Assembly (NCBI RefSeq): GCF_008807415.1
Contig: NZ_CP043626.1
Coordinates: forward strand, 1,674,001 to 1,738,000
Source: Pseudomonas denitrificans (nom. rej.)
GTDB taxonomy: Bacteria > Pseudomonadota > Gammaproteobacteria > Pseudomonadales > Pseudomonadaceae
Reading direction: 5' to 3'
Length of the DNA: 64,000 nt
Of this stretch, positions 1 through 64,000 are shown one piece after another (positions within the stretch are counted from its first letter, which is position 1; every line of letters begins with the position of its first letter). Under the pieces are notes generated by a model. The model ran no database searches, was not told the origin of the DNA, and saw nothing but the letters and a program-made list of their open reading frames with translations. A program made the translations under genes and the position numbers.

Positions 1-600
1 GCCCGCAGCGGGCGCATCGCGGTGATCGCCAGCGTGGTCGCGTTCCTCATCGGCAACGGCCTGATGATCGTCGCCGGCGCCTGGTGCGCCATCGTCTACC
101 AGAACGCCGACATCGTCGAAGTGATGGTGCTGCAGGGCCTGTCCTTCGCTGCGGTGATCATGCTCTGCCTGAACCTGTGGACCATCCAGGGCCCGACCAT
201 CTACAACGTCTCCGCCGCCGCCTGCCACCTGGTGCGCAGCGAGCGTCGCCGCACCATGACCCTGCTGGCCGCCGGCATCGGCATCATCCTCGCCATCGGC
301 GGCATGTACGAATGGCTGATCCCGTTCCTGGTGCTGCTGGGCTCGATCATCCCGCCGCTGGGTGGCGTGATCATGGCCGACTACTGGTACCGCAACCGCG
401 GTGAATACCCGGCGCTGGTGGGTAGCCACATTCCGGCGTTCAATGTCACCGGCCTGGTGTCCTACGCGGTCGGAGCAGGCCTGGCCTACGCCTCGCCGTG
501 GATCGCACCGCTGGTGGGTATTGCCGCTTCCGCGATCTGCTACATCGTCCTCACCGAAGTCACCCGCGCCCGTGCGCCGGTGACCGAGCCGCGCGCTTGA
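1..600 (+). CDS. codB: Cytosine permease, C-terminal part (NCS1 family)
   Basis: The frame is open from the first base, so the 5' end lies outside the window and about 199 C-terminal residues are visible. They form strongly hydrophobic helices, with the conserved ADYWYRNRGEYP stretch near residue 125 that is typical of NCS1 nucleobase:cation symporters of the CodB type. The protein imports cytosine across the inner membrane. Its TGA overlaps the start of the PucR regulator, and codA follows, so permease, regulator and deaminase form one apparent operon. The assignment rests on the membrane pattern plus the codA context. Confidence 0.85.
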   Translation, partial: ARSGRIAVIASVVAFLIGNGLMIVAGAWCAIVYQNADIVEVMVLQGLSFAAVIMLCLNLWTIQGPTIYNVSAAACHLVRSERRRTMTLLAAGIGIILAIGGMYEWLIPFLVLLGSIIPPLGGVIMADYWYRNRGEYPALVGSHIPAFNVTGLVSYAVGAGLAYASPWIAPLVGIAASAICYIVLTEVTRARAPVTEPRA

Positions 601-1817
601 GCCTGAGCGTCGAGGAAATCCTCCGTCTGCCGGGGCTGGAAAGCCTCGTGCTGCGGGCCGGCGCGCGCAACGTGCATCGCAGCGTGCGCTGGTCCTACGT
701 GGCGGAGAACGTCGGCATTGCCGACTGGGTGATGGGCGGCGAGCTGGTGTTCGTCACCGGCATCAACCACAGCCGTGACGAAGCCAACCTTCTGCAGCTG
801 GTGCGCGAGGGCGTCGCCAGCGGCATCGCCGGCATCGTCATCCTCACCGGCGACGAGTTCATCCAGCGCATCCCTCTGTCTGTGGTTCATCTGGCCGAGA
901 CGCAAGGGCTGCCGCTGATCGAGCAGCCCTACGCGCTGAAGATGGTCATCGTCACCCACTTGATCGGCACGGCGCTGGTGCAGATGACCCAGGTGAAGAC
1001 CTCGCGCCGAGACATCCTCGGCCAACTGCTCAGCGGCGACTACCCGAGCCTGGAGATCGTCCGCCGTCGCGCCCAGCACCTGGAACTGCCGGTGGAGACG
1101 CCACGGCGCCTGGTGGCGTTGCGGCTGTCCGGCGTCGACACGCTGTTCCAGCAGCAGGAACCGGAGGAGGCCGAGCGCGCGCTGCAACTGACCCGCCAGC
1201 GCCTGCTCGACCACCTGGAGAACTGGCAGCAGGAGCGCCCCGAGCGCCTGCCGGTGGTGATCCAGGGTGACCTGTTCGTCCTGCTGCTGGATGATTCCAG
1301 GAGTGCCGAGCGCGCCGAGCTGCACGCCCTGGCCGCCGGCTTGCAGCAGGAACTCGCGCCGTTGCGTGCTTATCTTGGCTTGTCTGCCCGCGCCGAGTCC
1401 TGCGCCGAGTTTCCCCGCGCGCTGCTCGAGGCCCGCCAGGCGCTGGACGTCGCCGAAGGCATGCAGGCGCCCGCCGGCTTCTGCGACTACCGTGAGCTGG
1501 GCGTGCTGCGCCTGCTGCGGGCGATCCCCGATCGTGCGGTGGTCGAGCAGTTCATGAAGGACACCCTCGGCCCGCTCAATGACGCGGGCCGCAAACAGCC
1601 GCACCTGCTGATCGAGACGCTCGACGCGCTCGTCCAGGAAGGCGGCAACGCGCTCCGGGCGGCACAACGCCTGGGCATCCACCGCAATACCCTGAACCAG
1701 CGGATCGCGCGCATCGAGGCCCTGAGCGGCCAGTCCCTGGACGACGCGCAGTTCCGCCTGAATACCTCCGTGGCGCTGCTCATCTGGCGCATGTCCAATG
1801 CGCCGCGCCACGAATAG
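597..1817 (+). CDS. PucR-family transcriptional regulator
   Basis: A protein of 406 residues starting at a TTG that overlaps the codB stop (TTGA), giving the usual N-terminus LSVEEILRLPGLE. A longer upstream start would run into codB and matches nothing. Residues 1-125 form the PucR N-terminal domain, the middle is CdaR GGDEF-like, and the C-terminus carries the PucR-type helix-turn-helix (LRAAQRLGIHRNTLNQRI). PucR proteins commonly control purine or pyrimidine catabolism genes. Its position between cytosine permease and cytosine deaminase suggests that it controls this operon in response to a nucleobase. The ligand and DNA site are not visible. Confidence 0.88.
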   Translation: MSLSVEEILRLPGLESLVLRAGARNVHRSVRWSYVAENVGIADWVMGGELVFVTGINHSRDEANLLQLVREGVASGIAGIVILTGDEFIQRIPLSVVHLAETQGLPLIEQPYALKMVIVTHLIGTALVQMTQVKTSRRDILGQLLSGDYPSLEIVRRRAQHLELPVETPRRLVALRLSGVDTLFQQQEPEEAERALQLTRQRLLDHLENWQQERPERLPVVIQGDLFVLLLDDSRSAERAELHALAAGLQQELAPLRAYLGLSARAESCAEFPRALLEARQALDVAEGMQAPAGFCDYRELGVLRLLRAIPDRAVVEQFMKDTLGPLNDAGRKQPHLLIETLDALVQEGGNALRAAQRLGIHRNTLNQRIARIEALSGQSLDDAQFRLNTSVALLIWRMSNAPRHE

Positions 1818-1839
1818 CCTGAAGAGGACCTACGAGCCC

Positions 1840-3081
1840 ATGAAGATCATCAACGCCTCGCTGCGCAAGCAGACCGGCCTGTTCACCATCCGCTGCGAAG
1901 GCGACGTCATCGCCGAGGTCGTGCAGCAAGCCGGCACCGTGGAGGCCTGCGGCGACGACATCGACGCCCGCGGCAACCTGGCCATCGCCCCGCTGGTGGA
2001 GCCGCACATCCACCTCGACGCCACCCTGACCGCCGGCGAGCCGGAATGGAACATGAGCGGCACGCTGTTCGAGGGCATCGAGCGCTGGGCCCAGCGCAAG
2101 GAAACCATTACCCATGAGGACACCAAGTCCCGTGCCCACACCACCATCCGCATGCTGGCCGCCCACGGCATCCAGCATGTGCGTACCCACGTCGACGTGA
2201 CCGATCCGACCCTGGCGGCACTCAAGGCCATGGTGGAGGTACGTGAGGAAGCGCGGCACCTGGTGGACCTGCAGATCGTTGCTTTCCCGCAGGAGGGCAT
2301 CGAGTCCTACGAGGGCGGCCGCGAGCTGATGGAAGAGGCGATCCGCCTGGGCGCCGACGTGGTTGGTGGCATCCCGCACTTCGAGAACACCCGCGAGCAG
2401 GGCGTCAGCTCGATCAAGTTCCTGATGGACCTGGCCGAGCGCACCGGCTGCTTGGTGGACGTGCACTGCGACGAGACCGACGATCCGAACTCGCGCTTCC
2501 TCGAAGTGCTCGCCGAAGAAGCCCGCGTGCGCGGCATGGGCGGTCGCGTCACCGCCAGCCACACCACGGCGATGGGCTCCTACGACAATGCGTACTGCTC
2601 CAAGCTGTTCCGCCTGCTCAAGCGTTCGGGCATCAACTTCGTCTCCTGCCCGACCGAGAGCATCCACCTGCAGGGCCGCTTCGACACCTTCCCGAAACGC
2701 CGCGGCGTGACCCGCGTGGCCGAGATCGACCGCGCCGGCATGAACGTCTGCTTCGGCCAGGATTCGATCAAGGACCCGTGGTACCCGCTGGGCAACGGCA
2801 ACATCCTGCGCGTGCTGGATGCCGGCCTGCACATCTGCCACATGATGGGCTTCGACGACCTGCAGCGCGCGCTGGACCTGGTCACCGACAACAGCGCCCG
2901 CGCGCTGAACCTGGGCGCGCGCTACGGCATCGCCGCCGGCCGTCCGGCCAACCTGCTGGTGCTGGGTGTGGAGAGCGACTACGAAGCGGTGCGCCAGCAG
3001 ACCAAGGCGCTGTACTCGATCCGCAATGGCCGCGTTCTGATGAAGCGCGAGCCGGAGCAGGTGGAGCTGGTCGAGGGCTGA
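1840..3081 (+). CDS. codA: Cytosine deaminase (amidohydrolase)
   Basis: A protein of 413 residues, matching the family length. It hydrolyses cytosine to uracil and ammonia in the cytoplasm. Metal and active-site motifs are visible: HIHLD (H56, H58), HCDETDD in the middle with the catalytic Glu, the HTTAMGS segment, and FGQDSIKDPW with the metal Asp. The start was chosen at MKIINAS, about 11 bases after GAAGAGGA. It lies 22 bp after the PucR gene and is co-oriented with codB, which makes the uptake and deamination pathway coherent. There is no sign of damage. Confidence 0.93.
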   Translation: MKIINASLRKQTGLFTIRCEGDVIAEVVQQAGTVEACGDDIDARGNLAIAPLVEPHIHLDATLTAGEPEWNMSGTLFEGIERWAQRKETITHEDTKSRAHTTIRMLAAHGIQHVRTHVDVTDPTLAALKAMVEVREEARHLVDLQIVAFPQEGIESYEGGRELMEEAIRLGADVVGGIPHFENTREQGVSSIKFLMDLAERTGCLVDVHCDETDDPNSRFLEVLAEEARVRGMGGRVTASHTTAMGSYDNAYCSKLFRLLKRSGINFVSCPTESIHLQGRFDTFPKRRGVTRVAEIDRAGMNVCFGQDSIKDPWYPLGNGNILRVLDAGLHICHMMGFDDLQRALDLVTDNSARALNLGARYGIAAGRPANLLVLGVESDYEAVRQQTKALYSIRNGRVLMKREPEQVELVEG

Positions 3082-3348
3082 TAAGCGACGGATTCCCCTG
3101 TAGGAGCGCCCCATGGGCGCGATCGCGGGCATGGCCCGCTCCTACAGGGGAAACGCCGTTTGTACCGCGCGATGCGAGCGTGGAATCTTCACGAATTCCT
3201 GCGCGGCGCCTGCCCTCACCCTAACCCTCTCCCAGGGGGAGAGGGGACCGTCCGGTGCAGTGTGAGGCCATGGCGTCAGCCGGCACGGACAGCTCCCTCT
3301 CCCTCTGGGATAGGGCGGGGGTGAGGGACAGCAGTGGCACGAACTTGC
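3082..3348. repeat. Intergenic repeats after codA
   Basis: This gap holds two non-coding repeats and no gene. At 3095-3150 a perfect 14-bp inverted repeat (cccctgtaggagcg / cgctcctacagggg) encloses the family core gatcgcgggcatggcc. At 3213-3328 another inverted pair (ccctcaccctaaccctctcc ... gggggtgaggg) is seen. Both are of the kind scattered through Pseudomonas intergenic DNA. The first also sits where a terminator for codA would be expected. Confidence 0.7.
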
Positions 3349-3783
3349 TCAGGGCACCATCGCCATGCCGACGCCAAAACGGTTCCACGCATTGATGGTG
3401 GCAATCGCCAGGGTCAGGTTGACGATCTCGGCTTCGCTGAACTGCTCGCGCAGGGCGTCGAACTGGTCCTGCGGGGCGTGTTTTTCCGGCAGGCGGGTGA
3501 GGCTTTCCACCCAGGCCAGCGCGGCGCGCTCGCGTTCGGTGAAGAAGCGGGTTTCCTCCCAGACGCTCAGGGTTTGCAGCCGTGCCTCGGTCTCGCCGGC
3601 CTTGCGCGCGTCATTGGCGTGCATGTTAACGCAGTAGGCGCAGCCGTTGATCTGCGAGGCGCGCAGGCGCACCAACTCCAGCAGCGAGGTTTCCAGCCCG
3701 GACTTGGCCAGGGCCTGCTCCAGGCCGAGCATGGCCTTGTAGGCGTCAGGGGCGGCCTTGGGCCATTCGATTCGTGCGCTCAT
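3349..3783 (-). CDS. Carboxymuconolactone decarboxylase / AhpD-like protein
   Basis: A protein of 144 residues starting at an ATG preceded by GGAGAT. The AhpD-type redox motif CxxCxxxH is present as CAYCVNMH (C48, C51, H55). This subfamily acts in peroxide defence or as a small alkylhydroperoxidase-like protein rather than in true carboxymuconolactone decarboxylation. It is transcribed convergently to codA and away from pedF. It has no evident link to either neighbour and occupies the place where pedE lies beside pedF in P. putida. The exact substrate cannot be told from the sequence. Confidence 0.85.
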   Translation of the reverse strand: MSARIEWPKAAPDAYKAMLGLEQALAKSGLETSLLELVRLRASQINGCAYCVNMHANDARKAGETEARLQTLSVWEETRFFTERERAALAWVESLTRLPEKHAPQDQFDALREQFSEAEIVNLTLAIATINAWNRFGVGMAMVP

Positions 3784-3924
3784 GGCGATCTCCAGTAGGG
3801 CCCGCGCTAGTGCGGGAATGGGGCTAAGTTACCCCTCGCGCCGCTACCTTCGAATAGCCAATTCCCGGCAATAGCGGCAGACCAATGGCGGCCATTCAAC
3901 GGTCATGGCCGACCGCCGTTCTAG

Positions 3925-3939
3925 TACCAAGGGAGTAGG
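3925..3939 (+). promoter_or_regulatory. TACCAA motif upstream of pedF
   Basis: The sequence TACCAAGGGAGTAGG starts 127 bp before the pedF ATG. The same core occurs before pedH, pedI and pqqA at similar distances. I infer a shared activator site or promoter element of the ethanol-oxidation regulon, possibly for the LuxR-type regulator ErbR/AgmR, which is not encoded in this window. Confidence 0.55.
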
Positions 3940-4051
3940 CGGGAGCATCCAAAGCAGGATTCGGCCGCCGGCCGCGCGTTCTTACCATCTCATCACAGGC
4001 GTCGTTCCGGGCGCCGTGCCTTGCCAAGCATCTCGATGAGAGGATGAAGTG

Positions 4052-4489
4052 ATGAACAACAAGAACGTGCTGTGTGGCCTGCTGTTAGTGGCCGGCCTGG
4101 GTGTTTCGGGTCTGGCCCTGTCCCACGGCAATGTGACGCCCCAGGCAGTGGATACCTCGGGGCTGGAACCGCTGGGCAAGGAATGGCGCGACACCAACCC
4201 CTACCGCGAGCCCTACGCCAACCACGCCAAGGCGGTGGAGATCGGCGCCTCGGCCTACAACCAGAACTGTGCGCGCTGCCACGGCCTGGAGGCCAAGTCC
4301 GGCGGCATCGCCCCCGACCTGCGCATGCTCGACGTCGGCGCCGAAGGGGATGAGTGGTTCAAGGAGCGGGTGATCAACGGCGCGGTGCGCGACGGCGCCG
4401 TGTACATGCCGAAGATGGCCGACTACATCAGCCAGGAAGGCCTCTGGGCGATCCGCACCTACCTGGACAGCGTGCACGTGGAAGAGTGA
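4052..4489 (+). CDS. pedF: Cytochrome c550, electron acceptor of PQQ alcohol dehydrogenase
   Basis: A protein of 145 residues. The first 25 are a secretory signal ending near LALSHG, so the protein is periplasmic. The heme site is CARCH (C73, C76, H77) and a Met-containing segment (YMPKMADY) can supply the second axial ligand. In P. aeruginosa (ExaB) and P. putida (PedF) the homologue takes electrons from the PQQ alcohol dehydrogenase and passes them to the oxidase. ATG 4052 was preferred over GTG 4049 because of its spacing from GAGAGG. It is followed after 5 bp by pedG and has the TACCAA motif upstream. In P. putida the gene upstream of pedF is pedE, which is absent here. Confidence 0.9.
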   Translation: MNNKNVLCGLLLVAGLGVSGLALSHGNVTPQAVDTSGLEPLGKEWRDTNPYREPYANHAKAVEIGASAYNQNCARCHGLEAKSGGIAPDLRMLDVGAEGDEWFKERVINGAVRDGAVYMPKMADYISQEGLWAIRTYLDSVHVEE

Positions 4490-4494
4490 CTGCC

Positions 4495-5393
4495 ATGCGC
4501 CTGCCCACTCTGCTGATCGACGCACTCCTGAGCCTGGCCTTGTGCCTGCTGCTGGGGCAGGCGCAGGCCGGGGTTCGCCCCTACGAGGACATGGTCACCA
4601 GCGGCGTACTGCGGGTGGCCGTGTACGAGAACTTCCCGCCCTACAGCTTCATGCAGGGCGGGCAGCCGCGCGGGTCGACATCGATCTGGCAAAGCACTTG
4701 GCCAGCGGCCTGGGCCTGCGCGCGGAGTTCCTCTGGGTCACGCCTGGCGAGCGCCTGGATGACGACCTGCGCAACTTCATCTGGAAGGGCCACTACCTGC
4801 GCCCCGGCGTGGTCGCCGACGTGATGTTGCGTGTGCCCTACGACCGCCAGTACGCCAACCGGCGCAACGATGTCGGCGAGTTCGCCAACGAACAGGTGGT
4901 GATGTTCGGCCCTTACCAGCGCGAGCGCTGGCAGGTGGTCAGCGACGACCGCCGGCTGCCCGCGGTGGATACCATCGCCGCGTTCCGCGAGCACCCCATC
5001 GGCGTCGAACTGGACAGCGTGCCGTCCTTCTATCTGACCTCGGTGCTGGGCGGTCAGCTCAGCCGCATGACCGTGCACTTCCCCAGTACCCAGGCAGCTT
5101 TCGACGGCATGCGCGCGGGCAAGGTGGATGCAGTCATGGCTCTGCGTGGCGAACTGGACTGGATGCGCGCGCAGGCCGCCGACGAGCACCTGAAGAACGC
5201 CGAAAACACCTATCCCAACCTCGGTCAGCCCGAGTGGGACATCGGCATGGCCGTGCATGAAAGCAACCGCCAGCTCTCCAACGCCCTGGACGGCGAGCTG
5301 GAGGAGCTGGTGCGCAGCGGCGAGATGGAAAAGCTCTACGCGGCCTACGGCGTGCGTTACGAACTGCCGGGGCTCTACCAGGACGTGCAGTGA
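4495..5393 (+). pseudogene. pedG: Quinoprotein-associated ABC-type substrate-binding protein, frameshifted
   Basis: The N-terminal part (signal peptide MRLPTLLIDALLSLALCLLL, then VRPYEDMVTSGVLRVAVYENFPPYSF) reads in one frame. The rest (VDIDLAKHLASGLGLRAEFL onward to LYQDVQ) reads in another. The switch is near 4665-4675 at gcgcgggtcg, where one extra G would restore a single protein of about 299 residues. Apart from this the protein is full-length, with the family pattern of a periplasmic amino-acid-binding-like fold. This family accompanies PQQ dehydrogenases (PedG of P. putida); its ligand is not established. The defect is either a real one-base deletion or a sequence error; both halves remain undegraded. 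Confidence 0.82.
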
Positions 5394-5403
5394 GGGAGAG
5401 ATG

Positions 5404-6153
5404 ATGCACAGGCGCGAACTGCTGCTCGGGATCTGCGCGCTGCCGCTGCTGGCGGCGGCGGTGGAGGGCGACCCGATGCCCTCGGTGATGTGGGAGTACC
5501 ACCACAAGCGTCTGCTCGATGGCGAACCCTACGTCTTCGATGAGCGGGTGAAACTGGGCGTGCCGCCGTTCGCCGAGGACGCCCGCCAGGTCCCGGTGGA
5601 AGTGGACGCCCGCGCCTTGCCGGGGCGCTTCGACCGGCTGCTGCTGTGGGCCGAGCTGAACCCGATTCCCCATGTGCTGACGCTCTATCCGGGCGAGCAT
5701 CTGGAGCCGTTGCTGGCGGTGCGCATCCGCATCGAGCAGGCCACGCCGATCCGCGCCGCGCTGCGGGACGAGAAGGGCGTCTGGCATGTCGGCTCGGCCT
5801 GGATCGATGCCGCCGGTGGCGGCTGCACCGCGCCCAGCGTGGTGCGTGCGCAGCCGGGCTGGGAAGACCGCCTCGGCCAGGTGCACGGTGAGTCCTTCGC
5901 CAGGGGCGAATACAGCCGGGTGCGCCTGTCGGTCTCGCACCCGATGGACAACGGGCTGGTCGGCGGCATCCCCGAGTTCTACCTGGATCACGCCGAGCTG
6001 CGTGGGCCGGACGGGGAAATCTTCGCCCGCCTGGACCTGTTCCCGGCGGTGAGCGAGAACCCCACCTTCACTTTCGAGGTGCGCGGTCATCCGCACACGC
6101 AGCTCTGGCTGCACGACAACAACGGCAACGAATTCCAGGCCGCTCTGCGCTGA
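5404..6153 (+). CDS. Quinoprotein dehydrogenase-associated SoxYZ-like carrier
   Basis: A protein of 249 residues with a leader (MHRRELLLGICALPLLAAA) that looks like a Tat/Sec signal, so it is probably periplasmic. The N-terminal half resembles SoxY and contains the AAGGGC segment, where the carrier Cys of SoxY-like proteins lies. The C-terminal half resembles SoxZ (HPMDNGLVGGIPEFYLDH). ATG 5404 was chosen over the adjacent ATG 5401 because GGGAG is only 2-3 bases from the first. It lies 10 bp after pedG and before a metallo-hydrolase. The same set accompanies PQQ dehydrogenases elsewhere, and the biochemical role is unknown. Confidence 0.82.
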   Translation: MHRRELLLGICALPLLAAAVEGDPMPSVMWEYHHKRLLDGEPYVFDERVKLGVPPFAEDARQVPVEVDARALPGRFDRLLLWAELNPIPHVLTLYPGEHLEPLLAVRIRIEQATPIRAALRDEKGVWHVGSAWIDAAGGGCTAPSVVRAQPGWEDRLGQVHGESFARGEYSRVRLSVSHPMDNGLVGGIPEFYLDHAELRGPDGEIFARLDLFPAVSENPTFTFEVRGHPHTQLWLHDNNGNEFQAALR

Positions 6154-6195
6154 CGCCGCACCGAGTTGCCGCCGCCCTGTGCTGACGAGGTGCCC

Positions 6196-7125
6196 ATGCG
6201 TTTCCTCCTGTTCGCCCTGGCCTGCCTGTGCCTGCCGGCACTCGCCGACCTGCAGTACCACCTCGAACCCCGGCGGATCGCCGAAGGCACCTGGCTGGTG
6301 GAGGGCAGTACCGACAACTTCGCCAAGGACAACGGTGGCGCCATCGTCAACGTCGCCTTCATCGACACTGGCGACGGCGTACTGGTGATCGATACCGGCC
6401 CGTCGAAACGCTACGGCGAAGCCCTGCGTGGGCTGATCCAGCAAACCACCGGCAAGCCGGTGAAGCGCGTGCTGCTCACCCATCACCACCCCGACCACGT
6501 GCTGGGCAACCAGGCCTTCACCGATGTGCCCATCGGTGCGCTGGCCGGCACCGGCAAGCTGCTGAAAGAGCAGGGCAACGCCATGGCGGAGAACATGTAC
6601 CGCCTGGTCGGCGACTGGATGCGCGGCACGGAGGTGGTGCTGCCCACCGAGGCCGTGGAGCCGGGTATCGTGCAGATGGGCAGTCACCGGTTTCGGCTGG
6701 TCGGCCTGCGCGGGCATACCGGCGCGGACCTGGCGATACTCGACGAGACCACCGGCGTGCTGTTCGCCGGCGATATCGTTTTCTACCAGCGCGCGCTGAC
6801 CACTCCGAACAGTCCGGGGCTGGATGTGTGGCTGGGCGATATCGACACGCTGCAGGAACTGCCCTGGAAGCTCATCGTTCCCGGTCACGGCCCCGTTGCC
6901 ACCGATGCGGCGCCCTTTGCGCAGATGCGCGACTACCTCGGCTGGCTCGATGGCGTGATGCGCGACGGCATCGGCCAGGGCGCCGACATGAACGACCTCC
7001 TGCGCGCGCCCATCCCCGAGCGCTTCGCCGGCGTCAGTCTGACGCGCTACGAGCTGATCCGCAGCGTCAGCCATCTCTATCCGCGTTACGAGCAGAAGGC
7101 GCTGCCGCGCGTCGACGAGCAGTGA
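6196..7125 (+). CDS. Quinoprotein relay system zinc metallohydrolase (MBL fold)
   Basis: A protein of 309 residues with a cleavable-looking signal peptide (MRFLLFALACLCLPALA), so it is likely periplasmic. The metallo-beta-lactamase signature is THHHPDH, with further ligands at LRGHTGAD and FAGDIVF and a late PGHGPV motif. It therefore has a complete two-metal site. It is the last gene of the pedF-pedG-carrier-hydrolase run that precedes pedH. Family members occur with SoxYZ-like carriers beside PQQ dehydrogenases and are thought to work with them, but the substrate is not known. The start at MRFLLF is preferred over an upstream in-frame ATG because it opens the signal peptide. Confidence 0.85.
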   Translation: MRFLLFALACLCLPALADLQYHLEPRRIAEGTWLVEGSTDNFAKDNGGAIVNVAFIDTGDGVLVIDTGPSKRYGEALRGLIQQTTGKPVKRVLLTHHHPDHVLGNQAFTDVPIGALAGTGKLLKEQGNAMAENMYRLVGDWMRGTEVVLPTEAVEPGIVQMGSHRFRLVGLRGHTGADLAILDETTGVLFAGDIVFYQRALTTPNSPGLDVWLGDIDTLQELPWKLIVPGHGPVATDAAPFAQMRDYLGWLDGVMRDGIGQGADMNDLLRAPIPERFAGVSLTRYELIRSVSHLYPRYEQKALPRVDEQ

Positions 7126-7440
7126 CCGCGCTTTCGTACCCATACGCTCGCTGACAACTCCGCTGCGGGGCCGCCCGTTCCTACAGGAAATGCCCAGCTT
7201 TCCGGAAACGTAGGAGCGGACTCCTTCCGCGAAAGGTCCGCATCGCGCCGGATGCCATCGTGGACAAAGTCCGCTCCTACGCACGCCGCTATTTCCGCGC
7301 CTTCGCGGCCCGGTATTGCTACCAAGGAACTAGGAAATTCGGCACTGCGTTCAATTGTTGGTGCGGCCCACCAAACCAAGAATCTGCGACAGACCGGGGA
7401 AATTCCCCGGGTACAACAACAATCGCAGAGGCGCACCGCC
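7126..7440. promoter_or_regulatory. pedH upstream region with inverted repeat and TACCAA motif
   Basis: A 315-bp gap. At 7210-7280 lies an inverted repeat of the 'taggagcggac ... gtccgctccta' family that could terminate the upstream operon. The TACCAAGGAACTAGG motif begins at 7320, 121 bp before the pedH ATG, and AT-richer sequence follows (gttcaattgttgg). No further gene is seen. The spacing suggests a promoter for pedH distinct from that of pedF. Confidence 0.6.
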
Positions 7441-9213
7441 ATGAGACAGCTTCAACCTTTCGCCCGCACCGTGCTGTTCACCGCCATCAGCCTGGCCTCC
7501 CTGGGCGCCCACGCCGGGGTGACCGACCAGGACATCAGCGATTCCGCCAAGCGTACCGACCAGGTCGTGGTCAACGGGATCAACCAGCAGGGCCAGCGCT
7601 TCAGCCCGCTCAATACCCTGAACAGCGATAACGTGAAAGAACTGCGGCCGGTCTGGGCGCTGTCCTTCGGTGGTGAGAAGCAGCGCGGCCAGCAGGCACA
7701 ACCGCTGATCAAGGACGGCGTGATGTACGTCACCGCCTCCTACTCGCGGGTGTTCGCCGCCGACGCGCGCACCGGTCGCAAGCTCTGGCAGTACGACGCG
7801 CGCCTGCCCGACGGCATCATGCCCTGCTGCGACGTGATCAACCGTGGCGTGGCCCTGTACGGCGACCTGGTGATCTTCGGCACCCTCGACGCCAAGCTGG
7901 TCGCGCTGAACAAGGACACCGGCAAGGTGGTGTGGAAGAAGACCGTGGCGGACTACAAGGCCGGCTACTCCATCTCCGCCGCGCCGCTGATCGCCAAGGG
8001 CAAGCTGATCACCGGCGTGGCCGGTGGCGAGTTCGGCGTGGTCGGCAAGATCGAGGCCTACAACCCCACCAACGGCGAGCTGCTGTGGAGCCGCCCGACC
8101 GTGGAAGGCCACATGGGCTACGTCTACAAGGACGGCAAGGCGGTGGAGAACGGCATCTCCGGCGGCGAGGCGGGCAAGACCTGGCCGGGCGACCTGTGGA
8201 AGACCGGCGGCGCCGCGCCCTGGCTGGGCGGCTACTACGACCCGAGCACCGACTCGCTGTTCATCGGCACCGGCAACCCGTCGCCGTGGAACTCGCACCT
8301 GCGTCCGGGCGACAACCTGTTCTCTTCCTCGCGCCTGGCGCTGAACCCGGAAGACGGCTCGATCAAGTGGCACTTCCAGACAACCCCGCACGACGGTTGG
8401 GACTTCGACGGCGTCAACGAGCTGGTGTCCTTCGACTACAAGGACGGCGGCAAGACCGTCCAGGCCGCGGCCACCGCCGACCGCAACGGCTTCTTCTACG
8501 TTCTCGACCGCACCAACGGCAAGTTCATCCGTGGCTTCCCCTTCGTCGACAAGGTGACCTGGGCCAAGGGCCTGGATGAGAACGGCCGGCCGATCTACGA
8601 CGACGCCCACCGTCCGGGGGCTCCGAGCGAGGGTGGTGAGAAGGGCACTTCGGTGTTCGTCGCGCCGTCCTTCCTGGGTGGCAAGAACTGGATGCCCATG
8701 GCCTACAGCCAGGACACCGGTCTGTTCTACGTCCCGTCCAACGAGTGGGGCATGGACATGTGGAACGAGAACATCGCCTACAAGAAAGGCGCGGCGTACC
8801 TCGGCGCGGGCTTCACCATCAAGCCGCTGAACGAGAAGTACATCGGCGTGCTGCGCGCCATCGATCCGAAGACCGGCAAGCAGGTCTGGCGCTACGAGAA
8901 CTACGCGCCGCTGTGGGGCGGCGTGCTGGCGACCCACGGCAACCTGGTGTTCACCGGCAACCCGGAGGGCTACCTGATGGCCTTCGACGCCAAGACCGGC
9001 AAGAAGCTCTACCAGTTCAACACCGGCTCGGGCGTGATCGCTTCGCCGATCACCTGGGAGATGGACGGCGAGCAGTATGTGACCGTGCTTTCCGGCTGGG
9101 GCGGCGCGGTGCCGCTGTGGGGTGGCGAGGTGGCCAAGCGCATCAAGGACCTCGACCAGGGCGGGATGATCTGGACCTTCAAGCTGCCCAAGGATCTGGT
9201 GGCGAAGAAGTGA
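7441..9213 (+). CDS. pedH: PQQ-dependent alcohol dehydrogenase, lanthanide type
   Basis: A periplasmic quinoprotein of 590 residues with a signal peptide (to about GAHA, residue 25) and repeated beta-propeller blades. The vicinal disulfide next to PQQ is C129-C130. The catalytic Asp is D321 in HDGWDFDG, and a second Asp (D323) lies two residues on. In XoxF methanol dehydrogenases and P. putida PedH this second Asp binds a rare-earth ion; calcium enzymes have Ala, Ser or Thr there. The protein also resembles PedH in its C-terminal half. I infer a lanthanide-dependent alcohol/aldehyde dehydrogenase that feeds cytochrome c550. The start MRQLQPF follows AGAGGCG, and a strong terminator follows the gene. 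Confidence 0.88.
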
Positions 9214-9230
9214 TTTGAGAGTGCTTTGAA

Positions 9231-9262
9231 CAAAGGGTCGGCAGGTGCCGGCCCTTTGTTTT
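9231..9262 (+). terminator. Rho-independent terminator after pedH
   Basis: A stem of about 12 bp (aaagggtcggca / tgccggccctttg) is followed by TTTTT, 18 bp after the pedH stop. It is a clear intrinsic terminator separating pedH from pedI. Confidence 0.85.
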
Positions 9263-9821
9263 TACGGCGTCTGTCGACGCCGTTCGCGGGCATGGCCCGC
9301 TCCTACGGGAGTAGTTCACCCCACCGCATCTGCTCTCGCTTTTTGCTCTTGAAGTCTTCCAGAGAAACATCCGCATGCTCCGGAGTGCCCCTTTCAGGAG
9401 GCCTCGTTGGATCGGAGTTTCAGGGGTTGAGCGGCATGGATGCCGCGAGAGCCGCGATGGGCCAGGGATGGCCCTTCGCGGCGTGCCCCTGAAACTTCGA
9501 TTCAACGAGGGTATTTTTCGCCTAAGCGAAAAACCGGATGGAGGGGCAAGACCTTTTGGTTCCTTTTGTGTCGTTTGACAAAAGGGACTCGCCCGAGGGG
9601 GCGAAACACAATCTCTCAGCGCACGCAGAAGCGGCGCAGGAATGCCGAGCCCAAAAACATCGCGGACAAAGTCCGCTCCTACGAAGAGCCCACGCTCCGC
9701 ATCTACTACCAAATGAGTAACCCACCACGCCCATGGGTGCATTCCGGGTCGGGAAGGGCGCTGCCTAAGATCGCTCCATGACCTGGCCGATGGAGGCCGG
9801 GAACCGACAGGAGAGCACCCC
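9263..9821. repeat. Structured repeat region between pedH and pedI
   Basis: This 559-bp stretch has no gene. It contains a copy of the cgggcatggcccgctcctac repeat at 9283-9310. A large imperfect inverted repeat has 25-bp arms at 9402-9426 and 9486-9510, with two mismatches and smaller hairpins inside. A perfect tttttcgc/gcgaaaaa hairpin lies at 9514-9533, and a ggacaaagtccgctcctacg repeat at 9662-9684. The final 120 bp hold the TACCAA motif at 9707 and presumably the pedI promoter. Confidence 0.7.
9707..9721 (+). promoter_or_regulatory. TACCAA motif upstream of pedI
   Basis: TACCAAATGAGTAAC starts 115 bp before the pedI ATG. It shares its core and its distance with the copies before pedF, pedH and pqqA. 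It is a candidate activator-binding site, inferred by position and similarity only. Confidence 0.5.
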
Positions 9822-11342
<1,521 letters not shown>

Positions 11343-11508
11343 GGCGTTGCTGCAAGCCGGCGGACCTTACCCCATCAGGTTCGCCGGCTCCCTTCTCTGG
11401 TGTACCGCCCGGCACTCCACCGGGTATCCCTTGTGTCGACGCGCCCGTTCGGGCGGCCGTCCGCTTCCGTGCCCACTTCCATGGGCGACGGCCTTCGTCG
11501 AACGCGGC

Positions 11509-11535
11509 TTGTGCCGCGTTTTCTTTTTTCCAAGT
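11509..11535 (+). terminator. Terminator downstream of pedI
   Basis: A perfect 8-bp stem (aacgcggc / gccgcgtt) with a 4-nt loop is followed by a T-rich run. It lies 167 bp after the pedI stop, so a long 3' untranslated region would be needed. Confidence 0.6.
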
Positions 11536-11704
11536 GGTTCCGGTTCGCGAGCAAGGTCCGCTGCATCCACCCGCGCCAAACTCGCCGGCCAACTCTGCGT
11601 AGGATGGCGTGGAGCGCAGCGATACCCATCGTCTTTCGTGAGCCGACAGCATGGGTATCGCTGCGCTCCACCCATCCTACAAGTGCGTTCGCAACGTCCC
11701 GTTC

Positions 11705-11753
11705 GCGCAACACCTGCCGCTGCCCCGCGCAACACCTGTAGCGCCCGCAACAG
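11705..11753 (+). promoter_or_regulatory. Candidate enhancer sites for the sigma-54 activator
   Basis: Two direct repeats gcgcaacacctg are spaced 22 bp apart, two helical turns, and overlap an 18-bp inverted repeat CTGTAGCGCCCGCAACAG. They lie 70-118 bp upstream of the -24 box. Position and symmetry suggest binding sites for a bacterial enhancer-binding protein, most simply the AcoR-like product encoded at 15645-17579. This is inference. Confidence 0.5.
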
Positions 11754-11822
11754 CCGCATCACATCCCGTGAGGAATGCCAGAGGCCAGGAAGCACGGGGC
11801 CTTCAGCGTACTCCTGCAAGCC

Positions 11823-11838
11823 TGGCACAGCGGTTGCT
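11823..11838 (+). promoter_or_regulatory. Sigma-54 (-24/-12) promoter of the quinohemoprotein operon
   Basis: TGGCACAGCGGTTGCT matches the RpoN consensus TGGCACRNNNNTTGCW at every defined position, including the invariant GG and GC with 10-bp spacing. Transcription should begin near 11850, about 48 bp before the ATG at 11898. A sigma-54 activator gene lies at the end of the operon. Confidence 0.85.
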
Positions 11839-11897
11839 CTGAGCCTTCCAAGCCGCGGCGAACGATCCGCGGCACCAACAAGAATCGGAGAACCGCC

Positions 11898-14081
11898 ATG
11901 AGATCGATTGGCCTGCACGTGCCTTCCGTTCGCCTGCAACCCACCCTGCGTCATTCCCTGCTGACCGCTTCGCTGCTGATGGCCGGTCTGTCCCCCAATC
12001 TCCAGGCTGCTGAAGTCCCGGCCAACGTCGATGGCAAGCGCATCGCCGCCGCCAACAGCGAGCCGGGCAACTGGATGTCCACCGGCCGTACCTACGACGA
12101 GCAGCGCTTCAGCCCGCTGAAGAAGATCGACCAGAGCAACGTCGGCAACCTGGGCCTGGCCTGGAGCCACAAGCTGGACATCGACCGTGGCGTGGAAGCC
12201 ACGCCCATCGTGGTCGATGGCGTGATGTACACCACCGGGCCGTTCTCCATCGTCTACGCGCTGGATGCTCGCACCGGCGAGCAACTGTGGAAGTACGACC
12301 CGCAGTCCGACCGCAGCCGCGCCGGCGAAGCCTGCTGCGACGCGGTGAACCGTGGCGTGGCGGTGTGGAAGGGCAAGGTCTACGTCGGCGTGCTCGATGG
12401 CCGTCTGGAGGCCATCGACGCCAAGACCGGCAAGCGCGTGTGGAGCGTCGATACCCGCAGCGACCCGACGCGCAGCATCACCATCACCGGCGCGCCGCGC
12501 ATCGTGAAGGGCAAGGTCATCATCGGCAACGGCGGCGCCGAGTTCGGCGTGCGCGGCTACATCACCGCCTACGACGCCGAGACCGGCAAGCAGGACTGGC
12601 GCTTCTTCACCGTGCCCGGTGACCCCAAGGAAATGCCCAAGGGCAAGGGCATGGAAATCGCCGCCAAGACCTGGTTCGGCGACAACTACCACAAGCAGGG
12701 CGGTGGCGGCACCGTTTGGGACTCCATGTCCTACGACCCGGAGCTGAACCTGCTGTACATCGGCGTCGGCAACGGCTCCTCGTGGAACCCGCGCATCCGC
12801 AGCGAAGGCAAGGGTGACAACCTGTTCCTCTCGTCCATCGTCGCGATCAACCCCGACAACGGCGAGTACGTCTGGCACTACCAGACCACACCCGGCGACG
12901 CCTGGGACTACACCGCGACCCAGCACATCATGCTGGTGGACCTGGAGATCGACGGCAAACAGCGCAAGGTGCTGATGCAGGCGCCGAAGAACGGCTTCTT
13001 CTACGTCATCGACCGTGCGACCGGCGAGCTGCTCTCGGCGAAGAACTTCATCCCGATCAACTGGGCCACCGGCATCGACATGAAGACCGGCCGGCCGATC
13101 CGCAACGAGAAGGTCTCCGACTACTGGAAGGACCCGGAGAAGAAGGCGCGCCTGATCCAGCCGGCCTTCTGGGGCGCCCACGACTGGCAGCCGATGTCTT
13201 ACAACCCCAACACGGGGCTGGTGTACATCCCCGCGCATATCATGTCGGCGATGTACCAGGACGTCGAAGGCGCGCCACCGCGCTCCAAGTTCAAGAGCAT
13301 CTACCAGCTCGACGTCAACACCGGGATGATGCCCGAGGACCCCGAAGGCCTGCGCAAGATCGCCGACACCTGGACCGGCAAGCTGATCGCCTGGGACCCG
13401 GTGAAGCAGGAAAAACGCTGGGAAGTTCCCTACAGCACCATCTTCAACGGCGGCACCCTGAGCACCGCCGGCAACCTGGTGTTCGAAGGCACCGCCGACG
13501 GCCGCGTGGTGGCCTACGCCGCCGAGACCGGCAAGAAGCTCTGGGAATCTCCGGCCAACACCGGCGTGATGGCCGCGCCGATCACCTATGAGGTGGATGG
13601 CGAGCAGTACGTGACCTTCATGGCCGGTTGGGGCGGCGCCTTCTCCACCTTCGCCGGCGCCCTGTCGCTGCGCGCCGGGGTCAAGCCCAACGCCCAGGTG
13701 CTGACCTACAAGCTGGGCGGCACCGCCAAGCTTCCGGACATCAACTACAAGTGGGCCGACCGCAAGCCCGAGCCGCCGGCGCTGACCGGCACCACCGCGC
13801 AGATCGACCAGGGCCGCGAGCTGTTCAACGGCAGCTGCTCGCAGTGCCATGGCATCAACGCCATCAGCGGCGGCGTGGTGCCCGACCTGCGCACCCTCAG
13901 TGCGGAAAACCACCAGCGCTTCCTCGGCATCATCTACGGCGGCCGCATCCCCGACGGCATGCCTTCGTTCCAGGGCCACCTCGACCTGCAGCAGGCCGAG
14001 GCCGTGCACCAGTACCTGATCAAGCGCGCCTACGACCTCAAGGAACAACTGGCCGGCGCGCAGAAGACCGCCGCCAAGTGA
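11898..14081 (+). CDS. PQQ-dependent alcohol dehydrogenase with C-terminal cytochrome c (type II quinohemoprotein)
   Basis: A periplasmic protein of 727 residues. A long signal region ends near LQAAEV, the PQQ propeller spans about residues 45-600, and a cytochrome c domain (CSQCH: C647, C650, H651, with MPSF as likely Met ligand) forms the C-terminus. The vicinal cysteines are C146-C147. The catalytic Asp is D337 in AWDYTATQ; the +2 position is Thr (T339), so this is a calcium-type site, unlike pedH. Such enzymes oxidise primary or secondary alcohols and pass electrons through their own heme. The start MRSIGLH follows CGGAG. It is co-transcribed with aldA from the sigma-54 promoter. Confidence 0.9.
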   Translation: MRSIGLHVPSVRLQPTLRHSLLTASLLMAGLSPNLQAAEVPANVDGKRIAAANSEPGNWMSTGRTYDEQRFSPLKKIDQSNVGNLGLAWSHKLDIDRGVEATPIVVDGVMYTTGPFSIVYALDARTGEQLWKYDPQSDRSRAGEACCDAVNRGVAVWKGKVYVGVLDGRLEAIDAKTGKRVWSVDTRSDPTRSITITGAPRIVKGKVIIGNGGAEFGVRGYITAYDAETGKQDWRFFTVPGDPKEMPKGKGMEIAAKTWFGDNYHKQGGGGTVWDSMSYDPELNLLYIGVGNGSSWNPRIRSEGKGDNLFLSSIVAINPDNGEYVWHYQTTPGDAWDYTATQHIMLVDLEIDGKQRKVLMQAPKNGFFYVIDRATGELLSAKNFIPINWATGIDMKTGRPIRNEKVSDYWKDPEKKARLIQPAFWGAHDWQPMSYNPNTGLVYIPAHIMSAMYQDVEGAPPRSKFKSIYQLDVNTGMMPEDPEGLRKIADTWTGKLIAWDPVKQEKRWEVPYSTIFNGGTLSTAGNLVFEGTADGRVVAYAAETGKKLWESPANTGVMAAPITYEVDGEQYVTFMAGWGGAFSTFAGALSLRAGVKPNAQVLTYKLGGTAKLPDINYKWADRKPEPPALTGTTAQIDQGRELFNGSCSQCHGINAISGGVVPDLRTLSAENHQRFLGIIYGGRIPDGMPSFQGHLDLQQAEAVHQYLIKRAYDLKEQLAGAQKTAAK

Positions 14082-14104
14082 CCGTCTAGAAGGAGACCAA
14101 CCCC

Positions 14105-15541
14105 ATGACTGACGTGACAACCTACCAGCACTACATCGACAACCGTTTCGTCGCTGGCGAGCCGTTGATCGAGGTACACAACCCGGCCAACGGCGAGCTG
14201 CTGGCGCGCATCCCCGAGGCCAGCGCGGCCCAGGTGGACAGCGCCATCGGCGCCGCCCGCGCGGCGCAGAAGGGCTGGGCGGCCAGGCCTGCCATCGAGC
14301 GCGCCGGCTACCTGCGCAAGATCGCCGAGAAGGTCCGTGCCAATGCCCCGCGCCTGGCGAAGATCATCACCGCCGAGCAGGGCAAGGTGCCGGCGCTGGC
14401 GGAAGTGGAAGTGAACTTCACCGCCGACTACCTCGACTACATGGCCGAGTGGGCGCGCCGCCTGGAAGGCGAAGTGCTGACCAGCGACCGCGCCGGCGAG
14501 CACATCTTCCTGCTGCGCAAGCCGCTGGGCGTGGTGGCGGGCATCCTGCCGTGGAACTTCCCGTTCTTCCTCATCGCCCGGAAGATGGCGCCGGCGCTGC
14601 TGACCGGCAATACCATCGTGGTCAAACCCAGCGAAGAAACCCCGATCAACTGCTTCGAGTTCGCCCGTCTGGTGGCGGAGACCGACCTGCCGACCGGCGT
14701 CTTCAACGTCGTCGGCGGCACCGGGGCCAGCGCCGGCAGTGCGCTGACCAGCCACGCCGGGGTGGACCTGATCAGCTTCACCGGCAGCGTCGCCACCGGC
14801 TCACGGATCATGGCGGCGGCCGCGCCGAACATCACCAAGCTGAACCTGGAGCTGGGCGGCAAGGCGCCGGCCATCGTCCTCGCCGATGCCGACCTGGAGC
14901 TGGCGGTGAACGCCATCAAGGCCTCGCGGGTGATCAACACCGGGCAGGTGTGCAACTGCGCCGAGCGCGTCTATGTGCAGCGCCAGGTGGCCGACCAGTT
15001 CATCGAGAAGATCGCCGCCGCCATGGCCGCCACCCGCTTTGGCGACCCGAACGTGCAGGCGGACCTCGACATGGGCCCGCTGGTCAACCGCATCGGCCTG
15101 GACAAGGTCGCGCAGATGGTCCGCACGGCGACCGGGCAGGGCGCCCAGATCATCACCGGCGGCGCCGTGGCCGACCTCGGCAAGGGCTTCCACTACCAGC
15201 CCACCGTGCTCGCCGGCTGCAAGGGCGACATGGAGATCATGCGCAAGGAAATCTTCGGCCCGGTGCTGCCGATCCAGGTGGTGGACGACCTCGACGAGGC
15301 CATCGCCCTGGCCAACGACAGCGACTACGGCCTGACCTCGTCGATCTACACCCGCAACCTCAGCGCCGCGCTCAAGGCCAGCCGTGAGCTGGACTTCGGC
15401 GAAACCTACATCAACCGCGAGAACTTCGAGGCGATGCAGGGCTTCCACGCCGGTACCCGCAAGTCCGGCATCGGCGGCGCGGATGGCAAGCATGGGTTGT
15501 ACGAGTACACCCATACACACGTGGTGTACGCGCAGGAGTAA
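14105..15541 (+). CDS. aldA: Aldehyde dehydrogenase, AldA (lactaldehyde/glycolaldehyde) type
   Basis: A protein of 478 residues with full ALDH architecture: the PWNFPFFLIARK cofactor-binding motif, LELGGKAP, and the nucleophile Cys C283 in GQVCNCAERVYVQ, a segment very like E. coli AldA. It begins 23 bp after the quinohemoprotein dehydrogenase with a good AAGGAG site, so the two form an operon. There the dehydrogenase makes an aldehyde and this NAD-enzyme oxidises it. The AldA-like features suggest hydroxyaldehydes as possible substrates, for example from diols, but context alone does not fix the substrate. Confidence 0.87.
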   Translation: MTDVTTYQHYIDNRFVAGEPLIEVHNPANGELLARIPEASAAQVDSAIGAARAAQKGWAARPAIERAGYLRKIAEKVRANAPRLAKIITAEQGKVPALAEVEVNFTADYLDYMAEWARRLEGEVLTSDRAGEHIFLLRKPLGVVAGILPWNFPFFLIARKMAPALLTGNTIVVKPSEETPINCFEFARLVAETDLPTGVFNVVGGTGASAGSALTSHAGVDLISFTGSVATGSRIMAAAAPNITKLNLELGGKAPAIVLADADLELAVNAIKASRVINTGQVCNCAERVYVQRQVADQFIEKIAAAMAATRFGDPNVQADLDMGPLVNRIGLDKVAQMVRTATGQGAQIITGGAVADLGKGFHYQPTVLAGCKGDMEIMRKEIFGPVLPIQVVDDLDEAIALANDSDYGLTSSIYTRNLSAALKASRELDFGETYINRENFEAMQGFHAGTRKSGIGGADGKHGLYEYTHTHVVYAQE

Positions 15542-15590
15542 GCGGACGTTTTGATTGGGCGGGCCTTCCTTGCCAGGTGAGGCTCGCTCC

Positions 15591-15640
15591 TTTTTCCCTG
15601 CGCCCGAAGCGGGTGAATCGCGGACGCAGGGAAAAGGGAA
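15591..15640. terminator. Possible bidirectional terminator between aldA and the sigma-54 regulator
   Basis: An inverted repeat tttttccctgcg ... cgcagggaaaa lies in the 103-bp gap between the converging genes. The stem is about 11 bp, with A/T tracts at both ends that could stop transcription from either side. The loop is long (about 24 nt), so confidence is limited. Confidence 0.45.
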
Positions 15641-15644
15641 AGGA

Positions 15645-17579
<1,935 letters not shown>

Positions 17580-17966
17580 GGTCACTCCCGGCGGCCGTCA
17601 GTCGGACTGCGGCGCATTGTTTTTGTATGGGACCGGCTCCGTGTAGGACCGTTCCGAGGATTGGCTAGTCTAGACCGGTGGGTCACGGGCGACGAGAGCC
17701 CGAGCAAGGCCTATGCCGAAATACGCCGCGCGGGGCGCCGAGCCCTGCGCCAGAGCGCTCGCCGCCAAAAGGTGCGGGCGCAACCGGGCAACGGCTGTCG
17801 CAGCGATGGGACAGTTGTAGCGGCGGGGTGCGACAGCTGTCGCGGGCCCGCTACCAAATCAGGGGGGAATCTCCTTCGAAAGTATCATTCGGAGTGCCTG
17901 ACCCTGGTGTTTAACTCGACTTGCCGGGCTTGCCGGCGCCTTCCAACAAGAAAGAGGACAGACCCC
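17580..17966. promoter_or_regulatory. Divergent control region between the sigma-54 regulator and pqqA
   Basis: A 387-bp intergenic region with no gene. It contains a 20-bp imperfect palindrome CTGTCGCAGCGATGGGACAG at 17795-17814, a perfect 14-bp palindrome GCGACAGCTGTCGC at 17830-17843, and the TACCAA motif at 17852. The palindromes could serve the divergent regulator gene or pqqA. No convincing -35/-10 or -24/-12 pair was found for either gene. Confidence 0.55.
17852..17866 (+). promoter_or_regulatory. TACCAA motif upstream of pqqA
   Basis: TACCAAATCAGGGGG starts 115 bp before the pqqA ATG and only 9 bp after the perfect palindrome. It is the fourth member of the motif set and implies that cofactor synthesis is co-regulated with the ped genes. 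Confidence 0.5.
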
Positions 17967-18038
17967 ATGTGGACCAAGCCTAGCTTCACCGACCTGCGCC
18001 TTGGCTTCGAAGTGACCCTGTACTTCGCCAACCGCTGA
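17967..18038 (+). CDS. pqqA: PQQ precursor peptide PqqA
   Basis: A peptide of 23 residues, [20 protein letters not shown] followed by ANR. It is the ribosomal precursor whose Glu and Tyr (E15 and Y19 in FEVTLY) are cross-linked by PqqE and become the PQQ skeleton. The ATG follows AAGAGGA. It heads pqqABCDE-pqqH, and a GC-rich hairpin without a T-run lies directly after its stop, so pqqA can be made in excess over the enzymes. Confidence 0.95.
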
Positions 18039-18045
18039 TCCACTC

Positions 18046-18065
18046 GGCCCCGGTCCGCCGGGGCC
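18046..18065 (+). promoter_or_regulatory. Hairpin between pqqA and pqqB
   Basis: A perfect 8-bp GC stem (ggccccgg / ccggggcc) with a 4-nt loop, 8 bp after the pqqA stop and without a following T-tract. It is likely an RNA-stability or partial attenuation element that raises pqqA transcript level relative to pqqB-E. Confidence 0.55.
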
Positions 18066-18085
18066 CCTGCCCACGGGGCACTGTC

Positions 18086-19000
18086 ATGCACATCCGAATT
18101 CTCGGGTCGGCCGCCGGTGGCGGCTTTCCCCAGTGGAACTGCAATTGCCGCAACTGTCGCGGCGTCCGCGACGGCAGCGTGATCGCGCAGCCACGCACCC
18201 AATCGTCCATCGCGCTGTCCGACGACGGCGCCAACTGGATTCTCTGCAACGCCTCACCCGACATCCGTGCCCAGCTGGCGTCCTTCCCGGCGCTGCAGCC
18301 GGCGCGGCGCCTGCGGGATTCGGCGATTGCCGCCATCGTCCTGCTGGACAGCCAGATCGACCACACCACCGGCCTGCTGAGCCTGCGTGAAGGCTGCCCA
18401 CACGAGGTCTGGTGCACGGAAATGGTCCACCAGGACCTGTCCACCGGCTTCCCGCTGTTCCCCATGCTGTCGCACTGGAATGGCGGGCTGAAGCACCGGC
18501 TCATCGCGCTGGATGCCGAGCCCTTCAGCATCCCGGCCTGCCCGGGCCTGCGCCTCACCGCCATCGCCCTGCGCAGCAGTGCGCCGCCGTATTCGCCGCA
18601 CCGGGGCAACCCGCATCCGGGCGACAACATCGGCCTGTTCATCGAGGACCTGTCCACCGGCGGCAAGCTGTTCTACGCACCGGGCCTGGGCCAGGTGGAC
18701 GACGAGCTGCTGGCCTGGATGCGCCGCGCCGACTGCCTGCTGGTGGACGGCACGCTCTGGCGCGACGACGAAATGCGCGCCTGCGAGGTCGGCGACAAGC
18801 TCGGCAGCGAGATGGGCCACCTGGCGCAGAGCGGTCCCGGCGGCATGATCGAGGTGCTCGACGGCATCGACGGCCCGCGCAAGGTGCTCATCCACATCAA
18901 CAACACCAATCCCATCCTCGACATTGCCTCGCCCGAACGCGCCGAACTGGACGCGCGCGGTATCGAGGTGGCGTTCGATGGCATGGGGATTTTCCTTTAA
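18086..19000 (+). CDS. pqqB: PQQ biosynthesis protein PqqB (MBL-fold oxygenase)
   Basis: A protein of 304 residues, the usual length. It starts [20 protein letters not shown], the PqqB hallmark, with the Cys-rich NCNCRNC segment and the modified metallo-beta-lactamase motif DSQIDHT. In PQQ synthesis PqqB is an iron enzyme hydroxylating the Tyr-derived ring of the cross-linked intermediate. It is second in the operon, 47 bp after pqqA and 28 bp before pqqC. All family motifs appear intact. Confidence 0.95.
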
Positions 19001-19028
19001 TGGCGCTTTTCCCAGAAGGAGCGTCGCG

Positions 19029-19778
19029 ATGACCCGCGAAGCCATGAGCCCCGCCGAATTCGAGCAGGCACTGCGCGCCAAGGGCGCCTGCTACCACATC
19101 TTCCACCCGTACCACGTGGCCATGTACGAAGGCCGCGCCAGCCGCGAGCAGATCCAGGGCTGGGTGGCCAACCGCTTCTACTACCAGGTGAACATCCCGC
19201 TCAAGGATGCGGCGATTCTCGCCAACTGCCCGGACCGCGACGTACGCCGCGAATGGCTGCAGCGCATCCTCGACCATGACGGCGCACCCGGCGAGGAGGG
19301 CGGCATCGAAGCCTGGCTGCGCCTGGCCGAATCGGTCGGGCTGGACCGCGAACAGGTGCTGTCCCAGGAGCTGGTGCTGCCCGGCGTGCGCTTCGCCGTG
19401 GACGCCTACGTCAACTTCGCCCGCCGCGCCAGCTGGCAGGAAGCCGCCAGTAGTTCGCTCACCGAGCTGTTCGCCCCGCAGATCCACCAGTCGCGCCTGG
19501 ACAGCTGGCCGCAGCACTACCCGTGGATCGACGCCGCCGGCTACGACTACTTCCGCAAGCGCCTGTCCCAGGCGCGCCGCGATGTCGAGCACGGCCTGCG
19601 CATCACCCTGGAGCACTACCGCACCCGCGAGGCCCAGGAGCGCATGCTGGAAATCCTGCAATTCAAGCTCGACGTGCTCTGGAGCATGCTCGACGCGATG
19701 AGCATGGCCTATGAACTGGAGCGCCCGCCGTACCACACGGTGACGAGCGAGCGCGTATGGCACAGGGGGTTGCTGTGA
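19029..19778 (+). CDS. pqqC: PQQ synthase PqqC
   Basis: A protein of 249 residues catalysing the last step: cofactorless eight-electron oxidation and ring closure to PQQ. Visible signatures include [30 protein letters not shown] and [18 protein letters not shown]. The start MTREAMS follows AAGGAGCG. An upstream in-frame ATG would overlap pqqB and is rejected. Its stop overlaps the pqqD start by one base (TGATG), which suggests translational coupling. Confidence 0.95.
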
Positions 19779-20056
19779 TGAGTCTGCCTTCGCTGGACAG
19801 CGTACCGGCACTGCGCCGGGGCTTCCGCCTGCAATTCGAACCGGCGCAGGGCTGCCACGTGCTGCTCTATCCCGAGGGGATGGTGAAGCTCAACGACAGC
19901 GCCGGGGCGATTCTCGGCCGGGTCGACGGGCAAGCCGACGTCGCCGGCATCATCGATGGCCTGCGTGCCGATTTCCCCGGTGTGCCGGGCATCGACGAAG
20001 ACATCCTGGCATTCCTCGAGGTGGCCCATGCGCAATTCTGGATCGAGCTGCGCTGA
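19778..20056 (+). CDS. pqqD: PqqA-binding chaperone PqqD
   Basis: A protein of 92 residues. PqqD is a RiPP recognition element that binds the PqqA leader and presents it to PqqE. The family pattern [18 protein letters not shown] is present. ATG 19778 overlaps the pqqC stop; an ATG 21 bases earlier lies inside pqqC and is less likely. Its last 29 bases overlap the pqqE start, giving tightly coupled pqqC-D-E. Confidence 0.93.
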
Positions 20057-21176
20057 AGCGCCGGTAGGCCCGCCGCTCTGGCTGCTGGCCGAGCTGACCT
20101 ACCGCTGCCCGCTGCAGTGCCCGTATTGCTCCAACCCGCTGGACTTTGCCAGGGGCGGCGAGGAGCTTTCCACCCAGCAATGGATCGAAGTGTTCCGCCA
20201 GGCCCGCGAGATGGGCGCGGCGCAGCTGGGCTTCTCCGGTGGCGAGCCGCTGGTGCGCCAGGATCTTGCCGAACTGATCGCCGCGGCGCGCGGGCTGGGT
20301 TTCTACACCAACCTGATCACCTCCGGCATCGGCCTCAACGAGAAGCGCCTGAAGGAGTTCGCCGATGCAGGTCTCGACCACATCCAGATCAGCTTCCAGG
20401 CCGCCGACGAGGAGGTGAACAACCTGCTCGCCGGCTCGCGCAAGGCCTTCGCCCAGAAGCTCGCCATGGCCCGCGCGGTGAAGGCCCACGGCTACCCGAT
20501 GGTGCTGAACTTCGTCACCCACCGGCACAACATCGACAGCATCGACCGCATCATCGAGCTGTGCATCGAGCTGGAGGCCGACTTCGTCGAGCTTGCCACC
20601 TGCCAGTTCTACGGCTGGGCGGAGCTGAACCGCGCCGGCCTGCTGCCGACCCGCGAACAGCTGCAGCGCGCCGAACGCATCACCGCGCAGTACCGCGAGC
20701 GCCTGGCCGCGGAAGGCAATCCGTGCAAGTTGATCTTCGTGGTCCCCGATTACTACGAGGAGCGCCCCAAGGCCTGCATGGGCGGCTGGGGCAGCGTGTT
20801 CCTCGACGTCACCCCGGACGGCACCGCGCTGCCGTGCCACAGTGCGCGGCAACTGCCGGTCAGGTTCCCCAACGTGCGCGAGCACAGCCTGCAGCACATC
20901 TGGTACGAGTCGTTCGGCTTCAACCGCTTCCGTGGCGATTCGTGGATGCCGGAGCCGTGCCGCTCCTGCGACGAGAAGGAACGCGACTTCGGTGGCTGCC
21001 GCTGCCAGGCCTTCATGCTCACCGGCGATGCCGAGGCAACTGACCCGGTGTGTGCCAAGTCGGCCCACCACGGCATCATCCTTGACGCCCGCCGCGAGGC
21101 GGAAACCGCGGCCGCGCCGCTCAGCGCGCTGACCCTGCGCAACGAGCGGGCCTCGCAACTGATCTGCAAGGCCTGA
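20028..21176 (+). CDS. pqqE: Radical SAM enzyme PqqE
   Basis: A protein of 382 residues. PqqE forms the Glu-Tyr C-C cross-link in PqqA. The radical-SAM cluster motif CxxxCxxC is RCPLQCPYC (C27, C31, C34), followed by GFSGGEPLV. The C-terminal SPASM domain has the expected cysteines ([24 protein letters not shown]). The start MRNSGSS overlaps pqqD by 29 bp; frame and family length support it. Confidence 0.95.
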
Positions 21177-21178
21177 GG

Positions 21179-22987
21179 ATGCAGCGCAGCGACTGGAGCG
21201 CCGAACGCGCGGTGGCCGCCGCCGGGGATTTCGCCGAGCTGCACGTGGCCCATGGCGGATTGCTGTGGGCTGCGTTCGACCCCATCAGTGCGCGCTGCCG
21301 GCTGTTCCTCCGTCGTGAAGGACAGAGCGTCGAGCTGACGCCGCCTGGGGCCTCGGTGCGCAGCCGCGTCTACGAATACGGCGGCGGTTCCTGCTGCGCC
21401 ACCGCCGACGGCGTGGCCTGGGTGGAAGAGGGCGACCAGCAGGTGTACTGGCTGCGCCTGGGTGGTGCGCCCCGGCCGATTACCCACCGCGACGACTGCC
21501 GCTACGGCGACCTGCACTACGTGCCGGCGTGGAATGCGCTGCTGGCGGTGGAAGAGGAGAACGGCAGCGGCGGGGTGAACCACCGCATCGTCCGCCTAGA
21601 TGCCGATGGACGGCGCCGGGTGATCGCGTCGGGCGCGGATTTCTATTCTTCCCCGGTGGCTGACAGCAGGGCCGAGCGCATTGTCTGGGTGGAGTGGGAC
21701 CGCCCGCACCAGCCCTGGACGCGCACCCGGCTGTGCGAATCCTTTGCCGGGGAAGAACGCTACCTGGCCGGGCAGGCCCGCCATGAATCCATCCAGCAGC
21801 CGCGCTTTGCCGAAGACGGCCGGTTGCACTGGCTCAGCGACTGCGCCGGCTACTGGCAGCCGTACCACGAAGTGCTCGGCGCCTTGTCCGGCGTCGCCGC
21901 CGACCACGCCAGCGCGCCCTGGCAACTTGGCGGGCGTACCTTCCTGCCGCTGCCGCGTGGCGAGCTGCTGGCAACGCGCTACGAAGAGGGGCGCGGCGTG
22001 CTGGTGCTGTATGACGGGCATGGCGGCGAGCGCCGGCTGGCACCGGAGTACAGCCGCTTCCGTTCGCTGGCGGCGGACGAGCGCCACTTCTATTGCATCG
22101 CCGCTGCGCCGGACCGCCTGCCGACGCTGCTGGCGATCCGCCGGGTGGACGGTTCCACCCAGGTGCTGGCCGGTGGCGAGAGGCCGTTGCCGGAGGCCGA
22201 GCTGTCCCGTGGCGAAGCCTTCCACTACCCGGTGGGCGAGGACGAATGCGGCCATGGATTCTTCTATCCGCCCTACGCCACGGACGGGGCTCCGCCGCTG
22301 GTGGTGTTCCTGCATGGCGGACCGACCTCGGCCAGCTACCCGGTGTTCGACGGGCGCATCCAGTTCTGGACGCGGCGGGGCTTTGCCGTCGCCGATATCA
22401 ACTATCGCGGCAGCAGCGGCTATGGCCGCGCCTACCGCGAGCGCCTGCATTTGGGCTGGGGGCAGGTGGAAGTGGAGGACATCGGCGCGGCGCTGGATTT
22501 TCTCTCTGGGGAAGGGCTTGCCAAGGCCGGGCGCATCGACCGCCAGCGGGTGTTCGTGCGTGGCGCCAGTGCCGGCGGCTACAGCGCGCTGATGGCGCTG
22601 GCACGGCTGCCGGGCTTGCGCGGCGGCGCCAGCCTCTATGGCGTCAGCGATCCGCAGGCGCTGGCGCGGGTCACCCACAAGTTCGAGGCGGACTACCTGG
22701 ACTGGCTGATCGGCGACCCGCATCAGGACGCCGAGCGCTACCGCGAGCGCACGCCGGTGCTGCAGGCCGAACACATCCACGCGCCGATGATCTTCTTCCA
22801 GGGCGAGCTGGATGCGGTGGTGGTGCCGGCGCAGACCGACGCCATGGTCGAAAGCCTGCGCCAGCGCGGCGTACCGGTGGAGGTACACCGCTATGCCGGG
22901 GAGCGCCATGGCTTCCGTCAGGCCGCCAACCTGGCCCACGCGCTGGAGGCCGAATGGCGTTTCTATCAGGCGCTGCTGGCGGGCTGA
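21179..22987 (+). CDS. pqqH: S9 prolyl-oligopeptidase-like peptidase of the pqq operon
   Basis: A protein of 602 residues: an N-terminal beta-propeller and a C-terminal alpha/beta-hydrolase with a complete triad, S464 in GASAGG, D545 in GELDAVV and H577 in GERHGF. It begins 2 bp after pqqE, so it is operonic. The P. aeruginosa homologue (PA1990) sits in the same place and is called pqqH. A role in proteolytic processing of PqqA is plausible but not shown by sequence. It has no signal peptide and is therefore cytoplasmic. Confidence 0.88.
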   Translation: MQRSDWSAERAVAAAGDFAELHVAHGGLLWAAFDPISARCRLFLRREGQSVELTPPGASVRSRVYEYGGGSCCATADGVAWVEEGDQQVYWLRLGGAPRPITHRDDCRYGDLHYVPAWNALLAVEEENGSGGVNHRIVRLDADGRRRVIASGADFYSSPVADSRAERIVWVEWDRPHQPWTRTRLCESFAGEERYLAGQARHESIQQPRFAEDGRLHWLSDCAGYWQPYHEVLGALSGVAADHASAPWQLGGRTFLPLPRGELLATRYEEGRGVLVLYDGHGGERRLAPEYSRFRSLAADERHFYCIAAAPDRLPTLLAIRRVDGSTQVLAGGERPLPEAELSRGEAFHYPVGEDECGHGFFYPPYATDGAPPLVVFLHGGPTSASYPVFDGRIQFWTRRGFAVADINYRGSSGYGRAYRERLHLGWGQVEVEDIGAALDFLSGEGLAKAGRIDRQRVFVRGASAGGYSALMALARLPGLRGGASLYGVSDPQALARVTHKFEADYLDWLIGDPHQDAERYRERTPVLQAEHIHAPMIFFQGELDAVVVPAQTDAMVESLRQRGVPVEVHRYAGERHGFRQAANLAHALEAEWRFYQALLAG

Positions 22988-23096
22988 TATCCGTCAGAAC
23001 CGACTGTCAGAACCGTCTGCCAAGGTCGCATTGCAATACCTGACGGATGCAGTAGGCTGCCGGAAATATCCCATAACAATAATGACAGAGCCCCCG

Positions 23097-24260
23097 ATGT
23101 CCCACGAGCTCAGCCAGCTGCGCAAGTTCGTCTCGCCAGAGATCATTTTCGGTGCCGGATGCCGGCACAATGTCGCCAATTACGTGAAAACCTTCGGCGC
23201 CCGCAAGGTGCTGGTCGTGTCGGACCCCGGTGTAGTCGCCGCCGGCTGGGTCGCCGATATCGAGGCCAGCCTGGCCGCCCAGGACATTCCCTTCTGCCGT
23301 TACACCCAGGTGTCGCCCAACCCGCGCGTGGAAGAAGTCATGCGTGGCGCCGACGTCTACCGCAGCGAAGGCTGCAACGTGATAGTCGCGGTCGGCGGCG
23401 GCAGCCCGATGGACTGCGCCAAGGGCATCGGCATCGTCGCCGCCCACGACCGCAACATCCTCGAGTTCGAGGGCGTGGACACCCTGCGCGTGCCCAGCCC
23501 GCCGCTGATCCTGATCCCCACTACCGCCGGTACCTCCGCCGACGTCTCGCAGTTCGTGATCATCTCCAACCAGGACGAGCGGATGAAGTTCTCCATCGTC
23601 AGCAAGGCGGTGGTGCCCGATGTGTCGCTGATCGACCCGGAAACCACCCTGACCATGGACCCGTTCCTCTCCGCCTGCACCGGCATCGATGCGCTGGTGC
23701 ACGCCATCGAGGCATTCGTTTCGACCGGCCACGGCCCGCTCACCGACCCCCACGCGCTGGAGGCCATGCGGCTGATCAACGGCAACCTGGTGCAGATGAT
23801 CGCCAACCCGGCGGACATCGCCCTGCGCGAGAAGATCATGCTGGGCAGCATGCAGGCGGGGCTGGCGTTCTCCAACGCGATCCTCGGCGCGGTGCACGCC
23901 ATGTCCCACAGCCTGGGCGGCTATCTCGACCTGCCGCACGGGCTGTGCAATGCCGTGCTGGTGGAGCACGTGGTGGCCTTCAACTACAGTGCCGCGCCCG
24001 AGCGCTTCAAGGTGATTGCCGAGACCTTCGGCATCGACTGCCGTGGCATGAACCATGCGCAGATCCGCCAGCGCCTGGTGGAACACCTGATCGCCCTGAA
24101 GAACGCCGTGGGCTTCCACGAAAGCCTGGGCCTGCATGGCGTAGGCAGTTCCGACATTCCCTTCCTCTCGCGCCACGCGATGCAGGACCCGTGCATCCTC
24201 ACCAACCCTCGCGAGTCCAGCCAGCGCGATGTCGAGGTGGTGTATGGCGAGGCCCTCTGA
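23097..24260 (+). CDS. ercA: Iron-containing alcohol dehydrogenase ErcA
   Basis: A protein of 387 residues of the group III Fe-dependent alcohol dehydrogenase family. It has the NAD site VGGGSPMDCAKG, the TTAGTSADVSQF segment, and metal ligands in DALVHAIEAF, GAVHAMSHSLGG and LPHG. In P. aeruginosa ErcA (PA1991) lies at the same position and belongs to the regulatory cascade of ethanol oxidation rather than to bulk catabolism. ATG 23097 is used; ATG 23082, in frame, would add five residues. The 3' end overlaps ercS by 17 bp, which suggests co-translation. Confidence 0.88.
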   Translation: MSHELSQLRKFVSPEIIFGAGCRHNVANYVKTFGARKVLVVSDPGVVAAGWVADIEASLAAQDIPFCRYTQVSPNPRVEEVMRGADVYRSEGCNVIVAVGGGSPMDCAKGIGIVAAHDRNILEFEGVDTLRVPSPPLILIPTTAGTSADVSQFVIISNQDERMKFSIVSKAVVPDVSLIDPETTLTMDPFLSACTGIDALVHAIEAFVSTGHGPLTDPHALEAMRLINGNLVQMIANPADIALREKIMLGSMQAGLAFSNAILGAVHAMSHSLGGYLDLPHGLCNAVLVEHVVAFNYSAAPERFKVIAETFGIDCRGMNHAQIRQRLVEHLIALKNAVGFHESLGLHGVGSSDIPFLSRHAMQDPCILTNPRESSQRDVEVVYGEAL

Positions 24261-25938
24261 CGAGCAGCAGCAACAGGCCCTGGCCGGGTTGCTCGGCCTG
24301 GGCAGCCATTCCGCGCGCAAGAGCCACTACCCCGAGCTGGTGGCGCGGCTGGACGAGCTGGAAGCCGAGCGCAACCGCTACAAATGGCTCTTCGAGCACG
24401 CCGTCCACGGTATCTTCCAGGCCAGCCTGAGCCAGGGCCTGCGCGCCGCCAACCCGGCGCTGGCGCGGATGCTCGGCTACGACGACCCGCAGCAGGTGCT
24501 GTTCAACCTGCAGGACATGGCCAGCCAGCTGTTCGTCGGCGGCGAGGCAGAGATGCGCCGCATCCGTGCGCTGCTGCGCGAGCGCGACGGCCTGTTCGGC
24601 TACGAGACGCGCCTGCGCCGCCGCGATGGCAGCCATGTGATCGTCCTGATGAACCTCTTGATCAAGCCGGATGAAGAAGGCCTGGTGGAAGGCTTCGTCG
24701 CCGACATCACCGAGCGCGTCCAGGCCCAGCAGCGCCTGCAGAGCCTGAACGAGGAGCTGGAGCAACGCGTCGCCGAGCGCACCCGTGAGCTGGAGGGGCT
24801 GAACCAGCAACTGCGCGAGGCTCGCGACGCCGCCGAGGCCGCCAACAACAGCAAGGACAAGTACCTGGCCGCCGCCAGTCACGACCTGCTGCAACCGCTG
24901 AATGCCGCGCGCCTGCTGGTTTCCACCCTGCGCGAGCGCAAGCTGCCGAACGCCGAACAGGTGCTGGTGGAGCGCACGCACCAGGCGCTGGAGGGCGCCG
25001 AGGACCTGCTCACCGACCTGCTGGAAATCGCCCGCCTGGACCAGAGCGCTATCCGCCCGGACCTGGATGTCTATCCGCTGGACGAACTGCTCGGGCCGCT
25101 GGTCTCGGAGTTCGACGAAGTGGCGCGCGCCGCCGGGCTGCGCCTGCGCTCACGGATTCCCGCGCTGGCGGTGCGCACCGATCATCGTCTGCTGTCGCGC
25201 ATCCTGCGCAACTTCCTCAGCAACGCCTGCCGCTACACCGAGCGCGGCAGCGTGATGCTCGCCGCGCGCCGGCGCGGCGATAGCGTCAGGCTGGAAGTCT
25301 GGGACACCGGACGGGGGATTCCGGCGGACCAGCTGCAAGCCATCTTCCTCGAATTCAACCAGCTCGACGCCGGGCGCACGGCCAACCGCCGCGGTGTCGG
25401 GCTGGGGCTGGCGATCGTCGACCGCATCGCCGGCATCCTCGGGTGCAGAGTGCAGGTGCACTCAGTGCCGGGGCGTGGTTCGGTGTTTTCCCTCGAGGTG
25501 CCGCTGGTGCGCGACCTGCCGCAACCGGGGCTGGTGGAGAGCGGCCCGCGCCCGGTGACCGGCGACCCACTGCCGGGCCGGCGCCTGCTGGTGATCGACA
25601 ACGAAGAAGCGATCCTCGCCAGCATGGCGGCGCTGCTCGGACAGTGGGGCTGCGAGGTGCTGGTGGCGACCAGCTACGAGGAAGCGCTGCAGGCGCTGGA
25701 TGGCAAGGCGCCGGAGGTGATCCTGGCCGACTACCACCTCGACCATGGCCGAACTGGCTGCGAAGCGGTGCGTGGGCTGCGCGAGTATTTCCGTCGCGAG
25801 CTACCGGCGCTGATGATCACCGCCGACCGCAGCGACGATTGCCGCCGTGCGTTGCAGCGGCTGGGGATGCCGTTGCTGAACAAGCCGGTGAAGCCGGGCA
25901 AGCTGCGCGCAACGCTGAGCGTGCTGCTGACTCATTGA
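24244..25938 (+). CDS. ercS: Hybrid sensor histidine kinase, ErcS-like
   Basis: A protein of 564 residues with no membrane segment, so it is a cytoplasmic sensor. Domains in order: PAS (about 35-160), coiled coil rich in Glu/Arg (160-205), HisKA with H213 in SHDLLQPLN, HATPase (GRGIPADQLQAIFLEF; GVGLGLAIV), and a receiver with D496 in ILADYHLD. The HDLLQPL dimerisation motif and the position after ercA match ErcS (PA1992) of P. aeruginosa, which works above ErdR, ErbR and ExaDE in ethanol oxidation control. No partner regulator is present in the window. Confidence 0.85.
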   Translation: MARPSDEQQQQALAGLLGLGSHSARKSHYPELVARLDELEAERNRYKWLFEHAVHGIFQASLSQGLRAANPALARMLGYDDPQQVLFNLQDMASQLFVGGEAEMRRIRALLRERDGLFGYETRLRRRDGSHVIVLMNLLIKPDEEGLVEGFVADITERVQAQQRLQSLNEELEQRVAERTRELEGLNQQLREARDAAEAANNSKDKYLAAASHDLLQPLNAARLLVSTLRERKLPNAEQVLVERTHQALEGAEDLLTDLLEIARLDQSAIRPDLDVYPLDELLGPLVSEFDEVARAAGLRLRSRIPALAVRTDHRLLSRILRNFLSNACRYTERGSVMLAARRRGDSVRLEVWDTGRGIPADQLQAIFLEFNQLDAGRTANRRGVGLGLAIVDRIAGILGCRVQVHSVPGRGSVFSLEVPLVRDLPQPGLVESGPRPVTGDPLPGRRLLVIDNEEAILASMAALLGQWGCEVLVATSYEEALQALDGKAPEVILADYHLDHGRTGCEAVRGLREYFRRELPALMITADRSDDCRRALQRLGMPLLNKPVKPGKLRATLSVLLTH

Positions 25939-25945
25939 AGGCCGT

Positions 25946-28469
25946 TCAGCCGTTCTTGCGCCCGAGCATGCCGTTGACCTTGTCGCGCAGCGCGTCGATG
26001 GAGAAGGGCTTGGCGATCATCGACATGCGCGTGGCCAGCTCGCTGCCATCGATGTGCACGATCTCGGCGTAGCCGGTGGCGAACAGGATCGGCAGCTCCG
26101 GTCGCGCCTCGCGCGCGGCCACGGCCAGTTCCTCGCCGTTCATGCCCGGCAGGCCGACATCGGTGAGCAGCAGGTGGATGGTGGTATCTCCCTGCAGGAT
26201 CGACAGCGCCTCTTCGGCGTCCTCGGCCTGCAGCACCTGGTAGCCAATCTCCTCCAGCACTTCCACGGTGAGCATGCGCACCAGGTCGTTGTCCTCGACG
26301 ACCAGGACGCACAGCTGCTCGTTGGCCGGTTCATTGGGGGCGTAGGGGCGTCGGGAATGCTGACCACTGAGGTGCCTCTCGGGAAATAGAGTGTGACGCA
26401 GGTGCCCTGGCCGGGCTCGCTGCGCAGGCGGATGTGCCCGCCGGATTGTTTGATGAAGCCGTAGACCATCGACAGGCCCAGCCCGCTGTTGGGGCCGATG
26501 CCCTTGGTGGTGAAGAAGGGGTCGAAGACGTGGGGCAGGGTCGCCTGGCTCATGCCCTGGCCGTTGTCCTGCAGGGATAGGGCGAGGTAGTCGCCGGCCG
26601 GCAGGTCATGCTCGCCGCTGACGATCTCCTGGCGCCGCAGGCTGATCTCCAGGCTGCCACCGCCGGGCATGGCGTCGCGGGCGTTCTCCACCAGGTGGAG
26701 CATGGCCTTGTGCAACTGGTCGCGATCGGTCAGGACGCTCTGCGTGTCATCCAGGGTGAGCGCCAATGTGACGTCCGGGCCGGCGCGTTCGACCAGTTCG
26801 TCGTGCCAGTTGCGCAGTTGCTGGCCGAGGTCGACCGGGTGCATGGCCAGCGCCTGACGGCGGGCAAAAGCCAGCAGGTTGTGGGTCAGCTCGGCGGCGC
26901 GCTCGGTGGCCTGGGTGGCGGCATGGAGGATGTGGCTGAGCTCCGGCTGGGCGTTGGCTGGCGCGCGGCGGGTGATCAGGTCGAGGCTGAAGCGAATGCT
27001 CGCCAGCAGGTTGTTGAAGTCATGGGCGATGCCACCGGTGAGCTGGCCGACAGCTTCCATGCGCTGGGCGTTGAGCAGGGCGGTCTGCGCCTGCTCCAGC
27101 AGTAGCGCGCCACGCTTCTGCTCGGTGATGTCGCGGCCGCAACCATAGATGACGCCGTTTTCCTCGGTGGCGTGCCAGGAAATCCAGCGATAGCTGCCAT
27201 CGGCGTGGCGCAGGCGGTTTTCGAAGTGCTGCAGGCGCTCGCCACGGGCGAGGGTGGAACGGATGTCGATGCTCGGCGCGAGGTCGTCCGGGTGCACCAG
27301 CTCTTCGCTGTTGCGGCCGGTGAGCTGCTCTTCGCTCCAGCCCAGCAGGCTGCCCCAGGCCGGGTTGACGTTGAGCAGCACGCCCTGGTGATCGAGCACG
27401 CAGAGCAGGTCCTGGCTCACTGTCCACACGCGGTCGCGCTCGCGGGTGCGCTGGCGGGCTTCTTCCTGTACGGCGACCTTCAGTCTGCGCTCTTCCGTAC
27501 GCTGGCTGGCGGCGGACAGGGCATGGCCGAGCAGGGCGGCCAGTTCGTTGAAGAAGGTCGCGTAGTTCTCGTCCAGGCGCCGACGCGGGCTGATGCCGAA
27601 TACCGCCAGGCTGTCGGTGTGGCCATCCAGCGGGGTGGCGTAGGTGCTGTCGAGCACTTCCGGCCAGGGCGCAAAGGCGCGCATGTGCTGGCTGCCCAGG
27701 GGGACTGGTGGGCTTCCTTGATACCGCCGAACAGGTGCAGAGGGTCGTCGTCCAGCGTCAGTTGCGCGGGGGCGAAGTGATCGTTGGTGTCGGTGCCGCA
27801 GGCGCCGAGCAGGGTGCCGGCATGGTAGAGCAGGCAGAAGGGCACGTCGTGGCTGGCTTCGGCAAGCAGGGCGAAAGCCTGGGCGCAGATCTGTGCGCTG
27901 TCGTCGGCCTGCCCGAGGCGCTCCGCCAGGCGCGTCAGCAGCCGCTGGCGGCGTTGCTCGATGACGTTGCCGGTGGTCTCCACGGCGGTATTGAACAGCC
28001 CGATGGGCTTGCCGTCCTGGCCGAAGATCGGGCTGACGTTGTAGGTGAAGTAGGCTTCCTCGACGTAGCCGAAACGCACCATGGGCAGCAGGCGGTCTTC
28101 CTCGTGGGCGGCCACGCCGGTCTGCAGGATGCCGTTGTACATGGGGTCGAGGATCGACCAGATGTCCGACCAGGCGACGTGCGCGGGCTGGCCCAGGCAG
28201 GCGGGATGCTTGTCCCCGGGGATGGCGCTCCAGGCGTCGTTGTACAGCAGGATGAATTCCGGGCCCCAGTAGATGCACACCGGCAGGCGCGAGTTCAGGC
28301 CGACTTCGAGGATGCCCTTGAGCGTGGCCGGCCACTGGTCCATCGGACCGAGCGGCGTGGTCGCCCAGTCGTACTGGCGGATCAGCGGTGCCATGGCGCT
28401 ACTGCTGTTGAGGAAGTCGCCCTGGCCCTGCACTGGTGAAATAGGGGTTTCCCCCGGGGAGCTTGGCAT
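25946..28469 (-). pseudogene. Hybrid histidine kinase (PAS-GAF-PAS-HK-receiver) broken by two frameshifts
   Basis: Three reading frames make up one kinase. An N-terminal PAS/GAF segment (from MPSSPGETP) runs to a GGGGG run at 27699-27703. The PAS-HisKA-HATPase part ([22 protein letters not shown]) follows to a second GGGGG run at 26336-26340. The receiver (LVVEDNDLVRMLTVEVLEE; phospho-Asp in LLTDVGLPGMNG) comes last. At both points one additional G would restore a single protein of about 840 residues. It has no membrane segment. It is convergent with ercS, only 7 bp apart, and divergent from the kinase/CheR/CheB run. The start is uncertain, as upstream in-frame starts exist. Assembly error or a two-hit pseudogene are the alternatives. 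Confidence 0.8.
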
Positions 28470-28759
28470 CGAGCAAACCCTGCGACCGATTGATCTTCTG
28501 TTCCTTGTCGGACGTTGGAAAGGCGCACCGGGAGATAATTCCACTTTTCTCCAGGCTTATTCCGTAAAAAGTTCGAACGTCCCGCAGGAGTGGCTGTCAA
28601 TTCGCCAGCTGGTATGTAGCCTACAACGCTTAGCGTTATTATTTCTCCAGTTTTAAGAACGTTCTTACAATAACTTCAAATACTTACCTGGCATCTGTCG
28701 CAATCTCGCCATGCCGGCGGGATGCATCCAGGGAAGATAGGCCATCAGGGAACCCGCAG
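28470..28759. promoter_or_regulatory. Divergent region between two hybrid kinase operons, two palindromes
   Basis: This 290-bp AT-richer gap holds a 13-bp palindrome AACGCTTAGCGTT (28625-28637) and a perfect 14-bp palindrome TAAGAACGTTCTTA (28654-28667). Their centres lie about 30 bp apart. They precede the CHASE3 kinase by about 100-130 bp and are candidate operator sites for an unknown regulator. Confidence 0.5.
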
Positions 28760-31700
28760 ATGAACCAGAAAGCCATCGCCGACGAAAGCGCCTTCCGCCG
28801 CATACTCGCGCGCAACATGGCGCTGCCACTGGGCATCTGCCTGCTGGGCGCGGTGCTGTTCATCGGCCTGATCCTCTACATGCTCGACGTGCTGGGCTGG
28901 GTCGAGCACACCGACCGGGTGATCTCCAGCGCCAACGAGATGCAGCGCCTGAGCGTCGACCAGGAAAGCGGGCTGCGCGGCTTCCTGATCACTGGCGATC
29001 CGGGCTTCCTGGAACCCCTGGAGCAGGCGCGGCCGCGCATCAATTCCGGCCTGAAGAGCCTCTCGGAGCTGGTGGCGGACAACCCGCCGCAGGTCGAGCG
29101 CGTGGGCCGCCTGACCTCGATGCAGGACGAGTGGATGAGCTTCGCCCAGCAGATGATCGAGCAGCGCCGCCAGGGCCAGGACACCTCCGACGCCATAAAG
29201 GCCGGGCGCGGCAAGAGCATGATGGATGCGATCCGCTCGCAGTACGCCTCGCTGATCAACACCGAGCAGCAGCTGCGCCACGACCGCAACCAGTTCGCTT
29301 CCAGCCTCTCCACCGGCGTGGTCATCCTCTACCTGGTATTCAGCATCGTGGTCGGCACGCTGCTGGCGTACTTCGGTCGCCGGCAGTTGGTCAGCCTGTC
29401 CGAGTCCTATGCCGAGTCCCTGCGTCGCCAGGTACTGCACAACGAAACGCTGGCGCGCCAGGCCTGGTTGCGTGATGGCCAGAGCCGCCTGGGCGAGCAG
29501 TTGATCGGTCAGCAGTCGTTGCCGTCCCTGGGGCGCAGCCTGATGGACTTCCTCGGCGAGTTCGTCGCCTCCCCGGTGGGAGCGCTCTATGTGCGCGATG
29601 ATCGCGGCGGTCTGCGCCTGTCCGGCACCTTCGGCTTCGCCACCAGCGTGCTGGGCGAGGATTATTTCGCCCCGGATGAAAGCCTGATCGCCCAGGCTGC
29701 CCGCCAGCGCAAGCTGCGGGTGGTCGACGGCCTGCCGCCGGACTACCTGAAGGTGAATTCCGCGCTGGGCAACGGCCAGCCGGTGAGCGTGGCGCTGCTC
29801 CCGCTGCTCAATGACGGCGGTGTGGTCGGCGTGCTGGAGCTGGGCTTCCTGCGCCAGCTGGAAGAGCGCGACCAGGCCTTCCTGCAGAACGTCGCCGAAA
29901 CGCTCGGCAGCGCCATCGCCTCGGCGCAGCATCGCCAGCGCCAGCAGGACCTGCTGGCGGAGACCCAGCAGCTCAATGAGGAGCTGCAGGTGCAGCAGGA
30001 AGAGCTGAAGACCGCCAACGAGGAGCTGGAAGAACAGTCGCGGGTGCTCAAGGAGTCCCAGGCGCACCTCGAGGCCCAGCAGGCGGAACTGGAGCAGACC
30101 AACGAGCGCCTCGCCGAGCAGGCCCAGGAGCTGGCCGCCCAGCGCGATGATCTCGACGGCAAGAACACCGAGCTGAACCAGGCCCGCCTGGACCTGCAGG
30201 GCCGCGCCGACGAGTTGCAGCGCGCCAGCCGCTACAAGTCCGAGTTCCTCGCCAACATGTCCCACGAGCTGCGCACGCCGCTCAACAGCTCGCTGATCCT
30301 CGCGCGCCTGCTGGCCGACAACGAGCAGGGCAACCTGGACGATGAGCAGGTGAAGTTCGCCGAGTCGATCTACGGCGCCGGCAACGACCTGCTCAACCTG
30401 ATCAACGACATCCTCGATATCTCCAAGGTCGAAGCCGGCAAGCTGGAAGTGCGCCCGGAGAACGCCAGCGTGCGTCGCCTGGTGGAAGCGCTGGAAGGGC
30501 TGTTCCGCCCGCAGGCCGACAACAAGGGCCTGCGCTTCATTGCCGAAGTCGCGGAGGACGCTCCGGCGCTGCTGTTCAGTGACCGCCAGCGGGTCGAGCA
30601 GATCCTCAAGAACCTGCTGTCCAACGCCTTCAAGTTCACCGACAGCGGTGAAGTTGCTCTGCGCGTGAGCGCCGCGCCCGAGGGGCTGCGCTTCGATGTG
30701 CGTGACAGCGGCATCGGTATCGCCGAGGACCAGCTTGCACGCATCTTCGAAGCCTTCCAGCAGGCCGATGGCGCCACCAATCGCCGCTACGGCGGCACCG
30801 GCCTTGGCCTGTCGATTTCCCGCGACCTGGCGCATCTGCTGGGCGGCAGCATCATCGTCAGCAGCGAGCCGGGCAAGGGCAGCGTGTTCAGCCTGCTGTT
30901 GCCGCTGAATTACCAGGCGCCGGCCGAGGACGAGGTAGTCAGCGCGCCTGCGCCGATTGTCGCGGTTGCCCCGACTGCCATTGCGCCGCCGGTGGTGCGT
31001 GCGCCGGCCGCCGCAGCATTCGCCGACGACCGCGAACAGGTCAGCGTCGGCCAGCGCTGCGTGCTGGTGGTGGAAGATGAGCCGAAGTTCGCCCGCATCC
31101 TCTATGACCTGGCTCGCGAGCTGGGTTACCGCTGCCTGGTGGCCATGGGCGCCGAGGAAGGCCTGCGCCTGGCCGACGAGCACGGCCCGGACGCCATCCT
31201 GCTGGACATGCACCTGCCCGACGAATCCGGCCTCGCCGTGCTGCAACGCCTGAAAGCCAACCCGCGCACCCGCCATGTGCCGGTACACGTGGTTTCCGTG
31301 GAGGACCGCAGCGAAGCGGCCCTGCACCTGGGCGCCATCGGTTACGCGCTCAAGCCCACCACCCGCGAGCAACTGCGCGAGGTCTTCGGCAAGCTGGAGG
31401 CCAAGCTGACCCAGGAGGTCAAGCGCATCCTGCTGGTCGAGGACGACCCGCTGCAGCGCGACAGCGTCTCGCGGCTGATCGGCGACGACGACATCGAGAT
31501 CACCGCGGTGGAGCAGGGCGAACAGGCCCTGGAGCTGCTGCGGCGCAACATCTACGACTGCATGATCATCGACCTCAAGCTGCCGGACATGCAGGGCAAC
31601 GAGCTGCTGCGGCGCATGGGCGAGGAGGACATCTGCTCGTTCCCGCCGGTGATCGTCTACACCGGGCGCAACCTGACCCGTGACGAGGAAGCCGAGCTGC

Positions 31701-32236
31701 TCAAGTATTCGCGCTCGATCATCATCAAGGGCGCGCGCTCGCCGGAGCGCCTGCTGGACGAGGTGACGCTGTTCCTGCACAAGGTCGAGTCGCAGCTCTC
31801 CAGTGAACGCCAGCGCATGCTGCGCACCTCGCGCAACCGCGACCGGGCCTTCGAGGAGCGGCGCATCCTGCTGGTGGACGACGACGTGCGCAACATCTTC
31901 GCCCTCACCAGCGCCCTGGAGCACAAGGGCGCCCGCGTGGAAGTGGCGCGCAACGGCCGCGAGGCCATCGAGAAGCTCGCCGAGGTCGGCGACATCGACC
32001 TGGTGCTGATGGACGTGATGATGCCGGAGATGGACGGCTACGAGGCGACCCGCCTGATCCGCCAGGACGCGCGCTTCAAGAAGCTGCCGATCCTCGCGGT
32101 GACCGCCAAGGCGATGAAGGACGACCACGAGCTGTGCCTGCGCGCTGGCGCCAACGACTACCTGGCCAAGCCCATCGACCTCGACCGCCTGTTCTCCCTG
32201 ATCCGGGTATGGCTACCCAAGCTGGAGCGCATCTGA
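28760..32236 (+). CDS. CHASE3-GAF hybrid histidine kinase with three receiver domains
   Basis: A protein of 1158 residues. A first membrane helix (about 20-42) and a second (about 185-207) flank a CHASE3 periplasmic domain (QESGLRGFLITGDPGFLEPLE). Then come GAF (about 240-390), a long Glu/Gln-rich coiled coil (about 398-490), HisKA with H502 in NMSHELRTPLN, HATPase (GTGLGLSISRDL), an Ala/Pro linker, and three receivers with D816, D938 and D1085. The next gene (CheR) starts 2 bp after the stop, followed by CheB and two further kinases. The coiled coil resembles methylation helices, so CheR/CheB may act on it; that is inference. Confidence 0.9.
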   Translation: MNQKAIADESAFRRILARNMALPLGICLLGAVLFIGLILYMLDVLGWVEHTDRVISSANEMQRLSVDQESGLRGFLITGDPGFLEPLEQARPRINSGLKSLSELVADNPPQVERVGRLTSMQDEWMSFAQQMIEQRRQGQDTSDAIKAGRGKSMMDAIRSQYASLINTEQQLRHDRNQFASSLSTGVVILYLVFSIVVGTLLAYFGRRQLVSLSESYAESLRRQVLHNETLARQAWLRDGQSRLGEQLIGQQSLPSLGRSLMDFLGEFVASPVGALYVRDDRGGLRLSGTFGFATSVLGEDYFAPDESLIAQAARQRKLRVVDGLPPDYLKVNSALGNGQPVSVALLPLLNDGGVVGVLELGFLRQLEERDQAFLQNVAETLGSAIASAQHRQRQQDLLAETQQLNEELQVQQEELKTANEELEEQSRVLKESQAHLEAQQAELEQTNERLAEQAQELAAQRDDLDGKNTELNQARLDLQGRADELQRASRYKSEFLANMSHELRTPLNSSLILARLLADNEQGNLDDEQVKFAESIYGAGNDLLNLINDILDISKVEAGKLEVRPENASVRRLVEALEGLFRPQADNKGLRFIAEVAEDAPALLFSDRQRVEQILKNLLSNAFKFTDSGEVALRVSAAPEGLRFDVRDSGIGIAEDQLARIFEAFQQADGATNRRYGGTGLGLSISRDLAHLLGGSIIVSSEPGKGSVFSLLLPLNYQAPAEDEVVSAPAPIVAVAPTAIAPPVVRAPAAAAFADDREQVSVGQRCVLVVEDEPKFARILYDLARELGYRCLVAMGAEEGLRLADEHGPDAILLDMHLPDESGLAVLQRLKANPRTRHVPVHVVSVEDRSEAALHLGAIGYALKPTTREQLREVFGKLEAKLTQEVKRILLVEDDPLQRDSVSRLIGDDDIEITAVEQGEQALELLRRNIYDCMIIDLKLPDMQGNELLRRMGEEDICSFPPVIVYTGRNLTRDEEAELLKYSRSIIIKGARSPERLLDEVTLFLHKVESQLSSERQRMLRTSRNRDRAFEERRILLVDDDVRNIFALTSALEHKGARVEVARNGREAIEKLAEVGDIDLVLMDVMMPEMDGYEATRLIRQDARFKKLPILAVTAKAMKDDHELCLRAGANDYLAKPIDLDRLFSLIRVWLPKLERI

Positions 32237-32237
32237 C

Positions 32238-33056
32238 ATGCCTGATCGCAGCCAGGACATCGAGCTGCGCCTCCTGATCGAGGCGATCTACCTGAAGTAC
32301 AGCTACGACTTCCGCGACTACTCCGGCACCTCGCTCAAGCGCCGTGTGCTGCACGCTACCAAGCTGTTCGAGTGCCGCAGCATCTCGGCCCTGCAGGAGC
32401 GCATCCTGCACGACCCGCACGCCTTCCATGAGCTGCTGCAGTACCTGACCATCTCGGTGAGCGAGCTGTTCCGCGACCCCAGCTACTTCCTCGCGCTGCG
32501 CCAGGAAGTGGTGCCGGTGCTGCGCACCTATCCGTCGCTGCGCCTGTGGGTGGCCGGCTGCAGCACCGGCGAAGAGGTGCATTCGCTGGCCATCCTGCTG
32601 CACGAGGAAGGCCTGCTCGAGCGCACGCTGATCTACGCCACCGACATCAACCCTCGCTCGCTGGAGCAGGCGCGGCGCGGCATCTACGCGGTGGACGACC
32701 TGGCCCAGGCCAGCGAGAACTACCGCGCCGCTGGCGGCAAGGGTTCGCTCTCGGACTACTACACGGCGGCCTACGACGGGGCGCTGTTCGACAAGATGCT
32801 GCGCGCCAACGTGACCTTCGCCGATCACAGCCTGGCTACTGACAGCGTGTTCTCCGAGACGCACCTGGTCTCCTGCCGCAACGTGCTCATCTACTTCAAC
32901 CGCCAGTTGCAGAACCGCGCCATCGGCCTGTTCCATGAGTCGCTGTGCCACCGGGGCTTCCTCGGCCTGGGCAGCAAGGAAAGCCTGGACTTCACCGACT
33001 TCGCCGGGGAATTCGAGGTGGTGAATCGCCGTGAACGGGTGTTCCGCAAGCGATGA
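32238..33056 (+). CDS. CheR-type protein-glutamate methyltransferase
   Basis: A protein of 272 residues with the CheR N-terminal helical domain and a SAM-binding core (LWVAGCSTGEEVHSLAI; YATDINPRSLEQARRG; LVSCRNVLIYFN). It methylates glutamates on signalling proteins. No chemoreceptor, CheA or CheW lies near; the partners in this operon are histidine kinases. It begins 2 bp after the CHASE3 kinase and overlaps CheB (ATGA), so it is clearly co-translated. The likely substrate is a coiled-coil region of a neighbouring kinase, by inference. Confidence 0.92.
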   Translation: MPDRSQDIELRLLIEAIYLKYSYDFRDYSGTSLKRRVLHATKLFECRSISALQERILHDPHAFHELLQYLTISVSELFRDPSYFLALRQEVVPVLRTYPSLRLWVAGCSTGEEVHSLAILLHEEGLLERTLIYATDINPRSLEQARRGIYAVDDLAQASENYRAAGGKGSLSDYYTAAYDGALFDKMLRANVTFADHSLATDSVFSETHLVSCRNVLIYFNRQLQNRAIGLFHESLCHRGFLGLGSKESLDFTDFAGEFEVVNRRERVFRKR

Positions 33057-33640
33057 ACGCGCAGCGCAAGGTCGAAGCCGTGGTCATCGGCGCCTCGGCG
33101 GGCGGCGTGGACGCGCTGTTCCAGCTGTTCGACGGGTTGCCGGCGGACTTCGCCCTGCCCATGGTGGCAGTGCTGCACCTGCCGGAAAACCACGAGAGCC
33201 AGTTGGTCGACCTGTTCGCCCGGCGCCTGGCGATCCCCGTGGAGGAGGCTCGCGACAAGGCGCCGGTGGAGGCGGGCACGCTGTACTTCGCCGCTGCCGG
33301 GTATCACCTGTCCATCGAGCGGGAGCGCAGTTTTGCGTTGAGTCGCGAGGCACCGCGGAATTTCTCCCGGCCGTCCATCGACATCCTTTTCGACTCGGCG
33401 GCGGACGCTTACCGGGAGAATCTCGCCGGCATCCTGCTGACCGGAGCCAACCAGGACACCGCCGAAGGGCTGGCGCGTATCCGCCGCGAGGGCGGGCTGA
33501 GCATTGTCCAGGACCCGGCCGAAGCCGCCGTGTCCACCATGCCGGAGGCGGCTATTGCACAGCACGCCCCGGACCACATACTTCGGCTGCGTGAAATTCA
33601 CGCGCTACTGACCCGAATGGGCACCCGACATGCTGCGTAA
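33053..33640 (+). CDS. Stand-alone CheB-type methylesterase domain
   Basis: A protein of 195 residues comprising only the CheB catalytic domain; the usual receiver is missing. The catalytic Ser is S15 in GASAGGVDAL, the His lies in LHLPENHES, and the Asp is in LTGANQDTAEG. It removes methyl esters placed by CheR. The ATG overlaps the CheR stop, and its 3' end overlaps the next kinase by 11 bp. Lack of a receiver suggests control by a partner or constitutive activity. Confidence 0.9.
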   Translation: MNAQRKVEAVVIGASAGGVDALFQLFDGLPADFALPMVAVLHLPENHESQLVDLFARRLAIPVEEARDKAPVEAGTLYFAAAGYHLSIERERSFALSREAPRNFSRPSIDILFDSAADAYRENLAGILLTGANQDTAEGLARIRREGGLSIVQDPAEAAVSTMPEAAIAQHAPDHILRLREIHALLTRMGTRHAA

Positions 33641-34814
33641 CCAGGGAAGCAAACTGCTGATCGTCGACGACCTGCCGGAGAACCTGCTGGCGCTGGAGGC
33701 GTTGATCAAGGGCGAGGGGCGCGAGGTGTTCAAGGCCTCCTCGGCGGATGAGGCGCTGTCGCTGCTGCTGGAGCACGAATTCGCCCTGGCGCTGCTCGAT
33801 GTGCAGATGCCCGGCATGGACGGTTTCGCCCTGGCCGAGCTGATGCGCGGCACCGAACGCACCAAGAGCATCCCCATCGTCTTCGTCACCGCCGCCGGGC
33901 GCGAGCAGAACTACGCGTTCAAGGGCTACGAGAGCGGCGCGGTGGACTTCCTCTACAAGCCGCTGGACAACCACGCGGTGCGCAGCAAGGTGAACGTCTT
34001 CGTCGATCTGTATCGCCAGCGCAAGGTGCTGGCACGGCAGCTGGAAGCACTGGAGCAGGCGCGCAGCGAGCAGGACGCGCTGCTCGCCGAGCTGCGCGAG
34101 ACCCAGGTGGAGCTGCAGCGGGCGGTGAAAATGCGCGACGACTTCATGTCCATCGTCTCCCACGAGCTGCGCACGCCGCTCAACGGCCTGATGCTGGATA
34201 CCCAGTTGCGCCGTCTTTACCTGTCCAAGGGCAAGCTGGAGCACTTCGCGCAGGACCGCCTGGGCGTGCTCTTCGAGCGCGACGAGCGCCAGCTCACCGG
34301 CTTGAACCGGCTGATCGAAGACATGCTCGACGTCTCGCGTATCCGCACCGGCAAGCTGTCGATCCGCCCGGAGCCGGCGAACCTCGCCGATATCGCCCGC
34401 CGCGTGCTGGGCAACTTCGCGGTGCAAGCGCAGGCGGCCGGTTGCGAACTGAGCCTGGAGACGCCTGAAGTGGTGGAAGGCGTGTGGGACGCCTACCGCC
34501 TGGAGCAGGTGATCAGCAACCTGGTCAGCAACGCCCTGCGCTATGGGCCCGGCCAGCCGGTGGAAGTGACCGTCGCGGTGGCGGATGGCCGCGCGCAACT
34601 CTGCGTGCGCGACCATGGCGACGGCATCAGCGCCGACGAGCAGCGGCGCATCTTCCAGCAATTCGAACGTGGCGCCGGCGCGGCCCGTGTCGCCGGCCTG
34701 GGTTTGGGGCTGTTCATCTCCGAGCAGATCGTCCAGGCCCACGGCGGCCGCATCGAGTTGCGCAGCGAGCCGGGGTTCGGTGCGGAGTTCAGCGTCTTCC
34801 TGCCGCTGGACTGA
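33630..34814 (+). CDS. Receiver-histidine kinase fusion
   Basis: A protein of 394 residues: an N-terminal receiver (D57 in ALLDVQMPGMDG), a coiled-coil linker (about 125-165), HisKA with H178 in IVSHELRTPLNGL, and HATPase (VAGLGLGLFISEQIVQ). It has no membrane helix. Such receiver-first kinases take phosphate from an upstream kinase or are gated by it. Overlap with CheB and the order in the operon suggest that it works downstream of the three-receiver kinase. No DNA-binding output domain is present. Confidence 0.9.
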   Translation: MLRNQGSKLLIVDDLPENLLALEALIKGEGREVFKASSADEALSLLLEHEFALALLDVQMPGMDGFALAELMRGTERTKSIPIVFVTAAGREQNYAFKGYESGAVDFLYKPLDNHAVRSKVNVFVDLYRQRKVLARQLEALEQARSEQDALLAELRETQVELQRAVKMRDDFMSIVSHELRTPLNGLMLDTQLRRLYLSKGKLEHFAQDRLGVLFERDERQLTGLNRLIEDMLDVSRIRTGKLSIRPEPANLADIARRVLGNFAVQAQAAGCELSLETPEVVEGVWDAYRLEQVISNLVSNALRYGPGQPVEVTVAVADGRAQLCVRDHGDGISADEQRRIFQQFERGAGAARVAGLGLGLFISEQIVQAHGGRIELRSEPGFGAEFSVFLPLD

Positions 34815-34888
34815 GTGCCGTCCGGCGGCGCCCGAAGTGAGGTGGCTGCGCCTATGCTTTGCTCCAATGAGCCAAGAGAGCAGACTTG

Positions 34889-36838
34889 ATGCCCGATACG
34901 ACCGCCAGCACCGCCCAGCTCGTCGAAGATGCGCGCTACCGCCTGCTGGTCGAGGCGGTGACCGACTACGCCATCTACATGCTCGACCCCGATGGCCGCG
35001 TCAGCAGCTGGAGCTCCGGGGCGCAGCGCCTGAAGGGCTACGCCGCCGATGAGATACTCGGCGAGCACTTCTCGCGTTTCTATACCCCCGCCGACCGCGC
35101 AGCCGGGCTGCCGGAGCTGGCACTGGGCGAGGCGGCGCGGGTCGGGCGCTTCGAGAGTGAGGGCTGGCGCCTGCACCGCGATGGCAGTTCGTTCTGGGCC
35201 CACGTGGTGATCGACGCCATCCGCGATGTTTCCGGGGAGCTGCTGGGCTTCGCCAAGATCACCCGCGACCGCACCGAGCAGCACGAGACCGAACAGGCCC
35301 TGCGCCGCAGCGAGCAGCATTTCCGCCTGCTGGTCAATGGCGTCACCGACTACGCGCTGTACATGCTTGACCCCGAGGGCAATGTCACCAGCTGGAACTC
35401 CGGCGCGGAGCGGATCAAGGGCTACCATCCCGAAGAAATCATCGGTCGTCGTTTCGAGTGTTTCTACTGCGACGAGGATCGCCAGGGAGGCGTTCCCGAG
35501 ACCAGCCTGAGCACCGCGCTGGCCGAGGGGCGCTACGAGGAAGAACGCCTGCAGATGCGCAAGGACGGCTCGCGGTTCTGGGCCAATATCGTCATCGACC
35601 CGGTATTCGACGACGCCGGCAAGCTGCTGGGTTTCGCCAAGATCACCCGCGACATCACCGACAAGCGCCGCGTCCAGGAAGAGCTGGAGCGCGCCCGCGA
35701 CGAACTGATCCAGTCGCAGAAGATGGAGTCACTCGGCCAGCTGACCGGCGGCGTCGCCCACGACTTCAATAACCTGCTGACAGTGATCCTTGGCGGGCTG
35801 CAGTTGCTCGAACGACAACTGCCCAGGGACAACGAGAAGGTCCAGAACATCTGGCGCAACGCGCTGGAGGCGACCCGCCGCGGCGCCCAGCTGACCCAGC
35901 GGATGCTGGCCTTTGCGCGCAAGCAGCGGCTGTTCCCGCAACCGATCCAGCTGCCGGCACTGCTGCAGGACATGAGCGAGCTGCTGGTCAGCTCCCTGGG
36001 CCCGACCATCAGCCTGGAGACGCGCTTTCCGCTTCAGCTGGACTGCGTGATGAGCGACCAGAACCAGCTGGAGCTGGCGATCATCAACCTCGCCACCAAC
36101 GCCCGCGACGCCATGCCTGGCGGCGGCAGCATCACCTTCTCGGCACGCAATGCCCAGGTCGGGCCGCGCCAGAGCGGCAAGCTGGCGCCGGGGGACTACG
36201 TGTGCCTGGCCATGACCGACTCGGGGCTGGGCATGGACGAGGACACCCTGCGCCGCGCCGCCGAGCCATTCTTCACCACCAAGCCGACCGGCAAGGGCAC
36301 GGGGCTGGGATTGTCCATCGTCCATGGACTGGCCCAGCAGCAGGGCGGCGCGCTGCTGTTGCGCAGTACGCCAGGGCAGGGCACCACCGCGGAAATCTGG
36401 TTGCCGGCGGTGAAGACGAAGGCGGAGCTGGTAGCAGAAAGCACCGAACTGCCGCCCGATGCGATGGGCGAACCCCTGGAGCCGCTGGACCTGCGGGTGC
36501 TGGTGGTGGACGATGACGCGCTGGTGCTGGCCGGCACCAGCGCGCTGCTGGCGGACCTGGGTTGCCAGGTCGCGCGAACCGATTCGGCGCGGGCGGCGCT
36601 GCAATGGCTGGAGCAGTCCGACTTCGACCTGATGATCACCGATTTCGCCATGCCGGACATGGACGGCATGCTGCTGATCCAGCAGGTGCGCCAGTCCTAC
36701 CCCGCATTGACCTGTGTGCTGACCACCGGTTACGCGGGACGGCTGGATACTCTGGCCGACTCGGTGGTGCGTCTGCCCAAACCCTTCGACCGCGACCAGT
36801 TGCTGGCTTTGCTGCTGCAGGTGAAGCACGTCGGGTAG
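34889..36838 (+). CDS. Hybrid histidine kinase with two PAS domains and a receiver
   Basis: A protein of 649 residues. Two tandem, similar PAS domains (VEAVTDYAIYMLDPDGRV and VNGVTDYALYMLDPEGNV) are followed by HisKA with H291 in [11 protein letters not shown], HATPase (NARDAMPGGG; GTGLGLSIVHG) and a C-terminal receiver with D585 in MITDFAMPDMDG. It is soluble. ATG 34889 follows AAGAGAG; a TTG one codon upstream is possible. It lies 74 bp after the receiver-kinase, so it may be in the same operon or start from its own weak promoter. Confidence 0.9.
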   Translation: MPDTTASTAQLVEDARYRLLVEAVTDYAIYMLDPDGRVSSWSSGAQRLKGYAADEILGEHFSRFYTPADRAAGLPELALGEAARVGRFESEGWRLHRDGSSFWAHVVIDAIRDVSGELLGFAKITRDRTEQHETEQALRRSEQHFRLLVNGVTDYALYMLDPEGNVTSWNSGAERIKGYHPEEIIGRRFECFYCDEDRQGGVPETSLSTALAEGRYEEERLQMRKDGSRFWANIVIDPVFDDAGKLLGFAKITRDITDKRRVQEELERARDELIQSQKMESLGQLTGGVAHDFNNLLTVILGGLQLLERQLPRDNEKVQNIWRNALEATRRGAQLTQRMLAFARKQRLFPQPIQLPALLQDMSELLVSSLGPTISLETRFPLQLDCVMSDQNQLELAIINLATNARDAMPGGGSITFSARNAQVGPRQSGKLAPGDYVCLAMTDSGLGMDEDTLRRAAEPFFTTKPTGKGTGLGLSIVHGLAQQQGGALLLRSTPGQGTTAEIWLPAVKTKAELVAESTELPPDAMGEPLEPLDLRVLVVDDDALVLAGTSALLADLGCQVARTDSARAALQWLEQSDFDLMITDFAMPDMDGMLLIQQVRQSYPALTCVLTTGYAGRLDTLADSVVRLPKPFDRDQLLALLLQVKHVG

Positions 36839-36903
36839 ATAAACCGAACCTCAGCGGACAGGGCGCGCCCAATGGAGACTGCCCATGTCCCGGAGGACTC
36901 GCC

Positions 36904-37044
36904 ATGTACGCTCATCCCCAGGCACAGCGACCGGACCCACAGGAAGCCCCGCCGGACCGCGAGAGCCAGATTCCCGAGGACTTTCCCGAGGAGCTGCCAA
37001 TGCAGCAGCCCCCGGAGGAACCGGTGCCGCAGCCGGAACAATGA
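36904..37044 (+). CDS. Small proline- and glutamate-rich protein, function unknown
   Basis: A 46-residue reading frame, MYAHPQAQRPDPQEAPPDRE continuing to end in EEPVPQPEQ. About a quarter of the residues are Pro, with many Glu/Gln. There is no hydrophobic segment, so it is probably disordered and cytoplasmic. The ATG is preceded by a strong CGGAGGA at ideal spacing, which is the main reason to call it. It lies 65 bp after the PAS hybrid kinase on the same strand. I do not recognise a family. Confidence 0.5.
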   Translation: MYAHPQAQRPDPQEAPPDRESQIPEDFPEELPMQQPPEEPVPQPEQ

Positions 37045-37134
37045 ACGGCTACGCAGACTTTCCCGCTGCGCAGCAGTCTTCCATTGCCGCGATCGCGCGA
37101 CGGGAAGGCTGCTGCAGGCCAAGGATCTCGGCGC

Positions 37135-37746
37135 TTACTCCTGCAGATATTCCCCAGTCCCCGTCATTGTCTGGCCCCACATTTCCAGGAAGCCGAACGC
37201 CGTGGTCAGCAGCGCCAGAAAGCCAAGGCCGAGGATGCAACCCGCATAGAACGCGGCGCTGCGCTGGGTCAGACGCATGTAGATCGGCAGGCCGATGAAC
37301 AGCAGCCAGCCGGAATAGGCCGTGGCGGCCCCGGCGGCGAGGATCAGCAGCCAGCGAGAGGGCAGCAGCGCGGCGATACCGGCGAGCATCAGCGGCAAGG
37401 CGACGGCGGTGGAGAAGCCCATGCTGTGGTTGATATTGGGCCGCACCTCGGTGCGGAACAGCACCCAGCGGGTGAGGTAGGCGATGATCACTATCCCGGC
37501 CACCAGGCCGACGTAACACCAGAAGCCGAGCAGCGCGCCACTGGCGGCGCTGAGGAACTGGGTTTCGCTGTTGCCCGGCAGGCGCCAGCCCACCTGGGTG
37601 GTGCCGATGAACAGGCACGCCGCCGGGATCAGCGGCAGCAGCAGCCAGAACGGCAGGTAGGCCGCCGGGTGCTGGTCGGTGCTGTCGCGCAGTTCGTGCC
37701 AGGCCTTCTCGGGGTGCACGAAGAAATGGGTCAGGGGAAAGGTCAT
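37135..37746 (-). CDS. Yip1-family inner-membrane protein
   Basis: A protein of 203 residues with five or so hydrophobic helices (PFWLLLPLIPAACLFIG; LGFWCYVGLVAGIVIIAYL; ALPLMLAGIAALL; LLILAAGAATAYSGWLLF; YAGCILGLGFLALLTTAFGF). The N-terminus HFFVHPEKAWHELRD is typical of bacterial Yip1-domain proteins. Its function is not established. It is followed upstream, on the same strand, by the acidic protein at 37775-38134, only 28 bp away, so the two may share an operon. Confidence 0.82.
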   Translation of the reverse strand: MTFPLTHFFVHPEKAWHELRDSTDQHPAAYLPFWLLLPLIPAACLFIGTTQVGWRLPGNSETQFLSAASGALLGFWCYVGLVAGIVIIAYLTRWVLFRTEVRPNINHSMGFSTAVALPLMLAGIAALLPSRWLLILAAGAATAYSGWLLFIGLPIYMRLTQRSAAFYAGCILGLGFLALLTTAFGFLEMWGQTMTGTGEYLQE

Positions 37747-37774
37747 GGCGTTCTCCTAAGCCTTGAAAGGGTTT

Positions 37775-38134
37775 TCAGTGCCGCCTGGACCGGTTGGCAG
37801 AGTGCAGGCCCTCGGCAACCTCGATTTCGATCAGCGAACCGGGGTCTTCATTACCCGGATCGTTGATCTGCGAACTGGCCAGCTCGGGATCGTCGATGGC
37901 CGGATCGAGGTCGCCCTGGGGCATCAGCCCCTCGCTGCGGTCACGGCGGTCGAGCAGTGGCAGTAACTGCTCCTGGAACTCCTGCTGCTGGGTTTCCGAC
38001 AGTGCGGCAAACCCGTGGTTGAGGATGTAGCGGGCGAGGATTTCCTGGCGGCTGTCGGCTTCGAGCGCGCCATCTTCGAGCAGCCGGCGAAGGCCTTCCG
38101 AGCGTTCGACATCCTGATGATCATTCCAGCCCAT
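37775..38134 (-). CDS. Acidic protein of unknown function
   Basis: A protein of 119 residues. MGWNDHQDVERSEGLRRLL is preceded by a strong GGGAGGTG, which fixes the start and rules out the longer frame extending to 38377. The sequence is acidic (PAIDDPELASSQINDPGNED), with no membrane helix or signal. I do not recognise a domain. It probably lies in an operon with the Yip1-like gene downstream. Confidence 0.65.
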   Translation of the reverse strand: MGWNDHQDVERSEGLRRLLEDGALEADSRQEILARYILNHGFAALSETQQQEFQEQLLPLLDRRDRSEGLMPQGDLDPAIDDPELASSQINDPGNEDPGSLIEIEVAEGLHSANRSRRH

Positions 38135-38424
38135 CGTTTGCACCTCCCAGATCGGGTGAGCGTGAGTGGTCAAGCGTGTGTGGCTCGGCATGAGCACTGG
38201 CAGTGGGCGGCGTCTTTCGCGTCGCCTATGCGGATGACCTGTACCGGGCGCCCGGTGTTCGGTGCCAGGGACGAACGGTCCGCCGGCTGAGCCGCTGCAG
38301 GTACGGCGCGTGCAGCGGGCAGCCATCGCATTCCGGCATGGCCGGCATCGACCTGAGGTATTGGCCGGGCGCGGCACGCGGCCCTTGGCCTCTCGTGCGT
38401 TTCCCCTGACAACGAGAACAGCAA

Positions 38425-38697
38425 GTGGACCTGGGTAAAATCCTGCGCCGTAGCGCGCTTTACTGGCCTGACCGCGCAGCCGTGGTCGACTCCCGCCAAC
38501 GTATCACCTTCGCCGACCTCGAACGCCGCACCAGCCGCCTGGCCTCAGGGCTGCTGGCGCTGGCGCTGGCGCTGGGGCAGGGCGCCCGGGCGTCCATCTA
38601 TATCGCCCCGGCCTGGGCGATGGCGGGCGGATTGCCGGACTGGCGCGCGCACTGGCATCACGCCTGTCGACACTGGCCTAGGTGTCGTCGCTGCTGA
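38425..38697 (+). pseudogene. N-terminal fragment of an AMP-binding acyl-CoA synthetase-like gene
   Basis: A GTG-started frame reads DLGKILRRSALYWPDRAAVV, then RQRITFADLERRTSRLASGL, which matches the first 50-60 residues of AMP-forming acyl-CoA synthetases. After about residue 60 the similarity stops: the rest (AHWHHACRHWPRC) is unrelated and runs into the 3' end of the diguanylate cyclase gene. The adenylation core is absent, so this is a remnant of a deleted gene. Confidence 0.6.
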
Positions 38698-40249
38698 CGA
38701 CGCGGTTGCGGCCGCTCTGCTTGGCGCTGTACAAGCGCTGGTCGGCGAGCTTGAGCACCGCTTCCGGGGTCACGGCCAGTGCGCCCAGGTCGGCGACGCC
38801 GATGGACAGCGTGACCAGCCCCACCTGCGGTATCTGCGTGAGTGCCACAGTCTCGCGGATGCGTTCGGCAATGCCGGTGGCGGTTTCCAGGGACGTCTGC
38901 GGCAGCAGCAGGACGAATTCCTCGCCACCGGCGCGGCAGGCCAGGTCGCCGGCGCGGGACGAGTCGCGCAGCACCGCCGCGATCCGCCGCAGGGCTTCGT
39001 CGCCGGCATCGTGGCCCCAGGTGTCGTTGACCCGCTTGAAGTGGTCGATATCCACCGCGAGTACCGAGTAGGCCACCCCGGATTGCTCCAGCGCATCCAG
39101 CGCTACACCCAGCGCGCGGCGGTTGGCCAGGCCGGTGAGGGCGTCGCTTTGCGCCTCCTGGCTCAGCTGGCCGAGCTTCTGCTGCATCAGACCGACACCG
39201 GTGAGCAGCGCCTTGCGGATCGCCGCCGCTTCGCGGTACCAGGTCTTGATGCCCTGTAGTTCGCGGGGCGTTTCCGGGTTCGACAACTGCTCGGCGCTCA
39301 GCGCCAGCTGGCGCAGCGGTCGGGTGATCAGCAGGGTGCCGACCCAGATCGCCAGCACGCCGAGCAGGCTCGCCGGGATCAGTCCCAGCAGCATGTCCTT
39401 CATCAGCAGGTTCAGCGGCGACAGGCTGAGGTCACGCGGCTGCTGGGCTACCACTGCCCAGTTGGCTTCCGGCACCTGGGCGTAACCGGCGAGCATGGGC
39501 ACGCCCTGGTAGTTGAGTACCTCCATGGAACCGCTCTCGCCGCGCAGGGCGGCCTCGATGGTGCTGCTGTGATTCACCACCTCGCCGACGCGCTCGCGGA
39601 CGGGGTGGTGCAGCAGCCGGTGGTTGGCGTCGGCAACGAAGGCGAAGGTGCCTTCCTGCTGGAAGTGGCTGCCGATGATGCTATGCAGCACGCTGGGCTT
39701 GAGGATGTACACCGAGCCACCGACCAGGCCCAGGTACTCGCCGCTCGGGCTGGTGATCGGCTGCGAGATCAGTACCACGAGGTTGCCGGCGATGGACTCG
39801 TAGGCCTGGCTGATCTTCGGCTGCTTCAGGCGCAGCGCTTCCTTTACGGCCTCCGAGCGCAGCGTGGTGCCGACGATCTGCAGCGAGTCGGGATAGGCCT
39901 GCAGGACCTTGCCACTGGCGTCGACGATGATGATGGAGTTGAAGAAGGCGTCCTGGGCCTGCAGGCGCATCGCCTCGGCGTGCAGTACCGGCGGTTCGTC
40001 GAAGTGGTTGGCGAGTATCCCGGAGCTGTAGGCCAGGTTGCGCCGCGCGGAGCCGAGGAACTCGTGAATGCTCGACGCCACCTTGGCTGCGTAGGCGCGA
40101 TTGGCCTCCAGCGTCGAGTGGATCAGCGCGCTGCGCTGCACGTTGTAGGCGACCACCAGGCTGTTGCCGAGGGTGGCCAGCGCGGCGAGCAGCACGAAGA
40201 CCAGTATCAGCATCCGCAACGTCAGCGGTTTGCGGCTCCAGCGCTTCAT
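38678..40249 (-). CDS. Membrane diguanylate cyclase (dCache-GGDEF)
   Basis: A protein of 523 residues. A membrane helix at about 12-34, an extracytoplasmic dCache-like sensor (about 40-290), a second helix (about 295-320), a HAMP-like linker, then a GGDEF domain (about 365-520). The active motif is GGEEF in CRAGGEEFVLLL, compatible with catalysis. An inhibitory I-site RxxD (RAGD) lies five residues upstream. The protein makes c-di-GMP in response to an external signal. Its 3' end overlaps the acyl-CoA synthetase remnant by 20 bp. No partner is evident. Confidence 0.9.
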   Translation of the reverse strand: MKRWSRKPLTLRMLILVFVLLAALATLGNSLVVAYNVQRSALIHSTLEANRAYAAKVASSIHEFLGSARRNLAYSSGILANHFDEPPVLHAEAMRLQAQDAFFNSIIIVDASGKVLQAYPDSLQIVGTTLRSEAVKEALRLKQPKISQAYESIAGNLVVLISQPITSPSGEYLGLVGGSVYILKPSVLHSIIGSHFQQEGTFAFVADANHRLLHHPVRERVGEVVNHSSTIEAALRGESGSMEVLNYQGVPMLAGYAQVPEANWAVVAQQPRDLSLSPLNLLMKDMLLGLIPASLLGVLAIWVGTLLITRPLRQLALSAEQLSNPETPRELQGIKTWYREAAAIRKALLTGVGLMQQKLGQLSQEAQSDALTGLANRRALGVALDALEQSGVAYSVLAVDIDHFKRVNDTWGHDAGDEALRRIAAVLRDSSRAGDLACRAGGEEFVLLLPQTSLETATGIAERIRETVALTQIPQVGLVTLSIGVADLGALAVTPEAVLKLADQRLYSAKQSGRNRVVSSDDT

Positions 40250-40461
40250 GGGCTGGCCCGCCGGGTACTGCGTGATTGCGATGTCGAAGTCTGATCCATG
40301 TAAGCGCCGGTGCGGGTGAGGGACGTGCAGCCTACCCGCCGATCCTCGACGGGGCGAGGTTCAGGATAGGCAGGCTTGGGGCGTCCGTCACATCGCCGGC
40401 GGCAGGAGTTCGCCGACCAGCGCACGATGGCCTGCTCGTGGAGTGAGTCTGTCGCGCCCAC

Positions 40462-40492
40462 AAAAAAGCCCCGCTAGGCGGGGCTTCTTCTT
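40462..40492. terminator. Terminator downstream of the sodium:solute symporter
   Basis: A GC stem (agccccgc / gcggggct) flanked by A6 on one side and T-rich sequence on the other. On the minus strand it ends in TTTTTT and lies 15 bp after the symporter stop. It could act in both directions. Confidence 0.85.
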
Positions 40493-40506
40493 TATCTATT
40501 GCGTGA

Positions 40507-41961
40507 TCAATTGGCGGCAGCAGCGGCGGCCATGTCCGACACGCTCTCGCCACGGTGCTGGCTGAACTGCGGAGCCAGGGAGCCGACGATCATGCCGATG
40601 GCGCTGCAGATCAGGCCCACCAGTTGCGGCGGCCAGAAGTCGCCTTCCTGGTAACCCAGTTCCAGCGACACCCAGCCGATCAGGCCGCAGGCGATGGCGG
40701 TCAGGGCGCCCTGGGTGGTGGCGCGCTTCCAGAACAGGCCGAAGAACAGCGGCACCACGGCGGCGACCAGGGTCACCTTGTAGGCGTTGCCGACCATCTC
40801 GTAGATGCTGGCGTTGGACAGCAGGGCGAACAGGCAGGTGGCGACGGTCATCGCCAGTACGCTGCAACGCATGGCCAGCAGGGCCTGGCGGTCGTTCATG
40901 TTGGGCAGGAAGTGCTTGACGATGTTCTCGGTCAGGGTCACCGACGGGGCCAGCAGGGCGCCCGAGGCGGAGGACATGATGGCCGAGAGCAGGGCGCCGA
41001 AGAACATGATCTGGGCGAACAGCGGGGTACGCTCGAGGATCAGGTGCGGCAGAATCTGCTGGGAGTCTTCGGCCAGCCAGTGCTTGACCATCTCCGGCTC
41101 GATCATCGAGGCGGCATAGATCAGGAAGATCGGCAGCATGCAGAAGACCAGGTAGCAGCAGGCGCCGGTCATGGTGGCGCGCTGGGCGATCTTCTCGGTC
41201 TTGGCCGACATCACGCGGGCATACACGTCCTGCTGCGGGATGGAGCCGAACATCATGGTTACCGCGGCGCCGAGGAAGGCGACGATGTCCTTGGCCGAGG
41301 TGCCGTGCAGGAAGGTGAACTTGCCTTCGCTGGCGGCGTGGCTGATCACGTTGACCGGGCCGCCGGCCATGCCACCGATGAGCCACACCAGGTAGAACAG
41401 TCCGCAGACGATGATGATCATCTGCAGGAAGTCGGTCAGCGCCACCGACCACATGCCGCCGAACAGGGTGTGCAGCAGGACGATGATGGTGCCGATGATC
41501 ATGCCCTGGGTGGTGGTCAGGCCACCGTCGGAGAGCACGCTGAAGACCACGCCCAGCGCGGTGATCTGCGCGGCGACCCAGCCCATGTAGGAAATGATGA
41601 TTACCAGGCTGGTGAAGATTTCCACGTGCTGGCCGAAGCGCTTGCGGAAGAAGTCACCGATGGTGAGCAGGTTCAGGCGGTACAGCGGGCGGGCGAAGAC
41701 GACGCCGACCAGCATCAGGCAGCCGAAGGAGCCGAAGGGGTCTTCGATGATCCCGGCGAAGCCTTCTTCGAGGAAGGTGGCGGGAATGCCCAGCACGGCT
41801 TCGGAGCCGAACCAGGTGGCGAACACCATGGTCACGACGAGGGGGAAGGACATGCTCCGGCCAGCGGCGGCATAGTCCGAGGAGTTGTGCACGCGGGTGG
41901 TGGCGTAGAAACCGACAGCTACGGTGATCACCAGATACACCGCTACAAACCAGATCAGCAT
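40507..41961 (-). CDS. Sodium:solute symporter (SSS family)
   Basis: A protein of 484 residues with about 13 hydrophobic helices and the SSS-type segments GRSMSFPLVVTMVFATWFGS and LFGGMWSVALTDFLQM. It imports an organic solute with Na+. The start MLIWFVAVYLV opens the first helix; an upstream extension of 64 residues is soluble and unlikely. The substrate is not shown by the sequence. A palindrome like the one before quiC lies 283 bp upstream, so the gene may belong to the TetR regulon proposed below. Confidence 0.87.
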   Translation of the reverse strand: MLIWFVAVYLVITVAVGFYATTRVHNSSDYAAAGRSMSFPLVVTMVFATWFGSEAVLGIPATFLEEGFAGIIEDPFGSFGCLMLVGVVFARPLYRLNLLTIGDFFRKRFGQHVEIFTSLVIIISYMGWVAAQITALGVVFSVLSDGGLTTTQGMIIGTIIVLLHTLFGGMWSVALTDFLQMIIIVCGLFYLVWLIGGMAGGPVNVISHAASEGKFTFLHGTSAKDIVAFLGAAVTMMFGSIPQQDVYARVMSAKTEKIAQRATMTGACCYLVFCMLPIFLIYAASMIEPEMVKHWLAEDSQQILPHLILERTPLFAQIMFFGALLSAIMSSASGALLAPSVTLTENIVKHFLPNMNDRQALLAMRCSVLAMTVATCLFALLSNASIYEMVGNAYKVTLVAAVVPLFFGLFWKRATTQGALTAIACGLIGWVSLELGYQEGDFWPPQLVGLICSAIGMIVGSLAPQFSQHRGESVSDMAAAAAAN

Positions 41962-42344
41962 TTGTTCGTTCCGTTGGCTCGCCGGGAACCGTACTGCCGA
42001 GACGAAGCTCGGGCAGGTGGGCCACGACTGACAAAGTTGTTTTTGTTGGGTTGCGCGGCCGAGGTCATCCGGTGCACCAGGCAGTGGGAGCCGGAAAAAC
42101 GTAACCAGTTGCGACAACGGGCCGCAGTCTGCCAAATCCGTCAAATATGTCAAACACTTGAATTGCTCATGAGCGAAAAAAATTACATCTCAAGACGAAT
42201 GGCGTAGTTAAAGGATTGATTTGATTGGGTGCTAACGATCCTGACTGACCAGTTAGTCGTTTATTTTTTACATCCGATGTTCGATAAGCAGAACATTCGC
42301 CAAGCCGCTAGGCTCTTGGCACGGCACGTATTCAAAGGACCTTC
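41962..42344. promoter_or_regulatory. Divergent region between the SSS symporter and dedA
   Basis: A 383-bp region with AT-rich stretches and no gene. It holds the inverted repeat ACTGACCAGTTAGT at 42244-42257 (see separate entry), followed by gtttattttttac. Promoters for both divergent genes must lie here, but none is strong by eye. Confidence 0.5.
42244..42257. promoter_or_regulatory. TetR-type operator candidate, copy 1
   Basis: ACTGACCAGTTAGT differs at one base from the perfect inverted repeat ACTAAC-CA-GTTAGT upstream of quiC (46421-46434). It lies between the SSS symporter and dedA. The match of 13 of 14 bases suggests the same regulator binds both. Confidence 0.5.
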
Positions 42345-42938
42345 ATGTTCGAGCATCTCGACCTCGCGCAACTGCTTTCCAGCTACGGCTATCCGGTGCT
42401 TTTCCTCGGTTGCCTGCTGGAGGGCGAATCGATGCTGCTGTTGGCGGGCATCGCGGCGCACCAGGGGCTGCTCGGCTTCACTCCGGTAGTGGTCTGGGCG
42501 ACGCTGGCCGGAACCCTGGGCGATCAGTTGCTGTTCTGGGGCGGTCGCCGCGCGGGCGACCGTGCCGTGCCCTGGCTGCAACGGCGCGGGCTGGCCGTCG
42601 AACGGGTCACCGGGTTGATCGAGCGTTATCCGCACCTGTCGATCTTCGCGGTGCGCTTTCTCTACGGCATGCGCCTTGCCGGGCCGCTGTTGATCGGCGC
42701 CAGCCGGGTAGGGTGGCTGCGTTTCCTGCTGATCAACCTGCTCGGCGCCTTCTGCTGGGCGCTGCTGTTCGCCAGCGCCGGGTACTGGGCCGGGGAACTG
42801 CTGGAGCAATGGCTGGGCAACCTGCGGCCTTACCGCCTGCCGGTGTTCGTCGCGGTGCTGCTGGTGTTCGGCGGCCTGGCGTTGTGGCGCTACGGGCGGC
42901 ATCGGCACAAGCGCAAGCAGGGCACATCCGCGAACTGA
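42345..42938 (+). CDS. DedA-family inner-membrane protein
   Basis: A protein of 197 residues with the DedA / SNARE-associated core: the N-terminal ENPLP-like region appears as GCLLEGESMLLLAG, then GTLGDQLLFWGGRRAG and the conserved RFLYGMRLAGPLLIGASR. Several membrane helices follow and the C-terminus is basic (RYGRHRHKRKQ). DedA proteins are linked to lipid-carrier recycling and membrane homeostasis. The ATG follows AAAGGAC. It is a single gene, 82 bp before dyp. Confidence 0.87.
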   Translation: MFEHLDLAQLLSSYGYPVLFLGCLLEGESMLLLAGIAAHQGLLGFTPVVVWATLAGTLGDQLLFWGGRRAGDRAVPWLQRRGLAVERVTGLIERYPHLSIFAVRFLYGMRLAGPLLIGASRVGWLRFLLINLLGAFCWALLFASAGYWAGELLEQWLGNLRPYRLPVFVAVLLVFGGLALWRYGRHRHKRKQGTSAN

Positions 42939-43020
42939 TCGCCAAGTCCTTGATACAGAGCGGTTTGGATTCGCGCGCGGCGCGATTAGAATCGCCGCTC
43001 TTTCGTTCAAGGACGCTGTC

Positions 43021-43902
43021 ATGAGCCTTTACCAGCCCGGCATTCTCGCCACCCCGGTTCCCGCCCACGCCCGCCACCTGTTCTTCGATCTGAAGTCGCT
43101 GCAGGATCTGCCCGCCGCGCTGGATCGCCTGATGCAGTTCGCCGATGGCGAGCGCGCGGTGGTCGGCTTCGGTGAGTCGCTGGTGCGTGCGCTGGGCCGC
43201 CGCATCGACGGGCTGCGGGAGTTCCCGGCGATCTCCGGCGTGGGCGTCGACAACCCGTCAACCCCGCATGCCCTGTGGGTCTGGCTACGTGGTGAAGAGC
43301 GTGGCGAACTGCTTCTGCGCACCCAGGAAGTCCAGTCCCTGCTGGCGCCGGCGCTGGAGCTGGGCAGCCTGACCGAGGCCTTCCGCCATGGCAGCGGCCA
43401 CGACCTGACCGGCTACGAGGACGGCACCGAAAATCCGCAGGACGACGATGCCATCGCCGCCGCCATCGTTGAAGGCGCTGCGGGCCTCGCCGGCGGCAGC
43501 TTCGCCGCGATCCAGCAATGGCGCCACCAGCTTCAGGACTTCGCCGCGCTGCCGCAGCACGAGCGCGACGACATCATGGGGCGTCGCCTGAGCGACAACG
43601 AGGAGTTGGACGACGCGCCGGAATCCGCCCACGTCAAGCGCACCGCCCAGGAGAGCTTCGAGCCGGAAGCCTTCATCGTGCGCCGCTCCATGCCCTGGAC
43701 CCAGGGTCAGGACGCCGGGCTGATGTTCCTGGCCTTCGGCTGCACCCTGGATGCCTTCGAAGTGCAACTGCGGCGCATGAGCGGGCTGGAAGACGGTATC
43801 ACCGACGCGCTGTACCGCTTCAGCCGGCCGCTCACCGGCGGCTACTACTGGTGCCCGCCGCGCAAGGATGGGCTGCTCGACCTGAGTGCGCTGCTGGGCT
43901 GA
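43021..43902 (+). CDS. Dye-decolorizing heme peroxidase (DyP type)
   Basis: A protein of 293 residues without a signal peptide. The DyP motif GxxDG appears as GYEDGTENP with the catalytic Asp. The proximal heme His lies in ESAHVKRTAQ, and the conserved Arg in RRSMPW. It oxidises dyes and phenolics with H2O2; the natural substrate is unknown, though some bacterial members act on lignin-related compounds. It has no encapsulin neighbour. A terminator lies 18 bp downstream. Confidence 0.92.
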   Translation: MSLYQPGILATPVPAHARHLFFDLKSLQDLPAALDRLMQFADGERAVVGFGESLVRALGRRIDGLREFPAISGVGVDNPSTPHALWVWLRGEERGELLLRTQEVQSLLAPALELGSLTEAFRHGSGHDLTGYEDGTENPQDDDAIAAAIVEGAAGLAGGSFAAIQQWRHQLQDFAALPQHERDDIMGRRLSDNEELDDAPESAHVKRTAQESFEPEAFIVRRSMPWTQGQDAGLMFLAFGCTLDAFEVQLRRMSGLEDGITDALYRFSRPLTGGYYWCPPRKDGLLDLSALLG

Positions 43903-43920
43903 CTCTGCTGCTGCGCCGCG

Positions 43921-43949
43921 AAAGCCCTGCCTGCGTGCGGGGCTTTTTT
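43921..43949 (+). terminator. Terminator after the DyP peroxidase
   Basis: A stem aaagccc-t-gc / gc-g-gggcttt followed by TTTTTT, directly after the peroxidase gene. It is a clear intrinsic terminator. Confidence 0.85.
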
Positions 43950-44104
43950 GTGGCCGCTGCGCGGTCAGATCGCGGGCCATGCCCGCGAACCCGCTGTGGT
44001 ACAGAACCACCAATGGCACCCCGATCTTCTCCCAAATTGGCTGTTGGCCCTCGCCGGCGGCGGGCGTAGCGTGGACTCATCTTCCCGCTGCCGAGAATGC
44101 CGCC

Positions 44105-44518
44105 ATGCCTGCCACCACTTCCCTGAAATGCCTCCTTGCCGGCCTCGCCCTGGCCCTGAGCCTGCCGCTCTTCGCCCACCACGCCACCCAGGAAAAGATC
44201 GAGGTTCAGCAGGAGCACAAGCTCCCCGACGCGGCGGGCAAGAAGGGGCTGATGATCACGGTCTCCTATGCGCCCGGGCAGTCTTCCGGGGCCCATGTGC
44301 ACAGCGGCTCGGTGTTCGCCTACGTGCTCGAAGGGGCGGTGATCTCCCAGCTGGAGGGGCAGAAACCGGTGACCTACCAGGCTGGCCAGTCCTGGTACGA
44401 GGCGCCGAACACGCCGCACCTGGTCTCGCGCAACGCCAGCAACGAGAAGCCGGCCAAGCTGCTGGTGTGGATGCTGCTGGACGAGAAGGCCCCGGTGCTG
44501 ACACCGCTGAAGCAGTGA
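44105..44518 (+). CDS. Secreted small cupin-domain protein
   Basis: A protein of 137 residues with an N-terminal signal peptide (SLKCLLAGLALALSLPLFAHH). The single cupin barrel has the metal motif as GAHVHSGSVFAYVLEG and the second part as APNTPHLVSRNAS. It probably binds a metal in the periplasm; the activity is unknown. It is followed by a terminator and transcribed convergently to the MFS gene. An upstream in-frame extension lacks a start with a ribosome site. Confidence 0.8.
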   Translation: MPATTSLKCLLAGLALALSLPLFAHHATQEKIEVQQEHKLPDAAGKKGLMITVSYAPGQSSGAHVHSGSVFAYVLEGAVISQLEGQKPVTYQAGQSWYEAPNTPHLVSRNASNEKPAKLLVWMLLDEKAPVLTPLKQ

Positions 44519-44529
44519 GCGCAAAACGC

Positions 44530-44556
44530 AGAACCCGCCGATTGGCGGGGTTCTTC
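44530..44556. terminator. Terminator between the cupin gene and the MFS gene
   Basis: A stem gaacccgcc / ggcggggttc with loop gatt followed by ttcgtt, 11 bp after the cupin stop. It ends the cupin transcript. Confidence 0.75.
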
Positions 44557-44572
44557 GTTACAGCACCGGCTC

Positions 44573-44648
44573 GTAGGGCGCATAACGCGCCAGCGTTATC
44601 CGCCGCACAAGGGCCGGCGGTTAACCTGTTCCAGGTTATGCGCCCTGC
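44573..44648. repeat. Intergenic repeat gtagggcgcataacgcg family
   Basis: An inverted element beginning gtagggcgcataacgcg and ending gttatgcgccctgcg. A closely similar copy lies at 51011-51086. It is non-coding and of the type common in Pseudomonas intergenic DNA. Confidence 0.7.
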
Positions 44649-44660
44649 GCAGGTTGAGGG

Positions 44661-45995
44661 TCAGGTCGCAGCGCCGGGCACCTTGCGCGGGGCCATGAAG
44701 AACATCCAGGCCAGGGCCAGGAAGTACATGGTCGGGATGATGGTGAAGAGGATCGCGTAGTTGTTGTGGGTCGCGGTGAGGATGTAGCCGACGATCTGGG
44801 TCATGAACATGCCGCCAATCGCCGCGAACATGCCGCCAAAGCCGAATACCGTGCTCATCAGGTGCTTGGGCGTGTAGTCCATCACCAGGCTCCAGATGTT
44901 CGCCGTCCAGGCCTGGTGCGCGCCGACGCCCAGGGCGATGGCGGCCACCGCGACCCACAGGCCGCTGGCCTTGGCGGCGAAGATCACGCCGATGATGGCG
45001 CAGGCGCAGATGAACATCGACAGCAGGCGCGCATGGATGGAGTTCATGCCACGACCGATCAGCCAGGAAGAGAGGATGCCGCCACCGATGCTGCCGAAGT
45101 CAGCGGTCAGCCAGATCAGCATCAGCGGTATGCCCATCTGGGTGACGCTGATGCCCAGGCCGTACTGCTGGTTGAGGAACGGCGGCAGCCAGTAGAGGTA
45201 GAACCAGAACACCGGCGCGGTCAGCGAGTAAGCCAGGGCAAAGGCCCAGGTGCCACGCATGCGCAGGATGGCGGAGAAGGGCACGCGCTCGGCTGGCGGC
45301 TCGTCGGCTTCCTGGATGTAGTCCAGCTCGCTCTGCTTCACCGTCGGGTGTTCTTCGGGGTTGAAGTACTTCAGGCTCCACAGCACCACCCAGACGAAGC
45401 CCAGTGCGCTCATGCACAGGAACGCCGCCTGCCAGCCCCAGGCCGCGAGGATCAGCGGCAGCAGCGCGGGGGTGACCATGGCGCCGACATTGGTGCCGGC
45501 GTTGAAGATGCCGGTGGCCATGGCCCGCTCGCCGGCGGGGAACCACAGGCGCGTGGTCTTCACGCAGGCGGGGTAATTGGCCGCCTCGGTCAGGCCGAGG
45601 ATGAAGCGGCAGACCATGAAGCCGGCCGCCGAGCTGGCCAGGCCGTGGGCGCCGGTGGCGAAGCTCCACAGCAGCACGGCGAAGAAGAACGCGCGTTTCA
45701 CGCCGATGCGGTCGATCAGCCGGCCCTGCAGCACGAAGCCGATGGCGTAGCCGACCTGGAACCAGAAGTTGATGTTGGCGTAGTCCATGGCCGTCCAGGC
45801 CATTTTCTCGGCGAGCACCGGCTGCATCACGCCCAGCGCGGCGCGGTCGATGTAGTTCAGGGTGGTGGCGAAGAACACCAGGGCGAGCATGCCCCAGCGC
45901 ACCTTGCCGACGGCCATGGCGCCACGCACCTTGCCGAAGAAAGAGGAACCGTGCGGGGCGACCGCAGCAAGGGGAGCGGATTGCGTATGGATCAT
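44661..45995 (-). CDS. MFS transporter (anion:cation symporter type)
   Basis: A protein of 444 residues with twelve predicted helices. The MFS signature RLIDRIGVKRAFFFAVLLWS lies after helix 2, and LGLTEAANYPACVKTTRLWFP is typical of the ACS / hexuronate-type family that imports organic acids. It diverges from quiC and shares the operator region, so a hydroaromatic acid (quinate, shikimate or dehydroshikimate) is a likely substrate. ATG 45995 has GGATGG at suitable distance; ATG 46007 is an alternative. Confidence 0.85.
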   Translation of the reverse strand: MIHTQSAPLAAVAPHGSSFFGKVRGAMAVGKVRWGMLALVFFATTLNYIDRAALGVMQPVLAEKMAWTAMDYANINFWFQVGYAIGFVLQGRLIDRIGVKRAFFFAVLLWSFATGAHGLASSAAGFMVCRFILGLTEAANYPACVKTTRLWFPAGERAMATGIFNAGTNVGAMVTPALLPLILAAWGWQAAFLCMSALGFVWVVLWSLKYFNPEEHPTVKQSELDYIQEADEPPAERVPFSAILRMRGTWAFALAYSLTAPVFWFYLYWLPPFLNQQYGLGISVTQMGIPLMLIWLTADFGSIGGGILSSWLIGRGMNSIHARLLSMFICACAIIGVIFAAKASGLWVAVAAIALGVGAHQAWTANIWSLVMDYTPKHLMSTVFGFGGMFAAIGGMFMTQIVGYILTATHNNYAILFTIIPTMYFLALAWMFFMAPRKVPGAAT

Positions 45996-46534
45996 GATCG
46001 GGGCCATCCGTAATCGGGCTGACGCGCAGCCTCGGGAATCATTGTCGTGCCGCAGGCGTCCCGCGTGCTCCACCGTTGATCGGCGTGGGCATCAGGAAAG
46101 ACGTGCGGTGGCTGGCGAAAATCAGTGCGCGCGGTGGCGCCCGAGCAGACAGCACAGGCCTGGCATCAGGCGGGCCAGGACGGTTTGCGGATGGGGGATG
46201 GAGGCGGCGAGGCGAGGGTGGGGGATGTACATGAGCATTTACCCGTTCTTGAAATTGTTATGGATGACACGCAGGCCATCTCGCAGCGGCTGGAATGCGT
46301 TCCCGGGTTAAGGCAGTGCCGGGGGAGCAGCCGGATTGCGTCGACGTGGCTAAATCTTGAGCAGCGGCCGGAACAGCGTCAATTCGATAAACGGCCTTTG
46401 GTTCGGTAATCGAACACAAAACTAACCAGTTAGTACACTTTAAATTGCCGGCAGCCTGGACCGCCAGAATAATCAGACTCAGCCGGAGACCGATTCCAAC
46501 AAGCCCCTCAGCACATCCGGCAGGAGTCAAAGAA
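45996..46534. promoter_or_regulatory. Divergent promoter region MFS transporter / quiC
   Basis: A 539-bp gap. It contains the perfect inverted repeat at 46421-46434, within AT-rich DNA that should hold the quiC promoter. The remaining roughly 400 bp show short frames only and nothing I can support as a gene. Confidence 0.55.
46421..46434. promoter_or_regulatory. TetR-type operator candidate, copy 2
   Basis: ACTAACCAGTTAGT is a perfect 6-2-6 inverted repeat, 101 bp before the quiC ATG. A near-identical copy lies at 42244-42257. The TetR-family gene directly after quiC is the likely binder. Confidence 0.6.
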
Positions 46535-48445
46535 ATGCAACGTTCGATCGCCACCGTTTCCTTGAGCGGAACCCTGCCAGACAAACTCGAAGCCATCGCC
46601 GCCGCCGGTTTTGATGGCGTGGAGATCTTCGAGAACGATCTCCTGTATTACGGCGGCAGCCCGCGCGACGTGCGCCGGGTCTGCGCCGATCTGGGGCTGG
46701 CGATCACCCTGTTCCAGCCGTTCCGCGACTTCGAGGGCTGCCGCCGCGACAGGCTGCCGCGCAACCTCGACCGCCTGGAGCGCAAGTTCGACCTGATGCA
46801 GGAACTGGGCACCGACCTGGTGCTGATGTGCAGCAACGTTGCCGCCGACTCCCTGGGCGAGCGCGAATTCCTCCTCGAAGACCTCGGCCTGGCTGCCGAG
46901 CGGGCCGGCGCCCGTGGCCTGCGCGTGGGCTACGAAGCCCTGGCCTGGGGCCGCCATGTGAACACCTGGCAGCAGGTCTGGGACCTGGTGCGCGAGGTCG
47001 ATCACCCAGCGCTGGGCGTGATCCTCGACAGCTTCCACACCCTCTCGCTGAAGGGTGACCCGGCGGGCATCGCGCAGATTCCGGGGGAGAAGATCTTCTT
47101 CGTGCAGATGGCCGACGCGCCGGTCCTGGCCATGGACGTGCTGGAGTGGAGCCGGCACTTCCGCAACTTCCCCGGCCAGGGCGAGTTCGACCTGGCGGGC
47201 TTCCTCGCGCCGATCCTCAAGAGTGGCTATCGCGGCCCGCTGTCGCTGGAAATCTTCAACGACGGCTTCCGCGCCGCGCCGCCGCGCGCCAATGCCGCGG
47301 ACGGACTGCGCTCGCTGCTCTATCTCGAAGAGAAGACCCGCGCGCGACTGGAGAGCGAGGGTACGCCGAAGGAGCAGCTCGACTGCCTGTTCGCGCCGCC
47401 GCCGGCCAGCCAACTGGATGGCGTGGAGTTCCTCGAGTTCTCCGTCGACGAAGCCCTCGGCGCGCGCCTGGGCAACTGGCTTGAGCGTCTGGGTTTCGCC
47501 CACGCCGGCGAGCACCGTTCCAAGGCGGTGAGCCTGCTGCGCCAGGGCGATATCAATATCGTGCTCAATGCCGAGCCCTATTCCTTCGGGCACAGCTTCT
47601 TCGAGGCCCACGGCCCGTCGCTGTGTGCCACCGCCTTGCGCGTGCGTGACGCCGCCAGTGCACTGGAGCGTGCACAGGACTACAAGGGTCAGCCGTATCG
47701 CGGGCTGGTCGGGCCCAATGAGCGCGAGATTCCCGCCGTGCGCGCACCGGACGGCAGCCTGATCTATCTGGTCGAAGAACGTGCAGCCGGACAGACCATC
47801 TATGACATCGACTTCCGCCTCGATCCTGACGCCCAGCCCAGCGGCAAGCTGCAGCGTATCGATCATATGGCCATGGCGTTGCCGGCGGACGGGCTGGACA
47901 GCTGGGTGTTGTTCTACAAGGGCCTGTTCGACTTCGAGGCCGACGACGAAGTGGTGCTGCCCGATCCCTACGGCCTGGTCAAGAGCCGCGCCCTGCGCAG
48001 CGCCAACGGCAGTGTGCGGTTGCCGCTGAACATCTCGGAGAACCGCAACACGGCGATCTCCCATGCGCTGTCCAGTTATCGCGGCTCCGGCGTCCATCAC
48101 ATCGCCTTCGCCTGCGAAGACATCTTCGCCGAGGTGGCTCGGGCGAAGGACGCCGGAGTACCGCTGCTGGAAATCCCGCTCAACTACTACGACGATCTTG
48201 CCGCGCGCTTCGACTTCGACGACGAGTTCCTCAGCGAGCTGGCCTACTTCAACGTCCTCTACGACCGCGACGCCAGCGGCGGCGAGCTGTTCCACGTGTA
48301 CACCGAACCCTTCGAGGAGCGCTTCTTCTTCGAGATCATCCAGCGTCGCGGCGGCTATGCCGGCTATGGCGCGGCCAACGTCGCCGTGCGCCTGGCGGCC
48401 ATGGCCCAGGCGCGCAACGGCACCACGCGCCGCTCCAAGGTCTGA
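46535..48445 (+). CDS. quiC: 3-Dehydroshikimate dehydratase QuiC (two-domain form)
   Basis: A protein of 636 residues converting 3-dehydroshikimate to protocatechuate. The N-terminal half is a TIM-barrel of the sugar-phosphate-isomerase type with metal ligands in GYEALAW, ILDSFHT, VQMADAP and SLEIFND. The C-terminal half is HPPD-like and retains the three iron-ligand positions (IDHMAMAL, HHIAFAC, FFFEIIQRRGG). This fusion is the QuiC1 form of pseudomonads. The ATG follows CAGGAG; the longer frame upstream has no ribosome site. It sits with the MFS transporter, TetR, shikimate dehydrogenase and aroQ genes in a hydroaromatic catabolic cluster. Confidence 0.93.
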   Translation: MQRSIATVSLSGTLPDKLEAIAAAGFDGVEIFENDLLYYGGSPRDVRRVCADLGLAITLFQPFRDFEGCRRDRLPRNLDRLERKFDLMQELGTDLVLMCSNVAADSLGEREFLLEDLGLAAERAGARGLRVGYEALAWGRHVNTWQQVWDLVREVDHPALGVILDSFHTLSLKGDPAGIAQIPGEKIFFVQMADAPVLAMDVLEWSRHFRNFPGQGEFDLAGFLAPILKSGYRGPLSLEIFNDGFRAAPPRANAADGLRSLLYLEEKTRARLESEGTPKEQLDCLFAPPPASQLDGVEFLEFSVDEALGARLGNWLERLGFAHAGEHRSKAVSLLRQGDINIVLNAEPYSFGHSFFEAHGPSLCATALRVRDAASALERAQDYKGQPYRGLVGPNEREIPAVRAPDGSLIYLVEERAAGQTIYDIDFRLDPDAQPSGKLQRIDHMAMALPADGLDSWVLFYKGLFDFEADDEVVLPDPYGLVKSRALRSANGSVRLPLNISENRNTAISHALSSYRGSGVHHIAFACEDIFAEVARAKDAGVPLLEIPLNYYDDLAARFDFDDEFLSELAYFNVLYDRDASGGELFHVYTEPFEERFFFEIIQRRGGYAGYGAANVAVRLAAMAQARNGTTRRSKV

Positions 48446-48506
48446 GCCGCCGCGCTTTGCCTGAAGGGTGCGGGGGCGCGCATAATCCGCGCACCCCTTC
48501 ACCACA

Positions 48507-48527
48507 GCAGGCGCCCCTGGCGCCTGC
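48507..48527. promoter_or_regulatory. Perfect hairpin before the TetR gene
   Basis: Arms gcaggcgcc and ggcgcctgc with a 3-base loop form a perfect 9-bp inverted repeat ending 16 bp before the TetR start. It could be an autoregulatory operator or an mRNA hairpin; no T-tract follows, so it is not a terminator. Confidence 0.4.
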
Positions 48528-48543
48528 CTGACGATGCAGAGCC

Positions 48544-49209
48544 ATGACCGACAGCGCCACCCAGCCGATTCCCGCCGAAACCGCCCGCCGGGGTCGCAAG
48601 AACAACCCGGAGAAGACCCGCGAGGACATCCTCCAGGCTGCCATCGTCGAGTTCGTCCAGCAGGGGCTCTCCGGCGCGCGGGTGGATGCCATCGCCGAGC
48701 GCATGAACACCTCGAAGCGGATGATCTATTACTACTTCGGCAGCAAGGAGCAGCTCTACCAGGCGGTGCTGGAGAAGCTCTACGGTGACATCCGCGGTAC
48801 CGAGCAGTCGCTGCACCTGGCCGAGCTGGAACCGTTGGAGGCCATGCGCCGGCTGGTCGATTTCACCTTCGACCACCATGACCGCAACGTCGATTTCGTG
48901 CGTATCGTCAGCATCGAGAACATCCACTACGGCCAGTTCGCCTCCGGCTCCGAGGCGATCCGCTCGATGAACAGCAACATCCTGCGCACCATCGAGGACA
49001 TCCTCCAGCGCGGCGCGGCCAGTGGTGCATTCCGCGCCGGCCTGCAGGCCATCGACGTGCACATGCTGATCAGTGGGTTCTGTTTCTATCGGGTGTCCAA
49101 CCGCCATACGGTGGGGTCGCTGTTCCAGGTCGAGCTGGAAGACCCGGCGATCAAGGCGCGGCACAAGGACATGATCATCGAGGCGGTGTTGCGCTACGTG
49201 CGGCCCTAG
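48544..49209 (+). CDS. TetR-family transcriptional regulator of the quinate cluster
   Basis: A protein of 221 residues. The N-terminal HTH (TREDILQAAIVEFVQQGLSG ... MNTSKRMIYYYFGSKEQLYQ) is classic TetR. The C-terminal domain (about 85-215) would bind a small ligand. It lies 98 bp after quiC on the same strand. The proposed operator ACTAAC-CA-GTTAGT occurs before quiC and, nearly identical, before the SSS symporter. I infer a repressor relieved by a hydroaromatic or protocatechuate-pathway intermediate. Confidence 0.88.
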   Translation: MTDSATQPIPAETARRGRKNNPEKTREDILQAAIVEFVQQGLSGARVDAIAERMNTSKRMIYYYFGSKEQLYQAVLEKLYGDIRGTEQSLHLAELEPLEAMRRLVDFTFDHHDRNVDFVRIVSIENIHYGQFASGSEAIRSMNSNILRTIEDILQRGAASGAFRAGLQAIDVHMLISGFCFYRVSNRHTVGSLFQVELEDPAIKARHKDMIIEAVLRYVRP

Positions 49210-49430
49210 GCAGGGCTGAAACTGTAAGAGCGGGCCATGCCCGCGACTGCATCCGGCGCGTGGCGATTCACCCGGTGACTTTGTGCCAATCCAGCGCCGG
49301 CCCTGCCGGCGGATCGCGGGCATGGCCCGCTCCTACAGGTTGGGGCACTGCCCATTATTGCCGGCGTACACCTGCGTAGGATGGCGTGGAGCGAAGCGAT
49401 ACCCATCGCGGGTACCGCGCCATGGCCCGA
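49210..49430. repeat. Intergenic repeats after the TetR gene
   Basis: Contains two copies of the gcgggcatggcccgctcctac family in opposite orientation (about 49220-49250 and 49313-49339) and half of a gtaggatggcgtggagcg element at 49376-49408. No gene is seen. Confidence 0.65.
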
Positions 49431-50279
49431 TTACATCGCGCTGAAATGCGCCAGCATCCGCTCGCTGTCCGCTTCGACGCCACTGAACAGCTCGAACGCC
49501 TTCACTGCCTGGAACACCGCCATGTTGCCGCCATCCAGCGTGCGGCAGCCGAGGCTGCGGGCATGCCGGAGCAGCTCGGTCTCCAGCGGGAAGTAGATGA
49601 TCTCCGCCACCCACAGGCCCGCGTGCAGCAGCTCCAGCGGCAGCGGCGCGCCGGGCAGCTTGGCCATGCCCACCGGCGTGGTGTTGACCAGCCCGTCCGC
49701 CTCGCTGACGGCGCCGGCCAGGTCGTGACCGACCCGCGCGCGCTGGCCGCCGAAATGGGCGTTGAGATTGTCCACCAGCGCCTGGGCGCGGGCCGAATCC
49801 ACTTCGAAGATCGTCAGTTGCTGCACGCCTTCGCTGAGCAGTGCATGGGCCACTGCAGCGCCTGCGCCGCCAGCGCCCAGTTGCACCACGCGTTCGCGCG
49901 GTGCGTCGCTGAGGTTGCGCCGGAAACCTTCGGCAAAGCCCAGGCAATCGGTGTTGTGACCGATGCGCCTGCCATCGCGGAGCACCACGGTATTCACCGC
50001 GCCGATGCCGCGCGCCTCGTCGGACAGCTCGTGCAGCAGCGGAATTACTGCCTGCTTGCAGGGGAAGGTGATGTTCAGCCCGGTGTAGCCCATGCGCTCG
50101 GCGGCGGCGAGCAGGTCGGGCAGGGCGCCGGCATCGACGCCGAGAGCGTCCAGGTCGATCAGCCGGTAGAGGTAGCGCAGTCCCTGCGCGTCGCCCTCGC
50201 GCTCGTGCAGGGCGGGGGTGCGCGACGCCTGGATGCCGGCGCCGATCAGGCCGGCCAGCACGGTACGGTATTCGGTCAT
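49431..50279 (-). CDS. Shikimate/quinate dehydrogenase-like enzyme
   Basis: A protein of 282 residues of the AroE superfamily. Catalytic Lys and Asp are visible: K75 in NITFPCKQ and D111 in HNTDCLGFAEGF. The nucleotide-binding loop is QLGAGGAGAAVAHALL. The substrate loop is ASRTPALHE rather than the SLSP loop of housekeeping AroE, which points to a catabolic RifI/SDH-like subgroup. It starts 5 bp after aroQ on the same strand. With aroQ and quiC it would carry quinate or shikimate towards 3-dehydroshikimate. Biosynthetic AroE is expected elsewhere. Confidence 0.85.
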   Translation of the reverse strand: MTEYRTVLAGLIGAGIQASRTPALHEREGDAQGLRYLYRLIDLDALGVDAGALPDLLAAAERMGYTGLNITFPCKQAVIPLLHELSDEARGIGAVNTVVLRDGRRIGHNTDCLGFAEGFRRNLSDAPRERVVQLGAGGAGAAVAHALLSEGVQQLTIFEVDSARAQALVDNLNAHFGGQRARVGHDLAGAVSEADGLVNTTPVGMAKLPGAPLPLELLHAGLWVAEIIYFPLETELLRHARSLGCRTLDGGNMAVFQAVKAFELFSGVEADSERMLAHFSAM

Positions 50280-50284
50280 GGCGC

Positions 50285-50725
50285 TCACCCCTTCAGCAAC
50301 TTGGCGAAGTGCTGGATGCCGGCGCGGTAGCCGTCGCTGCCCAGGCCAGCGATGACGCCCACGGCGATGGCGGAGACGAACGAGTGATGGCGGAACTCCT
50401 CGCGCTTGTGCACGTTGGACAGGTGCACTTCGACCACCGGCAGCTCCACGGCGGCGAGCGCATCGCGGATGGCTACCGAAGTGTGTGTCCAGGCGGCGGG
50501 GTTGATCAGGATTCCGGCGCAGCGGCCGCGCGCCTGGTGGATCCAGTCGATCAGCTGGCCTTCGTGGTTGGTCTGGCGGAACTCGATTTCCAGGCCGTGC
50601 TCGGCGCCGGTGCGCTGGCAGAGGGCAGCGATGTCGTCGAGGGTCTCGTGGCCGTAGGTGGCGGGCTCGCGGGTGCCGAGCAGGTTCAGGTTCGGCCCGT
50701 TGAGCACGAGCAGGGTATGGGGCAT
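50285..50725 (-). CDS. aroQ: Type II 3-dehydroquinate dehydratase
   Basis: A protein of 146 residues, the standard type II length. It has the [16 protein letters not shown] motif with the catalytic Tyr (Y24) and Arg (R19), [21 protein letters not shown], and [15 protein letters not shown] with the catalytic His. It interconverts 3-dehydroquinate and 3-dehydroshikimate. Here it is the first gene of a two-gene operon with the shikimate dehydrogenase-like gene, so a catabolic role is likely. A symmetric operator-like site lies 61 bp upstream. Confidence 0.93.
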
Positions 50726-50785
50726 GAGGGTGGCTCCGTTGTTTTTGTATGGCCGAGTGGGGAATGGCCTGTAGGAGCAAAATGT

Positions 50786-50804
50786 ACCAAATAGTTAATT
50801 TGGT
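50786..50804. promoter_or_regulatory. Palindromic operator candidate upstream of aroQ
   Basis: ACCAAAT-AGTTA-ATTTGGT is a perfect inverted repeat with 7-bp arms, 61 bp before the aroQ start. Its position within AT-rich DNA suggests overlap with the promoter and binding of a dimeric regulator. It differs from the ACTAAC-CA-GTTAGT site. Confidence 0.5.
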
Positions 50805-51168
50805 CAATGTGGCGATAGAGTGGTGGGTTTTGTAGCGATCTGACGGGTTGAAGCCGTTTAATTGGCCTCAATGGCGTCGATCTCTCGTGAGATGCGCATG
50901 AGTGGCGGCGGAAGCAGAACGACAATCCGTGCGGTGATCGACCACGGAGCGTAGGGGCGGACGTTGTCCGCCGTTCGCGGGCATGGCCCGTTCCTGCATG
51001 AGCGTTCGACGTAGGGCGCATAACGCGCAGCGTTATGCGCCGCCTGGTCAACGGCGGATAACCCGTTCCGGGTTATGCGCCCTACGAAAGAAAAGCCCTC
51101 CCGGCAAAAAAAGACCCGCCAATCGGCGGGTCAGAGGGGGAAGCCTGGAGAATTGGAGAGCGGCGGCT
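50805..51168. repeat. Intergenic region between aroQ and lpdV
   Basis: Holds a degenerate gttcgcgggcatggcccgttcctgc repeat (about 50974-50998), a gtagggcgcataacgcg element (51011-51086) and the lpdV terminator. I see no gene in it. Confidence 0.65.
51103..51132 (-). terminator. Terminator of the bkd operon
   Basis: On the minus strand a stem gacccgcc / ggcgggtc with loop gatt is followed by TTTTTTT. It lies about 37 bp after the lpdV stop and is a strong intrinsic terminator for the operon. Confidence 0.88.
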
Positions 51169-52575
<1,407 letters not shown>

Positions 52576-52589
52576 GTCAGCGGCTTCCG

Positions 52590-53873
52590 TCAATCGATGA
52601 ACAGGGTGGCGGGATGTTCGAGCAGGGCGCGTACGGCCTGGATGAAGGCCGCCGCGTCCATGCCGTCGACCACCCGGTGATCGAAGGACGAGGACAGGTT
52701 CATCATCTTGCGCACGACCACCTGACCGTTGACCACCATGGGCCGCTCGACCATGCGGTTGACGCCGACGATGGCCACTTCCGGGTAGTTGATCACCGGC
52801 GTGCTGACGATGCCGCCCAGTGCGCCGAGGCTGCTCAGGGTGATGGTCGAGCCGGAGAGCTCCTCGCGGCTGGCCTTGCCATGGCGCGCGGCTTCGGCCA
52901 GGCGTGCCACTTCCGCGGCATTGCCCCACAGGTCGCGGGATTCGGAGTTGCGCAGCACCGGCACCATCAGCCCGTTGTCGCTCTGGGTCGCGACGCCCAG
53001 ATGCACCGCGCCGTAGCGGGTGATCACGTCGGCTTCGTCGTCATAGCGCGCGTTGAGTTGCGGGAAGTCGCGCAGAGCGACGACCATGGCGCGGGCAATG
53101 AACGGCAGCAGGGTCAGTTTGCCGCGTGCCGCCGCGTGCTTGGCATTGAGGTGCACGCGCAGCGCTTCGAGGTCAGTGACGTCGATTTCCTCGACATAGC
53201 TGAAGTGCGGGATGCGCCGTTTGGCCTCGGCCATCTTCTGCGCGATCTTGCGGCGCAGGCCGATCACCGGGATCTGGTGTTCGTCGTGGCGCGCGGCATA
53301 ACCGGAGGCAATGGTCGCGCCGCCGTGTTCCAGGAAGTGCTCCAGATCTTCACGGAGGATGCGCCCGGCCGGGCCGCTGCCCTGGACGAACTGCAGCTCC
53401 ACGCCCAGATCGCGGGCACGCTGGCGCACTGCCGGCGAGGCCAGCGGCTTCTCGCCCGGTGCGCGGCGCGGGGCCGGCGATGGAGCAGGGCGCGCAGCCG
53501 GGGCGACAGGCTTGCTCTCGACGCGCGGTGCCGGCTTGGGTGCCTCGGCCGCGGGAGCCGGCTTGGCTTCCGGCTTGGCCGGCGCTTCTTCGTGGGCCTT
53601 GGGTTGTGCGGCTTCACGGTGGTTGCCGTGGCCTTCCACTTCCAGGCGGATCAGCTCGCCGCCCACAGCCATCACCTGGCCGGGCACGCCGCCCAGGGCG
53701 ATGATCTTGCCGGCCACCGGCGAGGGGATTTCCACGGTGGCCTTGTCGGTCATGACTTCCGCCAGCAGCTGGTCCTCATGGACCTCGTCGCCGACCTGGA
53801 CATGCCACTCCACCAGCTCGACCTCGGCGATACCTTCGCCGATGTCCGGCATCTTGATGACGTGAGTGCCCAT
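52590..53873 (-). CDS. bkdB: Branched-chain keto acid dehydrogenase E2 (lipoyl transacylase)
   Basis: A protein of 427 residues. An N-terminal lipoyl domain (lipoate Lys K44 in [11 protein letters not shown]), an Ala/Pro/Lys-rich flexible linker (about 85-140), a peripheral subunit-binding domain ([16 protein letters not shown]) and a catalytic acyltransferase domain ending in [16 protein letters not shown] with the catalytic His. It is the core of the multi-enzyme complex degrading the keto acids of valine, leucine and isoleucine. It begins directly after bkdA2 with no gap. Confidence 0.93.
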
Positions 53874-56289
<2,416 letters not shown>

Positions 56290-56427
56290 GGTGAGGTCCT
56301 CGGTTGTTGTAGTTGTGGTTTCAGTATAGGTGTGACCGGTTGGTTTTTTGCTCCAAATTGACTAGCTATAAGCTTCGGGATTAGTGTGTTTGAACTATAA
56401 AAACAACGCTCCGTAGTACGAGGGAAA

Positions 56428-56889
56428 ATGGCTGATCTTGACCGCACCGACCTGAAAATCCTCCGCGCCCTGGCCGATGACGGCCGCCTGTCCTGGCGCG
56501 ATCTGGCGCAGAACATCGGCCTGTCGCTGACCCCGACCCTGCGCCGGGTGCGCCGCCTGGAGGAAGAGCAGTACATCCAGGGTTACTTCGCGCGCCTCGA
56601 CGAGGAGCGCCTGTCCGGCGGCATGAGCGTGTTCGTCTCGGTGTCGCTGGAAAAACAGACCGGCGACTACCTCGCCCGGTTCGAAGAACGCATCGTCCAG
56701 GCGCCGCAGGTGATGAGCTGCTTCCAGATGACCGGCGACGCCGACTACATGCTGCGGGTGGTGGTGAAGGACCTGTCGGCCTATCAGCTGTTCCTCACCA
56801 ATACGCTGACGCAGATTCCCGGCGTGGCGGGGATCAAGTCGGCCTTCGCGCTGAAGTCGGTGATGCTGCGCTCGGCGCCGCCGATCTGA
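56428..56889 (+). CDS. bkdR: Lrp-family activator of the bkd operon
   Basis: A protein of 153 residues. The N-terminal HTH (LDRTDLKILRALADDGRLSW ... LSLTPTLRRVRRLEEE) and C-terminal RAM/AsnC ligand-binding domain (SCFQMTGDADYMLRVVVKDL) are typical of Lrp/BkdR. It is divergent from bkdA1. In P. putida BkdR activates the operon in response to branched-chain amino acids. The AT-rich 56330-56420 region in between is the expected binding area. Confidence 0.92.
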   Translation: MADLDRTDLKILRALADDGRLSWRDLAQNIGLSLTPTLRRVRRLEEEQYIQGYFARLDEERLSGGMSVFVSVSLEKQTGDYLARFEERIVQAPQVMSCFQMTGDADYMLRVVVKDLSAYQLFLTNTLTQIPGVAGIKSAFALKSVMLRSAPPI

Positions 56890-56920
56890 GCCCGCGCAGG
56901 AGCTATCAGTGAGCGCATGG

Positions 56921-57001
56921 GTAGGATGGGTGGAGCGCAGCGATACCCATGCTGATCGTGCGTCGAATTGATGGGTATTGCTGGGCTCCACGCCATCCTA
57001 C
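56921..57001. repeat. Intergenic inverted repeat, gtaggatgggtggagcg family
   Basis: Arms gtaggatgggtggagcgcag and ctgggctccacgccatccta (slightly diverged) enclose a short loop. It is a copy of the element at 11599-11680. It lies between bkdR and the GlxA-type gene and may terminate both. Confidence 0.7.
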
Positions 57002-57034
57002 GACGAGGCACGCCGGACACTTTGGCGTGGAGGA

Positions 57035-57997
57035 TCAACCCTCGCGGCGGAACTGCTCGCGATACTGCGTTGGCGTGACGCCCAGGCGCTGGGCGAACAC
57101 CAGGCGCATGCGCGCCGCGCTGCCGAAGCCGCAGCGCCAGGCGATCACTTTCAGCGCCAGATCGCTGCCTTCCAGCAATCCACGAGCGGCGTCGATGCGG
57201 GCGCGCTGGACGAACTCGGCCGGCGTCACGCCCGCCTCGCGGACGAACACGCGGGCGAAGCTGCGCGGGCTCATCGCCACTTCGGCGGCCAGTTGCGGCA
57301 CACCCAGCGGCTGGTCGAGGTTTTCCTGCACGTAGCGCTGGATGCGCGCCACCGGCGAGCCTTCATCGGCCGGCGCCTGCAGGAAGGGGCTGAATTGCGA
57401 CTGCCCGCCCTGACGCTGCGCCACCACCAGCAGCCGCTTGGCCACCGACAGCGCCACCGCCGCGCCATGGTCCTCGGCGACCAGGGCCAGTGCCAGGTCG
57501 ATACCGGCAGTCACGCCGGCCGAGGTCAGCAGTGCGCCATCGCGCACATGAATCCGGTCCGGCTCCACCAGCGCCCGTGGGAACAACTCGGCCAGCCGTC
57601 GTGCATCGCTCCAGTGGGTCGTCACGCGCTTGCCGTCCAGCAACCCGGCATGGCCGAGCAGGAAGGCGCCGGTGCAGATCGAGCCGTAGCGCGGCGCCAG
57701 GGCGCAGGCCGCACGCAGCCAGTCGAGCAGCTCGGGCGCGGGCGATTCTTCCGGCAATTGCGGACCGCCTGGCACCAGCAGGATGTCGGCGGCGCCGTGA
57801 CCTTGATCGAGACTGAAGTCGGCACCCAGCAGTTGGCCGTTGGAAGCGCGCAAAGGGAAGGGCGGAGCGGCGAGGGTCAGCACCTGGTAGCCCTGGCCGG
57901 CAGGGACGAAGGCATTGGCCTCGGCGAACACGTCCAGCGGGCCGGAAACATCCAGCGCCTGCACGCCGGGGAACAGCAGCATGGCCACGCGCCTCAT
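57035..57997 (-). CDS. GlxA-type AraC-family regulator with DJ-1/PfpI domain
   Basis: A protein of 320 residues. The N-terminal DJ-1/PfpI-like amidotransferase domain (MLLFPGVQALDVSGPLDVFA; nucleophile-elbow region SICTGAFLLG) is a sensor domain. The C-terminal double HTH of AraC type spans about 220-318 (MSPRSFARVFVREAGVTPAE; ALKVIAWRCGFGSAARMRLV). Such regulators often control amino-acid or quaternary-amine catabolism. No target gene is adjacent, so the effector is unknown. Confidence 0.88.
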   Translation of the reverse strand: MRRVAMLLFPGVQALDVSGPLDVFAEANAFVPAGQGYQVLTLAAPPFPLRASNGQLLGADFSLDQGHGAADILLVPGGPQLPEESPAPELLDWLRAACALAPRYGSICTGAFLLGHAGLLDGKRVTTHWSDARRLAELFPRALVEPDRIHVRDGALLTSAGVTAGIDLALALVAEDHGAAVALSVAKRLLVVAQRQGGQSQFSPFLQAPADEGSPVARIQRYVQENLDQPLGVPQLAAEVAMSPRSFARVFVREAGVTPAEFVQRARIDAARGLLEGSDLALKVIAWRCGFGSAARMRLVFAQRLGVTPTQYREQFRREG

Positions 57998-58257
57998 GGC
58001 GCCTCCCGATCCGATCGATGGCGTTCATTCTTGCGGGAGAACGCGCTGGCCGCAAACGCTTCGAGGGTTCGAATGCTGCCAATCAGCCAACAGCAAGCGT
58101 GACAATCACACGGCAGGTCGGCTCGGGAGTCGCCATTGTTGCGCTATCTGCAGAAATTCATTGTCGAAGTCGCGCTGTGTCCCGAGCGCCCGCTCGGCTA
58201 GATTTATGGCTGTGGGCCACGATCGACGCGACCCGCGTGATCCCTGAGGTTCCTGCC

Positions 58258-58500
58258 ATGAAATCCACCCTTAGCGCACTCTTCGCCATCCCCGCCTTGC
58301 TGCTGTCCTTCAGCGCTTTCGCCGACGATGCTGCCGTGTACCACTACGGCATGCCGCTCGACGTGGCCAAGGTACTGAGCATCTCGCAACCCAACGAACG
58401 CTGCGAAGTCAGCCAGGCCACCATGGTCTACCTGGACTCCAAGGGCGAGCAGCACACCGTCAAGTACCTGCGCCAGACCCCGATGTGCAGCAAGGTCTGA
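58258..58500 (+). CDS. DUF2790 secreted protein
   Basis: A protein of 80 residues with a clear signal peptide (STLSALFAIPALLLSFSAFA). The mature part has the DUF2790 pattern HYGMPLDVAKVLSISQP ... CEVSQATMVYLDSKGE ... LRQTPMCSKV with two cysteines. These are small periplasmic proteins of pseudomonads whose role is not known. It is convergent with the chemoreceptor gene, 1 bp apart. Confidence 0.88.
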   Translation: MKSTLSALFAIPALLLSFSAFADDAAVYHYGMPLDVAKVLSISQPNERCEVSQATMVYLDSKGEQHTVKYLRQTPMCSKV

Positions 58501-58501
58501 C

Positions 58502-60626
58502 TCAGGCGCGGAACTGCTCCACCAGTCCCTGCTGCCGGCTGGCCAGGTCGTTCAGTGAGCGACTGGCGCTGGCGGCCTGCTGCGCGTGATCGGAAATGGT
58601 CTGGGTGACGTCCCGGATGCCGGCGATGTTGCGGTTGATCTCCTCGGCAACGCTGCTCTGTTCCTCCGCCGCGCTGGCGATCTGCAGGTTCATTTCGCTG
58701 ATCAGGTTCACCGCTGCGCCGATCCGGCGCAGCGCGTCGATGGCCTGGCGCGCCTGATCGACGTTGCCCTGCGCCTGGGCAAAGCTGCCCTGCATGGCGC
58801 TGGTCACTGACTGGCCGCGCGCCTGCAGGTTCTCGATCACTTCGCGAATCTCTTCCACCGATTCCTGGGTGCGCCGGGCCAGCCCGCGTACTTCGTCCGC
58901 GACCACGGCAAAACCGCGCCCGGCGTCGCCCGCGCGCGCCGCTTCGATGGCGGCGTTGAGGGCGAGCAGGTTGGTCTGCGCGGCGATGCCGCAGATGACT
59001 TCGAGGATCGAGCCGATCTGCTCGTTGCTCGCCGCCAGCTGCTGCAACTCGGCCATCGCCTGGTTCATCCCCGCGGCCAGCAGGTCGATACCGCTGTTGG
59101 TGGCGTCCAGGGTGCGGAAGCCATCGTCGCAGGCCTGCTCCGCGGTGCGCGCGGCTTCGGCAGCGCGGGCGGCGCTGCGGGCGGAATCCTGGGCGGTGGC
59201 GGACATCTCCTGGAGCGCCGTGGCGACCATGTCGATCTCGCGGAACTGTTGCTGCATGCCGTCGCTGGTCTGCCGGGCGATCTGCGCCGAGCGGTCGGCG
59301 GTGGAGTGCGCCTCGCGGGTCGCTGACTGCACGGCGGCTATGCTCGGCTGCAACTTGTCGAGGAAGCGGTTGAAGGCGGTGGCCAGCCGGCCCAGTTCGT
59401 CGTGGCGCGGGTAATCGAGGCGGCGGGTGAGGTCGCCTTCGCCGTCGGCGATATCTTCCAGCATCCGCGCCAGGCGCAGGATCGGCCGGCTGATGCCGAG
59501 CGCGGTGAGCGCCACCAGCAGCATGCCGAGCATGCCCGGCGGCGATGCCTACGCCGGTTTCCAGCGCGGTGCTTTTCCAGCGCAGGTCATCCAGCGTGCC
59601 CTTGAGGCGTTCCGCCGGGGCGAGCATCACCGCGCGCGGCACGCTGAGCAGGATGCCCCAGGGCGCGGCGTCCGGCACCGGCGCGAGGCTGTCCAGCACG
59701 CTGATGGAGGCACCGTCATCAAAGGACTGCGAGCGCCCGGCGACAATCTCGGCGAGCACGGTTTTGTCTGCGAACTTCTGCCCCAGCTTCGAGGCGTCGC
59801 CGCTGTCGCCTGCGATCAGGCCGTTGGGGCTGAGGATGCGGATGCGGCCCTGGCCGTCGAACAGGCTGCGGCTGCCTTCCGCGCTGCTTTGCTGCAGCGC
59901 CGCCAGGTCGATGTCGAAGCCCACGGCAGCGATGGCTTTGCCGTTCTCCAGCAGCGGCAGGGTGACGCTGGTGACCAGCCGGCGCTGGCCGGAGGCGTCG
60001 TCGAAATACGGGTCGAGCACGCAGGGGCGGGCGTGCCCGGTGGAGCAGGTGAAGAAGGCGTTGTAGGGCTGGCCGCTGGGGCCGGGCGTGGTATCGCCAA
60101 GAACCTGCTCGGTGCCGATCACCCGCTGGGTTTGCCCGCCGTTCTGCAGCAGGTAGAGGGCGAAGCGGCCGGTCTCGTTGCTGCCCAGGTCTTCGCGGGC
60201 GGCGAACTGGCTGTCGGCGGCGTCCAGCGCATCGGGCTGGAACACCAGGAACAGGCCGAGCAGCTCCGGGTGTGCGCCGAGGGTATCGGCCATCGAATGA
60301 TTGAGGGCGGTGCGCAGCGCGGCGGGGTCGAGGCCGCCCTGGTGCTGTTGCGCGCGCAGGCTCTGCACGGTGCGCAGCAAGCCTTCACCGAGCAGCAGGT
60401 TGTTCTGCAGGCGCTCGCGGATCAGCAGGGCTTGCACCTGGCCCTGGGTTTCCAGGTTGTGCCGCGCGGCAACGGCGAACAGTTCTCCGCTGTCGTGCTG
60501 GATGATGCGGCTGTCCTGCCGCGCCTGGTACAGCGAAAGACCGATCAGGACGCTGGCGACGAGGATCAGGCAGAGGCCCGCCAGCCAGGTGATACGGCCC
60601 TGGATGGACGTCAGGAGGCTGGGCAT
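58502..60626 (-). pseudogene. Methyl-accepting chemotaxis protein (dCache-HAMP-MA), frameshifted
   Basis: The N-terminal part begins MPSLLTSIQGRITWLAGLCL (first helix) and carries a dCache-like ligand domain to about residue 360. HAMP ([20 protein letters not shown]) and the signalling domain (hairpin tip [24 protein letters not shown]) are in another frame. The change lies at the CCC at 59535-59537, where one base too many shifts the frame in the second membrane helix. Removing it would give a chemoreceptor of about 707 residues. The start has a strong AAGGAAAG. Both halves are otherwise well preserved, so error or recent mutation is likely. The ligand is unknown. Confidence 0.83.
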
Positions 60627-60658
60627 GGCGGGCTTTCCTTATGCTTCGAATCCCTGGA

Positions 60659-61996
60659 TCAGAACGTGGTGGAGAACAGCAACTGGCTGTAGAGGTTGCT
60701 GTTGTCGTTGCCGATCTGGGTGCCGCCTTCGGCTGCGCTCTTCTTCGGCTGGTACAGGCCCACCAGCGGGATGATCACCAGGTGCTCGTTGATCGCCCAC
60801 TCGGCGTAGAGGTCCAGTTCGCGACCGTCGGTGTTGCCCAGGTCGGTGTCCAGGGTGTGGAAATCGAAGTACTGCGCGCCGATGGAGAGATTCTCCAGCG
60901 GGGTGACCCTGGCGCCGACGTTGTGTACGCGCGTGTTGTTGTTGAACGGGCCGGAGTAGTTGCCCGCCACCTCGCCCTGGAACCAGGTGCCGAAGCCACG
61001 GCTGAAGCCGTAGAAGAGGGTGTCGTAGCCTTCGGAGAAGCGGCTGAAGCGGTAGCTGACATAGGGCTTCCAGGTGACATCGGAGAAGGTCCAGCCGGCC
61101 TCCAGGTACCAGGCGTTCGCAGTGTCGTCGGTGTACTGGGCGTCGCGCTTGTCCTGCCAGGCGTATTCACCGGAGAGGAACAGGTTCTCCACGCCGGCAT
61201 TGCCGGTGCCGCGCAGGCTGTAGGTCTTCATGTCCTTGCGGTCGAGCTGGATGGGCGAGGCGTAGCGCTCGTCCACGTCGGTGACGTCGATGTAGGTCAG
61301 GCCGAAGGTGGCTTCCGGGGCGACGTGTTCGAGGGTGGCGACATACAGCTCGGAGTTGGCCTGGGCGCGGTTGTCCGACTTCAGGCGCATCAGGTCGCCG
61401 CGCCAGCCTTCCTTGCCGCCTATGCGCAGCACGGCGGTTTCGTCGAAGTCGCGGCGCGCCGCCAGGTAGTAGCCGCCGCCACGGTTGTATTCGCCGTCGG
61501 CCAGGCCCTTGCCCATGTTCAGGGCGTCGCCGTCGATCAGGAAGCCATCGCCGACCACGATGTTCTGGCGACCGAAGGAGAGGTCGATGCCATCCTCGCC
61601 CAGCACCGGGAACAGCCCGGCCGAGCGCCAGCCGGCGTAGGCGTCCTCGATCTTGGTGGTGCGCTCGGAGCCATCGCTGAAGCCGGCGGCGTCGCCGTCG
61701 CCCCAGGTGCCGGAGCTGAGCAGGTTGAAGGCGCCGTAGGCGGTGCCCGCGCGCCCCAGCTTCTGGTCGCCGCTCAGGCCGTACTTGATGAAGCCTTCCT
61801 GCCAGGACGACGAGCCCTCGTCCAGGGTGCCGGTCATGTTGTAGCGCTCCTGGCTGTGGAACAGCCCGAAGGTCGCCGAGAGGTCGGCGTTCAGGTGCGT
61901 GTCGTCGGTCGCGTACAGCTCGTAGGCGCTGGCGGAACTGGCCCCGGCGATGAGCAGGGCGAGCAGGGTGGGGCGCAGCACGGCGGCGTGGGTCAT
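60659..61996 (-). CDS. Outer-membrane beta-barrel protein (alginate-export/porin-like)
   Basis: A protein of 445 residues. A signal peptide ends near SSASA (residue about 24). Alternating amphipathic strands run to the C-terminal LLFSTTF, whose final Phe is the barrel-assembly signature. No plug or TonB box is visible. It probably forms an outer-membrane channel. It lies 32 bp upstream of the chemoreceptor on the same strand, and the AraC gene follows further up, so uptake, sensing and regulation of one compound may be joined here. The substrate cannot be told. Confidence 0.75.
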   Translation of the reverse strand: MTHAAVLRPTLLALLIAGASSASAYELYATDDTHLNADLSATFGLFHSQERYNMTGTLDEGSSSWQEGFIKYGLSGDQKLGRAGTAYGAFNLLSSGTWGDGDAAGFSDGSERTTKIEDAYAGWRSAGLFPVLGEDGIDLSFGRQNIVVGDGFLIDGDALNMGKGLADGEYNRGGGYYLAARRDFDETAVLRIGGKEGWRGDLMRLKSDNRAQANSELYVATLEHVAPEATFGLTYIDVTDVDERYASPIQLDRKDMKTYSLRGTGNAGVENLFLSGEYAWQDKRDAQYTDDTANAWYLEAGWTFSDVTWKPYVSYRFSRFSEGYDTLFYGFSRGFGTWFQGEVAGNYSGPFNNNTRVHNVGARVTPLENLSIGAQYFDFHTLDTDLGNTDGRELDLYAEWAINEHLVIIPLVGLYQPKKSAAEGGTQIGNDNSNLYSQLLFSTTF

Positions 61997-62191
61997 GGTG
62001 AAGGCATCCGTTTCGTTATTGTCGATTGAGGGGATGTGACTTCTGCCGATGCTAAGTAAGGGCTGGCCCTGTGCCGTTGCTCCTGTCTGCCAAGTGATTG
62101 GGTGTGGTTGCCAGATCGCCCAAGGCTTCTATTTCCGGGAAAAGTGGGCTCGCTGCGCCGAAAAGGTGCAGATAGTCGGAATTCCTGCCGA

Positions 62192-63139
62192 TCAGCGCGA
62201 ACGCGAGATCAGTGACGGTTGCTCCGCATACAGGCGTTTGTACAACGCCGAGAAGTGACTGGAACTGGCGAACCCCAGGTCCAGTGCCAGGTGGGTGATG
62301 CTCTGCTGCGGCTCCTGCTTGAGCCGGCGGCGCGCCTCGGCCAGGCGCAGGCTGAGGAAGAACTGCTGCGGTGTGCTCTGGCAGATCTGCCGGAAGCAGT
62401 ACTGCAAGGTGCGCTGGCTGGTGTTCAGGCGCTGGCTCAGTTCCAGCAGCGACAGCGGCTCGGAGAGGTCGGCCTGCATGCGCTCGATGGCTGCCAGCAC
62501 CAGGCGGCGATGTTGCTGCAATGAGCGCGGCGCGCCTTCGCGGTCGTTGCCGGGGAGGATTTCTTCCAGTGCCTGCAGTACGTGGCTGAGCACCAGGGCG
62601 ACTGCATGCCCGGCCTGCTGCGGATCGTCCACCCGCCACGGCTCGCCTTCGAAGCCGGCGAGGGCGTCGCACAGGCTGCGGCGCAGGCCGCCGGCGCCAG
62701 TAGGCGAAAGCTCCAGGCGTCGTTGCTGCAGCGCGCGTTCGAACAGCTCGCGCTCATCTGCGCCGAGCAGACGTTCCAGCTGTGGCTGGCTGAAGGTCAG
62801 GCCGAGCATGTGGATTTCCCCGGCGGCGCAGATTTCCAGCTCGCGGCCGCCTTCGAGCACCAGCAGGGTGTCGTCGTGCAGGGCCTGGCCGTTGAAGCGC
62901 GAATCGGCACTGGCGCGCAGCGGGATGCCGATCACCAGGTGGCCGGCGGGCGGCGCCATGTTCTCGTGCAGGTGCAGGTTGGAGTGTTCGTAGATCAGCG
63001 AGGCGCCGGGCAACTGCACATGCAGCAGCTCCGCCTGCAGGCGGCCGTGGCCGAGCTGGGTGTAGTCCTGGCTCCAGCCGGCGAGGGCGCAGGCCAGTTC
63101 ATCGGAGTCGGTTGCCTGGTGGCGGGCGATGCCGGTCAT
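62192..63139 (-). CDS. AraC-family transcriptional regulator
   Basis: A protein of 315 residues. The N-terminal about 200 residues are an AraC-binding/arabinose-like sensor region without recognised family. The C-terminal double HTH reads LSLLELSQRLNTSQRTLQYC ... FRQICQSTPQQF ... ITHLALDLGFASSSHFSALYKRLY. Same strand as the barrel and chemoreceptor genes with a 195-bp gap; it may control them. In that gap I see no gene. Confidence 0.85.
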   Translation of the reverse strand: MTGIARHQATDSDELACALAGWSQDYTQLGHGRLQAELLHVQLPGASLIYEHSNLHLHENMAPPAGHLVIGIPLRASADSRFNGQALHDDTLLVLEGGRELEICAAGEIHMLGLTFSQPQLERLLGADERELFERALQQRRLELSPTGAGGLRRSLCDALAGFEGEPWRVDDPQQAGHAVALVLSHVLQALEEILPGNDREGAPRSLQQHRRLVLAAIERMQADLSEPLSLLELSQRLNTSQRTLQYCFRQICQSTPQQFFLSLRLAEARRRLKQEPQQSITHLALDLGFASSSHFSALYKRLYAEQPSLISRSR

Positions 63140-63231
63140 TGCGGGTCACCTCGGTTGTGCGCCGAGTATCGGTCAGTGCTGGCGCGCAGGCTTGTGCCTG
63201 CGCGCCAGGGTGTTGCGGCGCTCTGCCAGTT

Positions 63232-64000
63232 TCAGCGGCCGGCGAGGTAGGCGGCGGCCAGTGTACAGGCGCGCTCGATCAGCATGGGCGCCAGTTCCCG
63301 GGCGGTTTCGCTGTTGCGTCGGGTATGCACCCAGCCCAGGTAGGTGGTTCCGCGCAGGGCGAGGAACAGCGGCAGCGCGGCGCGGTCGTCTTCGGACAGT
63401 GGCTTGACCGAGTCGTAGCCGGCCAGCAGCGCCGCCTGGATCTGCGCCAGGCGCGGGTCGTCCAGGCAGAAGTACAGCGCGGTGGCCAGCTCGAACATGT
63501 GCCAGCCGAAGCCGGCATCGTCGAAGTCGATCAGCTGCAGTTCGCCGCCTTCGAGCAGCAGGTTCTCCGGCACCAGGTCCGCGTGGATCATGCCGAAGTT
63601 GCCCAGGCTGCGGCCGTAGCGGCGCAGGTCCAGGCGGGCTTCCTGGCGTGCCCGCTGGAGCAGTTCGCGCTGCTCGGTGCTGAGCAGGTCCAGCTCCCAG
63701 AAACGCCCCCAGAACGGGTTGGCGCCCACCAGGCCTTCTTCATCCCAGGCATGCCGGGTGAACTCGTTGGGCTGACGCCACTGCGCCGAATTCAGGTGGA
63801 TGCGCGCGGCCACCGCGCCGGCCTGGTGGAACAGCGCCTCGATATCGCCATCTGCGCTCAGGCCCTGCTCGGCGGAGCCCAGGGTGCTGCCGGACAGCCA
63901 GCCGAGCATGTCGACGAAGCGCGATTCTTCCAGCGCGGTGCTGCGCACCTCGGCCAGGTGCTCGCCGCTGCGGGTGCGGATGATGCTGGGTACGCCGATA
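63232..64000 (-). CDS. Phosphotransferase (APH/choline-kinase-like), 5' end outside
   Basis: The frame is open to the window edge, so the N-terminus lies beyond 64000. The visible 256 residues carry the kinase core: catalytic HADLVPENLLLEGG (Brenner-like motif with Asp and Asn) and the metal-binding LIDFDDAG. This is the APH-fold that phosphorylates small molecules such as aminoglycosides, choline, homoserine or hydroxylysine. The substrate is not evident; the neighbouring AraC gene is co-oriented but separated by 92 bp. Confidence 0.82.
   Translation of the reverse strand, partial: IGVPSIIRTRSGEHLAEVRSTALEESRFVDMLGWLSGSTLGSAEQGLSADGDIEALFHQAGAVAARIHLNSAQWRQPNEFTRHAWDEEGLVGANPFWGRFWELDLLSTEQRELLQRARQEARLDLRRYGRSLGNFGMIHADLVPENLLLEGGELQLIDFDDAGFGWHMFELATALYFCLDDPRLAQIQAALLAGYDSVKPLSEDDRAALPLFLALRGTTYLGWVHTRRNSETARELAPMLIERACTLAAAYLAGR

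Follow-up and report, generated by a model that had tools for sequence, protein, structure and literature searches.

We propose, with a probability of roughly one half, that the bms/cfc module in the window (the whole 64-kb stretch of DNA that was analyzed) comprises a membrane hybrid histidine kinase, a dedicated CheR/CheB pair that methylates the coiled coil of this kinase, a partner receiver-kinase, and a c-di-GMP output. Within this reading, the assignment of CheR and CheB to the kinase rather than to a chemoreceptor is well supported. Methylation of the kinase itself, as predicted from its sequence, is plausible at about even odds.

The locus was defined from open reading frames (ORFs) and Pfam domains (Table 1). 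As the initial annotation had described, five plus-strand ORFs with the expected domains are present, and none of the five genes encodes an MCP, CheA, CheW, or output domain. The cluster is therefore not a chemosensory (MCP-CheA) array. The nearest MCP match within the window is on the minus strand, 22 kb away (58604-59068). A single base separates the stop codon of kinase A from the CheR gene. The CheR and CheB genes overlap by 4 bases, the CheB and receiver-kinase D genes overlap by 11 bases, and a 71-base gap precedes the PAS-PAS hybrid kinase gene.

Table 1. Features of the kinase-CheR-CheB locus, in window coordinates.
Feature	Position	Strand	Length	Domains and remarks	Basis
Kinase A, bmsA/cfcA-type	28760-32236	+	1158 aa	CHASE3-GAF-coil-HisKA-HATPase-REC-REC-REC	ORF + Pfam
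Kinase A domains				CHASE3 47-178, GAF 252-387, HisKA 493-560, HATPase 608-716, then three receivers	Pfam
Upper coil of kinase A	29933-30103	+		Residues 392-448; proposed methylation region	Conservation in alignment
CheR-type methyltransferase, bmsB/cfcB by position	32238-33056	+	272 aa	N domain present	ORF + Pfam
CheB-type methylesterase, bmsC/cfcC by position	33053-33640	+	195 aa	No receiver	ORF + Pfam
Receiver-kinase D, bmsD/cfcD by position	33630-34814	+	394 aa	REC-HisKA-HATPase	ORF + Pfam
PAS-PAS hybrid kinase	34886-36838	+	650 aa	PAS-PAS-HisKA-HATPase-REC; TTG start; neighbor outside conserved unit	ORF + Pfam

The bms/cfc cluster of pseudomonads, named bmsABCD in P. alkylphenolica, is a known helper in the control of biofilm formation. 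The first four genes match this cluster in architecture and order (a CHASE3-GAF-HK kinase with three REC domains, then CheR, CheB, and REC-HK), which suggests that kinase A is an ortholog of CfcA. The cluster is not new, as clusters of such composition are already in print (PMC4951495, 2016; PMC8175716, 2021). According to PMC8175716, P. brassicacearum genes 3082-3079 encode a three-receiver hybrid kinase followed by CheR, CheB, and another hybrid kinase, as here; a P. brassicacearum record among our loci (L084) has all four genes. PMC4951495 and PMC6849547 describe cfcABCDE (the P. putida PP_3761 cluster) as five genes headed by a CHASE3/GAF kinase, with cfcB and cfcC coding for CheR and CheB and a receiver in CfcD. 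The window differs in that a PAS-PAS hybrid kinase gene follows the fourth gene.

We surveyed gene order in the best 80 of 538 relatives. A bmsA-type kinase match lies upstream of CheR in 80/80 (partial in L073, on a short contig), and a receiver-kinase D match follows CheB in 80/80 (partial in L042), so that the four-gene order holds throughout this set. The PAS-PAS hybrid kinase occupies the same place in only three of these best 80 of 538 (L015, L017, and L018), and 46 of the 80 instead have a receiver-only gene after the fourth gene. We therefore rejected this kinase as a cluster member, and the five-gene unit that was originally proposed is reduced to its first four genes. A further 60 loci of the phylum (CheR identity 35-71%) were chosen by hand from 123 distinct matches with a bias toward distant ones. 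In 48 of these 60 loci a kinase lies directly upstream of CheR, that is, a same-strand kinase frame ends no more than 2.6 kb ahead of where the CheR frame ends, and 41 of the 48 kinases have three or more receivers. Searches with phmmer and own-genome references, which may miss distant homologs, found CheA and CheW near 0/140 related CheRs, and MCPs near 0/80 in relatives and 6/60 in the further loci.

CheR and CheB might instead act within the module on another partner, such as BmsD, the GAF domain, or a downstream regulator, or might act by binding without catalysis. The overlap of the CheB gene with bmsD, together with the constant position of bmsD in the best 80 of 538 relatives, favors such a partner. 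However, several of the 60 further loci retain the kinase-CheR pair but have genes for different receiver proteins in place of bmsD, and the catalytic residues retained in CheR and CheB (see below) argue against a purely structural role. We consider this alternative unlikely, though it deserves weight.

Genomes that lack chemoreceptors make the question clean, as a CheR in such a genome has no chemoreceptor to act on. Among 80 genomes searched, four that are 97-100% complete (G029, G115, G329, and G690) contain the kinase-CheR locus and have no MCP or CheW-domain match. Because these genomes lack any chemoreceptor, their CheRs cannot serve one, and the four occupy three separate places in the CheR tree. 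In G115, CheR is present but nothing matched CheB, indicating that reversibility is not universal. We rejected G038 as a fifth receptor-less case: this genome is 81% complete, contains a CheW domain, and has a CheR (L150) that groups with a CheB/CheR fusion.

We also weighed the idea that CheR and CheB of the cluster act on at least one chemoreceptor whose gene lies elsewhere in the genome. MCPs are the normal targets of CheR and CheB, and the genome has 30 MCP-domain matches above the cut-off. It also has five other CheR loci, several with CheB close by. In the CheR tree, which took in three of these five, 60 CheRs from the surveyed loci and the window lie on one side of a branch (support 97/91) and the three other own-genome CheRs on its far side. 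Given the four nearly complete genomes without MCP or CheW domains, we rejected a chemoreceptor target as the leading interpretation and regard it as very improbable.

Both enzymes are predicted to be active. CheR contains the S-adenosylmethionine-site and catalytic residues, at the positions known for the family: R79, C108, D136, N215, and Y219 are kept in 58-61 of 61 sequences, and the core residues in 53-61 of 61. The Ser-His-Asp triad of CheB (S15, H42, and D135) is kept in 47/47. Conservation was scored by aligned columns and not by a regex motif. The predicted CheR structure (mean pLDDT 54.7) was not used.

A further alternative is that CheR and CheB are passengers of little present function and that BmsA/CfcA alone yields the phenotypes. 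Of the bms genes, only bmsA reportedly changed biofilm formation when deleted (Lee, 2016). An unpublished remark in PMC4951495 states that the crinkle phenotype persisted in P. putida mutants of the other cfc genes, which also counts against our main proposal. Against this, gene order, overlaps, and catalytic residues are retained across distant genomes, which neutral drift would hardly achieve, and we judge the passenger explanation improbable.

The initial annotation had pointed to a Glu/Gln-rich coil at residues 398-490 of kinase A. The stretch is real, but strong conservation is limited to its upper half (392-448). Across 29 aligned sequences, mean entropy was 0.34 bits for the upper coil and 0.28 for HisKA, against 1.06 for the lower coil; the upper coil is thus nearly as conserved as HisKA. 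These values rely on an unanchored alignment, which we preferred because an alignment anchored on a pattern predetermines some of the counts made from it. Heptad positions a and d of the upper coil are quiet. Positions b, c, and f are variable on average, but the Glu pairs, which occupy b/c, change little or not at all among the 29 sequences. The exposed pairs are 407/408, 414/415, and 421/422. The motif EE[LIM]xx[SAT]N occurs in 121/127 CheR-linked coils and in 40/45 after thinning, leaving five thinned coils without it; these counts omit L165 (one of the 48 upstream kinases, for which no H-box was found) and L073. Only 9/45 thinned linked coils match the strict chemoreceptor consensus Glx-Glx-x-x-Ala-Ser/Thr. 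For comparison with other histidine kinases of the own genome, we took 20 regions. Twelve yielded an H-box, and none of these has EE[LIM]xx[SAT]N; the rest, including the CheB/CheR fusion, were dropped.

As a control, we examined coil-similar kinases from genomes without this CheR type, defined as having no match at E <= 1e-40, so that other CheR types may occur there. The search gave 21 unlinked coil matches, of which all but G733 were retrieved. Although conserved in linked kinases, the Glu-pair motif is also kept in 4/16 of these kinases (L185-L188, which are nearly alike), so the motif may serve signaling alone, as would be expected if CheR and CheB acted on another partner. After thinning, the motif was present in 40/45 linked and 4/6 unlinked coils, a difference that was not significant (p 0.19), and the unlinked kinases come from few clades. 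Triple Glu-pair heptads were absent from all 16. GAF-coil-HK-REC-REC-REC kinases without CheR (L185-L188, L190-L198, L202, and L203) share the kinase core and have a similar coil. Most are ~1900-2100 aa long, and in most a REC-HK-REC or REC gene is next; unlike at the window locus, phmmer found no CheR in their 19-kb regions. The L201 kinase reaches a contig end, and a CheR beside it is possible. Thus, of the original suggestion that CheR and CheB adapt the kinase, the pairing stands on conserved order and four genomes without MCP or CheW, and coil methylation is supported only indirectly, by exposed Glu pairs and by the heptads of fusion proteins, with a control that was not significant after thinning.

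Adaptation through glutamate methylation is established for chemoreceptors. A point against our proposal is that the kinase coil is a linker before HisKA and not a four-helix bundle like that of chemoreceptors. In our model, CHASE3 and GAF would sense, and the signal would travel down the coil to HisKA. CheR would methylate and CheB demethylate Glu pairs on the exposed upper-coil face (~residues 407-422), the coil being the presumed substrate. Methylation would shift the set point of the coil and, through a postulated effect on kinase output, adapt the kinase. Phosphate would exit via the receivers, and its destination would be a diguanylate cyclase regulator that sets c-di-GMP and biofilm: CfcR in P. 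putida, and the product of a CheR-adjacent gene in some other bacteria. In the own genome the route is conjectural. The whole would resemble a Wsp pathway minus the chemoreceptor, CheW, and CheA. More generally, and slightly short of an even chance, BmsA/CfcA-type kinases may be methyl-accepting histidine kinases whose coil Glu pairs are reversibly methylated and which adapt like a chemoreceptor; in some receptor-less bacteria, the kinase, CheR, CheB, and a REC-PAS-GGDEF-EAL regulator may form a complete adapting c-di-GMP pathway. Our literature search, which covered few subscription papers, found no paper on histidine-kinase methylation by CheR. If such kinases are methyl-accepting, this would explain what the large class of CheR/CheB genes located away from chemotaxis clusters does, and whether c-di-GMP and biofilm control undergo sensory adaptation could be tested in a standard laboratory strain, P. 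putida KT2440.

The Wsp chemosensory pathway consists of WspA-F and WspR. It has CheR/CheB in common with the window locus, where the sensor is a histidine kinase. In 14 of the 60 further loci a receiver-GGDEF gene, a further resemblance to Wsp, lies downstream of CheR in the same orientation; two of these 14 loci (L141 and L142) are in receptor-less genomes. These genes revise the initial view of a cluster without output, as does the published output in P. putida: PMC4951495 reports that the diguanylate cyclase regulator CfcR, encoded apart from the cfc cluster, needs the kinase CfcA and requires its His496 for activity. We identified no CfcR-like protein among 16 own-genome receiver matches (E <= 1e-10); three were read, and all appeared by eye to have an HD-GYP-like part.

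The own genome also encodes a CheB/CheR fusion hybrid kinase (C1:1923024-1927160), in which CheB, CheR, and kinase are united in a single polypeptide. Its coil precedes PAS domains and has EELKASNEEL-type heptads, and in the tree its CheR is separate from the kinase-linked group. A search with the BmsA coil did not recover this coil at E <= 1, so the likeness is limited to short heptads. In CheB/CheR-fused kinases, EE[LIM]xx[SAT]N occurs in the coil in 118/120 and nowhere else in those proteins.

ORF calling bore out the five genes and the spacings that the initial annotation had given them, and Pfam returned the domain make-up proposed for the five proteins. The receivers, H-boxes and CheB triad look intact by inspection of the window sequences. 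The module is a known biofilm/c-di-GMP kinase cluster (bms/cfc), and its genes are predicted, by architecture and order, to be orthologous to the named bms/cfc genes. Lee in 2016 reportedly named the cluster bmsABCD and saw no biofilm effect upon deleting bmsB-D. A P. brassicacearum record (locus L084) carries the same four genes as the window. One paper describes P. brassicacearum 3082 as a three-receiver kinase with adjoining CheR (3081), CheB (3080) and hybrid kinase (3079), and terms P. alkylphenolica bmsA its orthologue (PMC8175716). The same paper places the third receiver of 3082 in the GacS receiver cluster, reports that a GacS chimera with this receiver acts via GacA, and describes the 3082 mutant as wild-type-like in the phenotypes tested (PMC8175716). 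Work on P. putida names the cluster cfcABCDE (PMC4951495) and describes CfcA as a CHASE3/GAF hybrid kinase that CfcR requires (PMC6849547); the title of a 2022 paper ties CfcA/CfcR to salts.

We retained the best 80 of 538 CheR relatives from a scan of named genomes. The closest CheR (97-99%) and BmsA (92-98%) proteins among them are in records that carry the names P. nitroreducens and P. nicosulfuronedens or come from their close relatives, which puts the window in that Pseudomonas group. The initial annotation had described a five-gene run: its first four genes are kept in 80/80 of these best relatives, with a kinase match 5' of CheR (partial only at L073, on a short contig) and CheB and receiver-kinase matches 3', but the fifth kinase follows in only 3/80, a receiver-only gene (125-167 aa) taking the slot in 46 and neither in 31. 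At E <= 1e-40, CheR relatives occur in 22/369 genomes of the class sample and 79/398 of the phylum sample. From 123 distinct CheR places we fetched 60 further loci. A histidine kinase frame lies directly upstream of CheR in 48 of these 60, with at least three receivers in 41 of the 48; among the other 12 are contig ends, unusual neighbours, and genes that are fused or split. Eight of the 60 loci have a CheB-CheR fusion, and a receiver was found in 0/46 CheB frames of the further loci. The suggested survey of gene-order co-occurrence found the kinase-CheR order recurring in both sets.

We asked whether a chemoreceptor is the client of CheR. Ninety-five genomes carry this CheR type; a search of 80 of them for the MCP signalling domain gave matches in 75. 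None was found in five (G029, G115, G329, G690 and G038), and the first four, which are 97-100% complete, gave no CheW-domain match either. Kinase, coil motif and CheR are all kept at their loci (L133, L141, L142 and L159), and their CheRs occupy three separate places in the CheR tree. A chemoreceptor client is ruled out in at least four genomes.

Based on the comparison of loci and coils across genomes, the kinase coil is the leading candidate substrate of CheR/CheB, a reading to which we give about even odds. In 29 aligned sequences from the 80-locus set and the window, mean entropy of the upper coil (BmsA residues 392-448) is 0.34 bits, compared with 0.28 for HisKA, 0.74 for the ATPase domain, 1.06 for the lower coil and 1.24 for the GAF end. 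Entropy is low at heptad positions a and d (0.16 bits each) and higher at b, c and f (1.05, 0.94 and 1.20 bits), the pattern of a coiled coil. Even so, E407/E408, E414/E415 and E421/E422, all of them b/c pairs, never vary in this alignment save at E408 (0.22 bits). We found the core pattern EE[LIM]xx[SAT]N in 121/127 linked coils (80/80 near relatives with the window, 41/47 further coils), in 40/45 after 75% thinning, and in 0/12 other H-box-bearing kinases of the window's genome. The chemoreceptor methylation consensus is Glx-Glx-x-x-Ala-Ser/Thr; heptads such as EELKAS match it, with strict matches in only 9/45 thinned coils.

Kinases away from CheR served as a control. The coil query matched 80 places in 69/398 genomes, 59 of them <= 8 kb upstream of this CheR type and 21 elsewhere. 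In the 20 unlinked regions fetched (L201 stops at a contig edge), phmmer found no CheR and a single CheB, at L189. Sixteen of these kinases come from genomes in which this CheR type has no match; they show the core motif in four cases (L185-L188) and the triple Glu-pair pattern in 0/16, versus 102/127 linked coils. In the four from genomes with this CheR, the counts are 3/4 and 1/4. The initial annotation had suggested that CheR/CheB adapt the kinase through reversible coil methylation; kinase and CheR do persist together without MCP or CheW domain matches in four genomes, but the coil evidence is suggestive only because motif and linkage were not significantly associated in the thinned set (p 0.19). 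One unlinked bmsA-like kinase (L184, G599:C12; 1157 aa), with no CheR or CheB found nearby, retains the three Glu pairs, and its genome also holds a kinase-CheR locus (L151). It offers a natural test case.

Fused kinases lend further support to the coil reading. The window's genome (G000) encodes a 1379-aa CheB-CheR-coil-PAS-kinase-receiver fusion whose coil is very strictly conserved: STEELKASNEELQAINEEL. We scored 8000 relatives; among the 120 listed, all relatives of one query at >= 56% identity, 118 have the heptads within the coil, and no protein has them at another site. A search with the BmsA coil missed that of the fusion at E <= 1.

CheR core residues are retained in 53-61 of 61 aligned sequences and the CheB triad in 47/47; in L159 CheR, Glu replaces Asp of the ATD motif. 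The closest solved CheR structure is 5ftw, from B. subtilis. G029 and G329 have one CheB each, at the kinase-CheR locus, and G690 has one on a separate contig. The search of G115 gave no CheB match, which disfavours reversible methylation there.

A receiver-GGDEF gene follows CheR on its strand, starting <= 3.4 kb downstream, at 14/60 further loci, of which L134 and L143 are copies; this is in line with P. putida CfcA-CfcR, and receptor-less G115 and G329 are among the bearers. Pfam resolved eight of the proteins as REC-PAS-GGDEF-EAL (4), REC-GAF-GGDEF-EAL (1), REC-GGDEF-EAL (1) and REC-GGDEF (2). No such regulator was identified among 16 BmsD-receiver matches in the window's genome, which include BmsD itself and a BmsA receiver; three, read by eye, have an HD-GYP-like part, and the remaining ones were judged on frame length alone.

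Other features of the window and of its closed 6.88-Mb genome
Feature	Position	Strand	Basis
Hybrid kinase (PAS-HisKA-HATPase-receiver), apparently split	25946-28544	minus	
Its three frames	27480-28544; 26140-28335; 25946-26281	minus	ORF calls
Open frame antisense to bmsA, 1127 aa	28745-32128	minus	
Iron alcohol dehydrogenase, then overlapping PAS-kinase-receiver gene	22812-25938		
dCache-GGDEF diguanylate cyclase	38678-40249	minus	
CheB-CheR-kinase fusion	G000:C1:1923024-1927160 (L222 1525-5661)		
CheB in two overlapping frames, near another CheR (C1:5482828)	G000:C1:5481186-5481715	minus	

The frame opposite bmsA is probably a shadow frame cast by GC-rich coding sequence. The three-frame hybrid kinase seems to be a broken gene or to reflect sequence errors; relatives such as L014 have an unbroken match at its position. 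The alcohol dehydrogenase pair resembles ErcA/ErcS', and the diguanylate cyclase lies 1.8 kb past the five-gene run.
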